A DNA stretch of 64,000 bases, taken from Cloeon dipterum (Eukaryota; Arthropoda; Insecta; Ephemeroptera; Baetidae). Location: contig NC_088787.1 of assembly GCF_949628265.1 (NCBI RefSeq), forward strand, positions 35,700,844 through 35,764,843, read 5' to 3'. Below are positions 1 to 64,000 of the stretch, one piece after another. Numbering within the stretch: position 1 is the stretch's first letter; every line of letters starts with the position of its first letter. Position numbers and translations under genes: made by a program. Below the pieces are notes generated by a model. It had not been told where the DNA came from. It was given only the letters and a program-made list of their open reading frames with translations, and ran no database searches.

Positions 1-1720
1 CAAGTGATCAATAAAATAGCACTATTGGCGGGGAAAATAAACGATTAAAAATATTTTGGGGCAACTGGGGGCTCACAATCCGGAATGAATGGTCATTTGA
101 GGCTGACAATTGTCGCCTCGCCTCCTTGCCAACGTCGGGAAACCGGGGCAGCCAGCCGGGGGGTGCAATTGAGTGCCAATGCTGTGCCACACACTAGTTG
201 AGTGTACTGGTGCGCTTTAGCACACACAGCAGAGTGCAGCAACACAGCAGAGTGCATCACCTCCGGACAGCTGCGTCCTGACTCCGGCCAAAGTACCTCA
301 GCACAGGTGGCTCGCATGAGAGGGCACGGTCGGCGGCAAAAAAGCTTGCAACGCCTTTAAAAAATTATGATATTAAAAAGTGAGCACAAGTGATCAATAA
401 AATAGCACAATTGGCTGGCAAAATAATTATTAAAAATAGTGTGGGGCAACTGGGGGTGCTCAATCCGTATTGGGAAGGTAATCAGAACCTGACAATTGAT
501 GCCTCGCCTCTGTGCCAAGGTCTGGGAGCAGGGGCAGCCAGCCAAAGGGTGCCAATGCTGTGCCACACACTATGCTGGTGCGCTTTAGCACACACAGCAG
601 AGTGCAGCAACACAGCAGAGTGCATCACCTCCGGACAGCTGCGTCCTGACTCCGGCCAAAGTACCTCAGCACAGGTGGCTCGCATGAGAGGGCACGGTCG
701 GCGGCAAAAAAGCTTGCAACGCCTTGAAAAATATATGATATTAAAAAGTGAGCACAAGTGATCAATAAAATAGCACAATTGGCTGGGAAAATAATTATTA
801 AAAATAGTTTGGGGCAACTGGGGGCTCTCAATCCGGATTAGAAAGGTAATTAGAACCTGACAATTGATGCCTCGCCTCTGTGCCAAGGTCTGGGAGCAGG
901 GGCAGCCAGCCGGGGGGTGCAATTGAGTGCCAATGCTGTGCCACACACTAGTTGAGTGTACTGGTGCGCTTTAGCACACACAGCAGAGTGCGCGCTTGCT
1001 GCGCGCACTGCATCAACACTGCAGACAGCACCACCTCCGGACAGACTGCGTCCTAACTCCGGCCAATGTTCCTCAGCACAGGCGGCTCGCATGAGAGGGC
1101 ACGGTCGGCGGCAAAAAAGCTTGCAACGCCTTGAAAAAATAATAAGATTTAAAAGTGTGCACAAGTGATCAATAAAATAGCACTATTGGCGGGGAAAACA
1201 AATGAGTAAAAATATTTTGGGGCAACTGGGGGCTCACAATCCGGAATAGAAGGTAATTGGAACCTGACAATTGTTGCCTCGCCTCCGTGCCAAGGTCCGG
1301 GAGCTGGGGCTGCCAGCCGGGGAGATGCCACTGACTGCTTTTGCTGTTCCAAACACAAGCTGAATTTTCTGGTGCGCTTCAGCACGCAGCAGAGTGCGCG
1401 CTTGCTGCGCGCACTGCTTCAACACTGCACAAGCACCACCGCCGGACAGACAGCGTCCAAACTCCGGACACAGCTGCTCAGCACAGGCGGCTCGCATGAC
1501 AGGGCACGATCGGCGGCAAAATAGCTTGCAACGCCTGGAAAAGAAAATGAGATTTACAAGTGTGCACAAGTGATCAATAAAATACTACTTTTGGCGGGGT
1601 AAAATTGCGAATAAATAATTGTGGCACAATTAGCCGATACACTCCGAAGTGGAAGAGTGATTTTCACCTGACTATGCTCGCCTCATCTCCGTGTCCGACA
1701 GGAAGGCCGATCTGCCAGCC
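1..1720. repeat. Tandem satellite-like array, units of about 370-405 bp
   Basis: Four head-to-tail units start at about 1, 387, 755 and 1162, each opening with the same motif, caagtgatcaataaaat. A fifth unit from 1567 becomes unrecognisable by about 1720. Unit lengths are 386, 368, 407 and 405 bp. Length differences come mainly from short GC-rich stretches near gcgcgcttgctgcgcgc that only units 3 and 4 carry. Open frames run through the array on both strands but change frame between units, so no gene is called. The left edge is cut by the window. Confidence 0.9.
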
Positions 1721-2834
1721 GGGGGTGCTTATTATTGCTGCCACGCGTGGCTGCGTCCACTGTGGGCCACTGAGAGTTGCATGACGTCCAGGTCGAAACA
1801 CTAACTCCCGCAGACACATAAACAAACAATGGCGGCCGCGAGGCGAAAACTAAGCACAATGATGTTATTAGAGCGCATGCGCCCATCCTTCTTATTTTTC
1901 TACTGCGCTGCACTCACTATAACACTGGTGCTGCCACTTACTACAAACTAACACCAAATAACCGGTTTTTTTTTGCCAATTACAACCTATCGGCAGTGAA
2001 ATCACCCATCACCTTCGTGGTACCAACCTCTAAATTTGACCAACTTCGACCCTTAATTTCACCCCCTTCAACCCCCGCAAAAAATTCATAACTATTTTTA
2101 TACGCACCACCCACCCCGGAATTGCCCCCACACGAAGTTTGAAGCGAATTGGTCGAGGTGAAAAATAATCAAAACGATGCTATAAGTGACGCTGGCGGAT
2201 TCATACAGGAAAATTATTATTTTTAAATTATAAATAAATTTGGAATTTCTTGAAAGATCTGATTTATTTTAACTCACCAACAAAAATGACATTTTTTCAA
2301 TCACTTTTGCTCATTTAATAAATTTGTAGTAAATTCTAGATTCATCTGACCAAGTGAAACAAACTTCTAGCGCTCTCTGATCGAATTTTGCCATTTAAAA
2401 AAGCGAAATCATTGCGCTACATCCGTTGCTGGGCTCGGTGGCGACTATTTCCCTCTGCTTCCTATATTTCTCATTCTAGTAGCATCTGTTGTTGCCGATT
2501 ACAAAATATAAATTTGCTTTAATATTTGCGAATAAGCTCGTTATGTACAATTTAATAAATCATTAGAGCGTTTTGTTCGAAATTAATCTTTGGGTAAAAT
2601 AAATTAATGTCTTTTCAGATTTTCTAAATTTGATCGCAAAACGGGAAAATTCCCATTGCAATAAACTACAGGAAAAATGTTTTCTCATTATACCGTGCAC
2701 AATTTGCTGCCTGATGGAGACGCGTTTGACAGCAGTGAGCAGTTTCCGCTTGGTGCAACTCGCGAAATGATGATTCATTCTGCTTCTTCCGCTGAGCGAC
2801 CGCACTTTATTGACACATATGGAAAAGGCAACAG
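1721..2834. other. Intergenic; upstream block shared by the lectin genes
   Basis: No gene is seen. From about 2167 to 2834 the sequence is clearly related to blocks at about 6480-7127, 11230-11900 and 15750-16400, each lying just upstream of a mucin-lectin gene. The block is therefore the 5' flank of the duplicated unit and probably holds shared promoter or enhancer sequence. Short frames in it (for example 2677-2907) are not kept between copies. Confidence 0.6.
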
Positions 2835-2852
2835 GCAGAGTTTACAACCTCA

Positions 2853-2861
2853 TTTATATAG
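2853..2861 (+). promoter_or_regulatory. TATA-like box of mucin-lectin gene 1
   Basis: tttatatag lies about 50 bp before the start codon at 2910. The same box occurs at 7146-7154 before gene 2. Genes 3 and 4 have a degenerate version (ttaata) at this place. Confidence 0.45.
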
Positions 2862-2909
2862 ATTCAGAGTAATGGTATTGGATCGTTTGGGACAATTGAT
2901 AACTTAATA

Positions 2910-5042
2910 ATGCTGGTCGTCCTGTGTATGATGATACTCCTGCTGCAATCGGTTTGTATAAATTAAATCTAAAAATTGTAACAAATGAAAATTTTACTTT
3001 AGCAAGCAGACTCGAAGACGATACGAGTCAAGTCTTCCGGAAAGATTTCATTGAATTGTAAGAAATTATATTTTTTTCTTAGATTTCAACTCTACATTAA
3101 CTGAAAGTTGTATATCAGCAGAGGAGAAGCACAATCATAAAATGTTGCGGGAATGTAAGGTGCCTGGGTAACCGCCCAGTTCTTTCAAAGGTGAGAATAA
3201 TTATTAAATTAACCACAGGATTTTGTGAATTTAATTATAAGGCTCTAGTTTCATACAAACTTAAAAATAAAACATTCCTGATTTTATGTCTCGCCTCTTC
3301 TGTTGGCAATTTCAAACATGATGAAATTATTTTAATTTTAGCTCAAAAATACGACAAATGCAGAGGTCCTATCAAAAATTTCATCGCAATCTTCACCGAG
3401 TATAATCAAGAAAACAACCGTCGGAACGGATATGACGTCGGACAATGCCGCAGGATCAAATTTGGACACGACGCCCTCGTCGTTTGACCTTACTGATGTC
3501 GGAGGAAAAACCATTTCTTCGGCTCCAAGTGCGTCATCAACCAAAAGCTTGACAGGAACAGCCGCAGGAGCAACAACGGTGGTGGCAAGAGCGACAACAG
3601 CCGCAGGAGCAACAACAGCTGCAGGAGCAACAACGGCGGCTGGACAGCCAACGACGGCCGGAGCAACAACAGCCGCAGGAGCGTCAACGGCCGCAGGAGA
3701 GACAACAGCCGCAGGAGTAACAACGGCGGCTGGACGGTCAACGACGGCCGGAGCAACAACAGCCGCAGGAGCGTCAACGGCCGCAGGAGAGACAACAGCC
3801 GCAGGAGCGACAACAGCCGCAGGAGCGTCAACAGCCGCCGGAGCAACAACAGCCGCCGGAGCAACAACGGTGGCAGGAGCGACAACAGCGGCAGGAGCGA
3901 CAACAGCCGCAGGAGCGTCAACAGCCGCCGGAGCAACAACAGCCGCCGGAGCAACAACGGTGGCAGGAGCGACAACAGCGGCAGGAGCGACAACAGCCTC
4001 AGGAACAACAACAGCCGCAGGAGAAACAACAGCCACCGAAGCATCAACAGCCGCCGGAGCAACAACAGTCACCGGATCGACAACAGCCGCCGAAGCATCA
4101 ACAACCGCTGGAGGAGGAACAACGGTGGCAACAACCACGAATGCAACTGAACAAGGTGTGGTTTCATCGGAAGGAACTACAACAACAGCAACCCCGACAG
4201 GGTCGACAACAACTGCTATACCAGCAACAACAACCACAGTAATTTAAATTTTCTAGCTATGCACAAATCAATTTTGTTTTAAATTAAAACCCACGAATCA
4301 CATTTATTTTAAATGTTTTTGAGGGATATAATAAATAAATTCTTAGCAGCCTTGCGTCAGAGCTTTTGACAGAACGTGCCGGCCGGAACCAACGTGTAAA
4401 GTAGATGTAAGAATTTTTTAAATACACCTTCTATTTAATTATCCTGCTTCAAAACCAGACTGTTTCTGTGACATCTCTTCAGTGGACTGACAAAAGTATA
4501 ATTAAATTATCTGAATTATGAAAAAAATAAAAAAAATTTATAGCCTTGGACGGCGAAATGGTATCGACCGGGGACGGCAAAAAATACTTCATGGGATCCG
4601 ACAACAATGTAAAATTCTGAATATTTTAAAAATTTACGGCGAGATAAAATTTGTAATGGTTTTAGGGTCTGCCGTACGACTCTGCCGTCACAATTTGTTG
4701 CAAACTAGGAATGAAACTTGCCGAATTCACCACGATCGCCAGCTGGAACAACTTTCTCGACTACTTTAAACGTATATTTTTCGTCTTTTCAAAGGAGCAA
4801 ATTTATTTTTAAAAATTCCAGTCCAAACCTTCGGCAGCTGGGACTACTTCGGGCAAACGACCAACAACGGCAACAACACGGACACGTGGTGCTTCTCCCG
4901 CACTCTGGTACCTGACGGAATCATTCCCGCCGATCTGTACAACATTCCGTGCGGCACCAAGAACCTGATTATCCTCACTCCAGGAGGGGATCTCAAGTAC
5001 ATCAACCCTCAAAATAGTATCAACCGCTACTTCTGCGAGTAG
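2910..5042 (+). CDS. Secreted mucin-like C-type lectin 1 (9 exons, 521 aa)
   Basis: Exons: 2910-2951, 3003-3057, 3108-3190, 3342-4238, 4347-4406, 4459-4495, 4544-4608, 4666-4771, 4822-5042. All junctions are GT/AG and phases agree with the three paralogues. Exon 1 encodes a signal peptide (MLVVLCMMILLLQS). Exons 2-3 encode a basic segment with the Cys motif CCGNVRCLGN. Exon 4 is a Thr/Ala/Gly mucin-like tract (residues about 61-359) built from 18-bp variants reading ATTAAG or ASTAAG, a likely O-glycosylation stalk. Exon 5 adds a three-Cys linker. Exons 7-9 form a C-type lectin domain (about 393-521) with CCKLGMKLAEF and the closing NRYFCE. No EPN, QPD or WND calcium/sugar motif is seen, so ligand binding may be non-classical. 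AATAAA at 5059-5064 follows the stop. The function as a secreted recognition protein is inferred. Confidence 0.88.
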
Positions 5043-5239
5043 TTTTGTTCACGATCGGAATAAAATAATTTTGTGCATTAAAATTCCCGCTGACAATACA
5101 AATCAATTTTTTAGTTTTATTTGATTATGGTCAAATTAAAATTTAATTGGCATGGATCAGGCACCCTGCGAGACTTTGGAGCTAAGCCGGTTGCCTATAG
5201 TTGCACACTTTTATTTTAATTCACTTGCGCGGAGTCTCA

Positions 5240-5390
5240 TTCACATTAAAGACCTTCTGTGACCAAGTTTCTGAGCTCACCAATCGATTCAAGGGGGTCG
5301 AATTAGGTTAAATGGAAATTTTTTCGACCAAAACAATATAGGAACGTATTTGCGAGAGCTGCGCATTATAATTTTAATTGCGACCAAGAG
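5240..5390. repeat. Dispersed foldback-MITE family, partial copy
   Basis: Shares the core 'tttctgagctcaccaatcga' and the downstream 'aattaggttaaatgg' stretch with the left arm of the full foldback element at 18480-18866. Other partial copies are at about 9450-9640, 24480-24625 and 25410-25520. Confidence 0.6.
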
Positions 5391-5414
5391 AATTGCGCGG
5401 CGTATTTAAATTTA

Positions 5415-6110
5415 ATATTTTTAAAAACCTTTGTGTTTTCCCGCTTTATTGGTGACGTAATAAAAGATTTCTAGAAAATTCTGTTCAGAATCAGACCTAT
5501 TGTGTTGTTTTTGGAGTAATTCGATTGACCCGAGGGAGCAGAAAAGTCTAGAATTGCGAAACTGCCCTCTCCTCTGCCTCCCTCTATCTGGGTCCAGCGC
5601 ATTTCGTTGTCGACACTTTACATCCAGCTCTGCTGCTCGTCGGGCGAGTCCAAATTTTGCTTCTTTCGTTTTATTTTTGCACATAGAAAAATTAATAAAA
5701 AATAATCTATTTTCTAATATCTCTTCGTGACTAGACTTGATAAATCTAAACACTCGCCTCTGTTTGAGATTTTTCCTGTTCGTATTCTCTACTTAAAAGA
5801 ATCTAAATATTTTTTGTTGATCAGCAAAAAACGTGTTAAAATATTCAATTTTTTTTAATTTTGGCTCATTTATTTATATTTTCCCAGCTTAGTTTTTTCA
5901 CTCTTCCTGAGAAAAGTGCTCGAAGTCTTTTCTGTGAAAGGGAAACAAATATCAGCTGTTATTTCTCCCATCACAATCGTGTCCGCTATGATAAAAGTGG
6001 TCGCGCCTTTTCTGGGTCAATGTCGCGTCGCGTCATTCGCCCTTTAGAGATAAATTCAAGAGCATAACGTCCGCTCGCACTGCATCTCGCGTTAGCAATA
6101 ATATTTAATC
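5415..6110. repeat. Duplicated intergenic block, copy 1
   Basis: Closely similar to about 9845-10560, including the run cgagggagcagaaaagt and a stretch around gaaagggaaacaaatatcag. It is present after lectin genes 1 and 2 but not after 3 and 4, so it belongs to the most recent duplication unit of about 4.3 kb. No coding function is supported. Confidence 0.6.
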
Positions 6111-7202
6111 TATTATATTTCCGACTAGGAAATTTCTTTTCCGGACTTGGAGTCTACCGAGGCCACAATTGGTGCGAGACGAAGACAACATTTAAATTTA
6201 AAAAAGGTTCAAAGTTTCCGTTTTTTGTCTTCATGAGTTAAAATTAAATTTTTGCAGTGTTTATTTAAATTGGTGCTACCATGGATGATAGAATCAGAAG
6301 TTTGAATGAAGGTGAAACACAAATTTGCATTTTTAAATTATTTAAAAGGACAAGTTATATAAAAAAATATTTATTCCATGTCTCTGATATGTTTTTCAGC
6401 GAGAGAAGACATAACGTCTTCTTCCTCTTCAAGAATTAAAGAGAAAATAAATCGAAGAGAAACTTGATCAACGATTCAAGTCGGTGCAGGAAAATTATTT
6501 GTTTTAAATTATAAATAAATTTGGAATTTCTTGAAAGATCTTATTTAGTTTAACCAACCAACCAAATGACATTTTTTCAATCACTCTTGCTCATTCTAAC
6601 AAATTTGTAGTAAATTCTAGATTCATCTGACTGATTGTGAGTGAAACAAACTTCTAGCGCTTTCTGATCGAATTGTGCCATTTATAAAAGCAAAATCAGC
6701 GCGCTGCATCCGTCGCTGGGCTCGGTGGCGAGTGTTTCCCTCTGCTTCCTGTATTTCTCAATCTAGTAGCATCTGTTGTTGCCGATAACAAAATATAAAT
6801 TTGCTTTAATATTTGCGAATAAGCTCGTTACCATTTTATGAGCATTTTGTTCGAAATAATAATCTTTGGGGAAAATAAATTAATTTCTTTTAGGATTTTA
6901 TAAATTTGATTGCAAAACGGGAAAATCCCCATTGCAATAAATTACAGGAAAAGTGTTCCCTCATTCATTATTTGCTGCTTGATGGAGACGCGCGTTTGAC
7001 AGCACTGAGCAGTTTCCGCTGTATGTGGTGTTGCTCGCGCGAATGACGATGATCCTGCTTCTTCCGCTGAGTGGCCGCAAACCGTTTTGCAATCCGTGCG
7101 CTTTGGCACAGATGGAAAAGGCAATAAGCAGAGTTTACAACCTCATTTATATAGATTCAGAGTAATGGTATTGGATCGTTTGGGACAATTGATAACTTAA
7201 TA

Positions 7203-9238
7203 ATGCTGGTCGTCCTGTGTATGATGATACTCCTGCTGCAATCGGTTTGTATAAATTAAATCTAAAAATTGTAACAAATGAAAATTTTACTTTAGCAAGC
7301 AGACTCGAAGACGATACGAGTCAAGTCTTCCGGAAAGATTTCATTGAATTGTAAGAAATTATATTTTTTTCTTAGATTTCAACTCTACATTAACTGAAAG
7401 TTGTATATCAGCAGAGGAGAAGCACAATCATAAAATGTTGCGGGAATGTAAGGTGCCTGGGTAACCGCCCAGTTCTTTCAAAGGTGAGAATAATTATTAA
7501 ATTAACCACAGGATTTTGTGAATTTAATTATAAGGCTCTAGTTTCATACAAACTTAAAAATAAAACATTCCTGATTTTATGTCTCGCCTCTTCTGTTGGC
7601 AATTTCAAACATGATGAAATTATTTTAATTTTAGCTCAAAAATACGACAAATGCAGAGGTCCTATCAAAAATTTCATCGCAATCTTCACCGAGTATAATC
7701 AAGAAAACAACCGTCGGAACGGATGTGACGTCGGACAATGCCGCAGAAGCAAATTTGGACACGTCGCCCTCGTCGTTTGACCCTACTGATGTCGGAGGGA
7801 AAACCATTTCTTCGGCTCCAAGTGCGTCATCAACCAAAAGCTTGACAGGAACAGCCGCAGGATCAACAACGGTGGTGGCAAGAGCGTCAACAGCCGCAGG
7901 AGCAACAACAGCCGCAGGAGCAACAACGGCGGCTGGACAGCCAACGACGGCCGGAGCAACAACAGCCGCAGGAGCGTCAACGGTCGCAGGAGCAACAACA
8001 GCCGCAGGAGCAACAACGGCGGCTGGACAGCCAACGACGGCCGGAGCAACAACAGCCGCAGGAGCGTCAACGGCCGCAGGAGCAACAACAGCCGCAGGAG
8101 CGTCAACGGCCGCAGGAGCAACAACAGCCGCAGGAGCGTCAACGGCCGCAGGAGCAACAACAGCCGCAGGAGCGTCAACGGCCGCAGGAGCAACAACAGC
8201 CGCCGGAGCGTCAACGGCCGCAGGAGCAACAACAGCCGCCGGAGAGTCAACAGCCGCAGGAGCAACAACGGCGGCTGGACGGTCAACGGAAGCCGGAGCA
8301 ACAACAGCCGCAGGAGAGTCAACAGCCGCAGGAGCAACAACCACGACTGCAACTCAAGAAGGTGTGGTTTCATCGGAAGGAACTGCAACAACAGGATCGA
8401 CTACAACTGCTATACCAACAACAACAACCACAGTAATTTAAAATATCTAGCTCTACACGAATTAATTTTTTATATTAAACCCGCAAATCACATTAATTTT
8501 AAATGTTTCGGAGGGAAATAATAAATAAATTCTTAGCAGCCTTGCGTCAGTGGTTTCGACAGAACGTGCCGGCCCGAACCAACGTGCAAAGTGGATGTAA
8601 GAATTTTTTTAAATAAATCTCCAATTTTATTATCCTGCTTCAAAACCAGACCGTTGCTGTGAGCTCTCTTAAATTAATTGGGAGCAGTAAGAATTAAATT
8701 ATCCGAATTAATAAATCCTATAAAATCAAATTTACAGCCTTGGACGGCGAAATGGTAACGACCGGGAACGGCAAAAAATACTTCATGGGATCCGACAACA
8801 ATGTAAAATTCTGAATATTTTAAAAATTTACGGCGAAATAAAATGTCTAATGGTTTTAGGGTCTGACTTACGACGTTGCCGCCGCAGTTTGTTGCAAACT
8901 AGGAATGAAACTTGCCGAATTCCCCACGATCGCCAGCTGGAACAACTTTCTCGACTACTTTAAACGTACATTTTTCGACCTTTCGAAAGTGGAAATTATT
9001 AATAAAAAAAAATGCAGCCCTGACTTTCTCCAGCTGGGACTACATCGGGCAAACGACCGACAATGGCAACAACACCGACACGTGGTGCGGCTCCGGCACT
9101 CTGGTCCCTGACGGAATCATTCCCGCCGATCTGTACAACATTTCGTGCGGCACCAAGAACCTGATCGTGCTCACTCCGGGAGGGAATCTCACCTACATCA
9201 ACCCTCAAAAAAGTATCCACCGCTACTTCTGCGAGTAG
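7203..9238 (+). CDS. Secreted mucin-like C-type lectin 2 (9 exons, 488 aa)
   Basis: Exons: 7203-7244, 7296-7350, 7401-7483, 7635-8432, 8537-8596, 8650-8686, 8738-8802, 8860-8965, 9018-9238, with the same phases as gene 1. Signal peptide, CCGNVRCLGN domain, mucin tract (residues about 61-326, dominated by alternating ATTAAG and ASTAAG units), three-Cys linker, then a lectin domain (about 359-488) ending HRYFCE. The first three exons, their introns and the start of exon 4 are base-for-base the same as gene 1 (7128-7723 against 2835-3430), while the 3' half differs at many sites, which points to gene conversion or a very recent exchange. A TATA-like box lies at 7146-7154; AATAAA follows the stop. 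No classical calcium-site motif is visible. Confidence 0.88.
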
Positions 9239-11983
9239 TTTTGTTCATGATCAGAATAAATGATTGATAAATGAAAGATTTGTGTGTATTAAAATTCCCG
9301 TTGACAAATACGGATCAGTTGATGCCTCATAACTTGATATAGTTAAATTAAAATTTACTTGGGATGCATTAGGCAACCTGCGAGACTTTAGAGCTAAGCC
9401 GGTCGCCTAGTTGCACACTTTTGATTTTAATTCTCACTTGAGCGGAGACTCTTTCACATAAAATACCGTTTTTGACGAAGTTTCTGAGCTGACTAATCGA
9501 TTATTGATGGTCGAATTAGGTAAAATGGAAATTTCCTCCGACAATTATGTCCAGCGCGACGTGCAAACCTTTATTCCCGCCAAAACAATTTAAACGTACT
9601 TGCGAGAAATGCGCATTAAAATTTTAATTGCGACCAAGAGAACTGTAAATGGAAATATTTCCTGACGCGCGGCGTATGTACTAAATTAAAATTATTTTAT
9701 TTTAATTCCATTATTGGAGAAGACATCGCATCCAATTTATTAGAATGATCCGCTGGCAGCCGACGAGAAATTGAAAAACAGTGGGCAAGTGTGGTTGAAA
9801 ATAGAAATTAAATCAGCTTTTTTAATGCAGAAGATTTAAATTTAATATTTTTAAAAACCTTTGTGTTTTCCCGCTTTATTGATGATGTAATAATATATTT
9901 CTAGAAAATTATGTTCAGAATCAGACCTATTGTGTTGTTTTTGGAGTAATTCGATTGACCCGAGGGAGCACAAAAGTTTAGAATTGCGAAACTGCCCTCT
10001 CCTCTGCCTCCCTCTATCTGGGTCCAGCGCATTTCGTTGTCGGCTCTTTCCATCCAGCTCTGCTGCTCGTCGGGTGAGTCCAAATTTTGCTTCTTTCGTT
10101 TTATTTTTGCACACAGAATTTATATATTTTTTATTGCAAAATGATCTATTTTCTAATATCTCTTCGTGACTAGACTTCATAAATCTAAACACTCGCCTCT
10201 GTTTGAGATTTTTCCTGCTCGTATTTTCTACTTAAAAGAATCAAAATATTTTTTGTTGATCAGCGAAAAACGTGTTAAAATATTCAAATTTAATTATATT
10301 TAAATCTTGGCTCATTCATTAATATTGTTGCAGCTTAATTGTTTTTACTCTTCCTGAGAAAAGTGCTCGAAGTCGTTTCTGTGAAAGGGAAACAAATATC
10401 AGCTGTTATTCCTCGCATCACAATCGTGTCCGCTATGATAAAAGTGGTCGCGCCTTCTCTGGGTCAATGTCGCGCTTTGCGTCATTCGCCCTTTATAAAT
10501 AAATTCAAGAGCAACGTCCGGTCGCACTCTATCTCGTTCTGTAAATATTTTTCTTTTACATTTCTGACTAGAACATTTTTTTCCATAACGTGCGGCCACA
10601 ATTGGTGCGAGATAACTTAGATATTTAATAAAGTTTTACAGTCTCCTCATAATCTTCATCAGCTAAAACTTAATTAGTGCTGCCATGAACGTTAGAAGAG
10701 GATTTTTGTAGGAAAATTGAATGAAGGTGAGACAACAACTTGCATTTTTAAATTACTGAAAGGAATGCTGCTTTAAAAAAATATTTTGTTATGTTTCAGA
10801 TTTTTTTTTCAGCGAGAGAAGGCAGACTTCTTCTTCAAGAATAATTTCAATTTTTTAAATTATTCGAGGTGTTGTAATTCCCAGTTGGCTTTCTGAGGCA
10901 AAGCATTCCTTTTAAATCATTTATCAGTCAAAATTAACTTTCATGATATTATTTGGCTGTTCGATGTTAAAAAAATCATTTCTACCCGACCTGATTATAT
11001 TTGGCTGTCGTGCCACCTGCGTCAGGGTCACGGCCAACAAGATGGATTGAATTCAGGGCGGTAGACACAAAGGAAATAAATTGTTTTAAATTTAAATAAA
11101 AAATAATATTGCGTAAAAAGGGTAAATCAATTTTTTGCGTCACCAAAACGGAAAATTAACATCTTGGAAAATATCAAATCAACGAGTTAAAGGAAATAAA
11201 TCGAAGAGAAACTTGATCAACGACTCAAGTTGGTGCAGAAATTATAAATAAATTTGGAATTTCTTTAAAGATCTGATTTTTTTTAACCCACTAATCGAAC
11301 AAATTACTTTTGTTAAAATAAAAGAAAAAGATTAAAATAATTTTATACATAGTGAATTCTAGATTCAACTTACACAGTGAAGAAATTTGTAGTGCTCCGT
11401 GCTCGCATTGTCACATTTACAACCGAAATCGGAGCAGTACACATCCGTTGCTGGGCTCGCGGTGCTGGCGAGTGTTTCGCGCTCTGCTTCCTGTGTTTTT
11501 CAATCTAGCACACCAGTTGTTCCCGATTTCAAAACATAAACTTGCTTTCAATTCGAAACTCGCTTTGTGTCAGAATTCATTCTAATCTTTTGGGGAAAAT
11601 AAATTAATGCGTCTTTTCGGTATTTCTAAATTTGATCGAAATCGGGAAAATTCCCATTGCAATAAATTACATGAAAAGTGTTCCCTCATTTATTATTCCG
11701 TGCACTATATTATGCTGCCTGATGGAGACGTACATATTATTTGACAGCAGTATAGTAACCAGTTTCCGCTGAATTCGGTGCTGTTCGGAAAAAATGGCGA
11801 TTCTGCTTCTTCCGCTGAGCGACCGAACCGTTCAGCAATCCGTGCGTTTTGGCAGAGACGGAAAAGCAACAGGTGAAGTTTACAATATCTCATTTTAATA
11901 CTAGTATCGGAAGTTTTAATGCCATCGATTTGGACTGATTTTGAAATTATATTGGGTCGTTTTGAAAAATTGAGAATGAAAAA
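9239..11983. other. Intergenic between lectin genes 2 and 3
   Basis: Contains a partial foldback-MITE copy (about 9450-9640), the second copy of the duplicated block (about 9845-10560), AT-rich unique sequence, and the shared lectin 5' flank from about 11230. The 10339-10620 plus frame and 9851-10192 minus frame lie in the duplicated block and have no splice or codon evidence of being genes. Confidence 0.55.
9845..10560. repeat. Duplicated intergenic block, copy 2
   Basis: Partner of 5415-6110. Small indels separate the copies, and plus-strand reading frames are not maintained, which argues against coding. Confidence 0.6.
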
Positions 11984-14578
11984 ATGCTGGTCGTGCTGTG
12001 TTTGGTGATAATCCTGCTGCAATCGGTTTGTATATTAAATTTAAAAATTGTAACAAATGCAAAAATTTTACTTCAGCAAACCAACTCGAAGACGATAAGA
12101 ATCAAGTCTCCCGGAAAGATCTCATTGCATAGTAAGAAATGAAATTTTATTTTTTCTAAAACCTAATTCTTCTGCAACTGAAAGTTGTATATCAGCAGCA
12201 GAGGAGAGACATGATCATTAGGTGTTGCGGGAATGTAAGGTGCCTGGGGAATCGCACAATTCTTTCAAAGGTGAGAATAATTATTAAATTAACCACAGAA
12301 TAATAAGGCTCTAGTTTCATACAAATTTTTAAAAAAAAATATGTTTCTTATTTTATGTATCACCTTCTGGTTGCAATTTCAAACATTATGAAATTATTTT
12401 AATTTTAGCCCAAAAAAACGACCAAAGCAGTGGTCCTAACAAAAGTTTCATCGAAATCTTCACCAAAAATAATCAAGACAACAACAGTCGGATCGGATGT
12501 GACGAACAATGCCGCAGAATCTAATTTGGACACAACGCCCTCGTTGATTGACACCACAGATGTCGGAGAAAATACCATTTCTTCGGCTCCAAGTGCGTCA
12601 TCAACTAATAGCTTGACAGAAACAGCCGCAGGAGCAACAACGGTGGCTGAAGGGTCGACGGCGGCCGAAGCAACAACGGCCGCAAAAGCAACAACGGCGG
12701 CTGAAGGGTCGACGGCGGCCGAAGCAATAACAGCCGCAGGAGCATCAACGGCGGCCGAAACAACAACGGTGGCCGAAGTAACAACAGCTGCAGAAGCGTC
12801 AATAGCTGCAGGAGCAACAACGGCCGCAAAAGCAACAACGGCGGCTGAAGGGTTGACGTCGGCTGAAGCAATAACAGCCGCAGGAGCAAGAACGGCGGCC
12901 GAAGCAACAACAGCTGCAATAACAACCACAGCCACTAAAACAACAATCACCGCTAAAACAACAACAGCTGCAATAACAACAACGGCCGCTAAAGCAACAA
13001 CTGCCACCAAGGCAACAACAGCTGCAACAACAACAACAGCCGTTAAAACAACAACAGCTGCTAAAACAACAACGGCCGCTAAAACAGCAACCACCGCCAA
13101 GGCAACAACAGCTGCAATAACAACAACAGCTGCTAAAGCAACAACAGCCACCAAGGCAACAACAGCTGCAACAACAACAACAGCCGTTAAAACAACAACA
13201 GCTGCTAAAACAACAACAACTACCAAGGCAACAACAGCAACAACAACCGTTAAAACAACAACCACCGCTAAAGCAACCACAACTACGAAGGCAACAACAG
13301 CTGCAACAACACCAACAGCCGTGAAAACAACAACAGCTGCTACAACAACAACAACCACCACCAAGGCAATAAAAGCTGCAATAACAACAACAGCTGCTAA
13401 AACAACAACAACCACCAAGGCGACAACAGCTGCAACAACAACAACAGCCATTAAAACAACAACCACCACTAAAGCAACAACAACCACCGCTAAAGCAACC
13501 ACAACCACCAAGGCAACAACAACAACAACAGCCATTAAAACAACAACCACCGCTAAAGCAACAACAACCACCAAGGCAACAACAGCTGCAACAACAACAG
13601 CGGCAGTTAAAACAACAACCACCACTCAAGCAACAACAACAACAGCTGTTAAAACAACAACCACCGCTAAAGCAACCACAACCACCAAAGCAACAACGGC
13701 AACCCCGACAAAGTCGACAACAACTGCTCTACCAACAACAACAACCACTGTAATTTCAAACTTGTAGCTATGCACACAATGTTTTTTTTTTAAATTTTTT
13801 TAAATTCATCCTCTGTGATTTTAAAAATTTTTTGAACGAGATACTAAATAAATTCTTACCAGTCTTGCGTCAGAGCTCTCGACAGAGCGTGCCGGCCGGA
13901 ACCAACGTGCCAAGTGGACGTGAGAAACACAAAATTAAAAAATATACTCCTTTTATCTCATTATTATCCTGCTTCAAAACTAGACAATGGCTGTGAAAGC
14001 TCTTAAATTGACTGGCAAGGGTAAGAATTAAATTATCTGAATTATTAAATCAAATTAAAACAAATTAACAGCCTTGGACGGCGAAATGGTAACGACCGGG
14101 AACGGCAAAAAATACTTCACGGGCTTTGAACAAAATGTAAAACTCTAATTCTTTTAATAATATAAGACGAAATAAAATTTCTAATAATGGTTTTAGGGTC
14201 TGGTGTACGACGTTGCCACCACAAATTGTTGCAAACTAGGAATGAAACTTGCCGAATTCACCACGATCGCCAGCTGGAACAACTTTCTCGCCTACTTCAA
14301 ACGTACATTTTTCGTCCTTTCAAAGGTGGAAATTAATTTTTTAAAAAATAAATGCAGCCCAAACCTTCTCCAGCTGGGACTACTTCGGACAAACGAAGGA
14401 CAACGGCAACAAAACAGACACGTGGTGCTTCTCCCGCACTCTGGTACCCAGCGGAATCATTCCCGCGTACATGTACAACATTCCGTGCGGCACCAAGAAC
14501 CTGATCGTGCTCACCCCGGGAGGAAATCTCACCTACATCAACCCTGCAAATTATATCCACCGCTACTTCTGCGAGTAG
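11984..14578 (+). CDS. Secreted mucin-like C-type lectin 3, long stalk (9 exons, 669 aa)
   Basis: Exons: 11984-12025, 12077-12131, 12185-12270, 12409-13749, 13863-13919, 13984-14020, 14072-14136, 14197-14302, 14358-14578. Layout matches genes 1, 2 and 4. The stalk exon is the longest of the four (447 codons) and has two zones: an Ala/Glu-rich zone (AEATTAAE type, acidic) and then a Lys/Thr-rich zone (KTTTTTKATTA type), so charge swings along the stalk. The Cys motif CCGNVRCLGN and the lectin domain (about 540-669; CCKLGMKLAEF, closing HRYFCE) are kept. No EPN/QPD/WND motif is seen. AATAAA follows the stop. A secreted, heavily O-glycosylated recognition protein is the best inference. Confidence 0.87.
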
Positions 14579-16493
14579 TTTTGTTCGTGATTGGAATAAA
14601 TGAATTTGGTGCATATATATATATAAAAAAAATCCCGTTGACAACAAGAATCAATTTTTAGTTTCATGACCAGGCGCCCAGGCCGATAAAAGTAACCAAC
14701 CACCGTCTATTGTATGAATTGGCATTTTATTTTTCTCTAAACGACAAGAAGCGAGCACTGTTTAAGTTCAACGTGGTTTTCGCGCTCTTTTGTCAGAACC
14801 AACCACTGACTGACGCGTACAATCGGCCGCCAAATGCACCCTCTCCCCCGAGTTTTCGAGGAGGCTGCATTTGAGCTGTTTCTCAGCACAAAGTATTAAG
14901 ACCTCGGTCGAGCAGCAACTGCCGTGCGCTATAGCCACTCCGTGTCCGTAAGAATTTATTTTCTGTGTTTAGTTTGTCAAAGTCTCGTCTGCGTTTTAAT
15001 AAGAGTTTACGTAACAGTAAATATAGGGCCAATTTCGCGATTCAAAGCTTTGCATTACCTGTTGAGCCTGTTCATTTTAATATTTTTTTTTATCAATTTC
15101 ATTTCTTTTGCATGTTCCTGCTCTGAATATTAAATATTAAACAGTATTATAGTTTTTCAAGGTGTGGAGGGAAATTTATAAAAATCAGGAGTGGTCCGAA
15201 TTTATGTGACATTTTAATAAAAAAAAAACGAAGCGGCAAAGAGTTCAATTTTCAACTGTCCAAAAAAGAAATCGTGGGAGCCGCCCGTAGGTAGCGAAGG
15301 TTAAGCCGGCGAAGCGAATCATTGAATAAGGGAGGAATGCACGCGCGCTAGCTGTTTACCTGTTGTGAAACAAATCCCCCGAGGGAGAATAAAGCCTCTG
15401 TGCGAGCAAACGGCGGATGGACGGGCAGGTAGCCGATGCTGCCTGAGGGTGTTTCGCTGTGGAGGGTCACCATTGTCCCAAGGAATGTGCTTGAGCCGCC
15501 AAATTCTTTAAGCGGAATGAAAAACGTAGCCTATATTTATTTATTTGTCTGTCGTGCCACCTGCGTCAATGTCCCAGCCAACAAGGGCGGTAGACACACA
15601 GGAAATAAATGGTTTCAAAAAAGCGTAAAAGAATATATCGAGTAAAAAGAGTAAATCATTTTTTTTTTGCGTCACCAAAAGGGAAAATTAACACCTGGAA
15701 AATCACAAATCAATGAATTAAAGGAAATAAATTGAAGAAAAACTTGATCAACGATTCAAGTCGGTGCAGGAAAATAATTTGTTTTAAATTATGTATGAAA
15801 TTTGAAAATTCTTTTAAGATCTAATTTATTTTAACGCACGAACCTAATGAATTTTTTTAAATCCCTTTTGCTAGAATAAAATATTTAGAGTGGATTCTAT
15901 ATATTCATTTGAGGGAGTTTCAAAACTTGCAGCGCTCCGTGCTCGCATTGTCACATTTACGAGCGAAATCGGAGCACACTACACATCCGTTGCTGGGCTC
16001 GCGGTGCTGGCGAGTGTTTCCCTCTGCGTCCTGTGTTTTTCAATCTAGCACACCAGTTGTTCCCGATTTCAAAACATAAACTTGCTTTCAATTCAAAACT
16101 CGCTTTATGTCAGAATTGATTCTAATCTTTTGGGGAAAATCAATTAATGCGTCTTTTCGGTATTTCTAAATTTTATCGAAATCGGGAAAAAATCACATGC
16201 AAAATTTTCCCTAATTCATTATTCCGTGCACAATATGCAGCCTGATGGAGACGTATTTGACAGCAGCAGTGACCAGTTTCCGCTGTTCCGAAAAAATGAC
16301 GATTCTGCTTCTTCCGCTGTGTGCTGAGCGACCGAACCGTTTGGCAATCCGTGCGTTTTGGCACAGATGGAAAGGCAATAGGCAGAGTTTAAAAGCTGTC
16401 GACACATTTAATAGATTCAGAAGTTTTAATGCCATCGATTTAGACTGATTTCGAAATTATATTGCGTCGTTTTGAAAAATTGAGAATGAAAAA
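14579..16493. other. Intergenic between lectin genes 3 and 4
   Basis: No gene supported. 14,650-15,430 is unrelated to the other lectin spacers and includes short GC-richer pieces; from about 15,530 the sequence resembles the spacer before gene 3 (about 11,000 onward), ending in the shared 5' flank. Confidence 0.5.
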
Positions 16494-18269
16494 ATGCTGG
16501 TCGTGCCGTGTTTGGTGATAATCCTGCTGCAATCGGTTTGTATATTAAATTTTAAAATTGTAACAAATGCAAATTTTACTTTAGCAAACCGACTCGAAGA
16601 CGTTAAGAGTCAAGTCTCGCGGAAAGATTTCATTGAATTGTAAGAAATTAAATTTTATTTTTTTCTAATAACTCAATTCTACAGTTAACTAAAAGTTGTG
16701 TATCAGCAGCAGAGGAGAGACATGATCATTAGGTGTTGCGGAAATGTTAGGTGCCTGGGGAATCTCACAATTCTTTCAAAGGTGATACAAAAATTATTAA
16801 ATTACCACGCAGCCCTAGGATTTTATGAATTTAAGGCTCTTGTAAAGTAGAAATTAAAAAAATTACCTTCTGGTGGCAATTGAAAACGTTTCATCAGATT
16901 AGTTTAATTTTAGCTCAATCACACGACAAATGCAGAGGTCCTATCAAAAATTTCATCGGAATCTTCACCGAGTTTACTCAAGACAACAACAGTTGGATCG
17001 GATGTGACGACGAACAATGCCGCAGAATTGAATTTGGACACAACACCCTCATCGTTTGACCCTGGAAAAACCATTTCTTCGGCTCCAAGTGCGTCATCAA
17101 CTAATAGCTTGACAGGAACAGCCGCAGGAACTACAACAACAGCTGCAGGAACAACAACAGCCGCAAGGACAACAACAGCCGCAGGGACAACAACAGCCGC
17201 AGGGACAACCACAGCTGCAAGGACAACAACAACCGCAGGGACAACAACAACCGCAGGGACAACCACAGCTGCAAGGACAACAACAACCGCAGGGACAACA
17301 ACAACCGCAGGGACAACCACAGCTGCAAGGACAACAACAGCCACCGGAGGGGCAACAACCACGACTGCAACTCAACAAGGTGTGGTTTCATCAGAAAGAA
17401 CTGCAACAACAGGGTCGACAACAACTGCTATACCGACAACAACAACCACAGTAATTTAAAATGTCTATTAGCTATGCACAAATTGATTTTTAAATTTATT
17501 AAAATTAAACCCGTGATGAATCACACAAATTTTATAAATTTTTGGAACGAGATTCTAAATAAATTATTACCAGTCTTGCGTCAGAGCTTTCGACAGAGCG
17601 TGCCGGCCCGAACCAACGTGTAGCGTGGATGTAAGAATTTGTATATTACACCTATAATTTCATTATCCTGCTTCAAAACCAGGCCGTTGCTGTGAGCTCT
17701 CTTCAATTAACAGGAAAAAGTAGAAATTAAATTTTCTGAATTATTAAATTAGACAAAAACAAATTTACAGCCTTGGAAGGCGAAATGGTATCGACCGGGA
17801 ACGGCAAAAAATACTTTATGGGATCCGTCAACAATGTAAAATTCTGAATATTTTAAAAATTTACAGCGAAATAAAATAAGTTGGTTTTAGGGTCTGACGT
17901 ACGACGTTGCCGCCGCAGTTTGTTGCAAACTAGGAATGAAACTTGCCGAATTCACCACGATCGCCAGCTGGAACAACTTTCTCGCCTACTTCAAACGTAC
18001 ATTTTTCGCCCTTTCCAAAGTGGAAATTTATTTTAAAAATAAATGCAGTCCAAACCTTCGCCAGCTGGGACTATTTCGGGCAAACGACCAACAACGGCAA
18101 CAACACGGACACGTGGTGCTTCTCCGGCACTTTGGTCCCTGACGGAATCATTCCCGCCGATCTGTACAACATTCCGTGCGGCACCAAGAACCTAATCGTG
18201 CTCACCCCGGGAGGGAGTCTCACCTACATCAACCCTGCAAATTATATCCACCGCTACTACTGCGAGTAG
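16494..18269 (+). CDS. Secreted mucin-like C-type lectin 4, short stalk (9 exons, 401 aa)
   Basis: Exons: 16494-16535, 16585-16639, 16696-16781, 16914-17450, 17574-17630, 17683-17719, 17771-17835, 17891-17996, 18049-18269. Same architecture and phases as genes 1-3. The stalk exon is the shortest (179 codons) and uses RTTTAAGTT-type units, so it is Arg/Thr-rich rather than Ala/Gly or Lys-rich. The lectin domain spans about 272-401 and closes HRYYCE. The splice donor after exon 6 reads gtagaa, weaker than in the paralogues. AATAAA lies about 35 bp after the stop. Confidence 0.86.
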
Positions 18270-18479
18270 TTTTGTTCGTGATTGATAAAAGTATTTTGTG
18301 CAATAAAATTCCCGTTGACCACACGAATCATTTCATGGCTCAACTTTAAGTTTTACTTGATAGTCAAATAAAAATTTACTTGGGATGCATTAGGCAACCT
18401 GCACGACTTTTGAGCTAAGCCGGTTGCCTGGTTACATACCTTTTATTTTATGTCTCACTTGAGCGGAGACTCATTTACA

Positions 18480-18866
18480 TTAAATACCGTCTTTGACGAT
18501 GTTTCTGAGCACACCAATCGATTCTTGAGTGTCGAATTAGGTAAATTGGATGTTTTTTCCGACCAAAAAGTGAAGCGAAACGTGCGAACTATTTTTCCCG
18601 CCAAAACAATAACGAGAACTGCGCATGCGTCAGAGCTTGCTCGATGAGACAAAGAAGACAAAGTCATTCGTACAGGCGGTCTCACTGCAAGTGCTCAAAC
18701 CAGCTCTGACGCACGCGCAGCTCTCGCATTTCGGTTCATATTGTTTTGGCGGGAAAAAAAGGTTCGCACGTCGCGCTGGACTTTTTGGTCGGAAAATTTT
18801 CCATTTTTCTTAATTAGACCCTCAGGAATCGATTGGTGTGCGTCACAGACGGTCTTTATTAACAAA
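18480..18866. mobile_element. Foldback MITE with about 150-bp imperfect inverted arms
   Basis: Left arm about 18487-18635 and right arm about 18709-18862 are reverse complements with small differences. Shared landmarks are caccaatcgattc / gaatcgattggtg, cccgccaaaacaat / attgttttggcggg, and gcatgcgtcagagct / agctctgacgcacgc. A spacer of about 70 bp separates the arms. It is the complete member of the family whose fragments lie at 5240, 9450, 24480 and 25410. No coding capacity. It sits directly upstream of the promoter at 18923. Confidence 0.75.
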
Positions 18867-18922
18867 AATTAATTTTTTTCCGATATAAATAAGTCTCGCT
18901 TTATTTCCCCTCTTTGCTGGTG

Positions 18923-18928
18923 TATAAA
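18923..18928 (+). promoter_or_regulatory. TATA box of the 19048 gene
   Basis: tataaa about 120 bp before the start codon, just after the foldback MITE. A likely start site near the CTCAGACC stretch (about 18957) is inferred. Confidence 0.5.
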
Positions 18929-19047
18929 GGAAACAGACGTCTCTCTAGCTCCAACCTCAGACCACACACTCGTGACGCCCTACTCTTTTCTAAAAAATAA
19001 AGCCTTTATTCCACTTTAAAACTACGGACTGCTCACAGCAACTGAAA

Positions 19048-19512
19048 ATGTTACCTGCTGCGTCGTTGCTGCTGGTGATTTTGTTCTCGTCGGTGAATGC
19101 AAATGGCTCCATTTGCTCTGACTGCGACTGCGTCAAAAAACAGGAGTTCTTGTGAGAAAATTAGCATGCTTTGCCTTTAAAAAAAAAAATAATTAAAACA
19201 GATTGAACCAGGTTTTGGATGCTCTGGCCGAACAAAAAATTGCAACCTTGAAGTACGTTTCCAGTAACGCTAACACGCACAATGCAACTGAAACAGTAAG
19301 TTTTTAATAATTTTTGGCAAGAAGAAGATCCTGATTTAATTTTCCAGGGGTTTGACCAGCTGAAAAACCAGATGGAAGGACAAAAATTAGAAATTTCCGG
19401 AAAGGTATATATTTAGTCTAAAATTATTTAAAATTGAAATAAATATTTTTTTTTGTAAATTTAGCTCGACGCCCTGATGACTGTATTAAGAACCCTGAAA
19501 AATGGCAAATGA
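19048..19512 (+). CDS. Short secreted coiled-coil protein, lectin paralogue without lectin domain (4 exons, 100 aa)
   Basis: Exons: 19048-19151, 19202-19295, 19348-19404, 19465-19512. Exon sizes and phases match the first exons of the full lectin genes at 20087 (110, 94, 57, 57) and 45057-46241 (first exon also 104). Signal peptide (MLPAASLLLVILFSSVNA), then a small Cys cluster (ICSDCDCVKKQ) and a helical, probably coiled-coil segment. The fourth exon ends in a stop after LDALMTVLRTLKNGK, so the coiled coil is short and the lectin domain is absent. No lectin exons lie in the 570 bp before the next gene. It could be a functional short form able to pair with the full lectins, or a decaying copy. 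The TATA box and intact splice sites favour expression. Confidence 0.7.
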
Positions 19513-20086
19513 AACAAGTTTCTTATATCAAAATTGCAATTTAAATTATTGTAACTAATTAAATAAATAAATACAGAGTTAAATCAGAATTTTATTTGCA
19601 GGAAATGAGTGCTAAATTTAATAAAAATTTCATAAAGTTGCGCTAAATCGTGTTTCCGCGGTACTTGAAACGCGACTGATGTGACTCAATTATTGCAAAC
19701 GCCAAAACAAATCAAAAGCAAGTAAATCATACTTTGACGAACAATAAATTACACTTAAAATTAAAATTGTTACATTAAATTTAAATTAAATAAAGTGCAC
19801 CAAACCTCAATCTTTTCCTAGAGCAACCGAGATATTAGCAACCACATCCCATTTCCTTTTTTTAATTATTCATTAACATAACCAGAATTTAAAAATAATA
19901 ATTCTTTGGTACCTCAAATCTACGACCGCAAAAGATAAGGGAATAAACGCTTTTCTCCTTTCCTCGACAGCTCAGTCATTGTCGACACTTTTTCCCTGCA
20001 CTCAACTCTTATTGTGAGTAGTTTTTACGCCAAAAAATGCATTTAGATATTTTATGTTCATTCCAATTAAAGTTCCTGGCAAGAAA

Positions 20087-21267
20087 ATGCAGCTTGTTCC
20101 TTGTTTCTTCCTGGTAATTTTTCTTTCGGCGACTGCGACGAAAGGCTCGAGTTGCTCCAGTTGCGACTGCGAGTGCGTCAAACAACAAGACGCTTCGTGA
20201 GTATAAAAATATTATTTCTGACTCTCGAGATAATTTTGCGCCGCAAAACAGGATTGGCCAAATTTTGAGAGCTTTGGACAGTGAGGAAGTCGCAATCTCC
20301 AAATCGATCTTCAACTTGACGAAAACCCAAAGCCAATTACCAAAAGTAGGGCGTTAAGAGATTTTTTTTTAAAACATACTCTTGATGCTTATTAATTTCA
20401 TTTTAATTAGGAATTCAATCAGTTAAAGGCTCAGATGGAAGGGGACAAGGAGCAAATCTTAGGAAAGGTAGTTTAATTTGTCAAATCCAAAGATTAAAAA
20501 TCTAAAATTAATTTAATAAGCTCGACACCGTGATGGCAGAACTGGAAGCCGTGAAAAAGCAGCAAAATGAGAACTCGGTTAGCTGTTAATTAAATTAAAT
20601 CGAATTAAACTATAAATCAACAAATTTTCCAGGCGTTGAAGAGCCGTATCTGCGAGCTGACCCGTAAGTAAATTTAATTTCTTCTAATTCTAAAAATTAA
20701 AATAATATTCATCTAGGTGTGAATCTAACAACGCTGCAAAATAAGAAATATTTTTTCTCCAACATCTCGGTAAAGTCTAAAATTTAATTTCTTCACATTC
20801 ATTCTTATAAAAATCAATCTTTCAAGGTGAACTGGTACGATGCGAATAATTTCTGCAAAAGCAAACTGATGACTTTGGCCGCTGCCAAGACCGAAAACGA
20901 GCTCAAACTCATTCGCGATAAGGGACTGGAATTGAACCCAAGTAATAATATTTCCCTGATTTATCACGCGACGAATTTAAAATTTCCCTTTTCCTCGTCA
21001 GCCGCTCGTTGGTGGTTGTCCGCTTCCGACATTGGACGGCCGGCCGGCGACTTTGCGTGGCACGACGGCACACTTTTGCCCGCGACCAGTTCTTTGTGGG
21101 ACAAACGCAACGGCCAGCCAAATGTGTTCCGGGCTGGACAAGAAACCTGCGTGTTCCTGCACTTCGAAACTGTCGCCCTCAAGCTCTTTGATTCTATGTG
21201 CAAGACGAAAATTATTAATTTTGTCTGCGAGCTGCCTGCTGAAAGCAATCACTGCTATGAAGAGTGA
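20087..21267 (+). CDS. Secreted coiled-coil C-type lectin (8 exons, 260 aa)
   Basis: Exons: 20087-20196, 20252-20345, 20411-20467, 20521-20577, 20633-20663, 20717-20769, 20827-20941, 21002-21267. Signal peptide of about 20 residues, Cys cluster SCSSCDCECVKQ, amphipathic helical stalk over exons 2-5 (likely oligomerising coiled coil), then a C-type lectin domain (about residues 130-260) with VNWYDANNFCKSK, WLSASDIG, FAWHDGT, a GQPN sequence where EPN/QPD normally lies, and closing NFVCE. The WND triplet is not present, so calcium-dependent sugar binding is uncertain. The 60-bp intron 7 happens to contain no stop in frame, so retention would still give an open frame. A clip of initiator-like TCAGT lies near 19975. 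Confidence 0.87.
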
Positions 21268-21787
21268 AAATTGTTATTTGAAGTACAAACAAACAATTAA
21301 AAATGTACTCTCTGCAAAATGGTAAATAAAAATTTGTTACGAATTGAAAAGAATTAGGATGGTTATTTAAAAATCCAAATATTATAAGCGTGTAGACCGC
21401 AGTGATTGAAACCACACATCTTTTCCTGCCTCTTTATCGCTCTCGTGCCAATTTTTCTTGAGGAAATTCGCTGCTTATATTTTAAATTATAATTTTGCTT
21501 ATTGTGACTTTCCTTTATTGATTCACAGGCAAAATTTAGTCATTTTGAAAAAACCAGGGTCCAGACTGCGATATGTGTTATAGTTCCCGCTGGTCAGAAG
21601 TCAATATGGCGACGAAATAATGGAGGCAAAAATCAGGAGACATTCCAGCGGCCAATCAGAAGTGTTGTGTGACCGGACCCAGCCGAACTGTTTTTCGTCT
21701 CTCTTTTTTCCACGTCGCCCGTTTCCTCTCTCTCTCCTTCTGCGCCTCTATTCATTGCAAGCACATTTTCTCAATCATAGACATAAT
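21268..21787. other. Intergenic with a dispersed repeat
   Basis: No gene. 21568-21668 is closely similar to 23648-23748 (shared run aaatcaggagaca and flanks), so the pair brackets the hAT element at 21788-23042 and is either a local duplication or a dispersed repeat. Confidence 0.55.
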
Positions 21788-23042
21788 TAGGGTTGGGAAA
21801 CTTAGACTGTTTTTTTGTACAAAATAGTCGACTATTTTTAGACGCTTTTTGCCCACAAAAATACTGTTTTTTAGACTGTTTTTGGCGATTTAGACGGTTT
21901 TAGACTGTTTTGAGAAGGCTGATTTCTGGTGCCAATTTCAGGCATTTTCAATATTTTTTCAGTTTTTCTTTCAATTATTCAAATTATGGGCCAAATAATT
22001 CAATTAAATATTACCAAAGGTCCTAGGAAAAGGCAGGAAAATGTACTTATACAATGAATTTTTATTATTTTTTGGCACACAAATGACACCACCGACGACA
22101 CATCTAATAGAGCCCTGCACGGGTATAAGAGTGCTGGTTTAAACCCGCGGTTAACTGCACCGTGTGGCGGGTTGGTTGAATTTTTAGTCATTTCTGGTGG
22201 GTGCGGTGCGGTTGCGGGTTATATGCACTAAAAACCATGAAATATTTTGTGAAGCCGCCAACAGATGGCGCCACCGTATACTTTCAATTTTAAGGCATTG
22301 CAGACTTAATCCTACCACTGTGCATTCTTCACTTAATTTTCTTTCTTTTGACGTGCTGAAAACAAATATCGGTTAAGCTAATCGGTGTAGAGTTGTGAAA
22401 AACTATTTTATAAATTTAAAATATTTTCCGACGCTTCTACGGCGAATAGCTGGACTTATTTTGGTTTTTAGCACGTCAAAAGAAAACAAATTAAGTGAAG
22501 AATGCAGGATTGAGTCTGAAATCGCAGCGGAAGTTCCTTAAAATTAAATTTATTACGAAAGTATACGGTGGCGACATCTGGTGGCGGCTTCAAACACTAA
22601 AAGGGCTTAATGCAACTGGTGAATAGCAAAATTTATAATATGAAGATTCGGGGCTTCGGTAATGCGGTTGCGGGTTTTTGGAACACACGTCACCGCGGGT
22701 GCGGGTTAAAATTTAGAATTCCGTGGCTGGGTGCGGGTGAAAAGAATCCACCCGTGCAGAGATCGCTCTGGGAGCCTAGATAATCGCGGCAAATCAACGT
22801 TGCATTCTGCTATGTTGTATAATGTGAGAATTTCCCCAGCAAACGGCCTCTTTTGGGGGATTTTAGACGGTTTTAGACTGTTTCAGGCGGGTTTAGACGA
22901 TTTTTGGCAATTTAGACGGTTTTAGACGATTTTAAGTGGGTGTCAATCGTCATCATTTTTCATGATTCGTCAAGATTTCATGTTTTTGGAAAGAAATAGA
23001 GCACAGAAAAAAATAGTCGATCGTCTAAGTTTCCCAACCCTA
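21788..23042. mobile_element. hAT-type non-autonomous element with 8-bp target duplication
   Basis: Terminal inverted repeats TAGGGTTGGGAAACTTAGAC (left) and its exact reverse complement (right) are flanked by gacataat at 21780-21787 and 23043-23050, a perfect 8-bp target-site duplication typical of hAT. The body (1,255 bp) has many tagac-g/t-gtttt motifs near both ends and no transposase frame. A second element lies inside it (about 22108-22771). Confidence 0.88.
22108..22771. mobile_element. Element nested in the hAT copy, with long internal palindrome
   Basis: Ends carry ccctgcacgggt (from 22113) and acccgtgcagag (to about 22761). Inside, 22252-22370 and 22462-22590 are inverted copies, with ccaccgtatactttc against gaaagtatacggtgg and a shared cttttgacgtgct / agcacgtcaaaag core. 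Clear target-site duplications were not found. It resembles hAT or foldback elements, family not settled. Confidence 0.55.
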
Positions 23043-23074
23043 GACATAATGCTAATACCCTCTTTTTTATTTCT

Positions 23075-23324
23075 CAATCCGAACCATTCCTTTCTAATTA
23101 CCCAACCCGGGTCCGCACACAAGCAATTCTTTTATACACTTCTAGCTAACTCATTAATTTTTATGCTCTCGCCAGCTCGTTCAGTTTTATGCCCTGCCAA
23201 CTATTTTTTGAGCGATTGCTTTTATTTCAGCGCTTCACGCCTCGGCGGCGTGAACGCCATAATGTCCTGCTGGCGCCAACTAATGACTGATCACGTGACC
23301 GGATTCCCGAGAATTCCGGTCACA
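23075..23324 (-). mobile_element. LTR-like fragment, same family as 36777-42500
   Basis: On the minus strand it begins with the palindromic TGTGACCGGAATT motif that also opens the LTR at 36777, and shares tgtgtgc-gg-cccgggt further in. A related piece lies at about 24180-24453. Old, incomplete fossil. Confidence 0.45.
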
Positions 23325-23870
23325 TGTTGAAAAAGAGGCGTGCCGACCTAATAATTTCATTTCCCGCGAATTTTTTTTACATTTCCATCAGCCTGAATGT
23401 GCCATCTAACGATCTATTCGCAAATTACCGGTAAAATCAGCTGTTAGAAAAGAACTAACAACAAAAATACCAGCCAGCTTGAAAAGTTCGCAGATTTTGA
23501 AGCTGCGCAGTAAACTTGTGCGCATCTTAAGCATGCGTAGTATGGTCAGATCGCTTCTTGATCTCACAGGGAGGCCGAAACTCATAACTGCGCATGCGTG
23601 ACCCAAATTAAAACCCTCTGCGCAGTCGTAATTCTCACCAGGAGCTGGGTTGCGATCTGTGTTGGTTTCCGCCGGTCAGAAATCAATATGGCGTCGAAAT
23701 AATAGAGGCCAAAATCAGGAGACAGTCCAGTGGTCAATCAGAAGTGTCAAAAAAGAGGCGTGCCAGCCAAATAATTTCATTTCCGCGTATTTTTGTTACA
23801 TTTCCATCAGCCTGAAGTGCCATCTAACGGTCGATTCGCTAATTACCGTGCTAATCAGCTGGTATTAAAT
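23325..23870. repeat. Dispersed repeat pair
   Basis: 23319-23445 and 23745-23863 are two direct copies sharing 'catttccatcagcctgaa' and flanking sequence. Between them lies 23648-23748, partner of 21568-21668. No gene. Confidence 0.6.
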
Positions 23871-24179
23871 AAATAACAACAAAAATACTCATTGCGCTGA
23901 AGGCATTTCCATGATAAGTTTTCCAAGCCAATTTAATTTTTCATGTACATATGTGTAATTTTCCCGCCATATCTGACTGTCGCGTGAATTTAAAAAAATG
24001 GTAATACTGCGGCAACCTTGTTAAACGAAATACATTCATTTTAGGGGAAAAAAGAGAAAAAATACACATTAATTTGTCAAATAATATTACCAATGTTGTT
24101 TATTCAAAAAGTAAAACAGAGAGGCAGGAAAAATCTATTTCCTTTGTCTTAATTCTATGCTAATTCGACATGAACAGAT

Positions 24180-24453
24180 TCGCATATAAATCTGTGGTCA
24201 TGTGTGCCATTCTTCTAGTTAATGCAGAGCAAAGCATTTTATTACTAAACCCGGGCCGGCACACACGCAATCATCTATAAGCTGTCGAGAACTCATTAAA
24301 TTTTATGCTTTGCTCTGCATTAACTACAACCGTTTCACAAGCAATTAGTTTTATGTCAGCGTTTCACGCCTCGGCGGCGTGAACAGCACAATGCTCTGCT
24401 TTGACAGCCACTAATTCTTCACGTGACTGGATTCGGGAGAATTCCGGTCACAC
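24180..24453 (-). mobile_element. LTR-like fragment inside the broken lectin copy
   Basis: Related to 23075-23324, sharing cacgcctcggcggcgtgaac and the terminal palindrome around gaattccggtcac. An incomplete fossil of the LTR family at 36777-42500. Confidence 0.45.
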
Positions 24454-24479
24454 ACGCATGCGCAGTTCGTGCAAATACG

Positions 24480-24625
24480 TTCATATTGTTTTGGCGGGAA
24501 AAAAGTTCGCACATCGCGCTGCACGTATTTGAGGGGGGAAAATATCCACTTAACCTAATTCGACCCTCAGGAATCGATTGGTGTGCTCAGAAACTTCGTC
24601 AAAGATGGTCTTTAATTATTAGTTT
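24480..24625. repeat. Foldback-MITE fragment
   Basis: Contains attgttttggcgggaaaa and gaatcgattggtgtgct, matching the right arm of 18480-18866. It abuts exon 2 of the broken lectin copy. Confidence 0.6.
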
Positions 24626-24859
24626 TGATTACATTCTGCGCATTGGTGATTAGGTTTCTGCACTTGTCTTGTTCGTCCATCAAATTCAACACCTGCTTTA
24701 ACCTGGTAGTTTTACAGATAAATTAAATTTTGTTTAAAAAAATCGTTTACTTACAGATCGCTGGTGGCAGATGAGTCACATTGAGGCGCATTCTCTTTCG
24801 CAGTTGCACCCGCCGAGAAGAGCAGGCCGAAACTGATCAACCACAAAATCGGCATAACT

Positions 24860-25853
24860 TCGCCGAAAGATTAAGAGAATTTGAGCCACAAAATATGTGA
24901 TTTCTTCTTGACGAAAGCAGGTAAAGTGCGAGTGGAAAAGATTCGACAGCCTTTTATTGCAGTTCTAAGGAAAAATGAACCATTAAAAAGAGAGGAAATT
25001 CGTGGTTAATTTGGTCAGTTTAATTAAAAATTTGACTGTAAGGAAAACTTGGCAAGTTATTTGATTGCAATAAGACCGCGGCAACCCCATTTCTATAAGG
25101 AAAATATCCATTAAAGAAAGAATTGTTATTTTAATTGTAAGGGAAAACTCTGCAAGTATGTGGCGACGATAAGACCGCGGCAACGCGGCAACCACATTTT
25201 ATGATAAAATAATTTGATTGTATTTTCTTAGGTCATTTTCAGTCGCTTAATTCGGAAAACCTGAGAGGTTGAAGAACTCCCTGGTTTAGAAAAAAAATTA
25301 AAAATTTTGAATTGAAGCTCTTTTCTACTAAAAAATAATTTTTGTTTCCGGAAAAAACCCAGGGCTAAAAATATTTTCCTTTATATCATGCGCACTTCTC
25401 TTATATTATGTTTATATTGTTTTGGCGGGAAAAAAGTTCGTTGGACTTTTTGGTCGGCAAAAATATCCAATTTACCTAAATCGACCCTCAAGAATCGATT
25501 GGTGTGCTAAAAAAACTTAGTCTTTAAGTGCAAACGTCTAAATATAAAATTCTGACAAGAAAAAAAATCAATAGGCCCCATTCTGGCTGCTTGCATCAAA
25601 AGGGTTAGCAACATGTACCCCAAGCATTTTGTTTCTTTCCTCCTGCTGGCATTCCTAATGAAAAGATCGCAGAAAATTGAAAAAAAAAATATTCTGCATC
25701 TGGTGGATGAACCATTGATTAAAAATAATATTTATTTTCAAATCTCGTCCGATTGTGAGTATCGGAATAAAACGACGGCGGCGCATGCAGCAAAGAGGAG
25801 CAGCAGGATGGAGAAGAAAAATGAAACGAAAGACGCGCGTGGCGCGGCCGCCA
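24860..25853. other. Upstream flank of the broken lectin copy and left flank of the large transposon
   Basis: 24890-25060 resembles the promoter regions at 42730-42860 and 46280-46460 (shared gtgcgagtggaaaa), marking it as the 5' flank of a lectin copy. 25410-25520 is another foldback-MITE fragment. No gene is seen. Confidence 0.55.
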
Positions 25854-25864
25854 CACACACAAAA

Positions 25865-26095
25865 AAAAATCTCTATCTGAGACACTTTTGGTGTCTCTAA
25901 TTGAGACACTTTGAAAAATGTTTCAAACTGAGATACTTTTCGGAGGAAACGTCTCAGTTTGAAACACTTTCCGAAGAAGTGTCTCAGATTGAAACGCTTT
26001 CCGAAGAAGTGTCTCAGATTGAAACGCTTTCCGAAGAAGTGTCTCAGATTGAAACGCCTTCCGAAAATGTGTCTCAGATTGAAACACTGATATGA
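25865..26095. repeat. Subterminal 33-bp repeat array (left)
   Basis: Five or so tandem copies of a 33-bp unit with the cores gtctcagattgaaacgc and ttccgaagaa, plus variant outer units. The mirrored array is at 35944-36174. Arrays at this place are transposase-binding sites in CACTA elements; that role here is inferred. The minus/plus 64-residue frame through it is a by-product of the repeat. Confidence 0.8.
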
Positions 26096-26192
26096 TAAAT
26101 TGCTGTTTAAAACGTTTAATACATACTTATATACAAATCACTCACCTGAATTTTTCTCAAATAGGACACTCTAGTCAGCTCAAGCTGATAAG

Positions 26193-26232
26193 GTAAAAAG
26201 CGTCTCCTCTCGCTGCGAGAGATGCTTTTTAC
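26193..26232. repeat. Hairpin in the left arm
   Basis: gtaaaaagcgtctc and gagatgctttttac are near-perfect inverted arms (one mismatch), with an inner ctctcg/cgagag pairing. The same hairpin is at 35807-35846 in the right arm. It could be a protein-binding site or an RNA structure. Confidence 0.65.
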
Positions 26233-27449
26233 AGCCGCGCTGGCTCTCGGCCGTAGTTTCGTCGCCGGTATTGCAGACTTTTCTGCAATTTCGCCGATTT
26301 CTGTGCTTTGCGGACATCGTGTGTAGTGCTTAGCACGTCGTGTGTTATTGTTTTTACAAGCTGTTAATCACGATAGGCAACCAAACACGACAATTGCAGC
26401 TGGACTGAGCATAGTTCTGCGCGTGGGAGTTTAACAAAAACGGGGTGGTAAGGTAATGCCGTTTCAACTCAAGACAATATATTTTTTATTACTCGCCGTG
26501 CAAGTTTGAAGGATTTGGGTCATAATTTTCATTTTCCTTGCTGGAGTCACCAATAAAATTTCATCTCCCCTCTTCCAACTATCTAGGTTGGCCAAACTTC
26601 TTTTGTCTTAAAAACAAATCAGCTGGCACCAATTGTTGACATGATGAGAGACATGATTTTTATTTCACCTTCTAATCTTTTATTGTGTTGCGATATTTCA
26701 GTTTTCAGAAGTTGTATTCAAAAAGAGGACAGTAAGTAGTATAATTTTCTTTTCATTTATTTATTAAATGATGATGTAATGTATTAAATAATTAAATTTA
26801 GACAGGTGCAATCGAGTACATAAGTGTGGATGGAGCCTGAACCTTTAGGAAACTGCCAGGGATTTTGTCATCATGCCCAAGAGCCTTGAGCCGGTGGTGT
26901 TGATACGTATCATACGTGGCTGTCTATGCTGAACCGGCTGCCCACCAAGCCGAAGAACTAGAAGCTTTTGGCGGCTCAAAAGCCATGTTTTAGGTACGTT
27001 AAGATATTCCTGCCATTCCCGTTATGGTAAAGTTACAGTTTCTGCCGGGTTACACATCTCGCCAGTTCTTACGAAAATCACATGTAAAAGTAGGGGTGGC
27101 GAAAACTGTAACTCGGCGGCGAAAACTGTAGCTTTTCCATAACAACTATAGACTGTTGGATGATCGGATGACCCCGGCTAGCAGGCCGTCTCGCCTGTCT
27201 AACGTTTTCCCTTCACCAAATTTTATACTCTTATAAATTACAAAACCCAAATGTTTTTTTCCTTTTTTCTTTTTAAAATTTCGCGTACCATTGGTTCAAT
27301 GAAAGTGTAGTCCTATATTTGAGCAAATTATATAGAAGGAAGCTTGGTTCTCAATTTGAATATTAATTGATTTCAAATGATTCTAAACTCGTCATTAACA
27401 AGTAACCCTTTGCAGGAGTAACTTGAAGCAGGCGTTTTAATTGTGCCAG

Positions 27450-27995
27450 TGGAGAGACGGCAGACAACGCGAGCTTAGCACATGTCATGCTGACCGAGCT
27501 GCTGATCATGACAATGCCTCCCAGGAAGGTGCGTTCGTTGACTTATACTACTCGTAATGCCAATTTCCATTATGTTTTTTTGCAGAGAGCTGTATATACC
27601 TGGTCCAGAACCTGAACTGCGACGAGCCCTGCTCCACACATGCATCTTTCGTATACGAAGAAATGCTTGAGCCAGCCCATTACACGTCGGCCAAGCCAAG
27701 CCAAGGACAAGCTGATGCTCACTCTGGTGTGGCGGTGAGCGGTATCTTTGGCGGCAGCGTGCCAACTTTGGAGCTTGAAATGTTGGAGGACCACGCTGCT
27801 GGGGCGCAACACAGCGTGGCGCCGCCCGTAAACGCCTTGCTGCAGGCGGCGACGACACGGGGTGGGGAGCATGGCGCCTCGGTCGGCGCCGCAACTCGTA
27901 CCGCTGGCCGTATATTTATCAGACTGCCCAAGTTCTTCCTCGACCATGCAGAGATAGCCCTCTGCTCCCCCCAACTCGGACAGCAGCATAATTAG
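27450..27995 (+). CDS. Uncharacterised frame in left arm (2 exons visible, 5' end unknown)
   Basis: A GC-rich stretch in otherwise AT-rich arm sequence. Exons 27450-27528 and 27586-27995 join in phase across a GT/AG intron and give STCHADRAADHDNASQEE followed by SCIYLVQNLNCDEPCSTHAS and a tail ending QLGQQHN. Cys spacing in the first part looks protein-like; the rest is low-complexity Ala/Gly. No start codon or upstream exon was identified, and the opposite strand is also open (27570-27989). It may be a captured host gene fragment, a third transposon gene duplicated by the arms, or noncoding. Confidence 0.3.
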
Positions 27996-28506
27996 ACAGT
28001 GCTAAACTTTTAAAACTCGCTCGACTACTCGTATATGTGCTCGAGTATAGATCATCACTTAACTAAATTTAAAAATGCATGTAAATTCGACAGAAAAATA
28101 TTAAAATGAAAAATTGAAGTGAAATAATCATTTGGTTTTTTAGGTAAACTTGGCACAAGTTTTAATCTTCTATAAAATTATTGCAGACTGCCGTAAATGA
28201 TTCCTTGTCGTATCAATCCATTTTATTTATCAACTCTCAGTCGCAAATACAAAACTGTATTAAAAAATACTAATATTATGGAGTGTATATGATAATTGAG
28301 ATGTTGCACTTTACGAAGAATAACTTTTTTTATTGTTAGGAACTTTGGTAATCAGCTTATCAAATCAAATAACATTGCATAGTTAGACATATCAAAGTTT
28401 TATTTTAACACACTTTTTATATACATAAAATACATTCGTCTGTTTTAAATGTTCTATTGAATTGCCACTGCACTCTCTTAGGTTTTACTATGACATCAGA
28501 ATCAAA

Positions 28507-30958
28507 CTAACCAATGAATTCATTTCGGCTATGATATTGAAGAATTACAAGTAATTTCCCTTTGTAGCTGATGATGGGTAGTGGATGAAGGAACGCAATT
28601 TTGTCTGACATAGTTGATCCAAAGAGATTGGTTTTTTCAACTTCGTAACAGTTATTTATTTGATTGAAGCAAACAGTGCTTAATTTATTGAGCACAAAAT
28701 TGCAGCTTGTTCCCTTGACAAAAATGGCTTTGACCATTCCAAAAGTGGGCAGTTCATCAACTGGATTGGAGAGCAACAGAATTGAGCAAGGCTTGATTTC
28801 AAAGTTTTGCAAGAACACTTTGTCTACCGAGCTGACGGTGCTATCATTTATGCTGATTTTGAATTCTTGAGCTACCTGGGAACCAAGATAGTATCCATTC
28901 AGATCAATAATCTGGGCACCCACTGGCAGGAACGTTTTCTCTCCTAAAACTGCAGCACCCTCATCACAAAATTGAAAGTCGATGACTTTTTTAACCTGGA
29001 ACCTGGTTGCCAAAGTTTTGGGGATGTTTACAAAGTTCCTTGTTTGTTCTCCCACCCTTGATGCCCAAGCGTTCAATGCTTCATACCGCATTGTCCAAGA
29101 GACTCTAATTGGGCCCAATTGCTCAATGACTGATGGTGTGTGCACTAAGAAGTGGAATTTGGGCGTGATATTGAAATTGGGAAACAATTTAACGTATCTC
29201 ATGTGGTGGGTTTTAATCATTAATCGTGCCATCTCGAGGTCACACTTGTCTACTTCATAGGCCATAAGGATGTTCCCAATTTTTCCCAACAAAGAGAAAT
29301 TCAGAAGGTGATCAACAGCTGATGAGTCTTTGGCAAACGACTCGAGAACAATTGGGATGATGTAAAGTAAACATAGCATTTGGCTGGCATTCTGCCTTAA
29401 TTTTCCCTGCAAAATATGCCCTCTGTCAATCGTTGAAGGCTTGCAATGAGCAAATTGTTCAGGGTATGGGAAACAGGCCAGCAAATTATTTAATTGGTCA
29501 AAGGTAAGAAGCTTTTGCTCCTCAACAAGTTCATAAATCAGTGCCCTCAGTTCCACTTCTTCCGCTCCTTCCATCAAATTGTGCATAAGGTCCTGTGGGA
29601 GGTTTTTTGTGACATCAAAGTTGGGTAATATGGAAAGAACAGAGTCCCCGTTAATGCCCAAATTTTTGCTAATTTCCCTAATTTCCGCAGCCGATTTGTT
29701 CTCGCTCTGTAACAGCTTCAAACTCTCCCTGTGAGATTCGAGGTTTCTAAGATTGTGTTCATCAAAGTCAAATTTTATTTGATCTCTAGACAAGTGGCAG
29801 TTCCGACAAGGCTTTAAGGAAAAGCCAATCCCCTTAAAGCCCCCCATGCTGTTCAGAGCGAGCCCGTCGCCATTTACTGAAAGCAATGTTCCGTGGATAG
29901 CCAGGGTTTCCCCACTATTCAATTGCAGTTCCAGACCTTCGGGTGACTCTAACTTGGCCAAGCAATCAAAAAAGTCTGAGAGAACCGCCTGAAAACCGTA
30001 CTCTTTAACATTCTCTGCTAAAACAACGCCACATAGGTTGAGCGCTTTCAAATTTGAGCGCATGTGTTCAGGGAAATTTAAAATCGACCAATATATTAAT
30101 GTGACTTTGTTTACTTTTGTGTGAGAGCCAAGAGGGTTGCACAACTCTACGTCATCTTGATACAACTGAAGTATCAAGGCGTTCTCATAGGTTTGACAAA
30201 TGGGATTTTCTTTGACAAAGCTACCATCATATACGCTTCGGATAACACCGTCAGTACTAGGTTTGACTTTTGAATTCAAAATTAAATCTCTGGTTTCCTT
30301 GAAATCAAAGATTTTGATGAGCTGCTTCACAAGTGGAACATACACAGCCATAATTGATTTTCTGACGAGTGCGTCACCTTTTTTGACATGATGATGCCCA
30401 ATTTCTATGGCCTGTGGTGCCACGTACCCGTAGTGCAGTTTCAAATTCTTCATGATGCGGTACTCGGTTGAGACATCGATCAACGGATCATTCAATAGAA
30501 CTCGCTTTGATTCCTTCGCAAATCTCTCTGCAGTTTCAGGGTCTGTTTTCCTCAAATTGTCCTGAAAGAGGGCAACAGATAAGACAATGTGAAGTATATT
30601 CTAATATTAAAATACGGGGGGCGTGCAAGGATTTCCTGAATCAATTATTGGTTTTTACGTTACACACCTTTCTGAATATTTTAATATCTTAAAAACGATA
30701 GTAATATTTAAAAAAATTAATCTCTAAAGTAGCAGCTGAATTGGAATTATATTTTTTATTTGGAGTTACTCATTGAAGTTAATTTTAATACATTTTTGTT
30801 GTTATTACCTCTACGATTTTGACGAAAGAGTCCAACATTTTATTGTAAGAGGAATTGAGGACGCCGATGCCACCAAGGCTCATTCCGTGCTCTTCTCTTA
30901 ATCGTACGATGGTCTCAAGGGCATCACGGCCCAGCGGACTGAGCTCATTATTGTCCAT
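28507..30958 (-). CDS. Transposase-like protein of the large transposon (2 exons, 734 aa)
   Basis: Exon 1 30809-30958, exon 2 28507-30561, joined in phase 0 across a GT/AG intron. Starts MDNNELSPLGRDALETIV. The body carries a CRNCHLSRDQ zinc-like motif, NGDGLALNSMGGFKG, a PQDLMHNLMEGAEEVELRAL stretch, and PKFHFLVHTPSVI followed by GPIRVSWTMRYEALNAW. That pattern (conserved His/Asp positions, a K-x-HFL-x-H-x-P block, then a W-x-MRxE block) is one I associate with large transposon-encoded proteins in animals and loosely with the region next to CACTA TNP2 transposases; exact family assignment is inference. It is the only large frame in the element and is uninterrupted. It is divergent from the 31235 gene, with a 276-bp shared promoter region. 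Confidence 0.75.
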
Positions 30959-31234
30959 CTTGAAAGGTTGTTACGCTTTACGCTCACAAAAACATTATTA
31001 TATGCAGGCTCAGCCCAGTTATCGCAATAGGAAGTGCCAACGTGTAAAACCGGAGTGTGTTAAATTCACTTTTGTTTCTTTTGGGGTACTAATAGGCTAA
31101 TAAATCAAATAACAATTTGAAGCGGTTGGTATCATTGTTTCAATGGTTTTTTCTTCGCGCTCGCTTCACACAAGCATGCTTTTTTTAGTCTTGGGAGTTG
31201 TTTTTGTTACCGCCTATATAAACAAAATAGCAAA
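30959..31234. promoter_or_regulatory. Bidirectional promoter region of the large transposon
   Basis: The 276 bp between the two divergent start codons. A TATA-like cctatataaa lies about 15-25 bp before the plus-strand start; no clear box was seen for the minus gene. Confidence 0.5.
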
Positions 31235-33536
31235 ATGGATTATTCAATCGGAGAAAGATTTTTTGCATTAGATCTTGACCTTGCAGATCGACCTGCGAAG
31301 ATCCCAGTTTCGATCAACTCAACTTGTAACCCAGGAAAATCAGAATTCTTGTTGCTGCAGAGTGCATTTGATGAAATCTGCAAGGGAGACCCAAGACTTA
31401 GCAAAAAGTTGAATACCCATTTTCCTATCTTTTTATTTGATCACCCTAAGCTAGGGGAAATGCAATTAACCTCATCCATGAGAATGCTGCCCAACGTCGA
31501 TATCTTCAGGGTACGATTCGCATTCAGGGAATCTCCTATCAGAGCGGCAGCCGACGTACCTAGTACTTCAGTCAGTATATTATAAATAAACACAATTTAG
31601 AGAGTTATGCATGTTTTAATTCTGGGATTGATTTCAGTCTTCTTTTGAAGCACAAAAATCATCTAGCAGCAGATGCATTAGCTCTGGTTTTGATGAAATG
31701 GACAATAGTTCTACGCAACCCATTCTCATTGAATTTAGTTCAGCTGCTTACGAAGAGGATGGAATTGGGTATTTGGTATGAAAAATGTTTTTTGTTAATT
31801 ATAAATTATGCAATAATGCGCTAAACAATTGAACTCCATGCGTCATCATTATATTTTATATGTAAGATACATACAATAAGAACGTGATACAAATTTTGAA
31901 ACTTATTTCATTCATAAAGAAGGTTAATCATAATTAAAATTTTTACAGAGTCCAAACGTTCCCCAAGTAGAATTTGTCGATGTTCCTGAAGTTGATCAAC
32001 CAAACTTGGTTGTGGCACCTGCTGCGTCAGCTTCGTCTCTTGGAAAGGACCGGAGAGTATTAGCAATAGAGGATATCACTATGCCCACATTGACAGCTGA
32101 AGTGCAAGAAATGATTGAGACTGGAAAGATGCTGCACAACTCATCTAAATTTATTAAAATCGTTAGCCTCCATCTCCTGTCACTAAAACAGCAACCAACC
32201 CCCAAAGACTACCAAACCTATGTATCCTTTCTACTCAAAACCTATCCAAATATCATGAATAGTGATATCCATGCTAAAAATGATGAAGATTTCGCTTCTC
32301 TGAAGGTTATCAAACTTATTTTACAATAAGAAAAATACTATAATATTTACTTTTTATATAACAGAGAGTCTTGGCTAAGACAATCAGCACCTTTGTTCGA
32401 AACTACAGGCATCGAGTAATCAAAGGCAACAGCCTGGTGACAGATGATGACCGTCAAAGAGGCTCAATTGTTGCAGTCCTCCAAAGAGATACAAATGGTG
32501 GCAAAAAGAGGTGAGTTTATTCAAATAATTATTAATGCTTTCTAATAGTTAAGTATTTAATCATTTGGCAGAAAATCCAATGAAAAGGATGACGTTGGTT
32601 CCCCGATTGAGAAGAAACAATTAGGTGAGGATGGAGCAACCACAAATATTCATGGGCAAGGTATATATTGATAAGTCCATATTCAAAATGTGTTCTAGAA
32701 AAGTGATAAAAAATTTATGTTGCTAGAAGAAAGAGATGACATTTTGCATTTCCTGAAAGTGAAGGATGCTGATGCACACAAAATTGTTGAGTTGCTACCT
32801 TCCTGTTTTGATTTTCGAAGAGAAAAGATTAAAGAATGTAGTACTGTGTTGGAAGTCGCCAACCAATATCCAATGTTGGTCAACTATGAAGTGGTATGCT
32901 ATACTAGCACTTCATTTAATAAATGAAATTTTATTGAAATAAATTGTTCCAGATCAAAGCTGAATTCTTTTTCCTATGTGGATTACCGCATTTCAAGGTT
33001 ATGGACAACTTCAACAATATGATTCTGCAACTGGGCGAAATGTTCGAGCAACCATCACAGCTGGACGGGGAGAAACTGGAGATTTTAGTTAAATTGCACA
33101 AAGAACTGGAAGACAACAAGTACGCCTCCAAAAACTACACCGCGGCGCTCAGTGTTTACCAGGTATTTTTAATATCATCATATTTAAACTTTCCCATTGA
33201 AATCGAAATGATAAACAGCTTTCTGACGATGATCTGGTATCTCCGGAAAACATCGAATCTAATGGCCCAGTCTGTGTTTGCTATGTGGATACCAAAGGAG
33301 GGATCTCAGACACCTTCCTTCTTGCAGAGGGGAGGGAATTAAACTCTGCTAAAGACTTGGACGCATTTGGAGTGTATGTGCAACTGGCAGGGGCGTACTA
33401 CTGTTTTAACAGTACATATCCACCTTATAGCAAAAATTTTTTGGACTTTCTGGATTGTGCCGTGCTCCAGAAGAAAAATAAAAATCAAGCCAAAAAATAC
33501 CTTCAATTTAAAAAGAGATTCTACGCAAAATTGTAG
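31235..33536 (+). CDS. Accessory protein of the large transposon (8 exons, 586 aa)
   Basis: Exons: 31235-31570, 31638-31775, 31949-32305, 32365-32510, 32572-32660, 32727-32893, 32953-33162, 33219-33536. All GT/AG with consistent phases. The N-terminal about 110 residues look like a compact domain (MDYSIGERFFALDLDLADRP...), followed by a Ser-rich linker, a central block with FVRNYRHRVIKGNSLVTDDD, a basic segment (GGKKRKSNEKDD) that could be a nuclear signal, and a C-terminal block (ILHFLKVKDADAHK to the stop). The overall pattern recalls uncharacterised animal proteins, some labelled SAM-domain-like, that I believe occur beside transposase-like genes. This is recollection, not a search. Likely a partner needed for transposition. 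Confidence 0.72.
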
Positions 33537-34043
33537 ATTATTTAGGTAATTTTTTGTTAATATCATCTGATGGTTGATATAAATTTTGATTCGTCTAACC
33601 TAAATAAATACACATACTAATTGTGTAAAAATATATAACAACTTGAATATGTCTAACTATGCAATGTTATTTGATTTGATAAGCTGATTACCAAAGTTCC
33701 TAACAATAAAAAAAGTTATTCTTCGTAAAGTGCAACATCTCAATTATCATATACACTCCATAATATTAGTATTTTTTAATACAGTTTTGTATTTGCGACT
33801 GAGAGTTGATAAATAAAATGGATTGATACGACAAGGAATCATTTACGGCAGTCTGCAATAATTTTATAGAAGATTAAAACTTGTGCCAAGTTTACCTAAA
33901 AAACCAAATGATTATTTCACTTCAATTTTTCATTTTAATATTTTTCTGTCGAATTTACATGCATTTTTAAATTTAGTTAAGTGATGATCTATACTCGAGC
34001 ACATATACGAGTAGTCGAGCGAGTTTTAAAAGTTTAGCACTGT

Positions 34044-34589
34044 CTAATTATGCTGCTGTCCGAGTTGGGGGGAGCAGAGGGCTATCTCTGCATGGTCGAG
34101 GAAGAACTTGGGCAGTCTGATAAATATACGGCCAGCGGTACGAGTTGCGGCGCCGACCGAGGCGCCATGCTCCCCACCCCGTGTCGTCGCCGCCTGCAGC
34201 AAGGCGTTTACGGGCGGCGCCACGCTGTGTTGCGCCCCAGCAGCGTGGTCCTCCAACATTTCAAGCTCCAAAGTTGGCACGCTGCCGCCAAAGATACCGC
34301 TCACCGCCACACCAGAGTGAGCATCAGCTTGTCCTTGGCTTGGCTTGGCCGACGTGTAATGGGCTGGCTCAAGCATTTCTTCGTATACGAAAGATGCATG
34401 TGTGGAGCAGGGCTCGTCGCAGTTCAGGTTCTGGACCAGGTATATACAGCTCTCTGCAAAAAAACATAATGGAAATTGGCATTACGAGTAGTATAAGTCA
34501 ACGAACGCACCTTCCTGGGAGGCATTGTCATGATCAGCAGCTCGGTCAGCATGACATGTGCTAAGCTCGCGTTGTCTGCCGTCTCTCCA
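34044..34589 (-). CDS. Uncharacterised frame in right arm (copy of 27450-27995)
   Basis: Mirror copy of the left-arm frame with the same two exons (34511-34589 and 34044-34453 on the minus strand), giving the same residues. Because both arms carry it, any promoter in the arm would be doubled too. Coding status is as uncertain as for the left copy. Confidence 0.3.
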
Positions 34590-35943
34590 CTGGCACAATT
34601 AAAACGCCTGCTTCAAGTTACTCCTGCAAAGGGTTACTTGTTAATGACGAGTTTAGAATCATTTGAAATCAATTAATATTCAAATTGAGAACCAAGCTTC
34701 CTTCTATATAATTTGCTCAAATATAGGACTACACTTTCATTGAACCAATGGTACGCGAAATTTTAAAAAGAAAAAAGGAAAAAAACATTTGGGTTTTGTA
34801 ATTTATAAGAGTATAAAATTTGGTGAAGGGAAAACGTTAGACAGGCGAGACGGCCTGCTAGCCGGGGTCATCCGATCATCCAACAGTCTATAGTTGTTAT
34901 GGAAAAGCTACAGTTTTCGCCGCCGAGTTACAGTTTTCGCCACCCCTACTTTTACATGTGATTTTCGTAAGAACTGGCGAGATGTGTAACCCGGCAGAAA
35001 CTGTAACTTTACCATAACGGGAATGGCAGGAATATCTTAACGTACCTAAAACATGGCTTTTGAGCCGCCAAAAGCTTCTAGTTCTTCGGCTTGGTGGGCA
35101 GCCGGTTCAGCATAGACAGCCACGTATGATACGTATCAACACCACCGGCTCAAGGCTCTTGGGCATGATGACAAAATCCCTGGCAGTTTCCTAAAGGTTC
35201 AGGCTCCATCCACACTTATGTACTCGATTGCACCTGTCTAAATTTAATTATTTAATACATTACATCATCATTTAATAAATAAATGAAAAGAAAATTATAC
35301 TACTTACTGTCCTCTTTTTGAATACAACTTCTGAAAACTGAAATATCGCAACACAATAAAAGATTAGAAGGTGAAATAAAAATCATGTCTCTCATCATGT
35401 CAACAATTGGTGCCAGCTGATTTGTTTTTAAGACAAAAGAAGTTTGGCCAACCTAGATAGTTGGAAGAGGGGAGATGAAATTTTATTGGTGACTCCAGCA
35501 AGGAAAATGAAAATTTTGACCCAAATCCTTCAAACTTGCACGGCGAGTAATAAAAAATATATTGTCTTGAGTTGAAACGGCATTACCTTACCACCCCGTT
35601 TTTGTTAAACTCCCACGCGCAGAACTATGCTCAGTCCAGCTGCAATTGTCGTGTTTGGTTGCCTATCGTGATTAACAGCTTGTAAAAACAATAACACACG
35701 ACGTGCTAAGCACTACACACGATGTCCGCAAAGCACAGAAATCGGCGAAATTGCAGAAAAGTCTGCAATACCGGCGACGAAACTACGGCCGAGAGCCAGC
35801 GCGGCTGTAAAAAGCATCTCTCGCAGCGAGAGGAGACGCTTTTTACCTTATCAGCTTGAGCTGACTAGAGTGTCCTATTTGAGAAAAATTCAGGTGAGTG
35901 ATTTGTATATAAGTATGTATTAAACGTTTTAAACAGCAATTTA

Positions 35944-36174
35944 TCATATCAGTGTTTCAATCTGAGACACATTTTCGGAAGGCGTTTCAATCTGAGACAC
36001 TTCTTCGGAAAGCGTTTCAATCTGAGACACTTCTTCGGAAAGCGTTTCAATCTGAGACACTTCTTCGGAAAGTGTTTCAAACTGAGACGTTTCCTCCGAA
36101 AAGTATCTCAGTTTGAAACATTTTTCAAAGTGTCTCAATTAGAGACACCAAAAGTGTCTCAGATAGAGATTTTT
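35944..36174. repeat. Subterminal 33-bp repeat array (right)
   Basis: Mirror of 25865-26095; the unit core reads gcgtttcaatctgagac on this strand. Confidence 0.8.
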
Positions 36175-36185
36175 TTTTGTGTGTG

Positions 36186-36776
36186 CAGCTGAAAAACACA
36201 GCAATTAAAAGCTGCAACTTTTTATCACGCCGGCAACTCTGTTCTCGCCGCTATTAGAATTAAAATCGGTTCAATATCGAACCAAATAATAGACGAAGAT
36301 TATCCCCTTTGGTGTAATCATCATTTTAAATTGAATATAGACGTGCGGATTTAATTTTTTAGAATTTTTAATAAATTACAGATTGAATAAATTTAAAAAT
36401 ATTGCTGGTGAGATGTAGATTGAATTATAGTTGAAAATAGCATTATATCTTCCAGAATTTTCCTAATAATTCTTCGATCATCGGTTAAATGTCTAATGGA
36501 CCGCATAATATATATTTTAATATTTTTCCCCTCTTTGCCGCAACACGACCGCGCTGCTCTGAAGGAAACACTCGCCATAGCTCTCCATAAACGAACTTAA
36601 TATATACATGCCTTTTTGGGGTAACAAGTGAGAAAAAACACAATAATTTGTCGAATATTACCAATGCAGTTTATTTGAAAATTAACACACGGACAGGAAA
36701 AATATCTTTTAAATATTTATCTTCATTTTGTGCTTTATAAGAAACGAAATAATTCGCATAGAAAACTGTGAGTATG
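36186..36776 (-). pseudogene. 3' remnant of a coiled-coil lectin copy
   Basis: 36440-36765 is closely similar to 44760-45085 (3' flank, 3' UTR and final codons of the intact lectin at 45057-46241), for example tgcctttttggggtaaca and gaatattaccaatgcag. Upstream exons are missing; an LTR retrotransposon begins at 36777. The matching 5' flank appears past that element at about 42730-42860, so this is the far end of a disrupted gene copy. Confidence 0.65.
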
Positions 36777-38218
36777 TGTGACCGGAATTTTCTCAAATTC
36801 GGTCACGAGAAATTATTGTTTAAAAGCGAGCAGTAAAAGCAGAGAATGATTCATATGTGTATGTCAGCAAGCACGCCTCAGAATCGTAAACGGCGGTTGA
36901 TTGTTTCTAGACGAAAAGCAAATGTCAGCTTGTGGTGCGCCGAGTTAGGATTTGGAATAAGGCAGCGCTTTATACGGAATGTAAAATACCGACTGCATTA
37001 GTGATGCTGACGGGTAGTTTTTTCGAACCCGATTAAAATTAAACAACGAGCGGGCATTAAGCAAGCATTGAGCAATACTTGAGAAAAGAGCTTCATGATA
37101 GCAGAAATTGTGCGTTCGTGTGGGAACGGGGTCATTAAGTTGTATGGAATGTGACCGGAATTTTATTGAATTCGGTCACGTGAAAACTTAATTCCCGCTC
37201 GCTCGTTGTGTAATTTTAATCGGGCTCGGAAAAAACTGTCCGTCGGCCTCAATAAGGTCTTTGGCAGTTGTTGAGCAACACTGGAAAAAATAGATGATGA
37301 TAGCAAAAATTGTGCGTGTGTGTGGGCCTGGGGTCAGTAAGTTGAATGGAATTTTTTTTGATAATGATTCAAAGGGCGTGGAGAACTGGAAAAAGGAGAG
37401 AGTGGGAAGCGAACCGATGTCGAGGGGTGCTGCGAAGACTACAGTTCAGTTCGCCGACGGACGGCAAATTGAGAATAACTCTGTGCGACAGCCAGAAGCG
37501 AAAAGAGACAAAGTGAGTGAACAAGAAGACCGGAACCGTTGGAGTGACCTGGCTGAAGAACATCCCTCGACACCCTCTCTCTCGCTTTTCCCGTGGCCTC
37601 TACTGCCCACCGATGTTTAACGAGGAAATAAAGGTCAGTCTCATTCATTAATTTTAGTTGTTTCCCTCCCCTCGCGGATCTATGTCCCTCCGTCGGAATC
37701 AAAGTCAGGGTTAGGCAGGTTAGCTCGTTAAACCAATTGGCAAATTTGTAGTAACCGAAGGCGACGCGGGTGACGCGCGGGAAAGAGAAAAAACCTTGCA
37801 ATTTTTTTCGAGTCCATTTTCGCCAATTTGGACTCGATCAAAATCGGCCGAACTCGAACAGGCGCGTCCGGGACGCGTATAGATGAAGCAGCGGGGCTTC
37901 CGGAGGAAGATATCTTACGGAGACTTGACGCGTTTTACTACGGGAACCAGGGCGGGTCGCGCGCGCGGCAACTCCGTTAACAGATATTTCGGAAGAAAGC
38001 GGGGACAATTTCCCGACGATTCATTGGGCCAATTATTACCGAGTCACGTTGAAAAGCTCAGAGGGAGATAGAAAACCAGGCGGAGCATTTAAGAACTTTT
38101 GGGCAGATCGCATTCCCAATTTAGAATAAGAGCCAATCGCGGCTCTCACGACTTTGGCAAGAGAGGGACGGGTAGCAGCAGCGCAACAAGCACAACAGAA
38201 GAGCGAGAAAACAACACG

Positions 38219-39580
38219 ATGGCAGAAAATTCAGGTACAGAACGCGCCCGGCGTTACAACGCAGCCTCGAAGCGCGTGCCCGAGTTTACGGGCAACGAGA
38301 AGGAGTCAGTAGAAGAGTATTTGCGCAAATTTAAGCATACTAAAATAATTTTCCGCCTGGATGACCAAATTGCTCTGGAGTTGCTACAGAGTAAATTGCG
38401 CGGAACTGCCGAGAGTTGGTGTATAAGGTGGATGGAGCAGGCCGAAACTGCAAAAAATGCAACTTTGGACGGGTTTATGGTCGACTTGAGAGAAGAGTTC
38501 GCGGATGCTACACGCGAGAGAAAAGCAGAGGCGAAACTCCAAGTGGTACGCCAGCGAAAGGGCGAGGGCATCATGACATTCGTAGAGAGGATGCGGAAAC
38601 TATTAGATTTGGCCGATCCGTTTATGTCCGAATCGCGGCAAGTGCGGAAAATCTATAGCGCGCTCCGCTCCGAATACTTCAAGAAAATTATTCGATGTCC
38701 AGACACCGTAAAAGACTTGGTGGCCCGAGCAAAAGAGATCGACGTGCACAGAAGCACCGCCAAAATGCGGAAGACCAAAAAGGGCGGCGGACGCGGAAAA
38801 CACCGAAATAAGAGAGATGAGAGCAGCTCCGATTCCGAATTTTCCGCGACAGAGTCATCGGACGAGGAGGACAGCGCGTCCGAAACCGACTCAGATGAAG
38901 AGGTCGACAAGAAGCGTGTGGGCAAGAAAACTTCCGCAAGAAGCACGATGAAAAAACTGGACGCGTTGCTGGCAAAATTGGAGGCCAGTGAGGAGAAGAA
39001 AGAGGTCAACGTGGTCACCGAGTGCAAGACGGGCGAAACGGGACCGATGGAAGAAATGCGAGAGTTGCGCGAGCAATTAAAGCTTATGGCCAAGCAAGTA
39101 ACGGCTGTCATTAAAATTCTGCGACTTCTGACACCTCTTGCAGCAAGCGTAGTCGAAGGCGAGGTGAAAGACAAAATACTCGGCCTTGCTCGCCAAGCGC
39201 TTGGCGGCGGTGCTGGAGGGAATAACTACCAGCCGCAGCGGCAGCCTTACCGCGGCAACAATTATTACAACAACAAAGGCGGCGGACGACGGTTCAATCC
39301 GGGACGTGGTCAGGCTTGTTACAACTGCGGATACGAGGGCCACCTTGCGCGTAGCTGCTGGCGGCGGCCGAAGAACAACAACTACTATAAGAATGGCGGC
39401 AACAACTACAACAGCGGCGACGAGGAATACCATAATCGCGGGCGAGGAACGGAAGCGAGTTATGAAGCTCCCGTCGTATGCCGAGAACTCAGGAAGAAAC
39501 ACGAGAGAATTACAACATCTCGCGGCAGAGAACGCAAAATCAAAAACTTGAAAATGGCGAACAATGGCCATCCATATTAA
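38219..39580 (+). CDS. gag: Retrotransposon Gag-like protein
   Basis: The open frame extends from 38099; the start at 38219 (MAENSGTERARRYN) is preferred because it is preceded by a favourable context and the upstream part is unlike Gag. Contains a capsid-type retrotransposon Gag domain (SVEEYLRKFKHTKI, LRGTAESWCIRWME, GEGIMTFVERMRKLLDLADP), an acidic Ser/Asp/Glu region, a short helical region, a Gly/Asn/Tyr-rich basic segment and one CCHC zinc knuckle (CYNCGYEGHLARSC). This layout is typical of Ty3/gypsy-like Gag. Part of the LTR element at 36777-42500. Confidence 0.75.
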   Translation: MAENSGTERARRYNAASKRVPEFTGNEKESVEEYLRKFKHTKIIFRLDDQIALELLQSKLRGTAESWCIRWMEQAETAKNATLDGFMVDLREEFADATRERKAEAKLQVVRQRKGEGIMTFVERMRKLLDLADPFMSESRQVRKIYSALRSEYFKKIIRCPDTVKDLVARAKEIDVHRSTAKMRKTKKGGGRGKHRNKRDESSSDSEFSATESSDEEDSASETDSDEEVDKKRVGKKTSARSTMKKLDALLAKLEASEEKKEVNVVTECKTGETGPMEEMRELREQLKLMAKQVTAVIKILRLLTPLAASVVEGEVKDKILGLARQALGGGAGGNNYQPQRQPYRGNNYYNNKGGGRRFNPGRGQACYNCGYEGHLARSCWRRPKNNNYYKNGGNNYNSGDEEYHNRGRGTEASYEAPVVCRELRKKHERITTSRGRERKIKNLKMANNGHPY

Positions 39581-39639
39581 ATATGCGAGAAGTGAGAGAA
39601 GAAGTGTCCCTGGAAAAAAGAAGAAATAAATAGCAAATA

Positions 39640-39745
39640 TTGCTTGAAAGTAGGCACACAATAACCTGTAAAAATAAATTAAAAAGGTTTTTAAACTAAA
39701 ATTAAGTAAAAACGGCAGCCAAGGCAGACGTGGACAGTCACTCAA
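39640..39745. repeat. Segment shared with 47490-47592
   Basis: Direct similarity including acctgtaaaaataaatt and ggcagacgtggacag. Found inside the LTR element and again upstream of the minus-strand membrane-protein unit, so a piece of one was copied into the other or both derive from a repeat. Confidence 0.55.
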
Positions 39746-42500
39746 AACAGCTCTTCAGCCAATTTTGCAATTGTTTGAAGCGGGACAAGTCAATCCCGAT
39801 CAAGATTTTCATCCTTGAAAAAAAAAGAAATAAATGGGTCAAGTGTAGAAAGCTTAATAGTAAGCGGCGAATTGGGCCACCACGAAACGGGATTAATTCC
39901 AGCATTTTTTCTCTGGGTATTTGGAAGAATAGGGCGAGTTAAACCAAAGGGAGAGATAAGCGAGCAGGGAGTAGAGATCCGTCAAGCCCCACTAATTTTA
40001 TCCTTTTCTTTTTGCAGGACTTAATTTTATTCTTTGCAGGTTAAGGGAGGTCAATGTTCGCGCAAGCGGGCATTCGCCTCCACCGCCCGTGAGTGTTTCT
40101 AGCCTAAAATAAAGAGCCAAGAAAGGCATTAACGTGTAAGAAGAAGGAAAAGAGGAGAAAAACTCCCATTAGAATTTAACAAACCACCTAGAAAATGGCA
40201 CACGACGTGGTGTGGAAATAGCAGTAAGAACTTACTTTATACTCAACTTAATACTCAGCGTACTTTCAAATGAAATTAACCAACCCCGAAGGAGTTGTAA
40301 GAGCCTCATTTTGGGGATAAATTCCTTAGAGAAAGAGGTAGTAGTGTAAGCAAAAGGCTGGTGTCACTCACGCGGCGGAGCGTAGTTAAGAATTAGGTTT
40401 AATCGCTATGCACATGTTTGCAGCAGCAGGAGACGGAGAGGAAGAGTGGAACGACGCCGCAAGACGAGCTGCTCGGCAGACGGCGTGGGACGAATAACAA
40501 GTAGTAATAAAACGTTATGTTTTTGTACGGGAAAAAGACCATACGGGACGAGCGTTATGATTTAAAAAATTAAAAAAAAAATAGAGAAAAAGATTCTCAG
40601 TTTGCAATTGTTTGACGCGGGACAGGTCAATCCCGATCAAGATTTTCATCCTTGAAAAAATTCAGGGCAATGCTGCTTAACAAACTGGGAATGGAAAATC
40701 AAAAGAAAAAGAGAAACGTTTGAAGTATTTTAACCGCAGTTCAGTTTTGTTTTGCGCAGTAGTTTGCATCGTAATCCGGTAGAGCTTGAGTTTAGAAATA
40801 TTTAATTGACACGCAAATGTTATCAGCCGAGATAAAAAGATAATTTGACGAAAAACGAGCGGAAGATCGCGACGAATGTTGCCTTGGGGGCGAGACAAAA
40901 GCACTTTAGCGTCAAATATGAGAAGTAACTGAGCCGCCCTTAATCCGAGAAAGTTTTGTTGTGCGGTGCGTGAGTACACGGGGCTGGGTTCGCGTGTTTT
41001 AGCTGCATACGTTGCCGTAGAGGGTAAGATCCCGCTGCCCGAACCGCGTACAAGGCGGAATCGACGGAACCACAAAGAGCCGTCCGCTAATAGCTCCCAT
41101 TATTGAAAATTCGTGTTTGGGAGAGCTCGACAAAAACGGGCAATCGTGGACACGTGAGTAAAGAAGGGAGTTGTGGCGCGCTGTGGAAATGGGGCCGGCC
41201 TGAACGTATAAAGTGGGCTGTGTGCTCGGAAGAGTCGGCAGAATGAGTGGGTGCCTTTGTGACGGCGTATGCAACAACTGACGGCTCCGCATGCTCAGCT
41301 GTTGGAGGAAAACAAACCGCGCCGCCAGAGCGATCAAGGTGAGGGTCAGGGCTCAAGGCCGCGTTAGCGTCAAATTTTTAAGGAGGGAGAAGGGGATTAT
41401 AATTTTTGTTTGTAATTAATGTTTGCGTGGTTACGATTAAATTATCAAAAGGCAATATTCGATCGTGAGCACTGAATGTCCGTAAGAGAATAATTAATGG
41501 TCAGCAAAAGCGGAAAAGTGGAGTAAAGAACTCGGCTTATAGCATCGGCGTATAGTTCATGAAATGCTAGGATATCAGTTTAACAAGCAGGTATATAGAG
41601 ATAAATAAGCAGCAATTGAATTTTACTAACATTAATACTAACATTTTATATTTTTATACGTTTATAAATTAAAATATTATTAAAGAGGCTACCGAGATCA
41701 AAGGATGAAAATTTTAAAATGGAAACAAGGCGAAGGCGAATTTTAAATGGTCCATTTCCCACAGGGAACCCATACGCACGTCAGCATTTGAGGAATTTAT
41801 GTAAATTCTCCCAACATTTAGGCGGGGAGGATGTGATTGGAATTTGGCAAAATTCAGCAGCATTTTTTAGCTGCAGTAGGCGGGAAGCAATATAAATGTC
41901 AGCAAGTGTTGCGCCGAGTTAGAATTTAGAATAAGGCAGCGCTTTGTGAATTGTGAAATATCGTCTTCATTGGTGGCGCTGACGGGTAACAGTTTTTGTG
42001 AGTCTGGCAATATTAAACAACGGGCGAGCATTGAGCAGTTATTATTTGAGAAACAGTTTATGGGAGCGGAAATGCTGCGTGCGTGTGCGGGACGAGGTCG
42101 TTAATCTGGAATATGTTCTTTTGACTCATGCAAAACAGGGCGTGGAGAACCGAGAGACTGGAGAGTAGTGGGAACCGACGAGGTGATGCGTCGAGGGGTG
42201 AAGAAGAAAATTCGGGAAAGTCCGGCCGAAAGTGAAAAACTCTGAGTGAACGTGTCGCGTGCTTAGTGAAAAAGTGTTTGGGACGATCTGGACTGGCGTG
42301 CGAGTTGTGGAGCATCAATAAGACGACCCCGCATCACCAACCCTCTCTCTTTCTCTCTCTCTTGGATCATCCACTGCCCGACAATGTTTATGGCAAAAAT
42401 AAAGGTCAATCTTTTTAATTAGTAAATTGTGTGCGTTTCCCTCCCTGACCGGATCTTTGCCCCCTCCGTTGAACGGTAGTCAAGGATTGGCAACAAGGGT

Positions 42501-43510
42501 ATTAGGCAGGTTATTTAATTAAAGAGATGAAAGCAAATTTAATGCATAAGTCCAAGACGAAAACGGCGCCAGAGCAACCGGCCACGCGGACGAGCGGAGC
42601 ACCGAGAGCATGGAGGCGTAGATTCGGCGAAATATAGGAGAGCAGGACGAGCAACAAGGTAGGAAAGGCGCTGAATCAGCGGCGACCTCGAGTAAAGCTC
42701 ACATTTATTCAAAAGTTAAAAAGCCAAAAAGTATATATGATTTCTTCTTGATGAAAGCAGAGGAAGTGCGAGTGGAAAACCATTAAGGAAAGGAAATTGA
42801 TGGTTGATTTGGTTAATTTAATTTTATTGTAAGATAATTTTTCTTCTGAAAGGAAATCGCGGAAATTGTGATAATTGGTACAAAACCACGGCAACCACAT
42901 TTTATTATAATGATTTTGGTTAGAAAATCGTATTCAATTAAAAGTAATTTTGAAATCTGAGAGGATGAAAAATTGAATATTTCTGGATTTGATATATAAT
43001 TAAAATTTTTGAATATTTTCTATTTGAGAAGATTTTTAGTTTCTGGGAAAACCCCAGAGTTAAAAAATATTTTCCTGCATGGCAGTAAATTTTCCGATCA
43101 ATAAGCAGCCAGAATGAATTCAAAGCAAAGATAAAACGAGGTGCAGATGCAGAGCAGTGGTGGAGGCGGAGCAGGAAGCAGGATGGAGATGCAAAAAAAC
43201 GTAGACAACTCATCGATAGAGAAAATGCAGCAACATTTCCTCGTTCTGGCCGGCTGGGTAGCGCATTTTGGCCTGAATTTTATCACGTCAACGCCTCTAT
43301 CTTCACGTTAAATGAAGCATAATATCGAAGGGTGGACCAGTTCAATCTATTGCAGGCTTTGAGTTTGAAGCCAAGTAATAATTTTATAAAAGATACTAAT
43401 TTTTTATTTTGAAATTTTTGCAATGAACTTTACATGAAAAGCGTAATCATTCGGTGAAATTGTTATTAATTCTCAGAAGTTTGTTCAAAACTACGCCTTC
43501 ATCTCCTTTT
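42501..43510. other. Orphan lectin 5' flank and spacer
   Basis: 42730-42860 resembles the promoter flanks at 24890 and 46290 (shared gtgcgagtggaaaa), and 43050-43330 resembles 46500-46800. No coding exons follow on the minus side, where the LTR element lies. No gene. Confidence 0.5.
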
Positions 43511-44436
43511 TCAGAGATGAAACTTTTTTCTACGCACGAACAATGCGACGCCAAAGACCACGTTGATCACGAGAGACAGGAAAAAAAGCAGCGTCCAGAT
43601 TACGGAGCAGCTGCTTTTATCTTCCATGTTGGTGGCAGTTGGTCGTATTTCCGCGCTTGCATCTGGATGACGTACGTCGCCGTGCTCGTAAATGATGGTC
43701 AGTTTTTGTGGGCACGCACCAATAAAGCCGTCAACTATTAAAGAAAATTTAAATCACAAAATTTAAATTTGTAAAATCGGTTTTACGTGTTTCATTGTTG
43801 CAGTTGACAGTAAAGTAAACCGAGTCTTCCTCTGCATTTTCAGTGCGATTCACGCTGCAATTGCATTTTTCTCTCATGTCAACAGGCTTTCTTGGCTTAT
43901 TCTTGCACCATTCCAGGTTTTCTGATGCGTCGTACCGGCAGAAGTCGTACTGGAATTCTTTTTCTGGGGAAAAATATCAAGATGGTTAGTTGAAAATAAT
44001 TTTTCTAGTCTTTTTACTTAATTTAATGGTAGCCGGTCGGGAAGAAATAGTAAAAAATCCCAATTTTTAGCGAAGGGTACACCGATTACCTTCGAGAAAT
44101 GTCCCCTTGGAAGCCAGTTTATAGTAAATATTCTAAAAATTTACTAGAGCAGAAATTTGGGCTCATTTCAAGGTTAAATCTGGGAAATTTAAATAATTAA
44201 AATGAAAAATATGAGTTATTAACCAGTGAAAATTCAGAGAAAAAAATGTCATTTCCTCACGAATAAGAGCCGGAAATATTTTTCAAATGTGTCAAGTTAA
44301 CCTTACCATTAGCTCCGAGCAGAAGTTCCCAGCTGTTGATATTCCTGTGTTGAAAATCGATGGAGACGCAGGAGCACGTGAAGATCTGAAGGCAAATCGA
44401 GAGCAGCACAAGCAGCAACTTTCCTCCACTCTCCAT
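43511..44436 (-). CDS. Small type I membrane protein A (3 exons, 176 aa)
   Basis: Exons (minus): 44307-44436, 43787-43963, 43511-43734. Signal peptide MESGGKLLLVLLSICLQIFTC, then WELLLGAN at the first junction. Exon 2 carries five cysteines (DFC, LEWC, KCNC, VNC) and N-glycosylation sites (NCS, NRT); exon 3 has ACPQKLTIIYEHGDV, a linker, one membrane segment (VIWTLLFFLSLVINVVFGVA) and a very short basic tail RRKKFHL. Same exon phases as copies B-E. A start eight codons upstream is also in frame, but it lies before the splice acceptor conserved in the paralogues. Family not recognised; a surface receptor or adhesion role is inference. Confidence 0.82.
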
Positions 44437-45056
44437 CCTCTCTGAATTCTGAACAAACAATAAAATTCACTTCAAGTTGGGCTCTTGCGGTTTGATATGT
44501 TTTTTCCCGCCTCATGCGTAGATGGAGCGAATACGCAGTTGCAAGCCGCATCTTCTACAGTCGCGAAGGCAGAGCAAAATTAATTTGTCCTCTTCAAATT
44601 CTCCTGCATCAGTTTAAATATCACGTAAAATTTAATATTATTATTTTATTTAGAACTAAATCAATGCATTTTTTATGTTCTTTTAGAGAGCGACGAAAGC
44701 CGCGAAATGAGGTGAATTGAAATATTTTTTCGGTAATCATAATTCATTTAATTGCAGCGGTTTACTAATAATTCTCGGATCATCGGTGAAATGTTTAATG
44801 GACCATAATATATTATTTAATATTTCCCCTCTTTGCGGCCACACGACCGCGCTGCTCTAAAGGAAACACTCGCTCGCCAGCTCTCCATATCGTCAGACCA
44901 CAATATATTTAAACGAACTTAATATATACATGCCTTTTTGGGGTAACAAGTGAGAAAAAAACACAATAATTTGTCGAATATTACCAATGCAGTTTATTTG
45001 AAAATTAACACACGGACGGAAAAAACATCTATTAAATATTGTCTTCATTCTGTGCT

Positions 45057-46241
45057 TTATAAGACATTAAAAAATTGGCATATAAAATTGTGATGGCTTC
45101 CACAGCGATCATAACGCAACTTATTCACATAAATGACAGCGCACACATTATCGTCAGTTTTACCGTAATTATTGAAAACTCCATTATGCCACAGGGAACT
45201 TTCGTTGTTGGGAAGCACGTCACCGTCCAGCCACTTGAATTCTAATCCTTTTTGCCCAATGTTCGACGCCGACAGCCAGAAGTTATTGTCTATAACACAA
45301 AAGAAAATGGCCCGATTTAACAACATATATACACAGAAAAAGTCTAATTTACATTAACAAAATTTAAATTTAAGCGGATTAAAAATATGTCCAATGTTTA
45401 CCTGTTTTAGGTAGAACTTTTATAGTCTGATGCAGGAAATTTAATTCCTCTGGAGTCTTTGCCGACGCCAAGCGCATTCCGATCTGCTCGCAATGCTTCT
45501 TCGATTGCTCCCAAGTTTTCTGAATAACCAACAGTTAATTCAAACTCAAATGAATAAAATGTGGCCAACTAACTCCATTGGTTGAGAAATGATAAATTTT
45601 TCCATTCAACGGGTTCGTCACTCCCAAACCTAAATTAGAGGATAACATAATTTAAAGCTGCGGTTTACTCATTGGTCAATGAAGACTCACGGTTTCGAAT
45701 GGCAACCACATCATTCGCCAACTGAAATTAAAAACATACTAGAAATTTCGTCTTTTATTTGTTTTTTCAACACTTCACCTCTTTCATCGAATTTTGGAAT
45801 TCATTTTTTAGATCCAACATCATCTTCTGCATTTCGTCCTTGAAAATTATGAAAAAAATCAATTTTTTTTAATTCTACGAGCGAAATTGGTTTACTTTAG
45901 AATTTTTGCCGTCCAATTTGAGTTGGTTTATTTCCGATTTTAAATCCTAAAAATCATTCAAAAATTAAAATACGCAGAGTTATTTAAGTCGATTACATTT
46001 TGCGCATTGCTGATCAGGTTTCTGTACTTGAAGATTGCAGAGTCTTGTTCGTCCATAATTGTCAACACCTGGTTTAACCTGGTGGATGATAAATAAATTC
46101 AAAAATGTTTAAAATAAAAAAACCACGTATAACTTACAGATATTTGGTAGCGGATGCGTCACAGTTAGGATTATCATCCTCTTTGGCAGTGGCATCCGCC
46201 GAGAAGAGCAGGACGAAACAGATCAACCACAACATCGGCAT
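45057..46241 (-). CDS. Secreted coiled-coil C-type lectin, minus-strand copy (8 exons, 244 aa)
   Basis: Exons (minus): 46138-46241, 45997-46078, 45896-45946, 45779-45838, 45691-45721, 45574-45629, 45402-45519, 45057-45289. Exon number and phases equal those of the plus-strand lectin at 20087-21267. Signal peptide MPMLWLICFVLLFSADATA, helical stalk through exons 2-5 (likely coiled coil), and a lectin domain with TWEQSKKHCEQIGMRLASA, FWLSASNIGQ, KWLDGD and closing NFICQ. EPN/QPD and WND are absent. A TATA box (tataaaa, minus) is at 46336-46342. Two disrupted copies of this gene lie at 24092-24855 and around 36186-42860. It sits between membrane-protein copies A and B on the same strand. Confidence 0.87.
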
Positions 46242-46335
46242 TTCTTCCGAAAGAAAAAGAGAATTTGAGCCAAAAAATACGTGATTCCTCCTCTGAAAGC
46301 AGAAGAAGTGCGAGTGGAAAAAGAGCCGACGGCCT

Positions 46336-46342
46336 TTTATAG
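46336..46342 (-). promoter_or_regulatory. TATA box of the minus-strand lectin
   Basis: tataaaa on the minus strand, about 95 bp before the start codon at 46241. Confidence 0.55.
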
Positions 46343-46439
46343 CAGTTCTTTAAGGAAAATCAAACCATTAAGGAAAGGAAATTGATGGTTGATTTGATTA
46401 ATTTAATTAAAATTAATTCCCTTCTAAAGGGAAAACGTC

Positions 46440-48060
46440 GTGGAAAGTGTGAAAACGGTACAAGACCGCGGCAACCACATTTTACAATTAATTAAAATTT
46501 AACACAGGGCTAAAAAAATATTTTCGTGTACATGGCAGTAAATTTTCCGATCAAGCAAAACCAGAATGCCTATTTGGAGCAAAGGATATTAAGGAGCGGC
46601 GGAGGTGGAGCAGGATGGAGAAGTAAAGTACAATGATCGACGGTCTCATAATCAGCATTCAAACTCAAACAGAGGCAGAAAAGCCGAAGAAGCCTGAATT
46701 TTATCACGTCACCGGCTTTTCCGTGACTTTAAATGGCGCTTTTTGTTATATTATATTGGAAGGTGGATGACCAATTCGATCTATTGCAGGCTTAGAGGCC
46801 AGTGATGATTTCAGGGGTTCATAAAATTTTAATTTAAAATTTTTTGCAATAAACCGTACGCATGAAAAGCGTAATCATTCGATGAAATTTTTATTTGTTG
46901 TCATCATTCCCACGTAACCGTGCTCTTAAATTGTTATTGGGTGTTTCAGCATTCGTGTCAGTATACAGTGCGCGTCCTTCTCGGTCTTTGGTCAGGGATA
47001 AAAAAAAACTTGTAATATTTTTTTGTAAACAAAAAGAGATATATTATAAGCAATTAATGCTTTTTTATTATGAATTAAAAATTTCATTTTATATTGAACC
47101 GATTTTTCCTAATAATTTTTAAAAAAAATCCCTCCGTGGCGATATTTAATTTAATTAATTCTGTATTAATTACATTTAAAGCCTCTGGCGATTTCCTGGC
47201 ATTACTGCTACTCCCTGGAAGCATTAATATACTTTTATTCCCTCCGCGGCCGCTGCTTTTTGTGCCGCGGACGGCGGACGCGAGCGGCTTTCCGCGGGAG
47301 AGGCAGGCGAGAGAGTGTGGCGGACGCGAGCATCGCTGCTCTATTTACGCGGTGGCCGAGGAGCGACGAGCGAACCAATCATAGAGTAGTTTGTTCACTT
47401 CACACGCCGCTCGCTGCAAATCCCAATAAAACAACCGGAATTTATGCGTTTATCACTGCATATTTGCTGTCAATTTCTTGCATGATGAAGGGCAAAAATT
47501 GCTTGAGAGTCGGCACACAATAACCTGTAAAAATAAATTAAAGGTTTTTAAATTTAAATTAATTAAAAACGGCCGCCAGGCAGACGTGGACAGAAGGAGC
47601 CGAGGAAGCGTAACGATTTGAAAGATAAAAATTATAAACATCTTCATCGGTGTAGGTAGACAAGGGAGACTCAGTCCTTTCTTGACAGCTGACGCTCTTT
47701 GTTAAGTATTTTAAAATGTTTTAAATTAAAAAAAAAACAGATAACGTCAGTTTATTTAAGCATTTTCGATTTTTTATATCTCTTTAGGCAATAGAGGGCG
47801 CATCGCATTGTTCATAAATCGTTCCTGTAGACGTAATCATGCAGTTTGAAAGCCACGTTAGTAATTGATATTAAAAAGCGAGTAATTCAAGGTTATTTAC
47901 TGTCATATTATTTTTATTCAAACAGACGAAGAAAAAATTAATTGTTTCCTACATTTTAATTAAATTGAGCAAGTTCTAGTGAGGCCACGTGAAAAGCTCA
48001 CGCGTTTATTAATTACATTTTAAATTATTTACAATAGGCCACAGTTAAAAGAATTAATTT
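46440..48060. other. Spacer with GC island, no gene
   Basis: Includes the first GC-rich island (47240-47425), the segment shared with the LTR element (47490-47592), and 47640-47710, which resembles 55160-55220. Plus-strand frames across the island (47094-47523) are not kept in the other island copies. Confidence 0.5.
47240..47425 (-). promoter_or_regulatory. GC-rich island 1 of 5
   Basis: One of five related islands of about 180 bp in AT-rich DNA, each with ctgctttttgtg, gcgggagaggc, gagcagcgctgctc and tatttacgcgg variants. The others are 49325-49505, 54045-54200, 57850-58022 and 63070-63252. Each lies upstream (minus strand) of a membrane-protein copy; here the coiled-coil lectin lies in between. 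On the minus strand each has a TAAATAGAGCAG box, so a promoter or enhancer is plausible. Confidence 0.45.
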
Positions 48061-48069
48061 ATTGACATT

Positions 48070-48964
48070 TTATTCATCGTCACTAAGTTCAGTTTGCTTG
48101 TTCAACTTCTCCCTATTATCCTTGTCCAGAGGTGGCTCTTTTTTTCTAAGCATGAACAATGAGATGCCGAGGACCACGTTGACCACGAGCGACAGCGAAA
48201 AAAGCAGCACGAAGATTATGAGGATTTTATCATGCATGTCGCAGGAATGCGGGATTTCCGCGCTTGCATCTGGATGAAATACGTCGCCTTGCTCGTAAGT
48301 GATGGTCAATTTTTGTGGGCAGCCACCCTTCATGCCGTCAACTGTAAAAGAAAAAGTTGAATAAAAAAATAAAAAAAACACAGCCTCTGTTAATTTACGT
48401 GTTTGATTGTTGCAGTTTACGGTGAAGTAAACCGAGTCCTCCTTTGCGTTTGCAGTGTGATTTACACTGCAATTGCATTTATTTCCGATGTCAACGGTCG
48501 CTTTTGGTTTATTCTTGCACCGTTCGAAGTTTTCTGATGCATCGTAACGGCAGAAGTCATACTGGAATTCATTTTCTGGAAAATTAAAAAATAATTAAAA
48601 CGAGACGAGAAGCGATGGTTAGTAAAAAATAATTTTGTTTCTTATTAAATTATTGAACGGTGTAACTGGATATAGGATATAGATGTATTTAGTGGATATT
48701 GTCAAAAAATTGAGACACATTTCAATGTTAAAAAAGGGAGAAAATCATTTTCCTGAATAATTGAAAAACTAGTCCGATTTTGAAAAACTAAAATTGATAA
48801 AAAAAATATATAGTTGATGTCAATATAAGCTTACCATTAGCTCCGATCAGAATTTCCCAGCTGCTGAGATTCCTGTGTTGAAAATCGAGGGAGGAGCAGC
48901 AGCATGTGAGGATCTGAAGGCAAATCGCGAGCAGCACAAGCTGCAACTTCCCTGCACTCTGCAT
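48070..48964 (-). CDS. Small type I membrane protein B (3 exons, 192 aa)
   Basis: Exons (minus): 48835-48964, 48399-48575, 48070-48341. Signal peptide MQSAGKLQLVLLAICLQILTC; ectodomain with SSWEILIGAN, DFCRYDAS, KCNCSVN, VNCNNQT and GCPQKLTITYEQGDV; membrane segment ILIIFVLLFSLSLVVNVVL; then a tail of about 35 residues rich in Lys and acidic residues ending ELSDDE, the longest charged tail of the five. The stop codon overlaps a poly(A) signal (gaaTAAaatg). The acceptor just before the ATG (ttacacag) and a distant conserved donor at 49871 suggest a 5' UTR intron. Confidence 0.85.
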
Positions 48965-49324
48965 TTCCTCTGTGTAAAAAAAGAGTAAAAATTCATTTCA
49001 GGTTTGCTGTTTTGTTTGAGGCAACCTTGCTCCTTGCTACATTTGGATGGAACGATATATGGGAACCTACAGTCGCCAAGGAAGAACGTAATTCTATTTG
49101 TTTCCTCCTCAAATTCTCTGCATTGATTTAAATATCGCAAAAATTTTTATTTTCAATGAAACGCATGTCGAAATTATACAGTAATTTTTAGTAATAATAT
49201 TTAGAATACAAAATTAGCAAATAAGAAAAATTGAAATTTTTTGGATTTTAAATTTATTGCTTCATCCCAGAGTTTAATTTCAAGCCTGATGGCACCTTCC
49301 TGCTAATCACTGAAAGCATGTGAA

Positions 49325-49505
49325 TTCACTTCACCCACTGCTTTTTGTGCGGCATTCACGGCGCGAGCGAGCGGCTCTCCGCGGGAGAGGCCGGCGAGAG
49401 AGTGACGCGGGCGCGAGCAGCGCTGCTCTATTTACGCGGCGGCCGAGGAGCGATAAGCGGACCAATCACTGTGTCGTTTTTACACTTCACGTGCCGCTCG
49501 CTCCC
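49325..49505 (-). promoter_or_regulatory. GC-rich island 2 of 5
   Basis: About 370 bp upstream of the start codon of membrane-protein B. Same motifs as the other islands. Confidence 0.45.
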
Positions 49506-49870
49506 TGGTTATCTAACCCAGTTGCTCCAAAAACATTTTTAGCATAAACAAAACAGCTGGAATGTGTACGTTTGTCGTTATTTGCCGTCATTTTCTGCCA
49601 ATCGTACCATTAATGAAGGGGGAAAATTGCTTCAAAGTCGCGACACACAACTTGTAAAAATCTGGTGCAGCTTTTTGGAATTTAAAATTAATAAAAGTGT
49701 GTATAAATTTGAGCATCTGCTACCAAAAATAAAAAAAAAAAAACAACGTAAAGCTCTCGTTGAAGAGGTGGGCTTCTTTCTGACTCTGTTTTAAAAAGAA
49801 TTGGTTTCTGGAGCATCAACTAAACTCCGCAAAAGTCACTTTTAAGTGCAAGAAAATAAAACTTTCAGAC

Positions 49871-49890
49871 CTTTAAGTTGGTTGGGTGTC
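49871..49890 (-). other. Conserved 5' splice donor, putative untranslated exon of B
   Basis: Minus strand reads caacttaaag|gtctga. Equivalent donors precede copies C (54652), D (58628) and E (63882) in otherwise conserved context. Each coding exon 1 starts only a few bases after a good acceptor, so a noncoding first exon spliced over about 0.9-2 kb is likely. The donor marks the 3' end of that exon; its 5' end is unknown. Confidence 0.4.
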
Positions 49891-49899
49891 TATATCTCA

Positions 49900-50904
49900 A
49901 CACACCTGATGGCACCTGATATGCGAATGATAAAATATGCCACAGCAGTACAACAACCTTGTCACGCCTCCTGACGAAAGGTATACACATGCGCTTTAAT
50001 GCGTCTCAGCGGGCACATAGTATAATACATACCTATACAGTTGTCCTGATTTTAAAGGCGCTGACAAAGGGTTTTGCTGCACACCGTTTTAGCCATGCAC
50101 TCAAATTTTTAAATTTAAGACTGATTTTTGCCACTTATTTTGAAAAATAAATTGGAATAGAAGCTGAGATTTAACCCTTTATTTGTCAGGCCAGCTATAT
50201 TCGAAGAAAGTCCAATTTGCTATTTTATTTTAAGTTTTAATATATAAAGCAAAGTCGGAAGTGTTGAATAATATAAGCATACAGCTGACTAGACGTAAGA
50301 ATGACAGAAATTATTATTTTGTTGCTCTTTTTATCCATGTCCTCTCGAATGCTGTAAACCCGGGTTACATTAACACCGCGAACGGATATTATGAGCGCAC
50401 CAGGCCGCAAAGGAACCCACCCCACTGAAGGGCCATATTTTGTATTTAATAAATTTTTTGAAAATCTTTACCGTAATATAAATAATTGATGATGGAAGTG
50501 CAGGTTTGCTGTTTTAACGTATTTATTTTTTGTCTCAAACGAATGACATAAAAAGTATTTTAAAAATAAAAAATCCATTGATGAACGAGAGCAATTTGGC
50601 TTTTTAAATCCGCAGCTAATATAAGTGAAAAATTCTTGATGAATTCAGAAACCTAAAAATCACGACTAAACAACGCTATCTATTCTATATTAAAACAGAC
50701 GGAATTTGTGCGTTTATATCGTTATTTATTTTCACTTTTTGCCCTTTGTAGCGTATAATATGAAGAGGAAAAATTTGTTGCTCCTCTTTTTTAAATTTAA
50801 GGGTTATTTGATTAATTTCGATTCCTCTCCTCTTCCTTTTCTAAATTGTGACATACTTTGACAAAATCAAGAAAAATAAAATATTTACCATGACGATTCT
50901 TTGT
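49900..50904. other. Spacer, no gene seen
   Basis: AT-rich sequence between unit B and the hAT element. Short frames only. Confidence 0.5.
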
Positions 50905-50912
50905 GTTTAAAT

Positions 50913-52392
50913 TAGAGACCTGCGCGGTTTTATTTTTTAACAACCGTTGTTACCAATACCATCAAAATATTAACCACAACCGCACCAAAACCGCAACTCC
51001 AATGACATAACCGCGGTTGCGGTTAACCGCAATAACACCGCAAAAACCGCAACGAAAATATACTAATAAAAAAATTCCGTTTATTTTAAGTGAAGTATTT
51101 TTGGTATTTTTTCTTTTTTTTCAAAGTTTTTTGTACCTAATAAATAACGTACAGCGGTCGAAATACAAATTGATTCCTCCAAATTTAGGCTCAGAATTGA
51201 GATAATTGTGGTTAATTTTGGTTGTACAATTAAATTAAAAAATATATCATAATCGTGGACTGGACTTAAAAATGTATTATTGTTTATTCAATTCACTGTT
51301 TCCGGGGCTCTAGCTGGGGGCCCCGGAGCCCGATCCGAAAAATTTCTACCGTAGATGTGGACACTTTGGATGTGGGGAAAGAGAACCCAAATTCAGCCAA
51401 AATTAAGGCTTTTTCAATTTTCTCAGCAAATGTGGTGCGATACACCATATGGAATCTGGGTGAAAATTTCCGGCGAAGCCAATGGTGTTAAATAACAATC
51501 GGAAAAATATGATTTTCATGAAAATCGGTGAAAATTTGAAAACTGTGTCGGGAAGTTCAGCTTGAGGGGGAAACTGTGGGGGGCAAATAATCTTGTTAAT
51601 AAAAATTTGAAAATCGATATACGGCTAGAAAATGGCAAGTTAATCGTGAAATATTTTGTTTTTGTGAAAATTATACCAAAATTGTCCATTTTATTATAGG
51701 GGTCCAAGTTTGGCTTTGAAGCTCGGAACTTATATATGGGTCCAAAGAAAAAATAAGAACAGATTCTGCGAAAGCTGATGAAATTTGCAATCTTATATAT
51801 AAGTGGAAATATCTTTTCCAGCACCACCAAATTTTCTGGATAATTACTGAAATGTTCACTTAACTTAATGAGAAAAAGAAAAATTCGAGAAAAACTGTTC
51901 AAGCAGATGACTAAAATTTTGCTGGAGATATCTTCATCAACATCTCATGAAAAGTAAAAATATTCGTGAACACCGTTATCGGGTTGGATGCAATATCCCA
52001 AGTGTCCGCCTGGTAAACCCGATGAATTCGAATATGTTTGTATCCAAAAACAATAAATTTGCACATTTTTGGACTCGTCATAAAGGTCTTCTAAAATTGG
52101 AGCAAATGTTTCAAAAAGTTGTGGAGTTTTTAAAATTTTCAGAATTTTTTCGGAAAGTTCCGACTTTTCAAAATTGGTGAACATGAACTCGTGGTATGAC
52201 TCATTGTCAGTCATCGGCCAGGGAAGGGGTCGTATCGTAGGTATTGCGGTTATTTTTGGATGACCAAAACCGCAAAAATAAAACCGCAACCGCACCACTA
52301 CCGCACCGCAACTGAAAAAGAACTCCATAACCGCGGTTTTGGAGTGCGGTTTGCGGTATTTTTTTCCAAAACCGCAACCGCGCAGGTCTCTA
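50913..52392. mobile_element. hAT-type non-autonomous element, 1,480 bp
   Basis: Inverted ends TAGAGACCTGCGCGGTT and AACCGCGCAGGTCTCTA with a perfect 8-bp target duplication gtttaaat at 50905-50912 and 52393-52400. Inner ends are rich in accgcaaccgc-type runs. No transposase frame; short frames in both strands look incidental. It sits about 90 bp downstream of the stop of membrane-protein C. Confidence 0.9.
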
Positions 52393-52484
52393 GTTTAAAT
52401 GCATGTGTGCTTCTTAAATTACTCCCTGTTCAGCCACGATGACACTTTTGGTTTCTATTTCTAAAAGAAGTATGAACAATCAGA

Positions 52485-53498
52485 TTAGGGATCGCCCTGC
52501 TCGTAAGTGATGGTCAGTTTTTGTGGGCAGCCAACCGTCATGGCATCAACTGTAAAAAAGCACAACATAAACCAAACAATTTAAAAAAAAGCGGCTGCTT
52601 TTTACGTTTTGTATTGTTGCAGCTGACGGTGAAGTATGCCGAGTCGGCTTTTGCAATGTAATTCACGCTGCAATTGCATTTTGCGGTCATGTCAGTAGCC
52701 AATAAGCTTGGCTTATTCTTGCACCTCTCGGAGTATTGTGATGCATCGAAGTGGCAGAAGTCGTACTGGAATTCTTTTGCTGGAAAATCAAGAAAAATAA
52801 AATAAATAGCAACACGAGAAGCGATGATTTGAGTTAATAATTAATCTTTTTAAATTAATTTGACTGTGCAGCCAGGTTTGCATGTTCATTGGATTTTCCA
52901 GCAAAATTGTGGACACATTTCAAAGTTAGAAAGGGAGAAAATGATTTTGCTGAAAAATAAAAAAATAATCCAATTATGAGAAATTGTTTGAGACCAAAAA
53001 AGTGGGGCCCCACCGGACCCGTAAACGAATTTCCCAAATCGTGAAATTTAAAAAAAAATAACAACTCAGCTCCTATAACCGGTGGTCCACGAAAAAGGGA
53101 TGAAAACCCAAATAGCTTTTCGGTTCGTGATAAAAAACCACAGCCTTTGAAATTATTAAAATTATTCTCAGTTGAAACCTATTATTGGTATATTGTTCTT
53201 TTTTTCTTAAAAGCAGCCAATTTTTATCATATTTCGCGAACCAACATATATTTATTTAATTGTCTTAACGAAACCTTCTCTGTTGAGCAAAATGTACACG
53301 AACTATACAGTTAGAAAATAAGTTTTACTAAAATCACACTGGTATACAGTTGAAATAATAATGTGTAATACCATTAGCTCCGATCAGAATTTCCCAGTTG
53401 TTGATATTATCCTGAAAAGTGATGGAGGAGCAGGAGCATGTGAGGATCTGAAGGCATGCCAAGAGCACCAAGAGCTGTAACTTCTCTCCACTCTCCAT
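52485..53498 (-). CDS. Membrane-protein family copy C, lacks membrane segment (3 exons, 121 aa)
   Basis: Exons (minus): 53372-53498, 52606-52779, 52485-52549. Signal peptide MESGEKLQLLVLLACLQILTC, then NNWEILIGAN, exon 2 with DFCHFDAS, ERCKNKP, KCNCSVN and VSCNN, and exon 3 with GCPQKLTITYEQGDP then stop. All six ectodomain cysteines are kept, but the frame ends before the membrane helix. Downstream sequence up to the hAT element still resembles the post-membrane part of the paralogues (gtgtcatc, ctgaacaggg), so the membrane-coding piece appears deleted. Either a secreted form or a recent pseudogene; intact splice sites and cysteines favour a secreted product. Confidence 0.65.
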
Positions 53499-54044
53499 TT
53501 TCTCTATAAAAAAATAGAGTTAAATTCTATATAAAGTTTGGCTCGTTCTTTGACAAGCTGCATCTCATCTTCAGTTGCGATGGCAGAACATGTTTTATTA
53601 TTTTTTGTCTCTGCATGAATTTAAAAATCGCTTAATATTTAATTTTTAAAACAAAAATGTCTAAACCAGAATTTCTTTGGGACAAAATTAAACCAACCAT
53701 GTTGGCACAAAAATATGTGTTGGCAGAATATATCTGCTGGATAGAAATCTTAAAATGCGGAACATTTTCTTACTCGGCACTTTTGCCTAAATTCGAACCC
53801 AAATTTAGACTGTTTTGTAATCCTAAGATGAATTTGTATGACTTTTGATATAAGGTTCAAGAGGCTTGAAATTGTATGCTTCTTTTGCTTATTTAGAAAA
53901 AATAAGATAGAAATATAAACAGTATTTTTATATTTTGAATAAAACATGGCATTCTGTTTAATCTCTTCATCCCCAAATTTCAATTTGAAGCCAATTGCAC
54001 CCGCCTCCTAGTTACTCCGAAAGCCTTTATTTGTTTATTTGAAC

Positions 54045-54200
54045 TCACTCCAGCCGTTGCTTCTTTGTGCCGCGGACGGCGGGCGCGAGCGGCTCTCCGC
54101 GGGAGAGGCAGCCGAGAGAGTGACGCGGACGCGAGCAGAAGAGCTGCTTTATTTACGCGGCAAGCGGTGGCCGTTCCTTCAACTCTCGCGCCGCTCGCTC
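54045..54200 (-). promoter_or_regulatory. GC-rich island 3 of 5
   Basis: About 550 bp upstream of the start codon of copy C; same motifs as the other islands, with a small deletion in the tail part. Confidence 0.45.
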
Positions 54201-54651
54201 CAAATTCCAAAAACATTTTTAGCATACACAACTGATTGATCCACACTAAAGTATACAGAGTTAATCGCTATTTTTCGTCATTTTCTGACTTTCGTATATG
54301 GGGAAAAACTGCCTAAAAGTCGGCACATTAACTTTATAATTAATCAACCTGCAAAACGTTTTTTAAATTTAAAAATAATAATTTATGCATCTGCTCAGCA
54401 TGTCATAGAGGCTTTGGGCACCACCCGAATTTTTTTTCTTTACCAAATATAAATAATGTGGTTAACTTTACATTATTTTGATTCAAGAAAATCTGTTAAA
54501 CTCAGTGTTTTTTTTATTATTATTAAATTTATAGAACAACGTTTAGCTCTCGGTGCAGAAGAGGGATTCTTTGAGGCTCTATTTCAAAAAGAATTGGTTT
54601 CTGTGGAGCATCAACTAAACTCAAAAGTGCAAGAAAACAAAAATTTCATAC

Positions 54652-54672
54652 CTTATAAGTTGGTTGTGTGTC
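54652..54672 (-). other. Conserved 5' splice donor, putative untranslated exon of C
   Basis: Minus strand reads caaccaacttataag|gtatga, the best-formed of the four donors. Confidence 0.4.
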
Positions 54673-54699
54673 TCAACACCTCGGCGCCTGATTTGCGAA

Positions 54700-55725
54700 T
54701 GATAATAACTCAGCAGTACAACAAACGTTTTGTCCGCTGCGCGTCAGGACAACAGGTACACATATTTTTGCGTCAGCGGGCAAAAAGTACAAACCTGCAG
54801 TTATCGTAATTTTATACAGGAGGGGATGTTGTTTGTCTGCGCTGCCCTAAACAAGCACACACCGTTTTAACGACTCCAAATTTTAAATTTACTTTAAATT
54901 TAGTACCATGTAAAAATAAGAAGTTCGTTCATTTTCTAATGTCAGTATATTAATTGCGGTAGTCTTAAAATTTAATTTAGCCTCCTTTGTTTCTGATTTA
55001 AAATTATATGAATTTTAAAATTCAAGGTCGATCCATATTTTTAATAATTCAAGCCAAATTTTTTTACAATGGTGCCATTTAAAAATCCTTGTTGGTTTTT
55101 TTTACAATTTCAAGATCAGTTCATTGCAGCAGCAGGAACAAACGAAGCGCGTGCGAGGTAAAATTTAGAATCAACTTCATCAAAAGGGAAACTCGGTCCA
55201 TTCTTGCCAGCTAGAAGCTCCTTTAGAGTATTTAAAATATTTTAAATTAAAAAACAGGCAATATACAAAAATATTGTAGCATTTTATTTGGTCTCTATTA
55301 ATGGCATTATTAGCGTTCATCACACAAATCTCATCTCTGGCTGCCGTGCATTGTTGCAAATCAGATCTTTTTTTCTCTCAGCCATTCCTGCAGATGTAAT
55401 CGCAGTTTATTTTCCGTCATTATCCACTTTTAATTTAGGTAGAAAACGTTCATACATTTAAATTTATTTGAGCAAATATAGAGATCGGTGGCCAGTAACG
55501 CGCGCTTTTGGCCTGAATTTTATCGCGCCAGAAGACCTATCGTAGCTTTGATGAACGTTAATTGAATTACATTAAATAATAAAATCAGACTTTGGACAGC
55601 GGGCCCATTCAAACTATTGAAAGCTTAGAGGCTTAAAGTGATGATTCCATGTGTTTGTACCATTATTCAAATTTCATGATAAACTGCTGACACAAAAAGT
55701 AAAATGAATTGTTGAAATTATTATA
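54700..55725. other. Spacer, no gene seen
   Basis: AT-rich; includes 55160-55220, similar to 47640-47710. No supported gene. Confidence 0.5.
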
Positions 55726-57065
55726 CTACGCATTTTCACGATTGCCAGTTTGCTTGGATGCAATGAAATTGATCAACTGCTCCCATTTCTCCCTGAACAG
55801 AGATGACACTTGGCTTCTGATCATGAACAATGTGACAGCAAGAAGGATCACGTTGATCACGAGTGACAGGAGAAAAAACAACATCCAGATGTTGCTTTCA
55901 TCTTGCACTTCCGCGCTTGCGTCTCCGTGCTCGTAAGTGATGGTCAGTTTTTGTGGGCAGCCACCAATCAAGCCGTCAACTATTAAAGCAAAATTTAAAC
56001 CACAAAATTAATAAAAAAAAACGCATCTCTTTTTACCTGTTTGATTGTTGCAGTTGACGGTGAAGAATGCAAAACCCTCCTCTACGTTTGCAGCGTAATT
56101 AACGCTGCAATTGCATGTTGATTTCATGGCAACCGTCGCTTGTGGCTTATTCTTGCACCGTTCGATGTTTTCTGTTGCATCGTAACGGCAGAAGTCGTAC
56201 AGGAATTCATTTTCTGGAAATTATAAGAAATAATTAAAATTATTTAACGATCAAACATGATTTAAATGTTTAGTGCATATACTGCAGCAAAAATTTTGAC
56301 ACCTTTCGAGGTTAAAAAGGAAGAAAGTTATTTTTCTGAAGCCGAAAACATTGAAAAATAGTATTATTTTGAAAAACAAAACTCGGGTCCCAGGCCCTGA
56401 AAACAGGGTTCAGAAATAATGCCGACAATCGGCCCTAGCAAAAGAGGGTAAAATGGTTACAATTTTAAACAAATTGTAGTGAAAAGTAATTATGAGCCCA
56501 AAACCATTCAAACTCGAATTTTTCAGTCACCCCTCGTAGATTTGAGAGACAAGAAAAGGGCCCTGGTTTTTCTTTAATTAGAAAAATCGGCTCCTAATTG
56601 ACAGACACGTAAAAGAGACAAAAGCCTTCACGGTTTTTTTCAATTGTTTCGTGATAAAAACAAGCAACGTTTGAAATAAAAAATTTTAAAAATAAAAAAG
56701 CGTCTCATTGTCAGCTGAATGATTTTTATTTTTAAAATCTGTCATTTTTGTTTCATAAATCAAGCATTTTTAGTCTGTAATCTAACTTTATGGTCAACAA
56801 AATGTAACAAGTAATTCAGAGTAAAATGTTATTTCCCCACCAGCGAGGGCAGCAAAACATTTTGAAAAGATTTTTTACCATTAGCTCCGATCAGAATTTC
56901 CCAGCTGTTGAGTCCCCTCTGTTGAAAATCGAGGGAGGAGCAGGAACACGTGAAGATCTGAAGGCAAATCAAGAGCAGCAGCAGTGTGAGGGAATGCGTG
57001 TGTATGTGTACGCATTCCCTCACAAGCAGCAAGGGCCGTGCCTTCGCCTTCCCTCCACTTGCCAT
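55726..57065 (-). CDS. Small type I membrane protein D (3 exons, 205 aa)
   Basis: Exons (minus): 56879-57065, 56037-56213, 55726-55979. Ectodomain motifs as in the family (NSWEILIGAN, DFCRYDATENIERCKNKP, CNCSVN, VNCNNQT, GCPQKLTITYEHGD), a membrane segment (IWMLFFLLSLVINVILLAVT) and a tail of about 35 residues ending QTGNRENA. The linker before the membrane is shorter than in A, B and E. The N-terminus is unusual: an extra 19 or so residues (including RECVHIHTHS) come from a short palindromic DNA insertion at 56985-57024 in the signal-peptide codons. The hydrophobic core SLTLLLLLICLQIFTC remains, so secretion may still work. Confidence 0.82.
56985..57024. repeat. Perfect 15-bp hairpin within the coding exon of gene D
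   Basis: tgtgagggaatgcgt and acgcattccctcaca are exact inverted arms around a 10-base loop. The sequence is absent from the four paralogues and keeps the reading frame. Confidence 0.9.
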
Positions 57066-57099
57066 CCTCTGTGTAAAAAATTTAATTTAAATTAATTTC

Positions 57100-58240
57100 T
57101 ACTAGTGTTGCTCGTAGTTTGATATTTTGTATGAAAGAAGCGAATAAGCAGTGACGATAAGCCGCATGTATAGAACATATTATATTATTTCAAATTCAAA
57201 TTCTCTGCATCAAATTTAAATTTTCAATTAAACCAGCCAGTTGACTCGAATTGTCAAAGCATTCTCAGGAATCAGGAAAGTAAAAGCGGTACTGGGAGAT
57301 AATTTAGGTGGTTAATTTTGTTTAATATTTTAACGGTGTTATTGGTACTTGCTGAGCTCATAGTCCACGAGATGTGCTGAGCAGAGGTTAAAAAAGCCGG
57401 ATTTCACATGTACAGAGTTTACTTATCTCAAAATTGACATGTATTTTTCTCTTTTCCGAAAAAAATACATGTCACATTAAGATGATCATCTCGGTTCTTT
57501 TTCTCCGAGCTCCCCAGGTAGAAAAACTCGTTCTCTGTAAAATAGTTTGCATCGCATTCTAAATTTGCTGTTAAAGTGAACAATTATTACTATTTTTTGT
57601 TTATAAGATTAGCAAAAAATTTCTGATTTTGATTTAAAAATGGAATTCTATTTAAACACTTTCTTAAAGAAAATCGCAAATTAAAATCTTTGAGCAGTAT
57701 AATTTACTGACAGAACTCTACATATTTACGAATTTCCGTGATGACATCTATAATTCGACATTGTGTCATAAAAGCTTCTTGCGCCTTCCTGCCAGTCACT
57801 GGAAGCGTTTGAATTCACTCCACGACCGCCAATAAATATCACTTTAACAGCCGCTGCTTTTTGTGTCGCGGACGGCGGGCGCGAGCGGCTTTACGCGGGA
57901 GAGGCAGCCGAGAGTGACGAGGACGCGAGCAGCGCTGCTCTATTTACGCGGGAAGCGGTTGCCGGCGAGCGCACAAACAAACTAAAAAGTCTTTCCTTCA
58001 CTTCACGCGCCGCTCGCTCCCTGCCGTCAAACCCAATAATTCAAAAATAATTTTTATTATCAACAATTGATTGATAAATACTTGAACAGATGGAATTTCT
58101 GCTAAAAATGGCTTGAAAGTCGACAGTGTTAAAAATACTAACCTGCAACTTTTTTAAATTTAAATTATAAAAAAAATTGTTTATAATTTGAACATGCTAA
58201 GCGCACTTCTTGACAGGCTTTGAGGGGGAAAATTTTACTT
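57100..58240. other. Upstream region of gene D with GC island
   Basis: No coding gene. 57850-58022 is GC island 4; 57240-57780 is AT-rich and weakly resembles 62400-62620 (gttgaaaaactcgttctc-like stretch). Confidence 0.5.
57850..58022 (-). promoter_or_regulatory. GC-rich island 4 of 5
   Basis: About 790 bp upstream of the start codon of D; same motifs as the other islands. Confidence 0.45.
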
Positions 58241-58627
58241 TAGGGTAACCAGAATTGTAACACCCATCGTGTCATCCTTAGATCGCGGAATACCACCAAA
58301 CTATATTGGTTTCTGATGGCTTGTTTGTTATTCATGAATCCAAATTCATTGGGATTCTCAGAAACTCTGTTTCCCAGATGATTTTCTAGATTATAGACGG
58401 AACAAATAAATGCTAACTTATAGATGAAAACATTAACAGTAGCAACCACACCGCAACCGCCGCTTTTGGCTTTTTGACACAAACACTGCGGCTGTCATGC
58501 GGTTGTGAACACAACAACACCGCATGATAATCGCGCGGGATGTTGATTGATGCCAAATTTCAGGAAATTCTTACAATCAGTCAGGGAAGAAGAAAACAAA
58601 TACCAGCAAAGAAGCAAAATTTCATAC

Positions 58628-58648
58628 CTAAAATTGGTTAAGTAGTGT
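58628..58648 (-). other. Conserved 5' splice donor, putative untranslated exon of D
   Basis: Minus strand reads taaccaattttag|gtatga, in context shared with copy C. Confidence 0.4.
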
Positions 58649-59077
58649 CCAACTCGAATGCGTTGGCTGATTCCAAAGTTCCAAACCAAAACATAAACAA
58701 AAATAGTGCAGTTGAGAGGAGCGAAGGCTTCACTCGATTGTCCTGCCCGTTTCTTCCAGCGGGCCAATGAAATCTTGAGATTGAGCTGACGTAATGCGCA
58801 AAGCTGATGAGCACTTGATGCTCCTTTAGCTCCTTTGTTAACACCCTTCTCGTTGCAGAGCACACTTCATAATACTGTATAATATTATACGCTTCTTACA
58901 GATCCCTGATCTGCCCCAACACGCGGCGCGGCCTCGAAACAAGAGCAAAGGCGCGCAGCCACCAAGCAGCGCCGTAGCGGCCGTCTTTCGAACTGGATCG
59001 GCTTGATTAATTTAATTTGCTCATCTGCGCGCCGCAAGTAGCGAGAGTCCGTTGGCGCGCGTTGGGGCAGAGATGAA

Positions 59078-59468
59078 TTAGGGTTCGCAAAACCCGCATT
59101 TTTCCGGAAAAACCCACTGCATTGCAAAAAACCTGTTTTCGCGGGTTTTTCTGCAATTTTGCGCATTTTTTCAAAACACATGCTTTCTTATGGAAAATAA
59201 AAAATTCTCATGATGGATGACCAAAAATAGGGATTTTTCAAAATCATCAAAATCAGTATTACAGCCACTTGTTCCACCAAGAGACTGAAAATTTTAACTC
59301 TCAACGTAATTTTCAGAAATTTCAGACTGCTTCGGAGCGAAAATTGACTATTTTTGGGTTAAATTAGGAAAATGCAGAAAAACCCAAAACTGGTGGGTTT
59401 TTCCAGTTGGTTTTTTGCGCAAAAAACCAGTGGTGCATTTTTGCGCATTGCAAAATTGGCGAACCCTG
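59078..59468. mobile_element. Short hAT-type MITE, 391 bp
   Basis: Ends ttagggttcgc and gcgaaccctg are inverted, with a 7-of-8 target duplication gagatgaa (59070-59077) / gagatgat (59469-59476). Inner ends are full of aaaaaccc and gggtttttc runs. No coding capacity. Confidence 0.65.
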
Positions 59469-59476
59469 GAGATGAT

Positions 59477-60290
59477 ACCATGACAGTGGAAAAACCAGGT
59501 TATATCCGGTTAAAGCCGGATATTTCTGGTTGCATTAAAGATTATCAGATTTCATCTGAGAGACCATTAGGTAAAAATTAAAAAAAATTAAAATTTGTGG
59601 TTTTCCGGACTTTTTCTTGATTTACGCTCTCAAATTGATTAAATCACAGTGCAAAGTTCATTTAAATCAAAAGAAATCAATGGACACCATCTATAATGTT
59701 GGATTCAAACCAAAAAGGCTTACTCTCCTGGTGAATTTAAGTGAAGTTATGTACATGTATATCTTATTATTTAATTAATATTCTAACTCAATTAATTTCC
59801 CTTCAGAGTTTTGGTTTTCAAATACATCACACGAAATATTTCAATTATTATTCAATTCTATTAATTTATTTTTCTTTTAGCATGGTAATACATCCAGGTG
59901 ATGATCTTCTCACAATATATTCCATCTAATTGCAAATTACAAAAACAATATATTAAAGAAAAAATTAAACATACAACATTATCAGGAGTTTTTGACATAA
60001 GAGAAATACTTTTGGGTAAAATTTTTGTTTACAAAGAAAATCTTTCAAAGCCGTGGAAAATTGTTTTACTCGGGGCCCTAGGCGCAGTGACACAGGCAAG
60101 GCACCCACTAGATTTAATTTATTCTGGGGAATTGGGAAATATTTGAAAAGTGCGTGGTTTTAATTATATTCAACTTGAAATGGGAAATGTTTTAGATTTT
60201 AAATAGATTTAAATTTATTTTATAATAGAAAATTGTGAAATGCACCATGTTGGAAAAAATCGGTTAACACGTGGCGGAAAAAATCCGGTT
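59477..60290. other. Spacer after gene E, no gene seen
   Basis: Starts and ends with cc-ggtt-rich stretches (59494-59530 and 60255-60290) that may be ends of a further inserted element, not proven. The rest is AT-rich. Confidence 0.4.
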
Positions 60291-61900
60291 TTAATCAGTA
60301 CCAGTTTGAGCCGCCTGCCTATATTGGCAGAACCTGGTAAATAGAGATGACACTTCGCTTCTAAGCATGTACAATAAGACGACAAAGACCACGTTGATCA
60401 CAAGTGACAGAGAGAGAGGTACGATCCAGTTAACACAGCCGCTGCACTTATCTTCCATATGGGTAACACTGGGTGTTTCCGCGCTTGTAACTGGATGACT
60501 CACGTCGCCGTGCTCGTAAGTGATGGTCAGTTTTTGTGGGCAGGCACCCGTAAAGCCGTGAACTATTAAAGCAAAAATTAAACCACAAAAGTAATTAAAA
60601 AGTGCTCTGTGTTAACCTTTTTCATTGTTGCAGTTGATGGTGAAGTAAACCGAGTCATCCTCTGCGTTTGCAGTGTAATTCACGGTGCAATTGCATTTTT
60701 TTTTTATGTTAATAGTGGCGCTTGCCTTATTCTTGCACCTTTCCATGTTTTCTGATGCATCGTACTGGCAGAAGTCGTACAGGAATTCATCATCTGGAAA
60801 AAAGAGAGAAGAGATTATTAGTAAAAAATTAATTTTTATAAACAATTTATATTAATTTAAGGGTGTAACTACATTTAAATGTTAAATGAATATTATTGAA
60901 TTTTTCGGAGCGAAAATTAGGAGACATTTTAAGTTATAAAGGAAGAAAAAAATTTTTACTGAAGATCAAGCGCATATACAAACAAATAAAAAAATCCGAT
61001 TTTGAAAAACAGATCATGGCTCGTCAATGGGCGCCGATTGGAGCCCACAGGCCCTGGAAAGAGAGTTCGAAAAATAAATGTGTCAATAATCGCGGTGAAA
61101 TTTTCTAACTCGCACCAACGCTCAAAATTTATCCCGTGAAATTTAAATTTGCTCTGGAAAGATTAGTTTGCCGGCCCCGCTCGCCCTCTCGGCCAACACA
61201 AAAGTGGTAAACGGTAAATGTATTTTTTTTTAAACTTCGCCTCGGTGTTGCACAAAATTGTGGACCAAAATCCAATGGAACACGATTTTTCTGTCACCCC
61301 GTATCGTTTCCGGCAGTCAAATATTTTCCCGTTTGAAAGATGCAAAGGTCCCCGCTATTTAGGTATATTGTTAGCCTTTTCCTAAGACCATCCAATTTTT
61401 ATCTATTGCCAGCAAACATTTTTATGTCTCTAATCAAACCTTACGTTCGGTTCGGCAAAATTTATACAAACTAGAAAGTTAGAAAATGTTAGCTAAAAAT
61501 AAATTGTACTAAAACTCGCGAAACCCAGTAATTGAACTAATTAAATATAAAAGACGAGTAACCGCAGTGACCATTTGGAGAAAATATGTTATATTACTGT
61601 TTATTGCTCATTTTAAATAAGTACATGCATAAACTATTAAGATTAATGAACAATGGCAAGAAATGACAAGCATAAACGCCCGAAACAAAAAAGTGAGTCG
61701 TCGTCGTCACGTTATTTCCTCACGAAAAAGAGCTGAAAATACATTATAGCTGATATCAATGTAACCTTACCATTAGCTCCGATCCGAATTTCCCAGCTGT
61801 TGATATTCCTGTTTTGAAAATCGATGGAAGAGCAGGAACATGTGAAGATCTGATGGCAAATCGAGAGCAGCACGAACTGTAACTTCCCTCCAGTCTGCAT
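60291..61900 (-). CDS. Small type I membrane protein E (3 exons, 192 aa)
   Basis: Exons (minus): 61771-61900, 60617-60793, 60291-60562. Signal peptide MQTGGKLQFVLLSICHQIFTC; NSWEIRIGAN; exon 2 with DFCQYDASENMERCKNK, KCNCTVNYT and INCNN; exon 3 with ACPQKLTITYEHGDVSH, a linker carrying two extra cysteines (DKCSGCVN), membrane segment WIVPLSLSLVINVVFVVLLY and a cytoplasmic tail of about 25 residues. Intron 1 is about 1 kb, longer than in B (0.26 kb). N-glycosylation sites NCT and NYT are visible. Confidence 0.84.
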
Positions 61901-62784
61901 TCTCTCTGTAGAAAAATTAAATTCACTTAGAGTTGGGCTCGTGGTTAATATTTTGTTTAAGAGGCATCCTTATTTATAGATGGAGTGCATAAGGATATAT
62001 AGGAATAAGTATTGGCAAGGCAAGACGAATCATCTATTCAGTCACGAAGGCAGAACAGAATTATATTGTTTGTTTCTTCCTAAAAAAAGCAGTTAGACGA
62101 ATACGAAAAGCAGTTAAAGAATTTTGTTTATGCTAACAAATTTTATACTTATGATGAATATCTCAATTTCAGAGCATCAAATGTAGCAAAACACACACAC
62201 TCGCTTGTTACACAAACATAACGAAATGTTAACACTATGTTTCTTCTTTATTGTTATTAATTATTTTGTTGTTTAAGACTAATTTGTAAATGCGCGGACA
62301 GAAATGGAGAAGCTTCGATTTTTGTACCGCTGTGTAATGCAAATAAAGGAAATTAAATTAAAATTAATTGAAATATAGCGCATAAAATTAATTTTTTCAA
62401 TTAAAAATGTAAACATTATACAATCACGGACTAGAGTTTAACTATGTAGTACAAAATAACCTTTACAAATGGTTACCAGCACTGCGTGAAATATATATTT
62501 AAAAAAATATGCCGTCATCTTTTCTATGAGCTCCAGGTTGAAAAACTCGTTCTCCTTTCTATGTGAAGTAATAATGATTCGCAATGGAATATTCGCTGTT
62601 GACGCGTAAATACTACATTTTAATAACATATAACATTTAGTGTAAAAAATTGTTTGTTTAGTGACTCGAAATGCTCAAATTGCTCAACGGGCTGGGAGGC
62701 GCACCGGCGCCGACTCGCTACTTGCTGGTTTGCACCTTTCCAGCATGCGTGATTTGGCTTCACGGGAAGAATGTCTAGCGTTTC

Positions 62785-62810
62785 AAAAAAAAAAAAAAAA
62801 AAAAAAAAAA
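62785..62810 (+). repeat. Poly(A) tract of 26 bases
   Basis: Uninterrupted A run after gcgtttc and before tcagcattcg. It could be the tail of a retroposed sequence to its left; no clear target duplication was found. Confidence 0.8.
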
Positions 62811-63069
62811 TCAGCATTCGTGCCAGTGAAGTGCGCGCCCTTCCCGGTCCTCGGACAGGGATAAAAAGAGCAAAAAAGGTTTAGCATAAATTAAGGGAGA
62901 GAAATTAACAATAATTTTCTTTTGATTTGGAGTATTAAAAAAGAAATTCAATTTAATCGCTTTATCACGAAATTACAAATTTTTAAGCGTATTGTACTTC
63001 CCTGCCAGTAAACTTAGAAGCGTTATTAGAATTCATTCTGCGGCACCCAATACCCAATGCCACTTACTT

Positions 63070-63252
63070 CAATAGCCGCTGCTTTTTGTGTCGCAGAAGG
63101 AGGGAGCGCTGAGAGGCGGGCAAGGGAATGATAATATATAGTGTAAAGTTCAGTGCTGCTCTTTGTACGCGGTGGTCGGCAAGCGGAAAGCGGAAAATCT
63201 TTGACGGTGAGCGGAAGAGGCTTCACTTTTCGCGTCACGCGCTCCCTACCAT
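63070..63252 (-). promoter_or_regulatory. GC-rich island 5 of 5
   Basis: About 1.2 kb upstream of the start codon of E; the most diverged island, with an AT-rich insertion near 63130. Confidence 0.4.
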
Positions 63253-63881
63253 CAAACCCAATAATTCCAAAAACATTTTTTGCATAAAAAATTGATTGAT
63301 CCAAAGTAAAAGAGCGCAGAAACAGGTGCGTTTATTGTTGTTATTTTCTGCCAAATGTAGAATAATGAAGAAAATTAAAAAAATTGCGCGAAAGTCGACA
63401 CACAACTTGTAAAAATATTAACATGCAGCATTTTTGTTTTGTTAAAAAAACTGATTATAGTTTGATTATCTGCGCTCAGCTGTTCTTGTAGGCTTTAAGC
63501 TCACCCTGACCAAATAGCACCACCCGAATTTCTTTTCTCTATGCAAAAAATATTTAAATTTGATCTATTGTTGTTTGTAGAAAAAAAATGTGATATGCTA
63601 AAAGTTTGTTCTACCAATAAATTTATAGACTGACGTAAAGTTCTCGTTGTAACTAGAGGGGACGGGGGGTTAGGGACTTCTTTGAGGCTTAAAGAATAAT
63701 TATTGGTTTCTACAATAGGCGGGCAGCTGGCTGATCGCGGCCGGAATGTTGAAAATTTCAGGCAAGACGGCAAATCCCAAGGGAGAATATATAAATACCA
63801 GTTAAGCAAAGCGAATATCGCGTAACCTCTTAAAGGACCAACTAAAAAATCAACTAAAATGCAAGAAGAACAATTTCGTAC

Positions 63882-63902
63882 CTTAAATTGAATGTGTGCA
63901 AA
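63882..63902 (-). other. Conserved 5' splice donor, putative untranslated exon of E
   Basis: Minus strand reads cattcaatttaag|gtacga, matching the donors of B, C and D in position and context. Confidence 0.35.
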
Positions 63903-64000
63903 TCTTTTTGCTGGAGAGAGATCGTTAAGCACAACCATATGGAGCGTCCGTGAGCAGGCTAAGAAGTTCAGCATCCACTGGCAGGTAGCAGGTCAATTGC

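Follow-up and report, generated by a model that had tools for sequence, protein, structure and literature searches.

The window, a stretch of 64,000 nucleotides of the Cloeon dipterum genome, contains two divergent spliced genes enclosed by inverted arms of about 2.5 kb. What is this structure, and how do arms of such length stay alike within one copy? Positions 25854-36185 of the window are a complete transposon of 10,332 bp. Taken together, the results make it very probable that the element is complete and recently mobile, that it moves by cut-and-paste and belongs to the CMCT clade, and that its arms were homogenised by arm-to-arm repair.

The window element and its copies

The left arm (25854-28392, forward strand, terminus CACACACAAAAAAAAATCTC) and the right arm (33647-36185, reverse strand) are terminal inverted repeats of 2,539 bp each, as defined by repeat search, arm alignment and copy comparison. 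The repeat finder gave 2,546 bp because it ran on past two junction mismatches. As the preliminary description had claimed, the arms are equal in length and differ at a single base (arm position 670). Its 5'-CAC ends with a CA duplication were also right: the 2-bp duplication adjoins the element just outside the ends given there, at 25852-25853 and 36186-36187.

The further genomic copies that were sought exist, and they bear out the view of a whole element. Four other full copies, on contigs C1 (two), C4 and C5, have the same ends within different flanks, and chance is excluded because of these differently flanked sites. The five near-identical copies (A1-A5, A1 being the window copy) differ from each other by 0-8 substitutions. 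All five have a matching 2-bp duplication, which is TA on both sides in four copies and CA at the window copy. Together with the single arm mismatch, these few substitutions agree with the recent insertion or arm homogenisation suggested before. The arms are indeed recent, and the claim can be refined, since some variants are common to both arms of one copy.

Five diverged lineages (B-F) carry the same divergent gene pair as A. The B (two copies), D and F elements have 5'-CAC ends and matching 2-bp duplications. The ends read CAC..GTG in A, B, D, F and E, and the terminal starts are CACAC, CACTC or CACTG across lineages. A matching 2-bp duplication was found in 9 of 11 two-ended elements (A1-A5, B1, B2, D and F), a count that leaves out E, whose flanks are duplicated, and B3, S1, S3 and S4, which have one clear end only. 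It was looked for and not seen in C and in the short derivative S2.

Two divergent genes and a putative central promoter

Both gene models were built by eye and homology. Gene A, on the reverse strand, encodes 734 aa in an open frame of two exons (exon 1, 30809-30958; exon 2, 28507-30561, with the stop codon at 28507-28509). Gene B, on the forward strand, encodes 586 aa in an open frame of eight exons (31235-31570, 31638-31775, 31949-32305, 32365-32510, 32572-32660, 32727-32893, 32953-33162 and 33219-33536), and homologous exons lie beside gene A in other subfamilies. The one intron of gene A and the seven of gene B all have GT..AG borders, consistent with the two uninterrupted, divergent spliced genes reported earlier. 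The gene layout suggests a central divergent promoter region at 30959-31234. Positions 30962-31234 were matched in the five copies and nowhere else among the matches listed.

The gene B protein had no known match in Pfam, among PDB sequences or, for three of its exons, in NCBIfam. It may bind the subterminal repeats of the arms.

The gene A protein resembles a CMCT transposase

In the alignment of six lineages, residues D136/D137, D232, C252-x2-C255, H470-x3-H474 and E494 (exon-2 numbering) are invariant in 6/6, and the C(2)C and H(3)H motifs sit between the second D and the E. In excerpts of PMC12730594, CMC/CMCT transposons are described with C(2)C and H(3-4)H at this place, with 5'-CA..TG-3' ends in most cases and with duplications of 2-5 bp. 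The window element agrees in all of these features. The 734-aa protein thus has the appearance of a CMCT-clade DDE transposase, and its D/D/E residues are the putative catalytic ones, as judged from the alignment.

A relation to a recognised member family was detected by profile comparison with two DUF1258-like proteins, G1 and G2. Mirage corresponds to DUF1258 according to excerpts of PMC3985635, and G1 is a Mirage-like protein that was the weakest match of the genome search, itself below the Pfam DUF1258 cut-off (30.2 of 33.1 bits). By hhalign, the gene A protein matched G1+G2 with E 8.6e-7 (probability 91.5%) and G1 alone with E 1.2e-7 (probability 94.1%). The controls (six shuffles, one reversal and protein B) gave E 0.14-0.75, and G2 alone gave E 0.41, that is, no match. 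The relation to Mirage is this profile relation to G1 only, with no direct Pfam match to DUF1258. Inclusion of G1 removed the invariance of D137 and D232; identity is 20% in this alignment, which may be off there.

Sub-threshold Plavaka (PF18759) matches were found in 3/6 members, with a best E of 9.6e-5; the best score, from the E relative, was 22.2 of the 26.3 bits of the cut-off. No Pfam family, Transposase_21 (PF02992) included, matched the window's gene A and gene B proteins at a meaningful level. In the whole genome Transposase_21 was likewise without match, though its 14 controls also matched nowhere. Neither the NCBIfam search with gene A exon 2 and three gene B exons nor the search of PDB sequences and solved structures with the window's proteins gave a match, and no relative was confirmed in viral and prokaryotic collections. 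The single-sequence structure model of the transposase was too poor for use (mean pLDDT 33). Coding differences between A and B are commonest at third codon positions (443/864); synonymous sites are saturated between subfamilies and no dN/dS ratio was obtained.

These results support a placement in the wider CMCT clade (CACTA, Mirage, Chapaev, Transib, Plavaka, ESTA, Lanisha) and not in CACTA proper. The CACTA-type affinity proposed before therefore stands for the wider clade but not for CACTA itself, as the ends lack the CACTA core and the protein lacks a Transposase_21 match. An origin in KDZ or Kolobok was rejected on two grounds, the 2-bp duplications and the lack of any such Pfam family among the matches. 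Kolobok duplications are TTAA. For Zisupton, excerpts of PMC12730594 give a duplication of 8 bp.

Structure of the arms

The subterminal repeats noted before are tandem arrays of a 30-bp unit (x 4.5) in each arm, at 25951-26085 (forward strand) and 35954-36088 (reverse strand), and these units are probable, putative binding sites of the transposase or its partner protein. A genome-wide repeat of ~120 bp, MITE-like by eye, occupies 27022-27142 (forward strand) of the left arm and also the right arm, in register. It occurs in at least 30 places outside the arms of A copies (40 scored of 288 first-look candidates). The arms look non-coding. A protein gene in the arms was considered on account of splice-like signals and open stretches, but was rejected because 11/13 gaps in the best conserved A-B arm block break the frame. 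RNA families were rejected too, as all 14 matches were of microRNA type and far below gathering scores.

Near-identical arms of 0.9-2.5 kb are present in six lineages (A-F). Such length was called unusual for the group, and here it belongs to several subfamilies. The identity within copies is 99.6% in C, 97.0% in D and 99.4% in F; in E it is 97.4% and 94.7%, in two pieces. In A, B and C, 14-114 bp separate the inner edges of the arms from the stop codons, and the edges are also near stop codons in E and at the measured edge of F, that of gene A. D is the exception to this pattern.

The arms evolve in concert

A and B are the lineages with several copies, and the test for mirrored variants covers these two. 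Between-copy arm variants were present in both arms of a copy in 4/5 cases: a 19-bp deletion in A2/A3, a 1-bp indel and the substitution 2007/8324 in A4, and the substitution 1987/8134 between B1 and B2. The sole unmirrored variant is that at A1 arm position 670. These results indicate that the arms evolve in concert.

The E copy shows a further pattern. The 540 bp of flank beside its right terminus are also found beside its left terminus, outside the termini. In two paralogous places, the match to the right side of E is continuous, while that to its left side covers the 540-bp stretch only. A search of 53 kb did not turn up the left flank in its state prior to the event. In this one case the pattern suggests that the copying took place after insertion, at the chromosomal site.

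Explanations of the arm identity

The transposase would cut at the 5'-CAC ends, and insertion would produce a duplication of 2 bp, in most cases TA. The gene pair would be expressed outward from the central promoter, giving the DDE transposase and a partner that may bind the subterminal repeats. We propose that the 2.5-kb arms are identical within a copy because a damaged arm is repaired from its partner: a broken or eroded arm would invade its counterpart within that copy and be rebuilt by copying. Inward conversion would usually halt near the stop codons of both genes, probably because longer tracts would overwrite coding sequence and be selected against. A further, tentative reading, which we hold to be plausible but somewhat short of an even chance, is that of a CMCT lineage for which the second arm of each copy serves as a ready template for repair. 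Almost all non-coding sequence beyond gene A and gene B would be present twice, an end lost in faulty excision could be rebuilt from the other, and the zone of conversion would be limited on its inner side by selection on the genes and on its outer side, though imperfectly, by the termini.

The arms might instead be made identical in transposition itself, if a single-stranded or hairpin intermediate or donor-site gap repair copies one arm, so that new insertions start with perfect arms. This would fit the perfect arms of 4/5 A copies, the arms of B1 and B2 that are identical up to the inner edge, and the unmirrored position 670 of A1, which looks like a later mutation. The shared stretch of E, one case, reaches 540 bp past the terminus into the flank and speaks against it, and we regard this explanation as rather unlikely. 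The strikingly perfect arms within copies could also raise the suspicion that reads of one arm were copied onto the other in assembly or polishing. Such an artefact is very improbable, as arm differences were kept elsewhere (one base in A1, and the lower identities of C, D, F and E), the mirrored variants differ from copy to copy, and the 540-bp stretch of E ends in unrelated flanks. If host DNA with two host genes had undergone a segmental inverted duplication, this would account for two intact spliced genes between long arms, and the preliminary description had named such a duplication, together with matches of both proteins to a host gene family, as one outcome that would overturn the transposon. 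This explanation is practically negligible, since copies with precise ends and 2-bp duplications lie at five differently flanked sites and gene A bears the transposase signature. Furthermore, A4 apparently interrupts a host exon, whose frame closes once one TA is removed, and the proteins matched no host gene family.

If the repair of one arm from the other is true, arm homogenisation has evolved independently in different groups, with a reach set by gene position and not by one transposase, and the E copy is a physical footprint of an arm-conversion event. The apparent copying of one arm from the other also suggests a way in which transposons of this kind may preserve the function of both ends. 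With five near-identical intact copies, the element is a candidate for an active CMCT transposon, and its two-gene system is directly testable.

Comparison with known transposons

The comparisons are with excerpts of the cited papers. Like plant CACTA elements, which have a transposase, a second protein of unknown function and subterminal repeats (PMC8978399), the window element combines these three components. In contrast to its near-identical arms (0.9-2.5 kb across lineages), CACTA terminal repeats are 10-28 bp where lengths are given: Aedes and Tribolium TRC (PMC1636069), Hydra Spongebob (PMC4298943) and Chenopodium CACTA (PMC8978399). Among the openly licensed papers listed, no title or abstract start describes a CMC element whose long arms are homogenised. 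TRC/SmTRC1 is alike in its 2-bp duplication (7/14 SmTRC1 copies) and in having insect members (PMC1636069). It differs in the short terminal repeats of two insect members and in its Transposase_21, and animal TRC ends start with CCC, whereas those of the window element start with CAC.

Foldback-type elements such as FB share very long terminal repeats (PMC2775673), and Tetris, compared from the start of its abstract, is also of this type; the window element differs in its two intact genes and its CMCT-like transposase. Long arms that are identical within a copy are already in print for Galileo of Drosophila (P superfamily), and here they are near-identical in the CMCT group. The arms of GalileoN-1 and -2 are >99% identical within a copy, and those of different copies differ by about 7%; in GalileoN-4 and -5 the pattern is reversed, which is attributed to ectopic recombination (PMC2775673). 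Galileo is comparable to the window element in its long arms and, for GalileoN-1 and -2, in how these behave, but it has a transposase of another superfamily, a 7-bp duplication and arms of up to 1.2 kb (PMC2775673).

Structure and copies of the window element

The element at window 25854-36185 is bounded by a left arm (25854-28392) and a right arm (33647-36185), which are terminal inverted repeats. The preliminary description had claimed equal-length arms with a single mismatch, and direct comparison of the two arms of this copy confirmed it (2 x 2,539 bp, one mismatch). The two uninterrupted, divergent spliced genes that it had proposed also stood. Gene A (minus strand, exons 30809-30958 and 28507-30561) encodes a transposase-like protein of 734 aa, and its partner gene B (plus strand, eight exons from 31235 to 33536) encodes 586 aa; both frames are open. 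Candidate poly-A signals were found between stop codon and arm for gene A (28399, minus strand) and gene B (33603, plus strand), so transcription of both genes may stop short of the arms.

Further genomic copies were looked for in 190 Mb (10 contigs), and the copy counts are lower bounds. Subfamily A has at least five copies (A1-A5), two on contig C1 and the others on C2 (the window copy), C4 and C5. The central 273 bp of the window element matched these five places and none besides among the matches listed. The copies are 10,294-10,332 bp long with 0-8 substitutions between them, and A2 and A3 are identical in sequence though they lie on different contigs. All five start CACACACAAAAAAAAATCTC and are flanked by a matching 2-bp duplication, TA in four of them and CA in the window copy, where the CA duplication had been suspected. 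The flanks of A4 (C1:41691342-41701671), when joined with one TA, give about 33 open codons between an ATG and a GT donor; A4 thus appears to interrupt a host gene in its putative first coding exon. A 1.65-kb non-autonomous derivative with A-type ends, S2 (C4:573748-575397; L032:1249-2898), lacks a matching 2-bp duplication.

Elsewhere in the window, inspection by eye showed a 495-aa frame (38093-39577) that resembles the gag protein of a retrotransposon. The repeat frames at 3342-4244, 7635-8438, 12409-13764 and 16914-17456 are related to one another, are rich in threonine and alanine, look mucin-like by eye and are probably a tandem gene family, and a C-type-lectin-like exon was seen by eye at 20788-21264.

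Related lineages and affinity of the transposase

Searching the genome with gene A gave 13 matches: the five A copies, the two of B, one each in C, D (which has one stop) and F, two rows in E (a frame of 577 codons and a fragment interrupted by one stop), and a more remote DUF1258-like protein, G1 (27% identity). The last exon of gene B gave 12 matches, namely the five A copies, B (two), a truncated B3, C, D, E and F. The termini are CACTCACAG in B, CACTCACCC in C (left end damaged), CACTCAAAA in D, CACACAGAA in E and CACTGCAAG in F. A matching 2-bp duplication was observed in 9 of the 11 two-ended elements tested (A1-A5, B1, B2, D and F) and was not found at C or S2. This count leaves out B3, S1, S3 and S4, each seen with a single clear end, and also E, because its flanks are duplicated.

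Profile searches with the window proteins alone, as the preliminary description had proposed, gave no meaningful match. A six-member gene A profile matched G1 over residues 305-494 (E 8.6e-7 for G1+G2, 1.2e-7 for G1 alone). In controls with six G1 shuffles, reversed G1 and protein B, E ranged from 0.14 to 0.75; for G2, a second DUF1258-like protein, it was 0.41. G1 itself matches DUF1258 at E 4.1e-7, with a score that falls short of the cut-off; the cited text gives this domain as corresponding to Mirage (PMC3985635). Plavaka matches were obtained for three of the six members, all scoring too low to reach the cut-off (best E 9.6e-5). When G1 was added to the six-lineage alignment, D136, E494 and the two cysteines and two histidines stayed invariant, and the invariance of D137 and D232 was lost. 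The choice of which acidic residues to regard as putatively catalytic is our own. Judged from sequence, placement of the gene A transposase in the CMCT clade (CACTA, Mirage, Chapaev, Transib, Plavaka, ESTA and Lanisha) is well supported, and assignment to any single superfamily of it is not.

Mirrored changes in the arms

Left-right arm identity is 99.8% in B and 99.6% in C (both about 2.5 kb), 97% in D (about 1.1 kb) and 99.4% in F (901 bp). The E arms are 97.4% identical over 2,574 bases, flank included; a second stretch of 1,552 bases, which overlaps the first in part and is rich in short tandem repeats, is 94.7% identical. Across subfamilies, the arms align patchily (about 70-75% in the longer patches) or hardly at all.

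Five arm variants separate copies within A or B, and four of them are mirrored in both arms of the carrier copies: a 19-bp deletion shared by A2 and A3, two changes in A4 (a substitution and a 1-bp indel), and a substitution separating B1 from B2. The sole unmirrored variant is in A1, at arm position 670. The multiple alignment sets the paired gaps slightly out of strict mirror symmetry, by a few bases, but when the left arm was compared directly with the right one in A2-A5, no mismatch appeared as far as the inner edge. A genome-wide repeat of about 120 bp (window 27022-27142) lies in register in both arms. In subfamily B, about 470 bp is duplicated internally, again in both arms. It is very unlikely that such mirrored features arose by independent mutation; copying from one arm to the other could produce them. 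The 120-bp repeat and its right-arm mirror, which belong to an abundant short repeat whose inverted ends look MITE-like by eye, make a useful marker of arm copying.

The inner arm edges are separated from the two stop codons by 114 and 110 bp in A, 59 and 87 bp in B1, and 14 and 52 bp in C. The right arm starts at the last codon of gene A in F and about 24 bp past the gene A stop in E, where the left arm extends about 24 bp into the end of gene B. In D, the arm extends into the gene A 3' end, with its counterpart located past the gene B stop. Selection on the coding ends may set the limit of conversion tracts; numbers are small, and D is an exception.

Duplicated flank of E

In E, 540 bp beyond the terminus is common to both sides in inverted orientation, with one mismatch in 539. 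C5 has two paralogous places whose match to the right flank is unbroken (91% over 1,407 aligned bases in one, 82% over 1,175 in the other), while their match to the left side is confined to the 540 bp. Therefore the right flank looks like the original, from which the 540 bp on the left were apparently copied. One of these places (L047) continues past the TA where E inserted. No match to what follows the TA in L047 turned up in the 53 kb around E, so the former left flank seems lost or moved. Break repair in which the right arm was invaded and synthesis ran outward could leave such a pattern. Between the two genes of E lies a Maverick/Polinton-like insert (L027/L036/L037/L028; C2, about 36474k-36488k), with frames resembling polymerase, integrase and packaging ATPase by eye.

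Comparison with known systems

Among the papers listed in a partial coverage of the literature, none was recognisable from its title or abstract start as describing homogenised arms of kilobase length in a CMCT element. CACTA-type elements are given terminal repeats of 10-28 bp in the cited texts (PMC1636069, PMC4298943, PMC8978399). For Galileo, the cited text already describes arms that are identical within each copy yet differ from copy to copy (PMC2775673).
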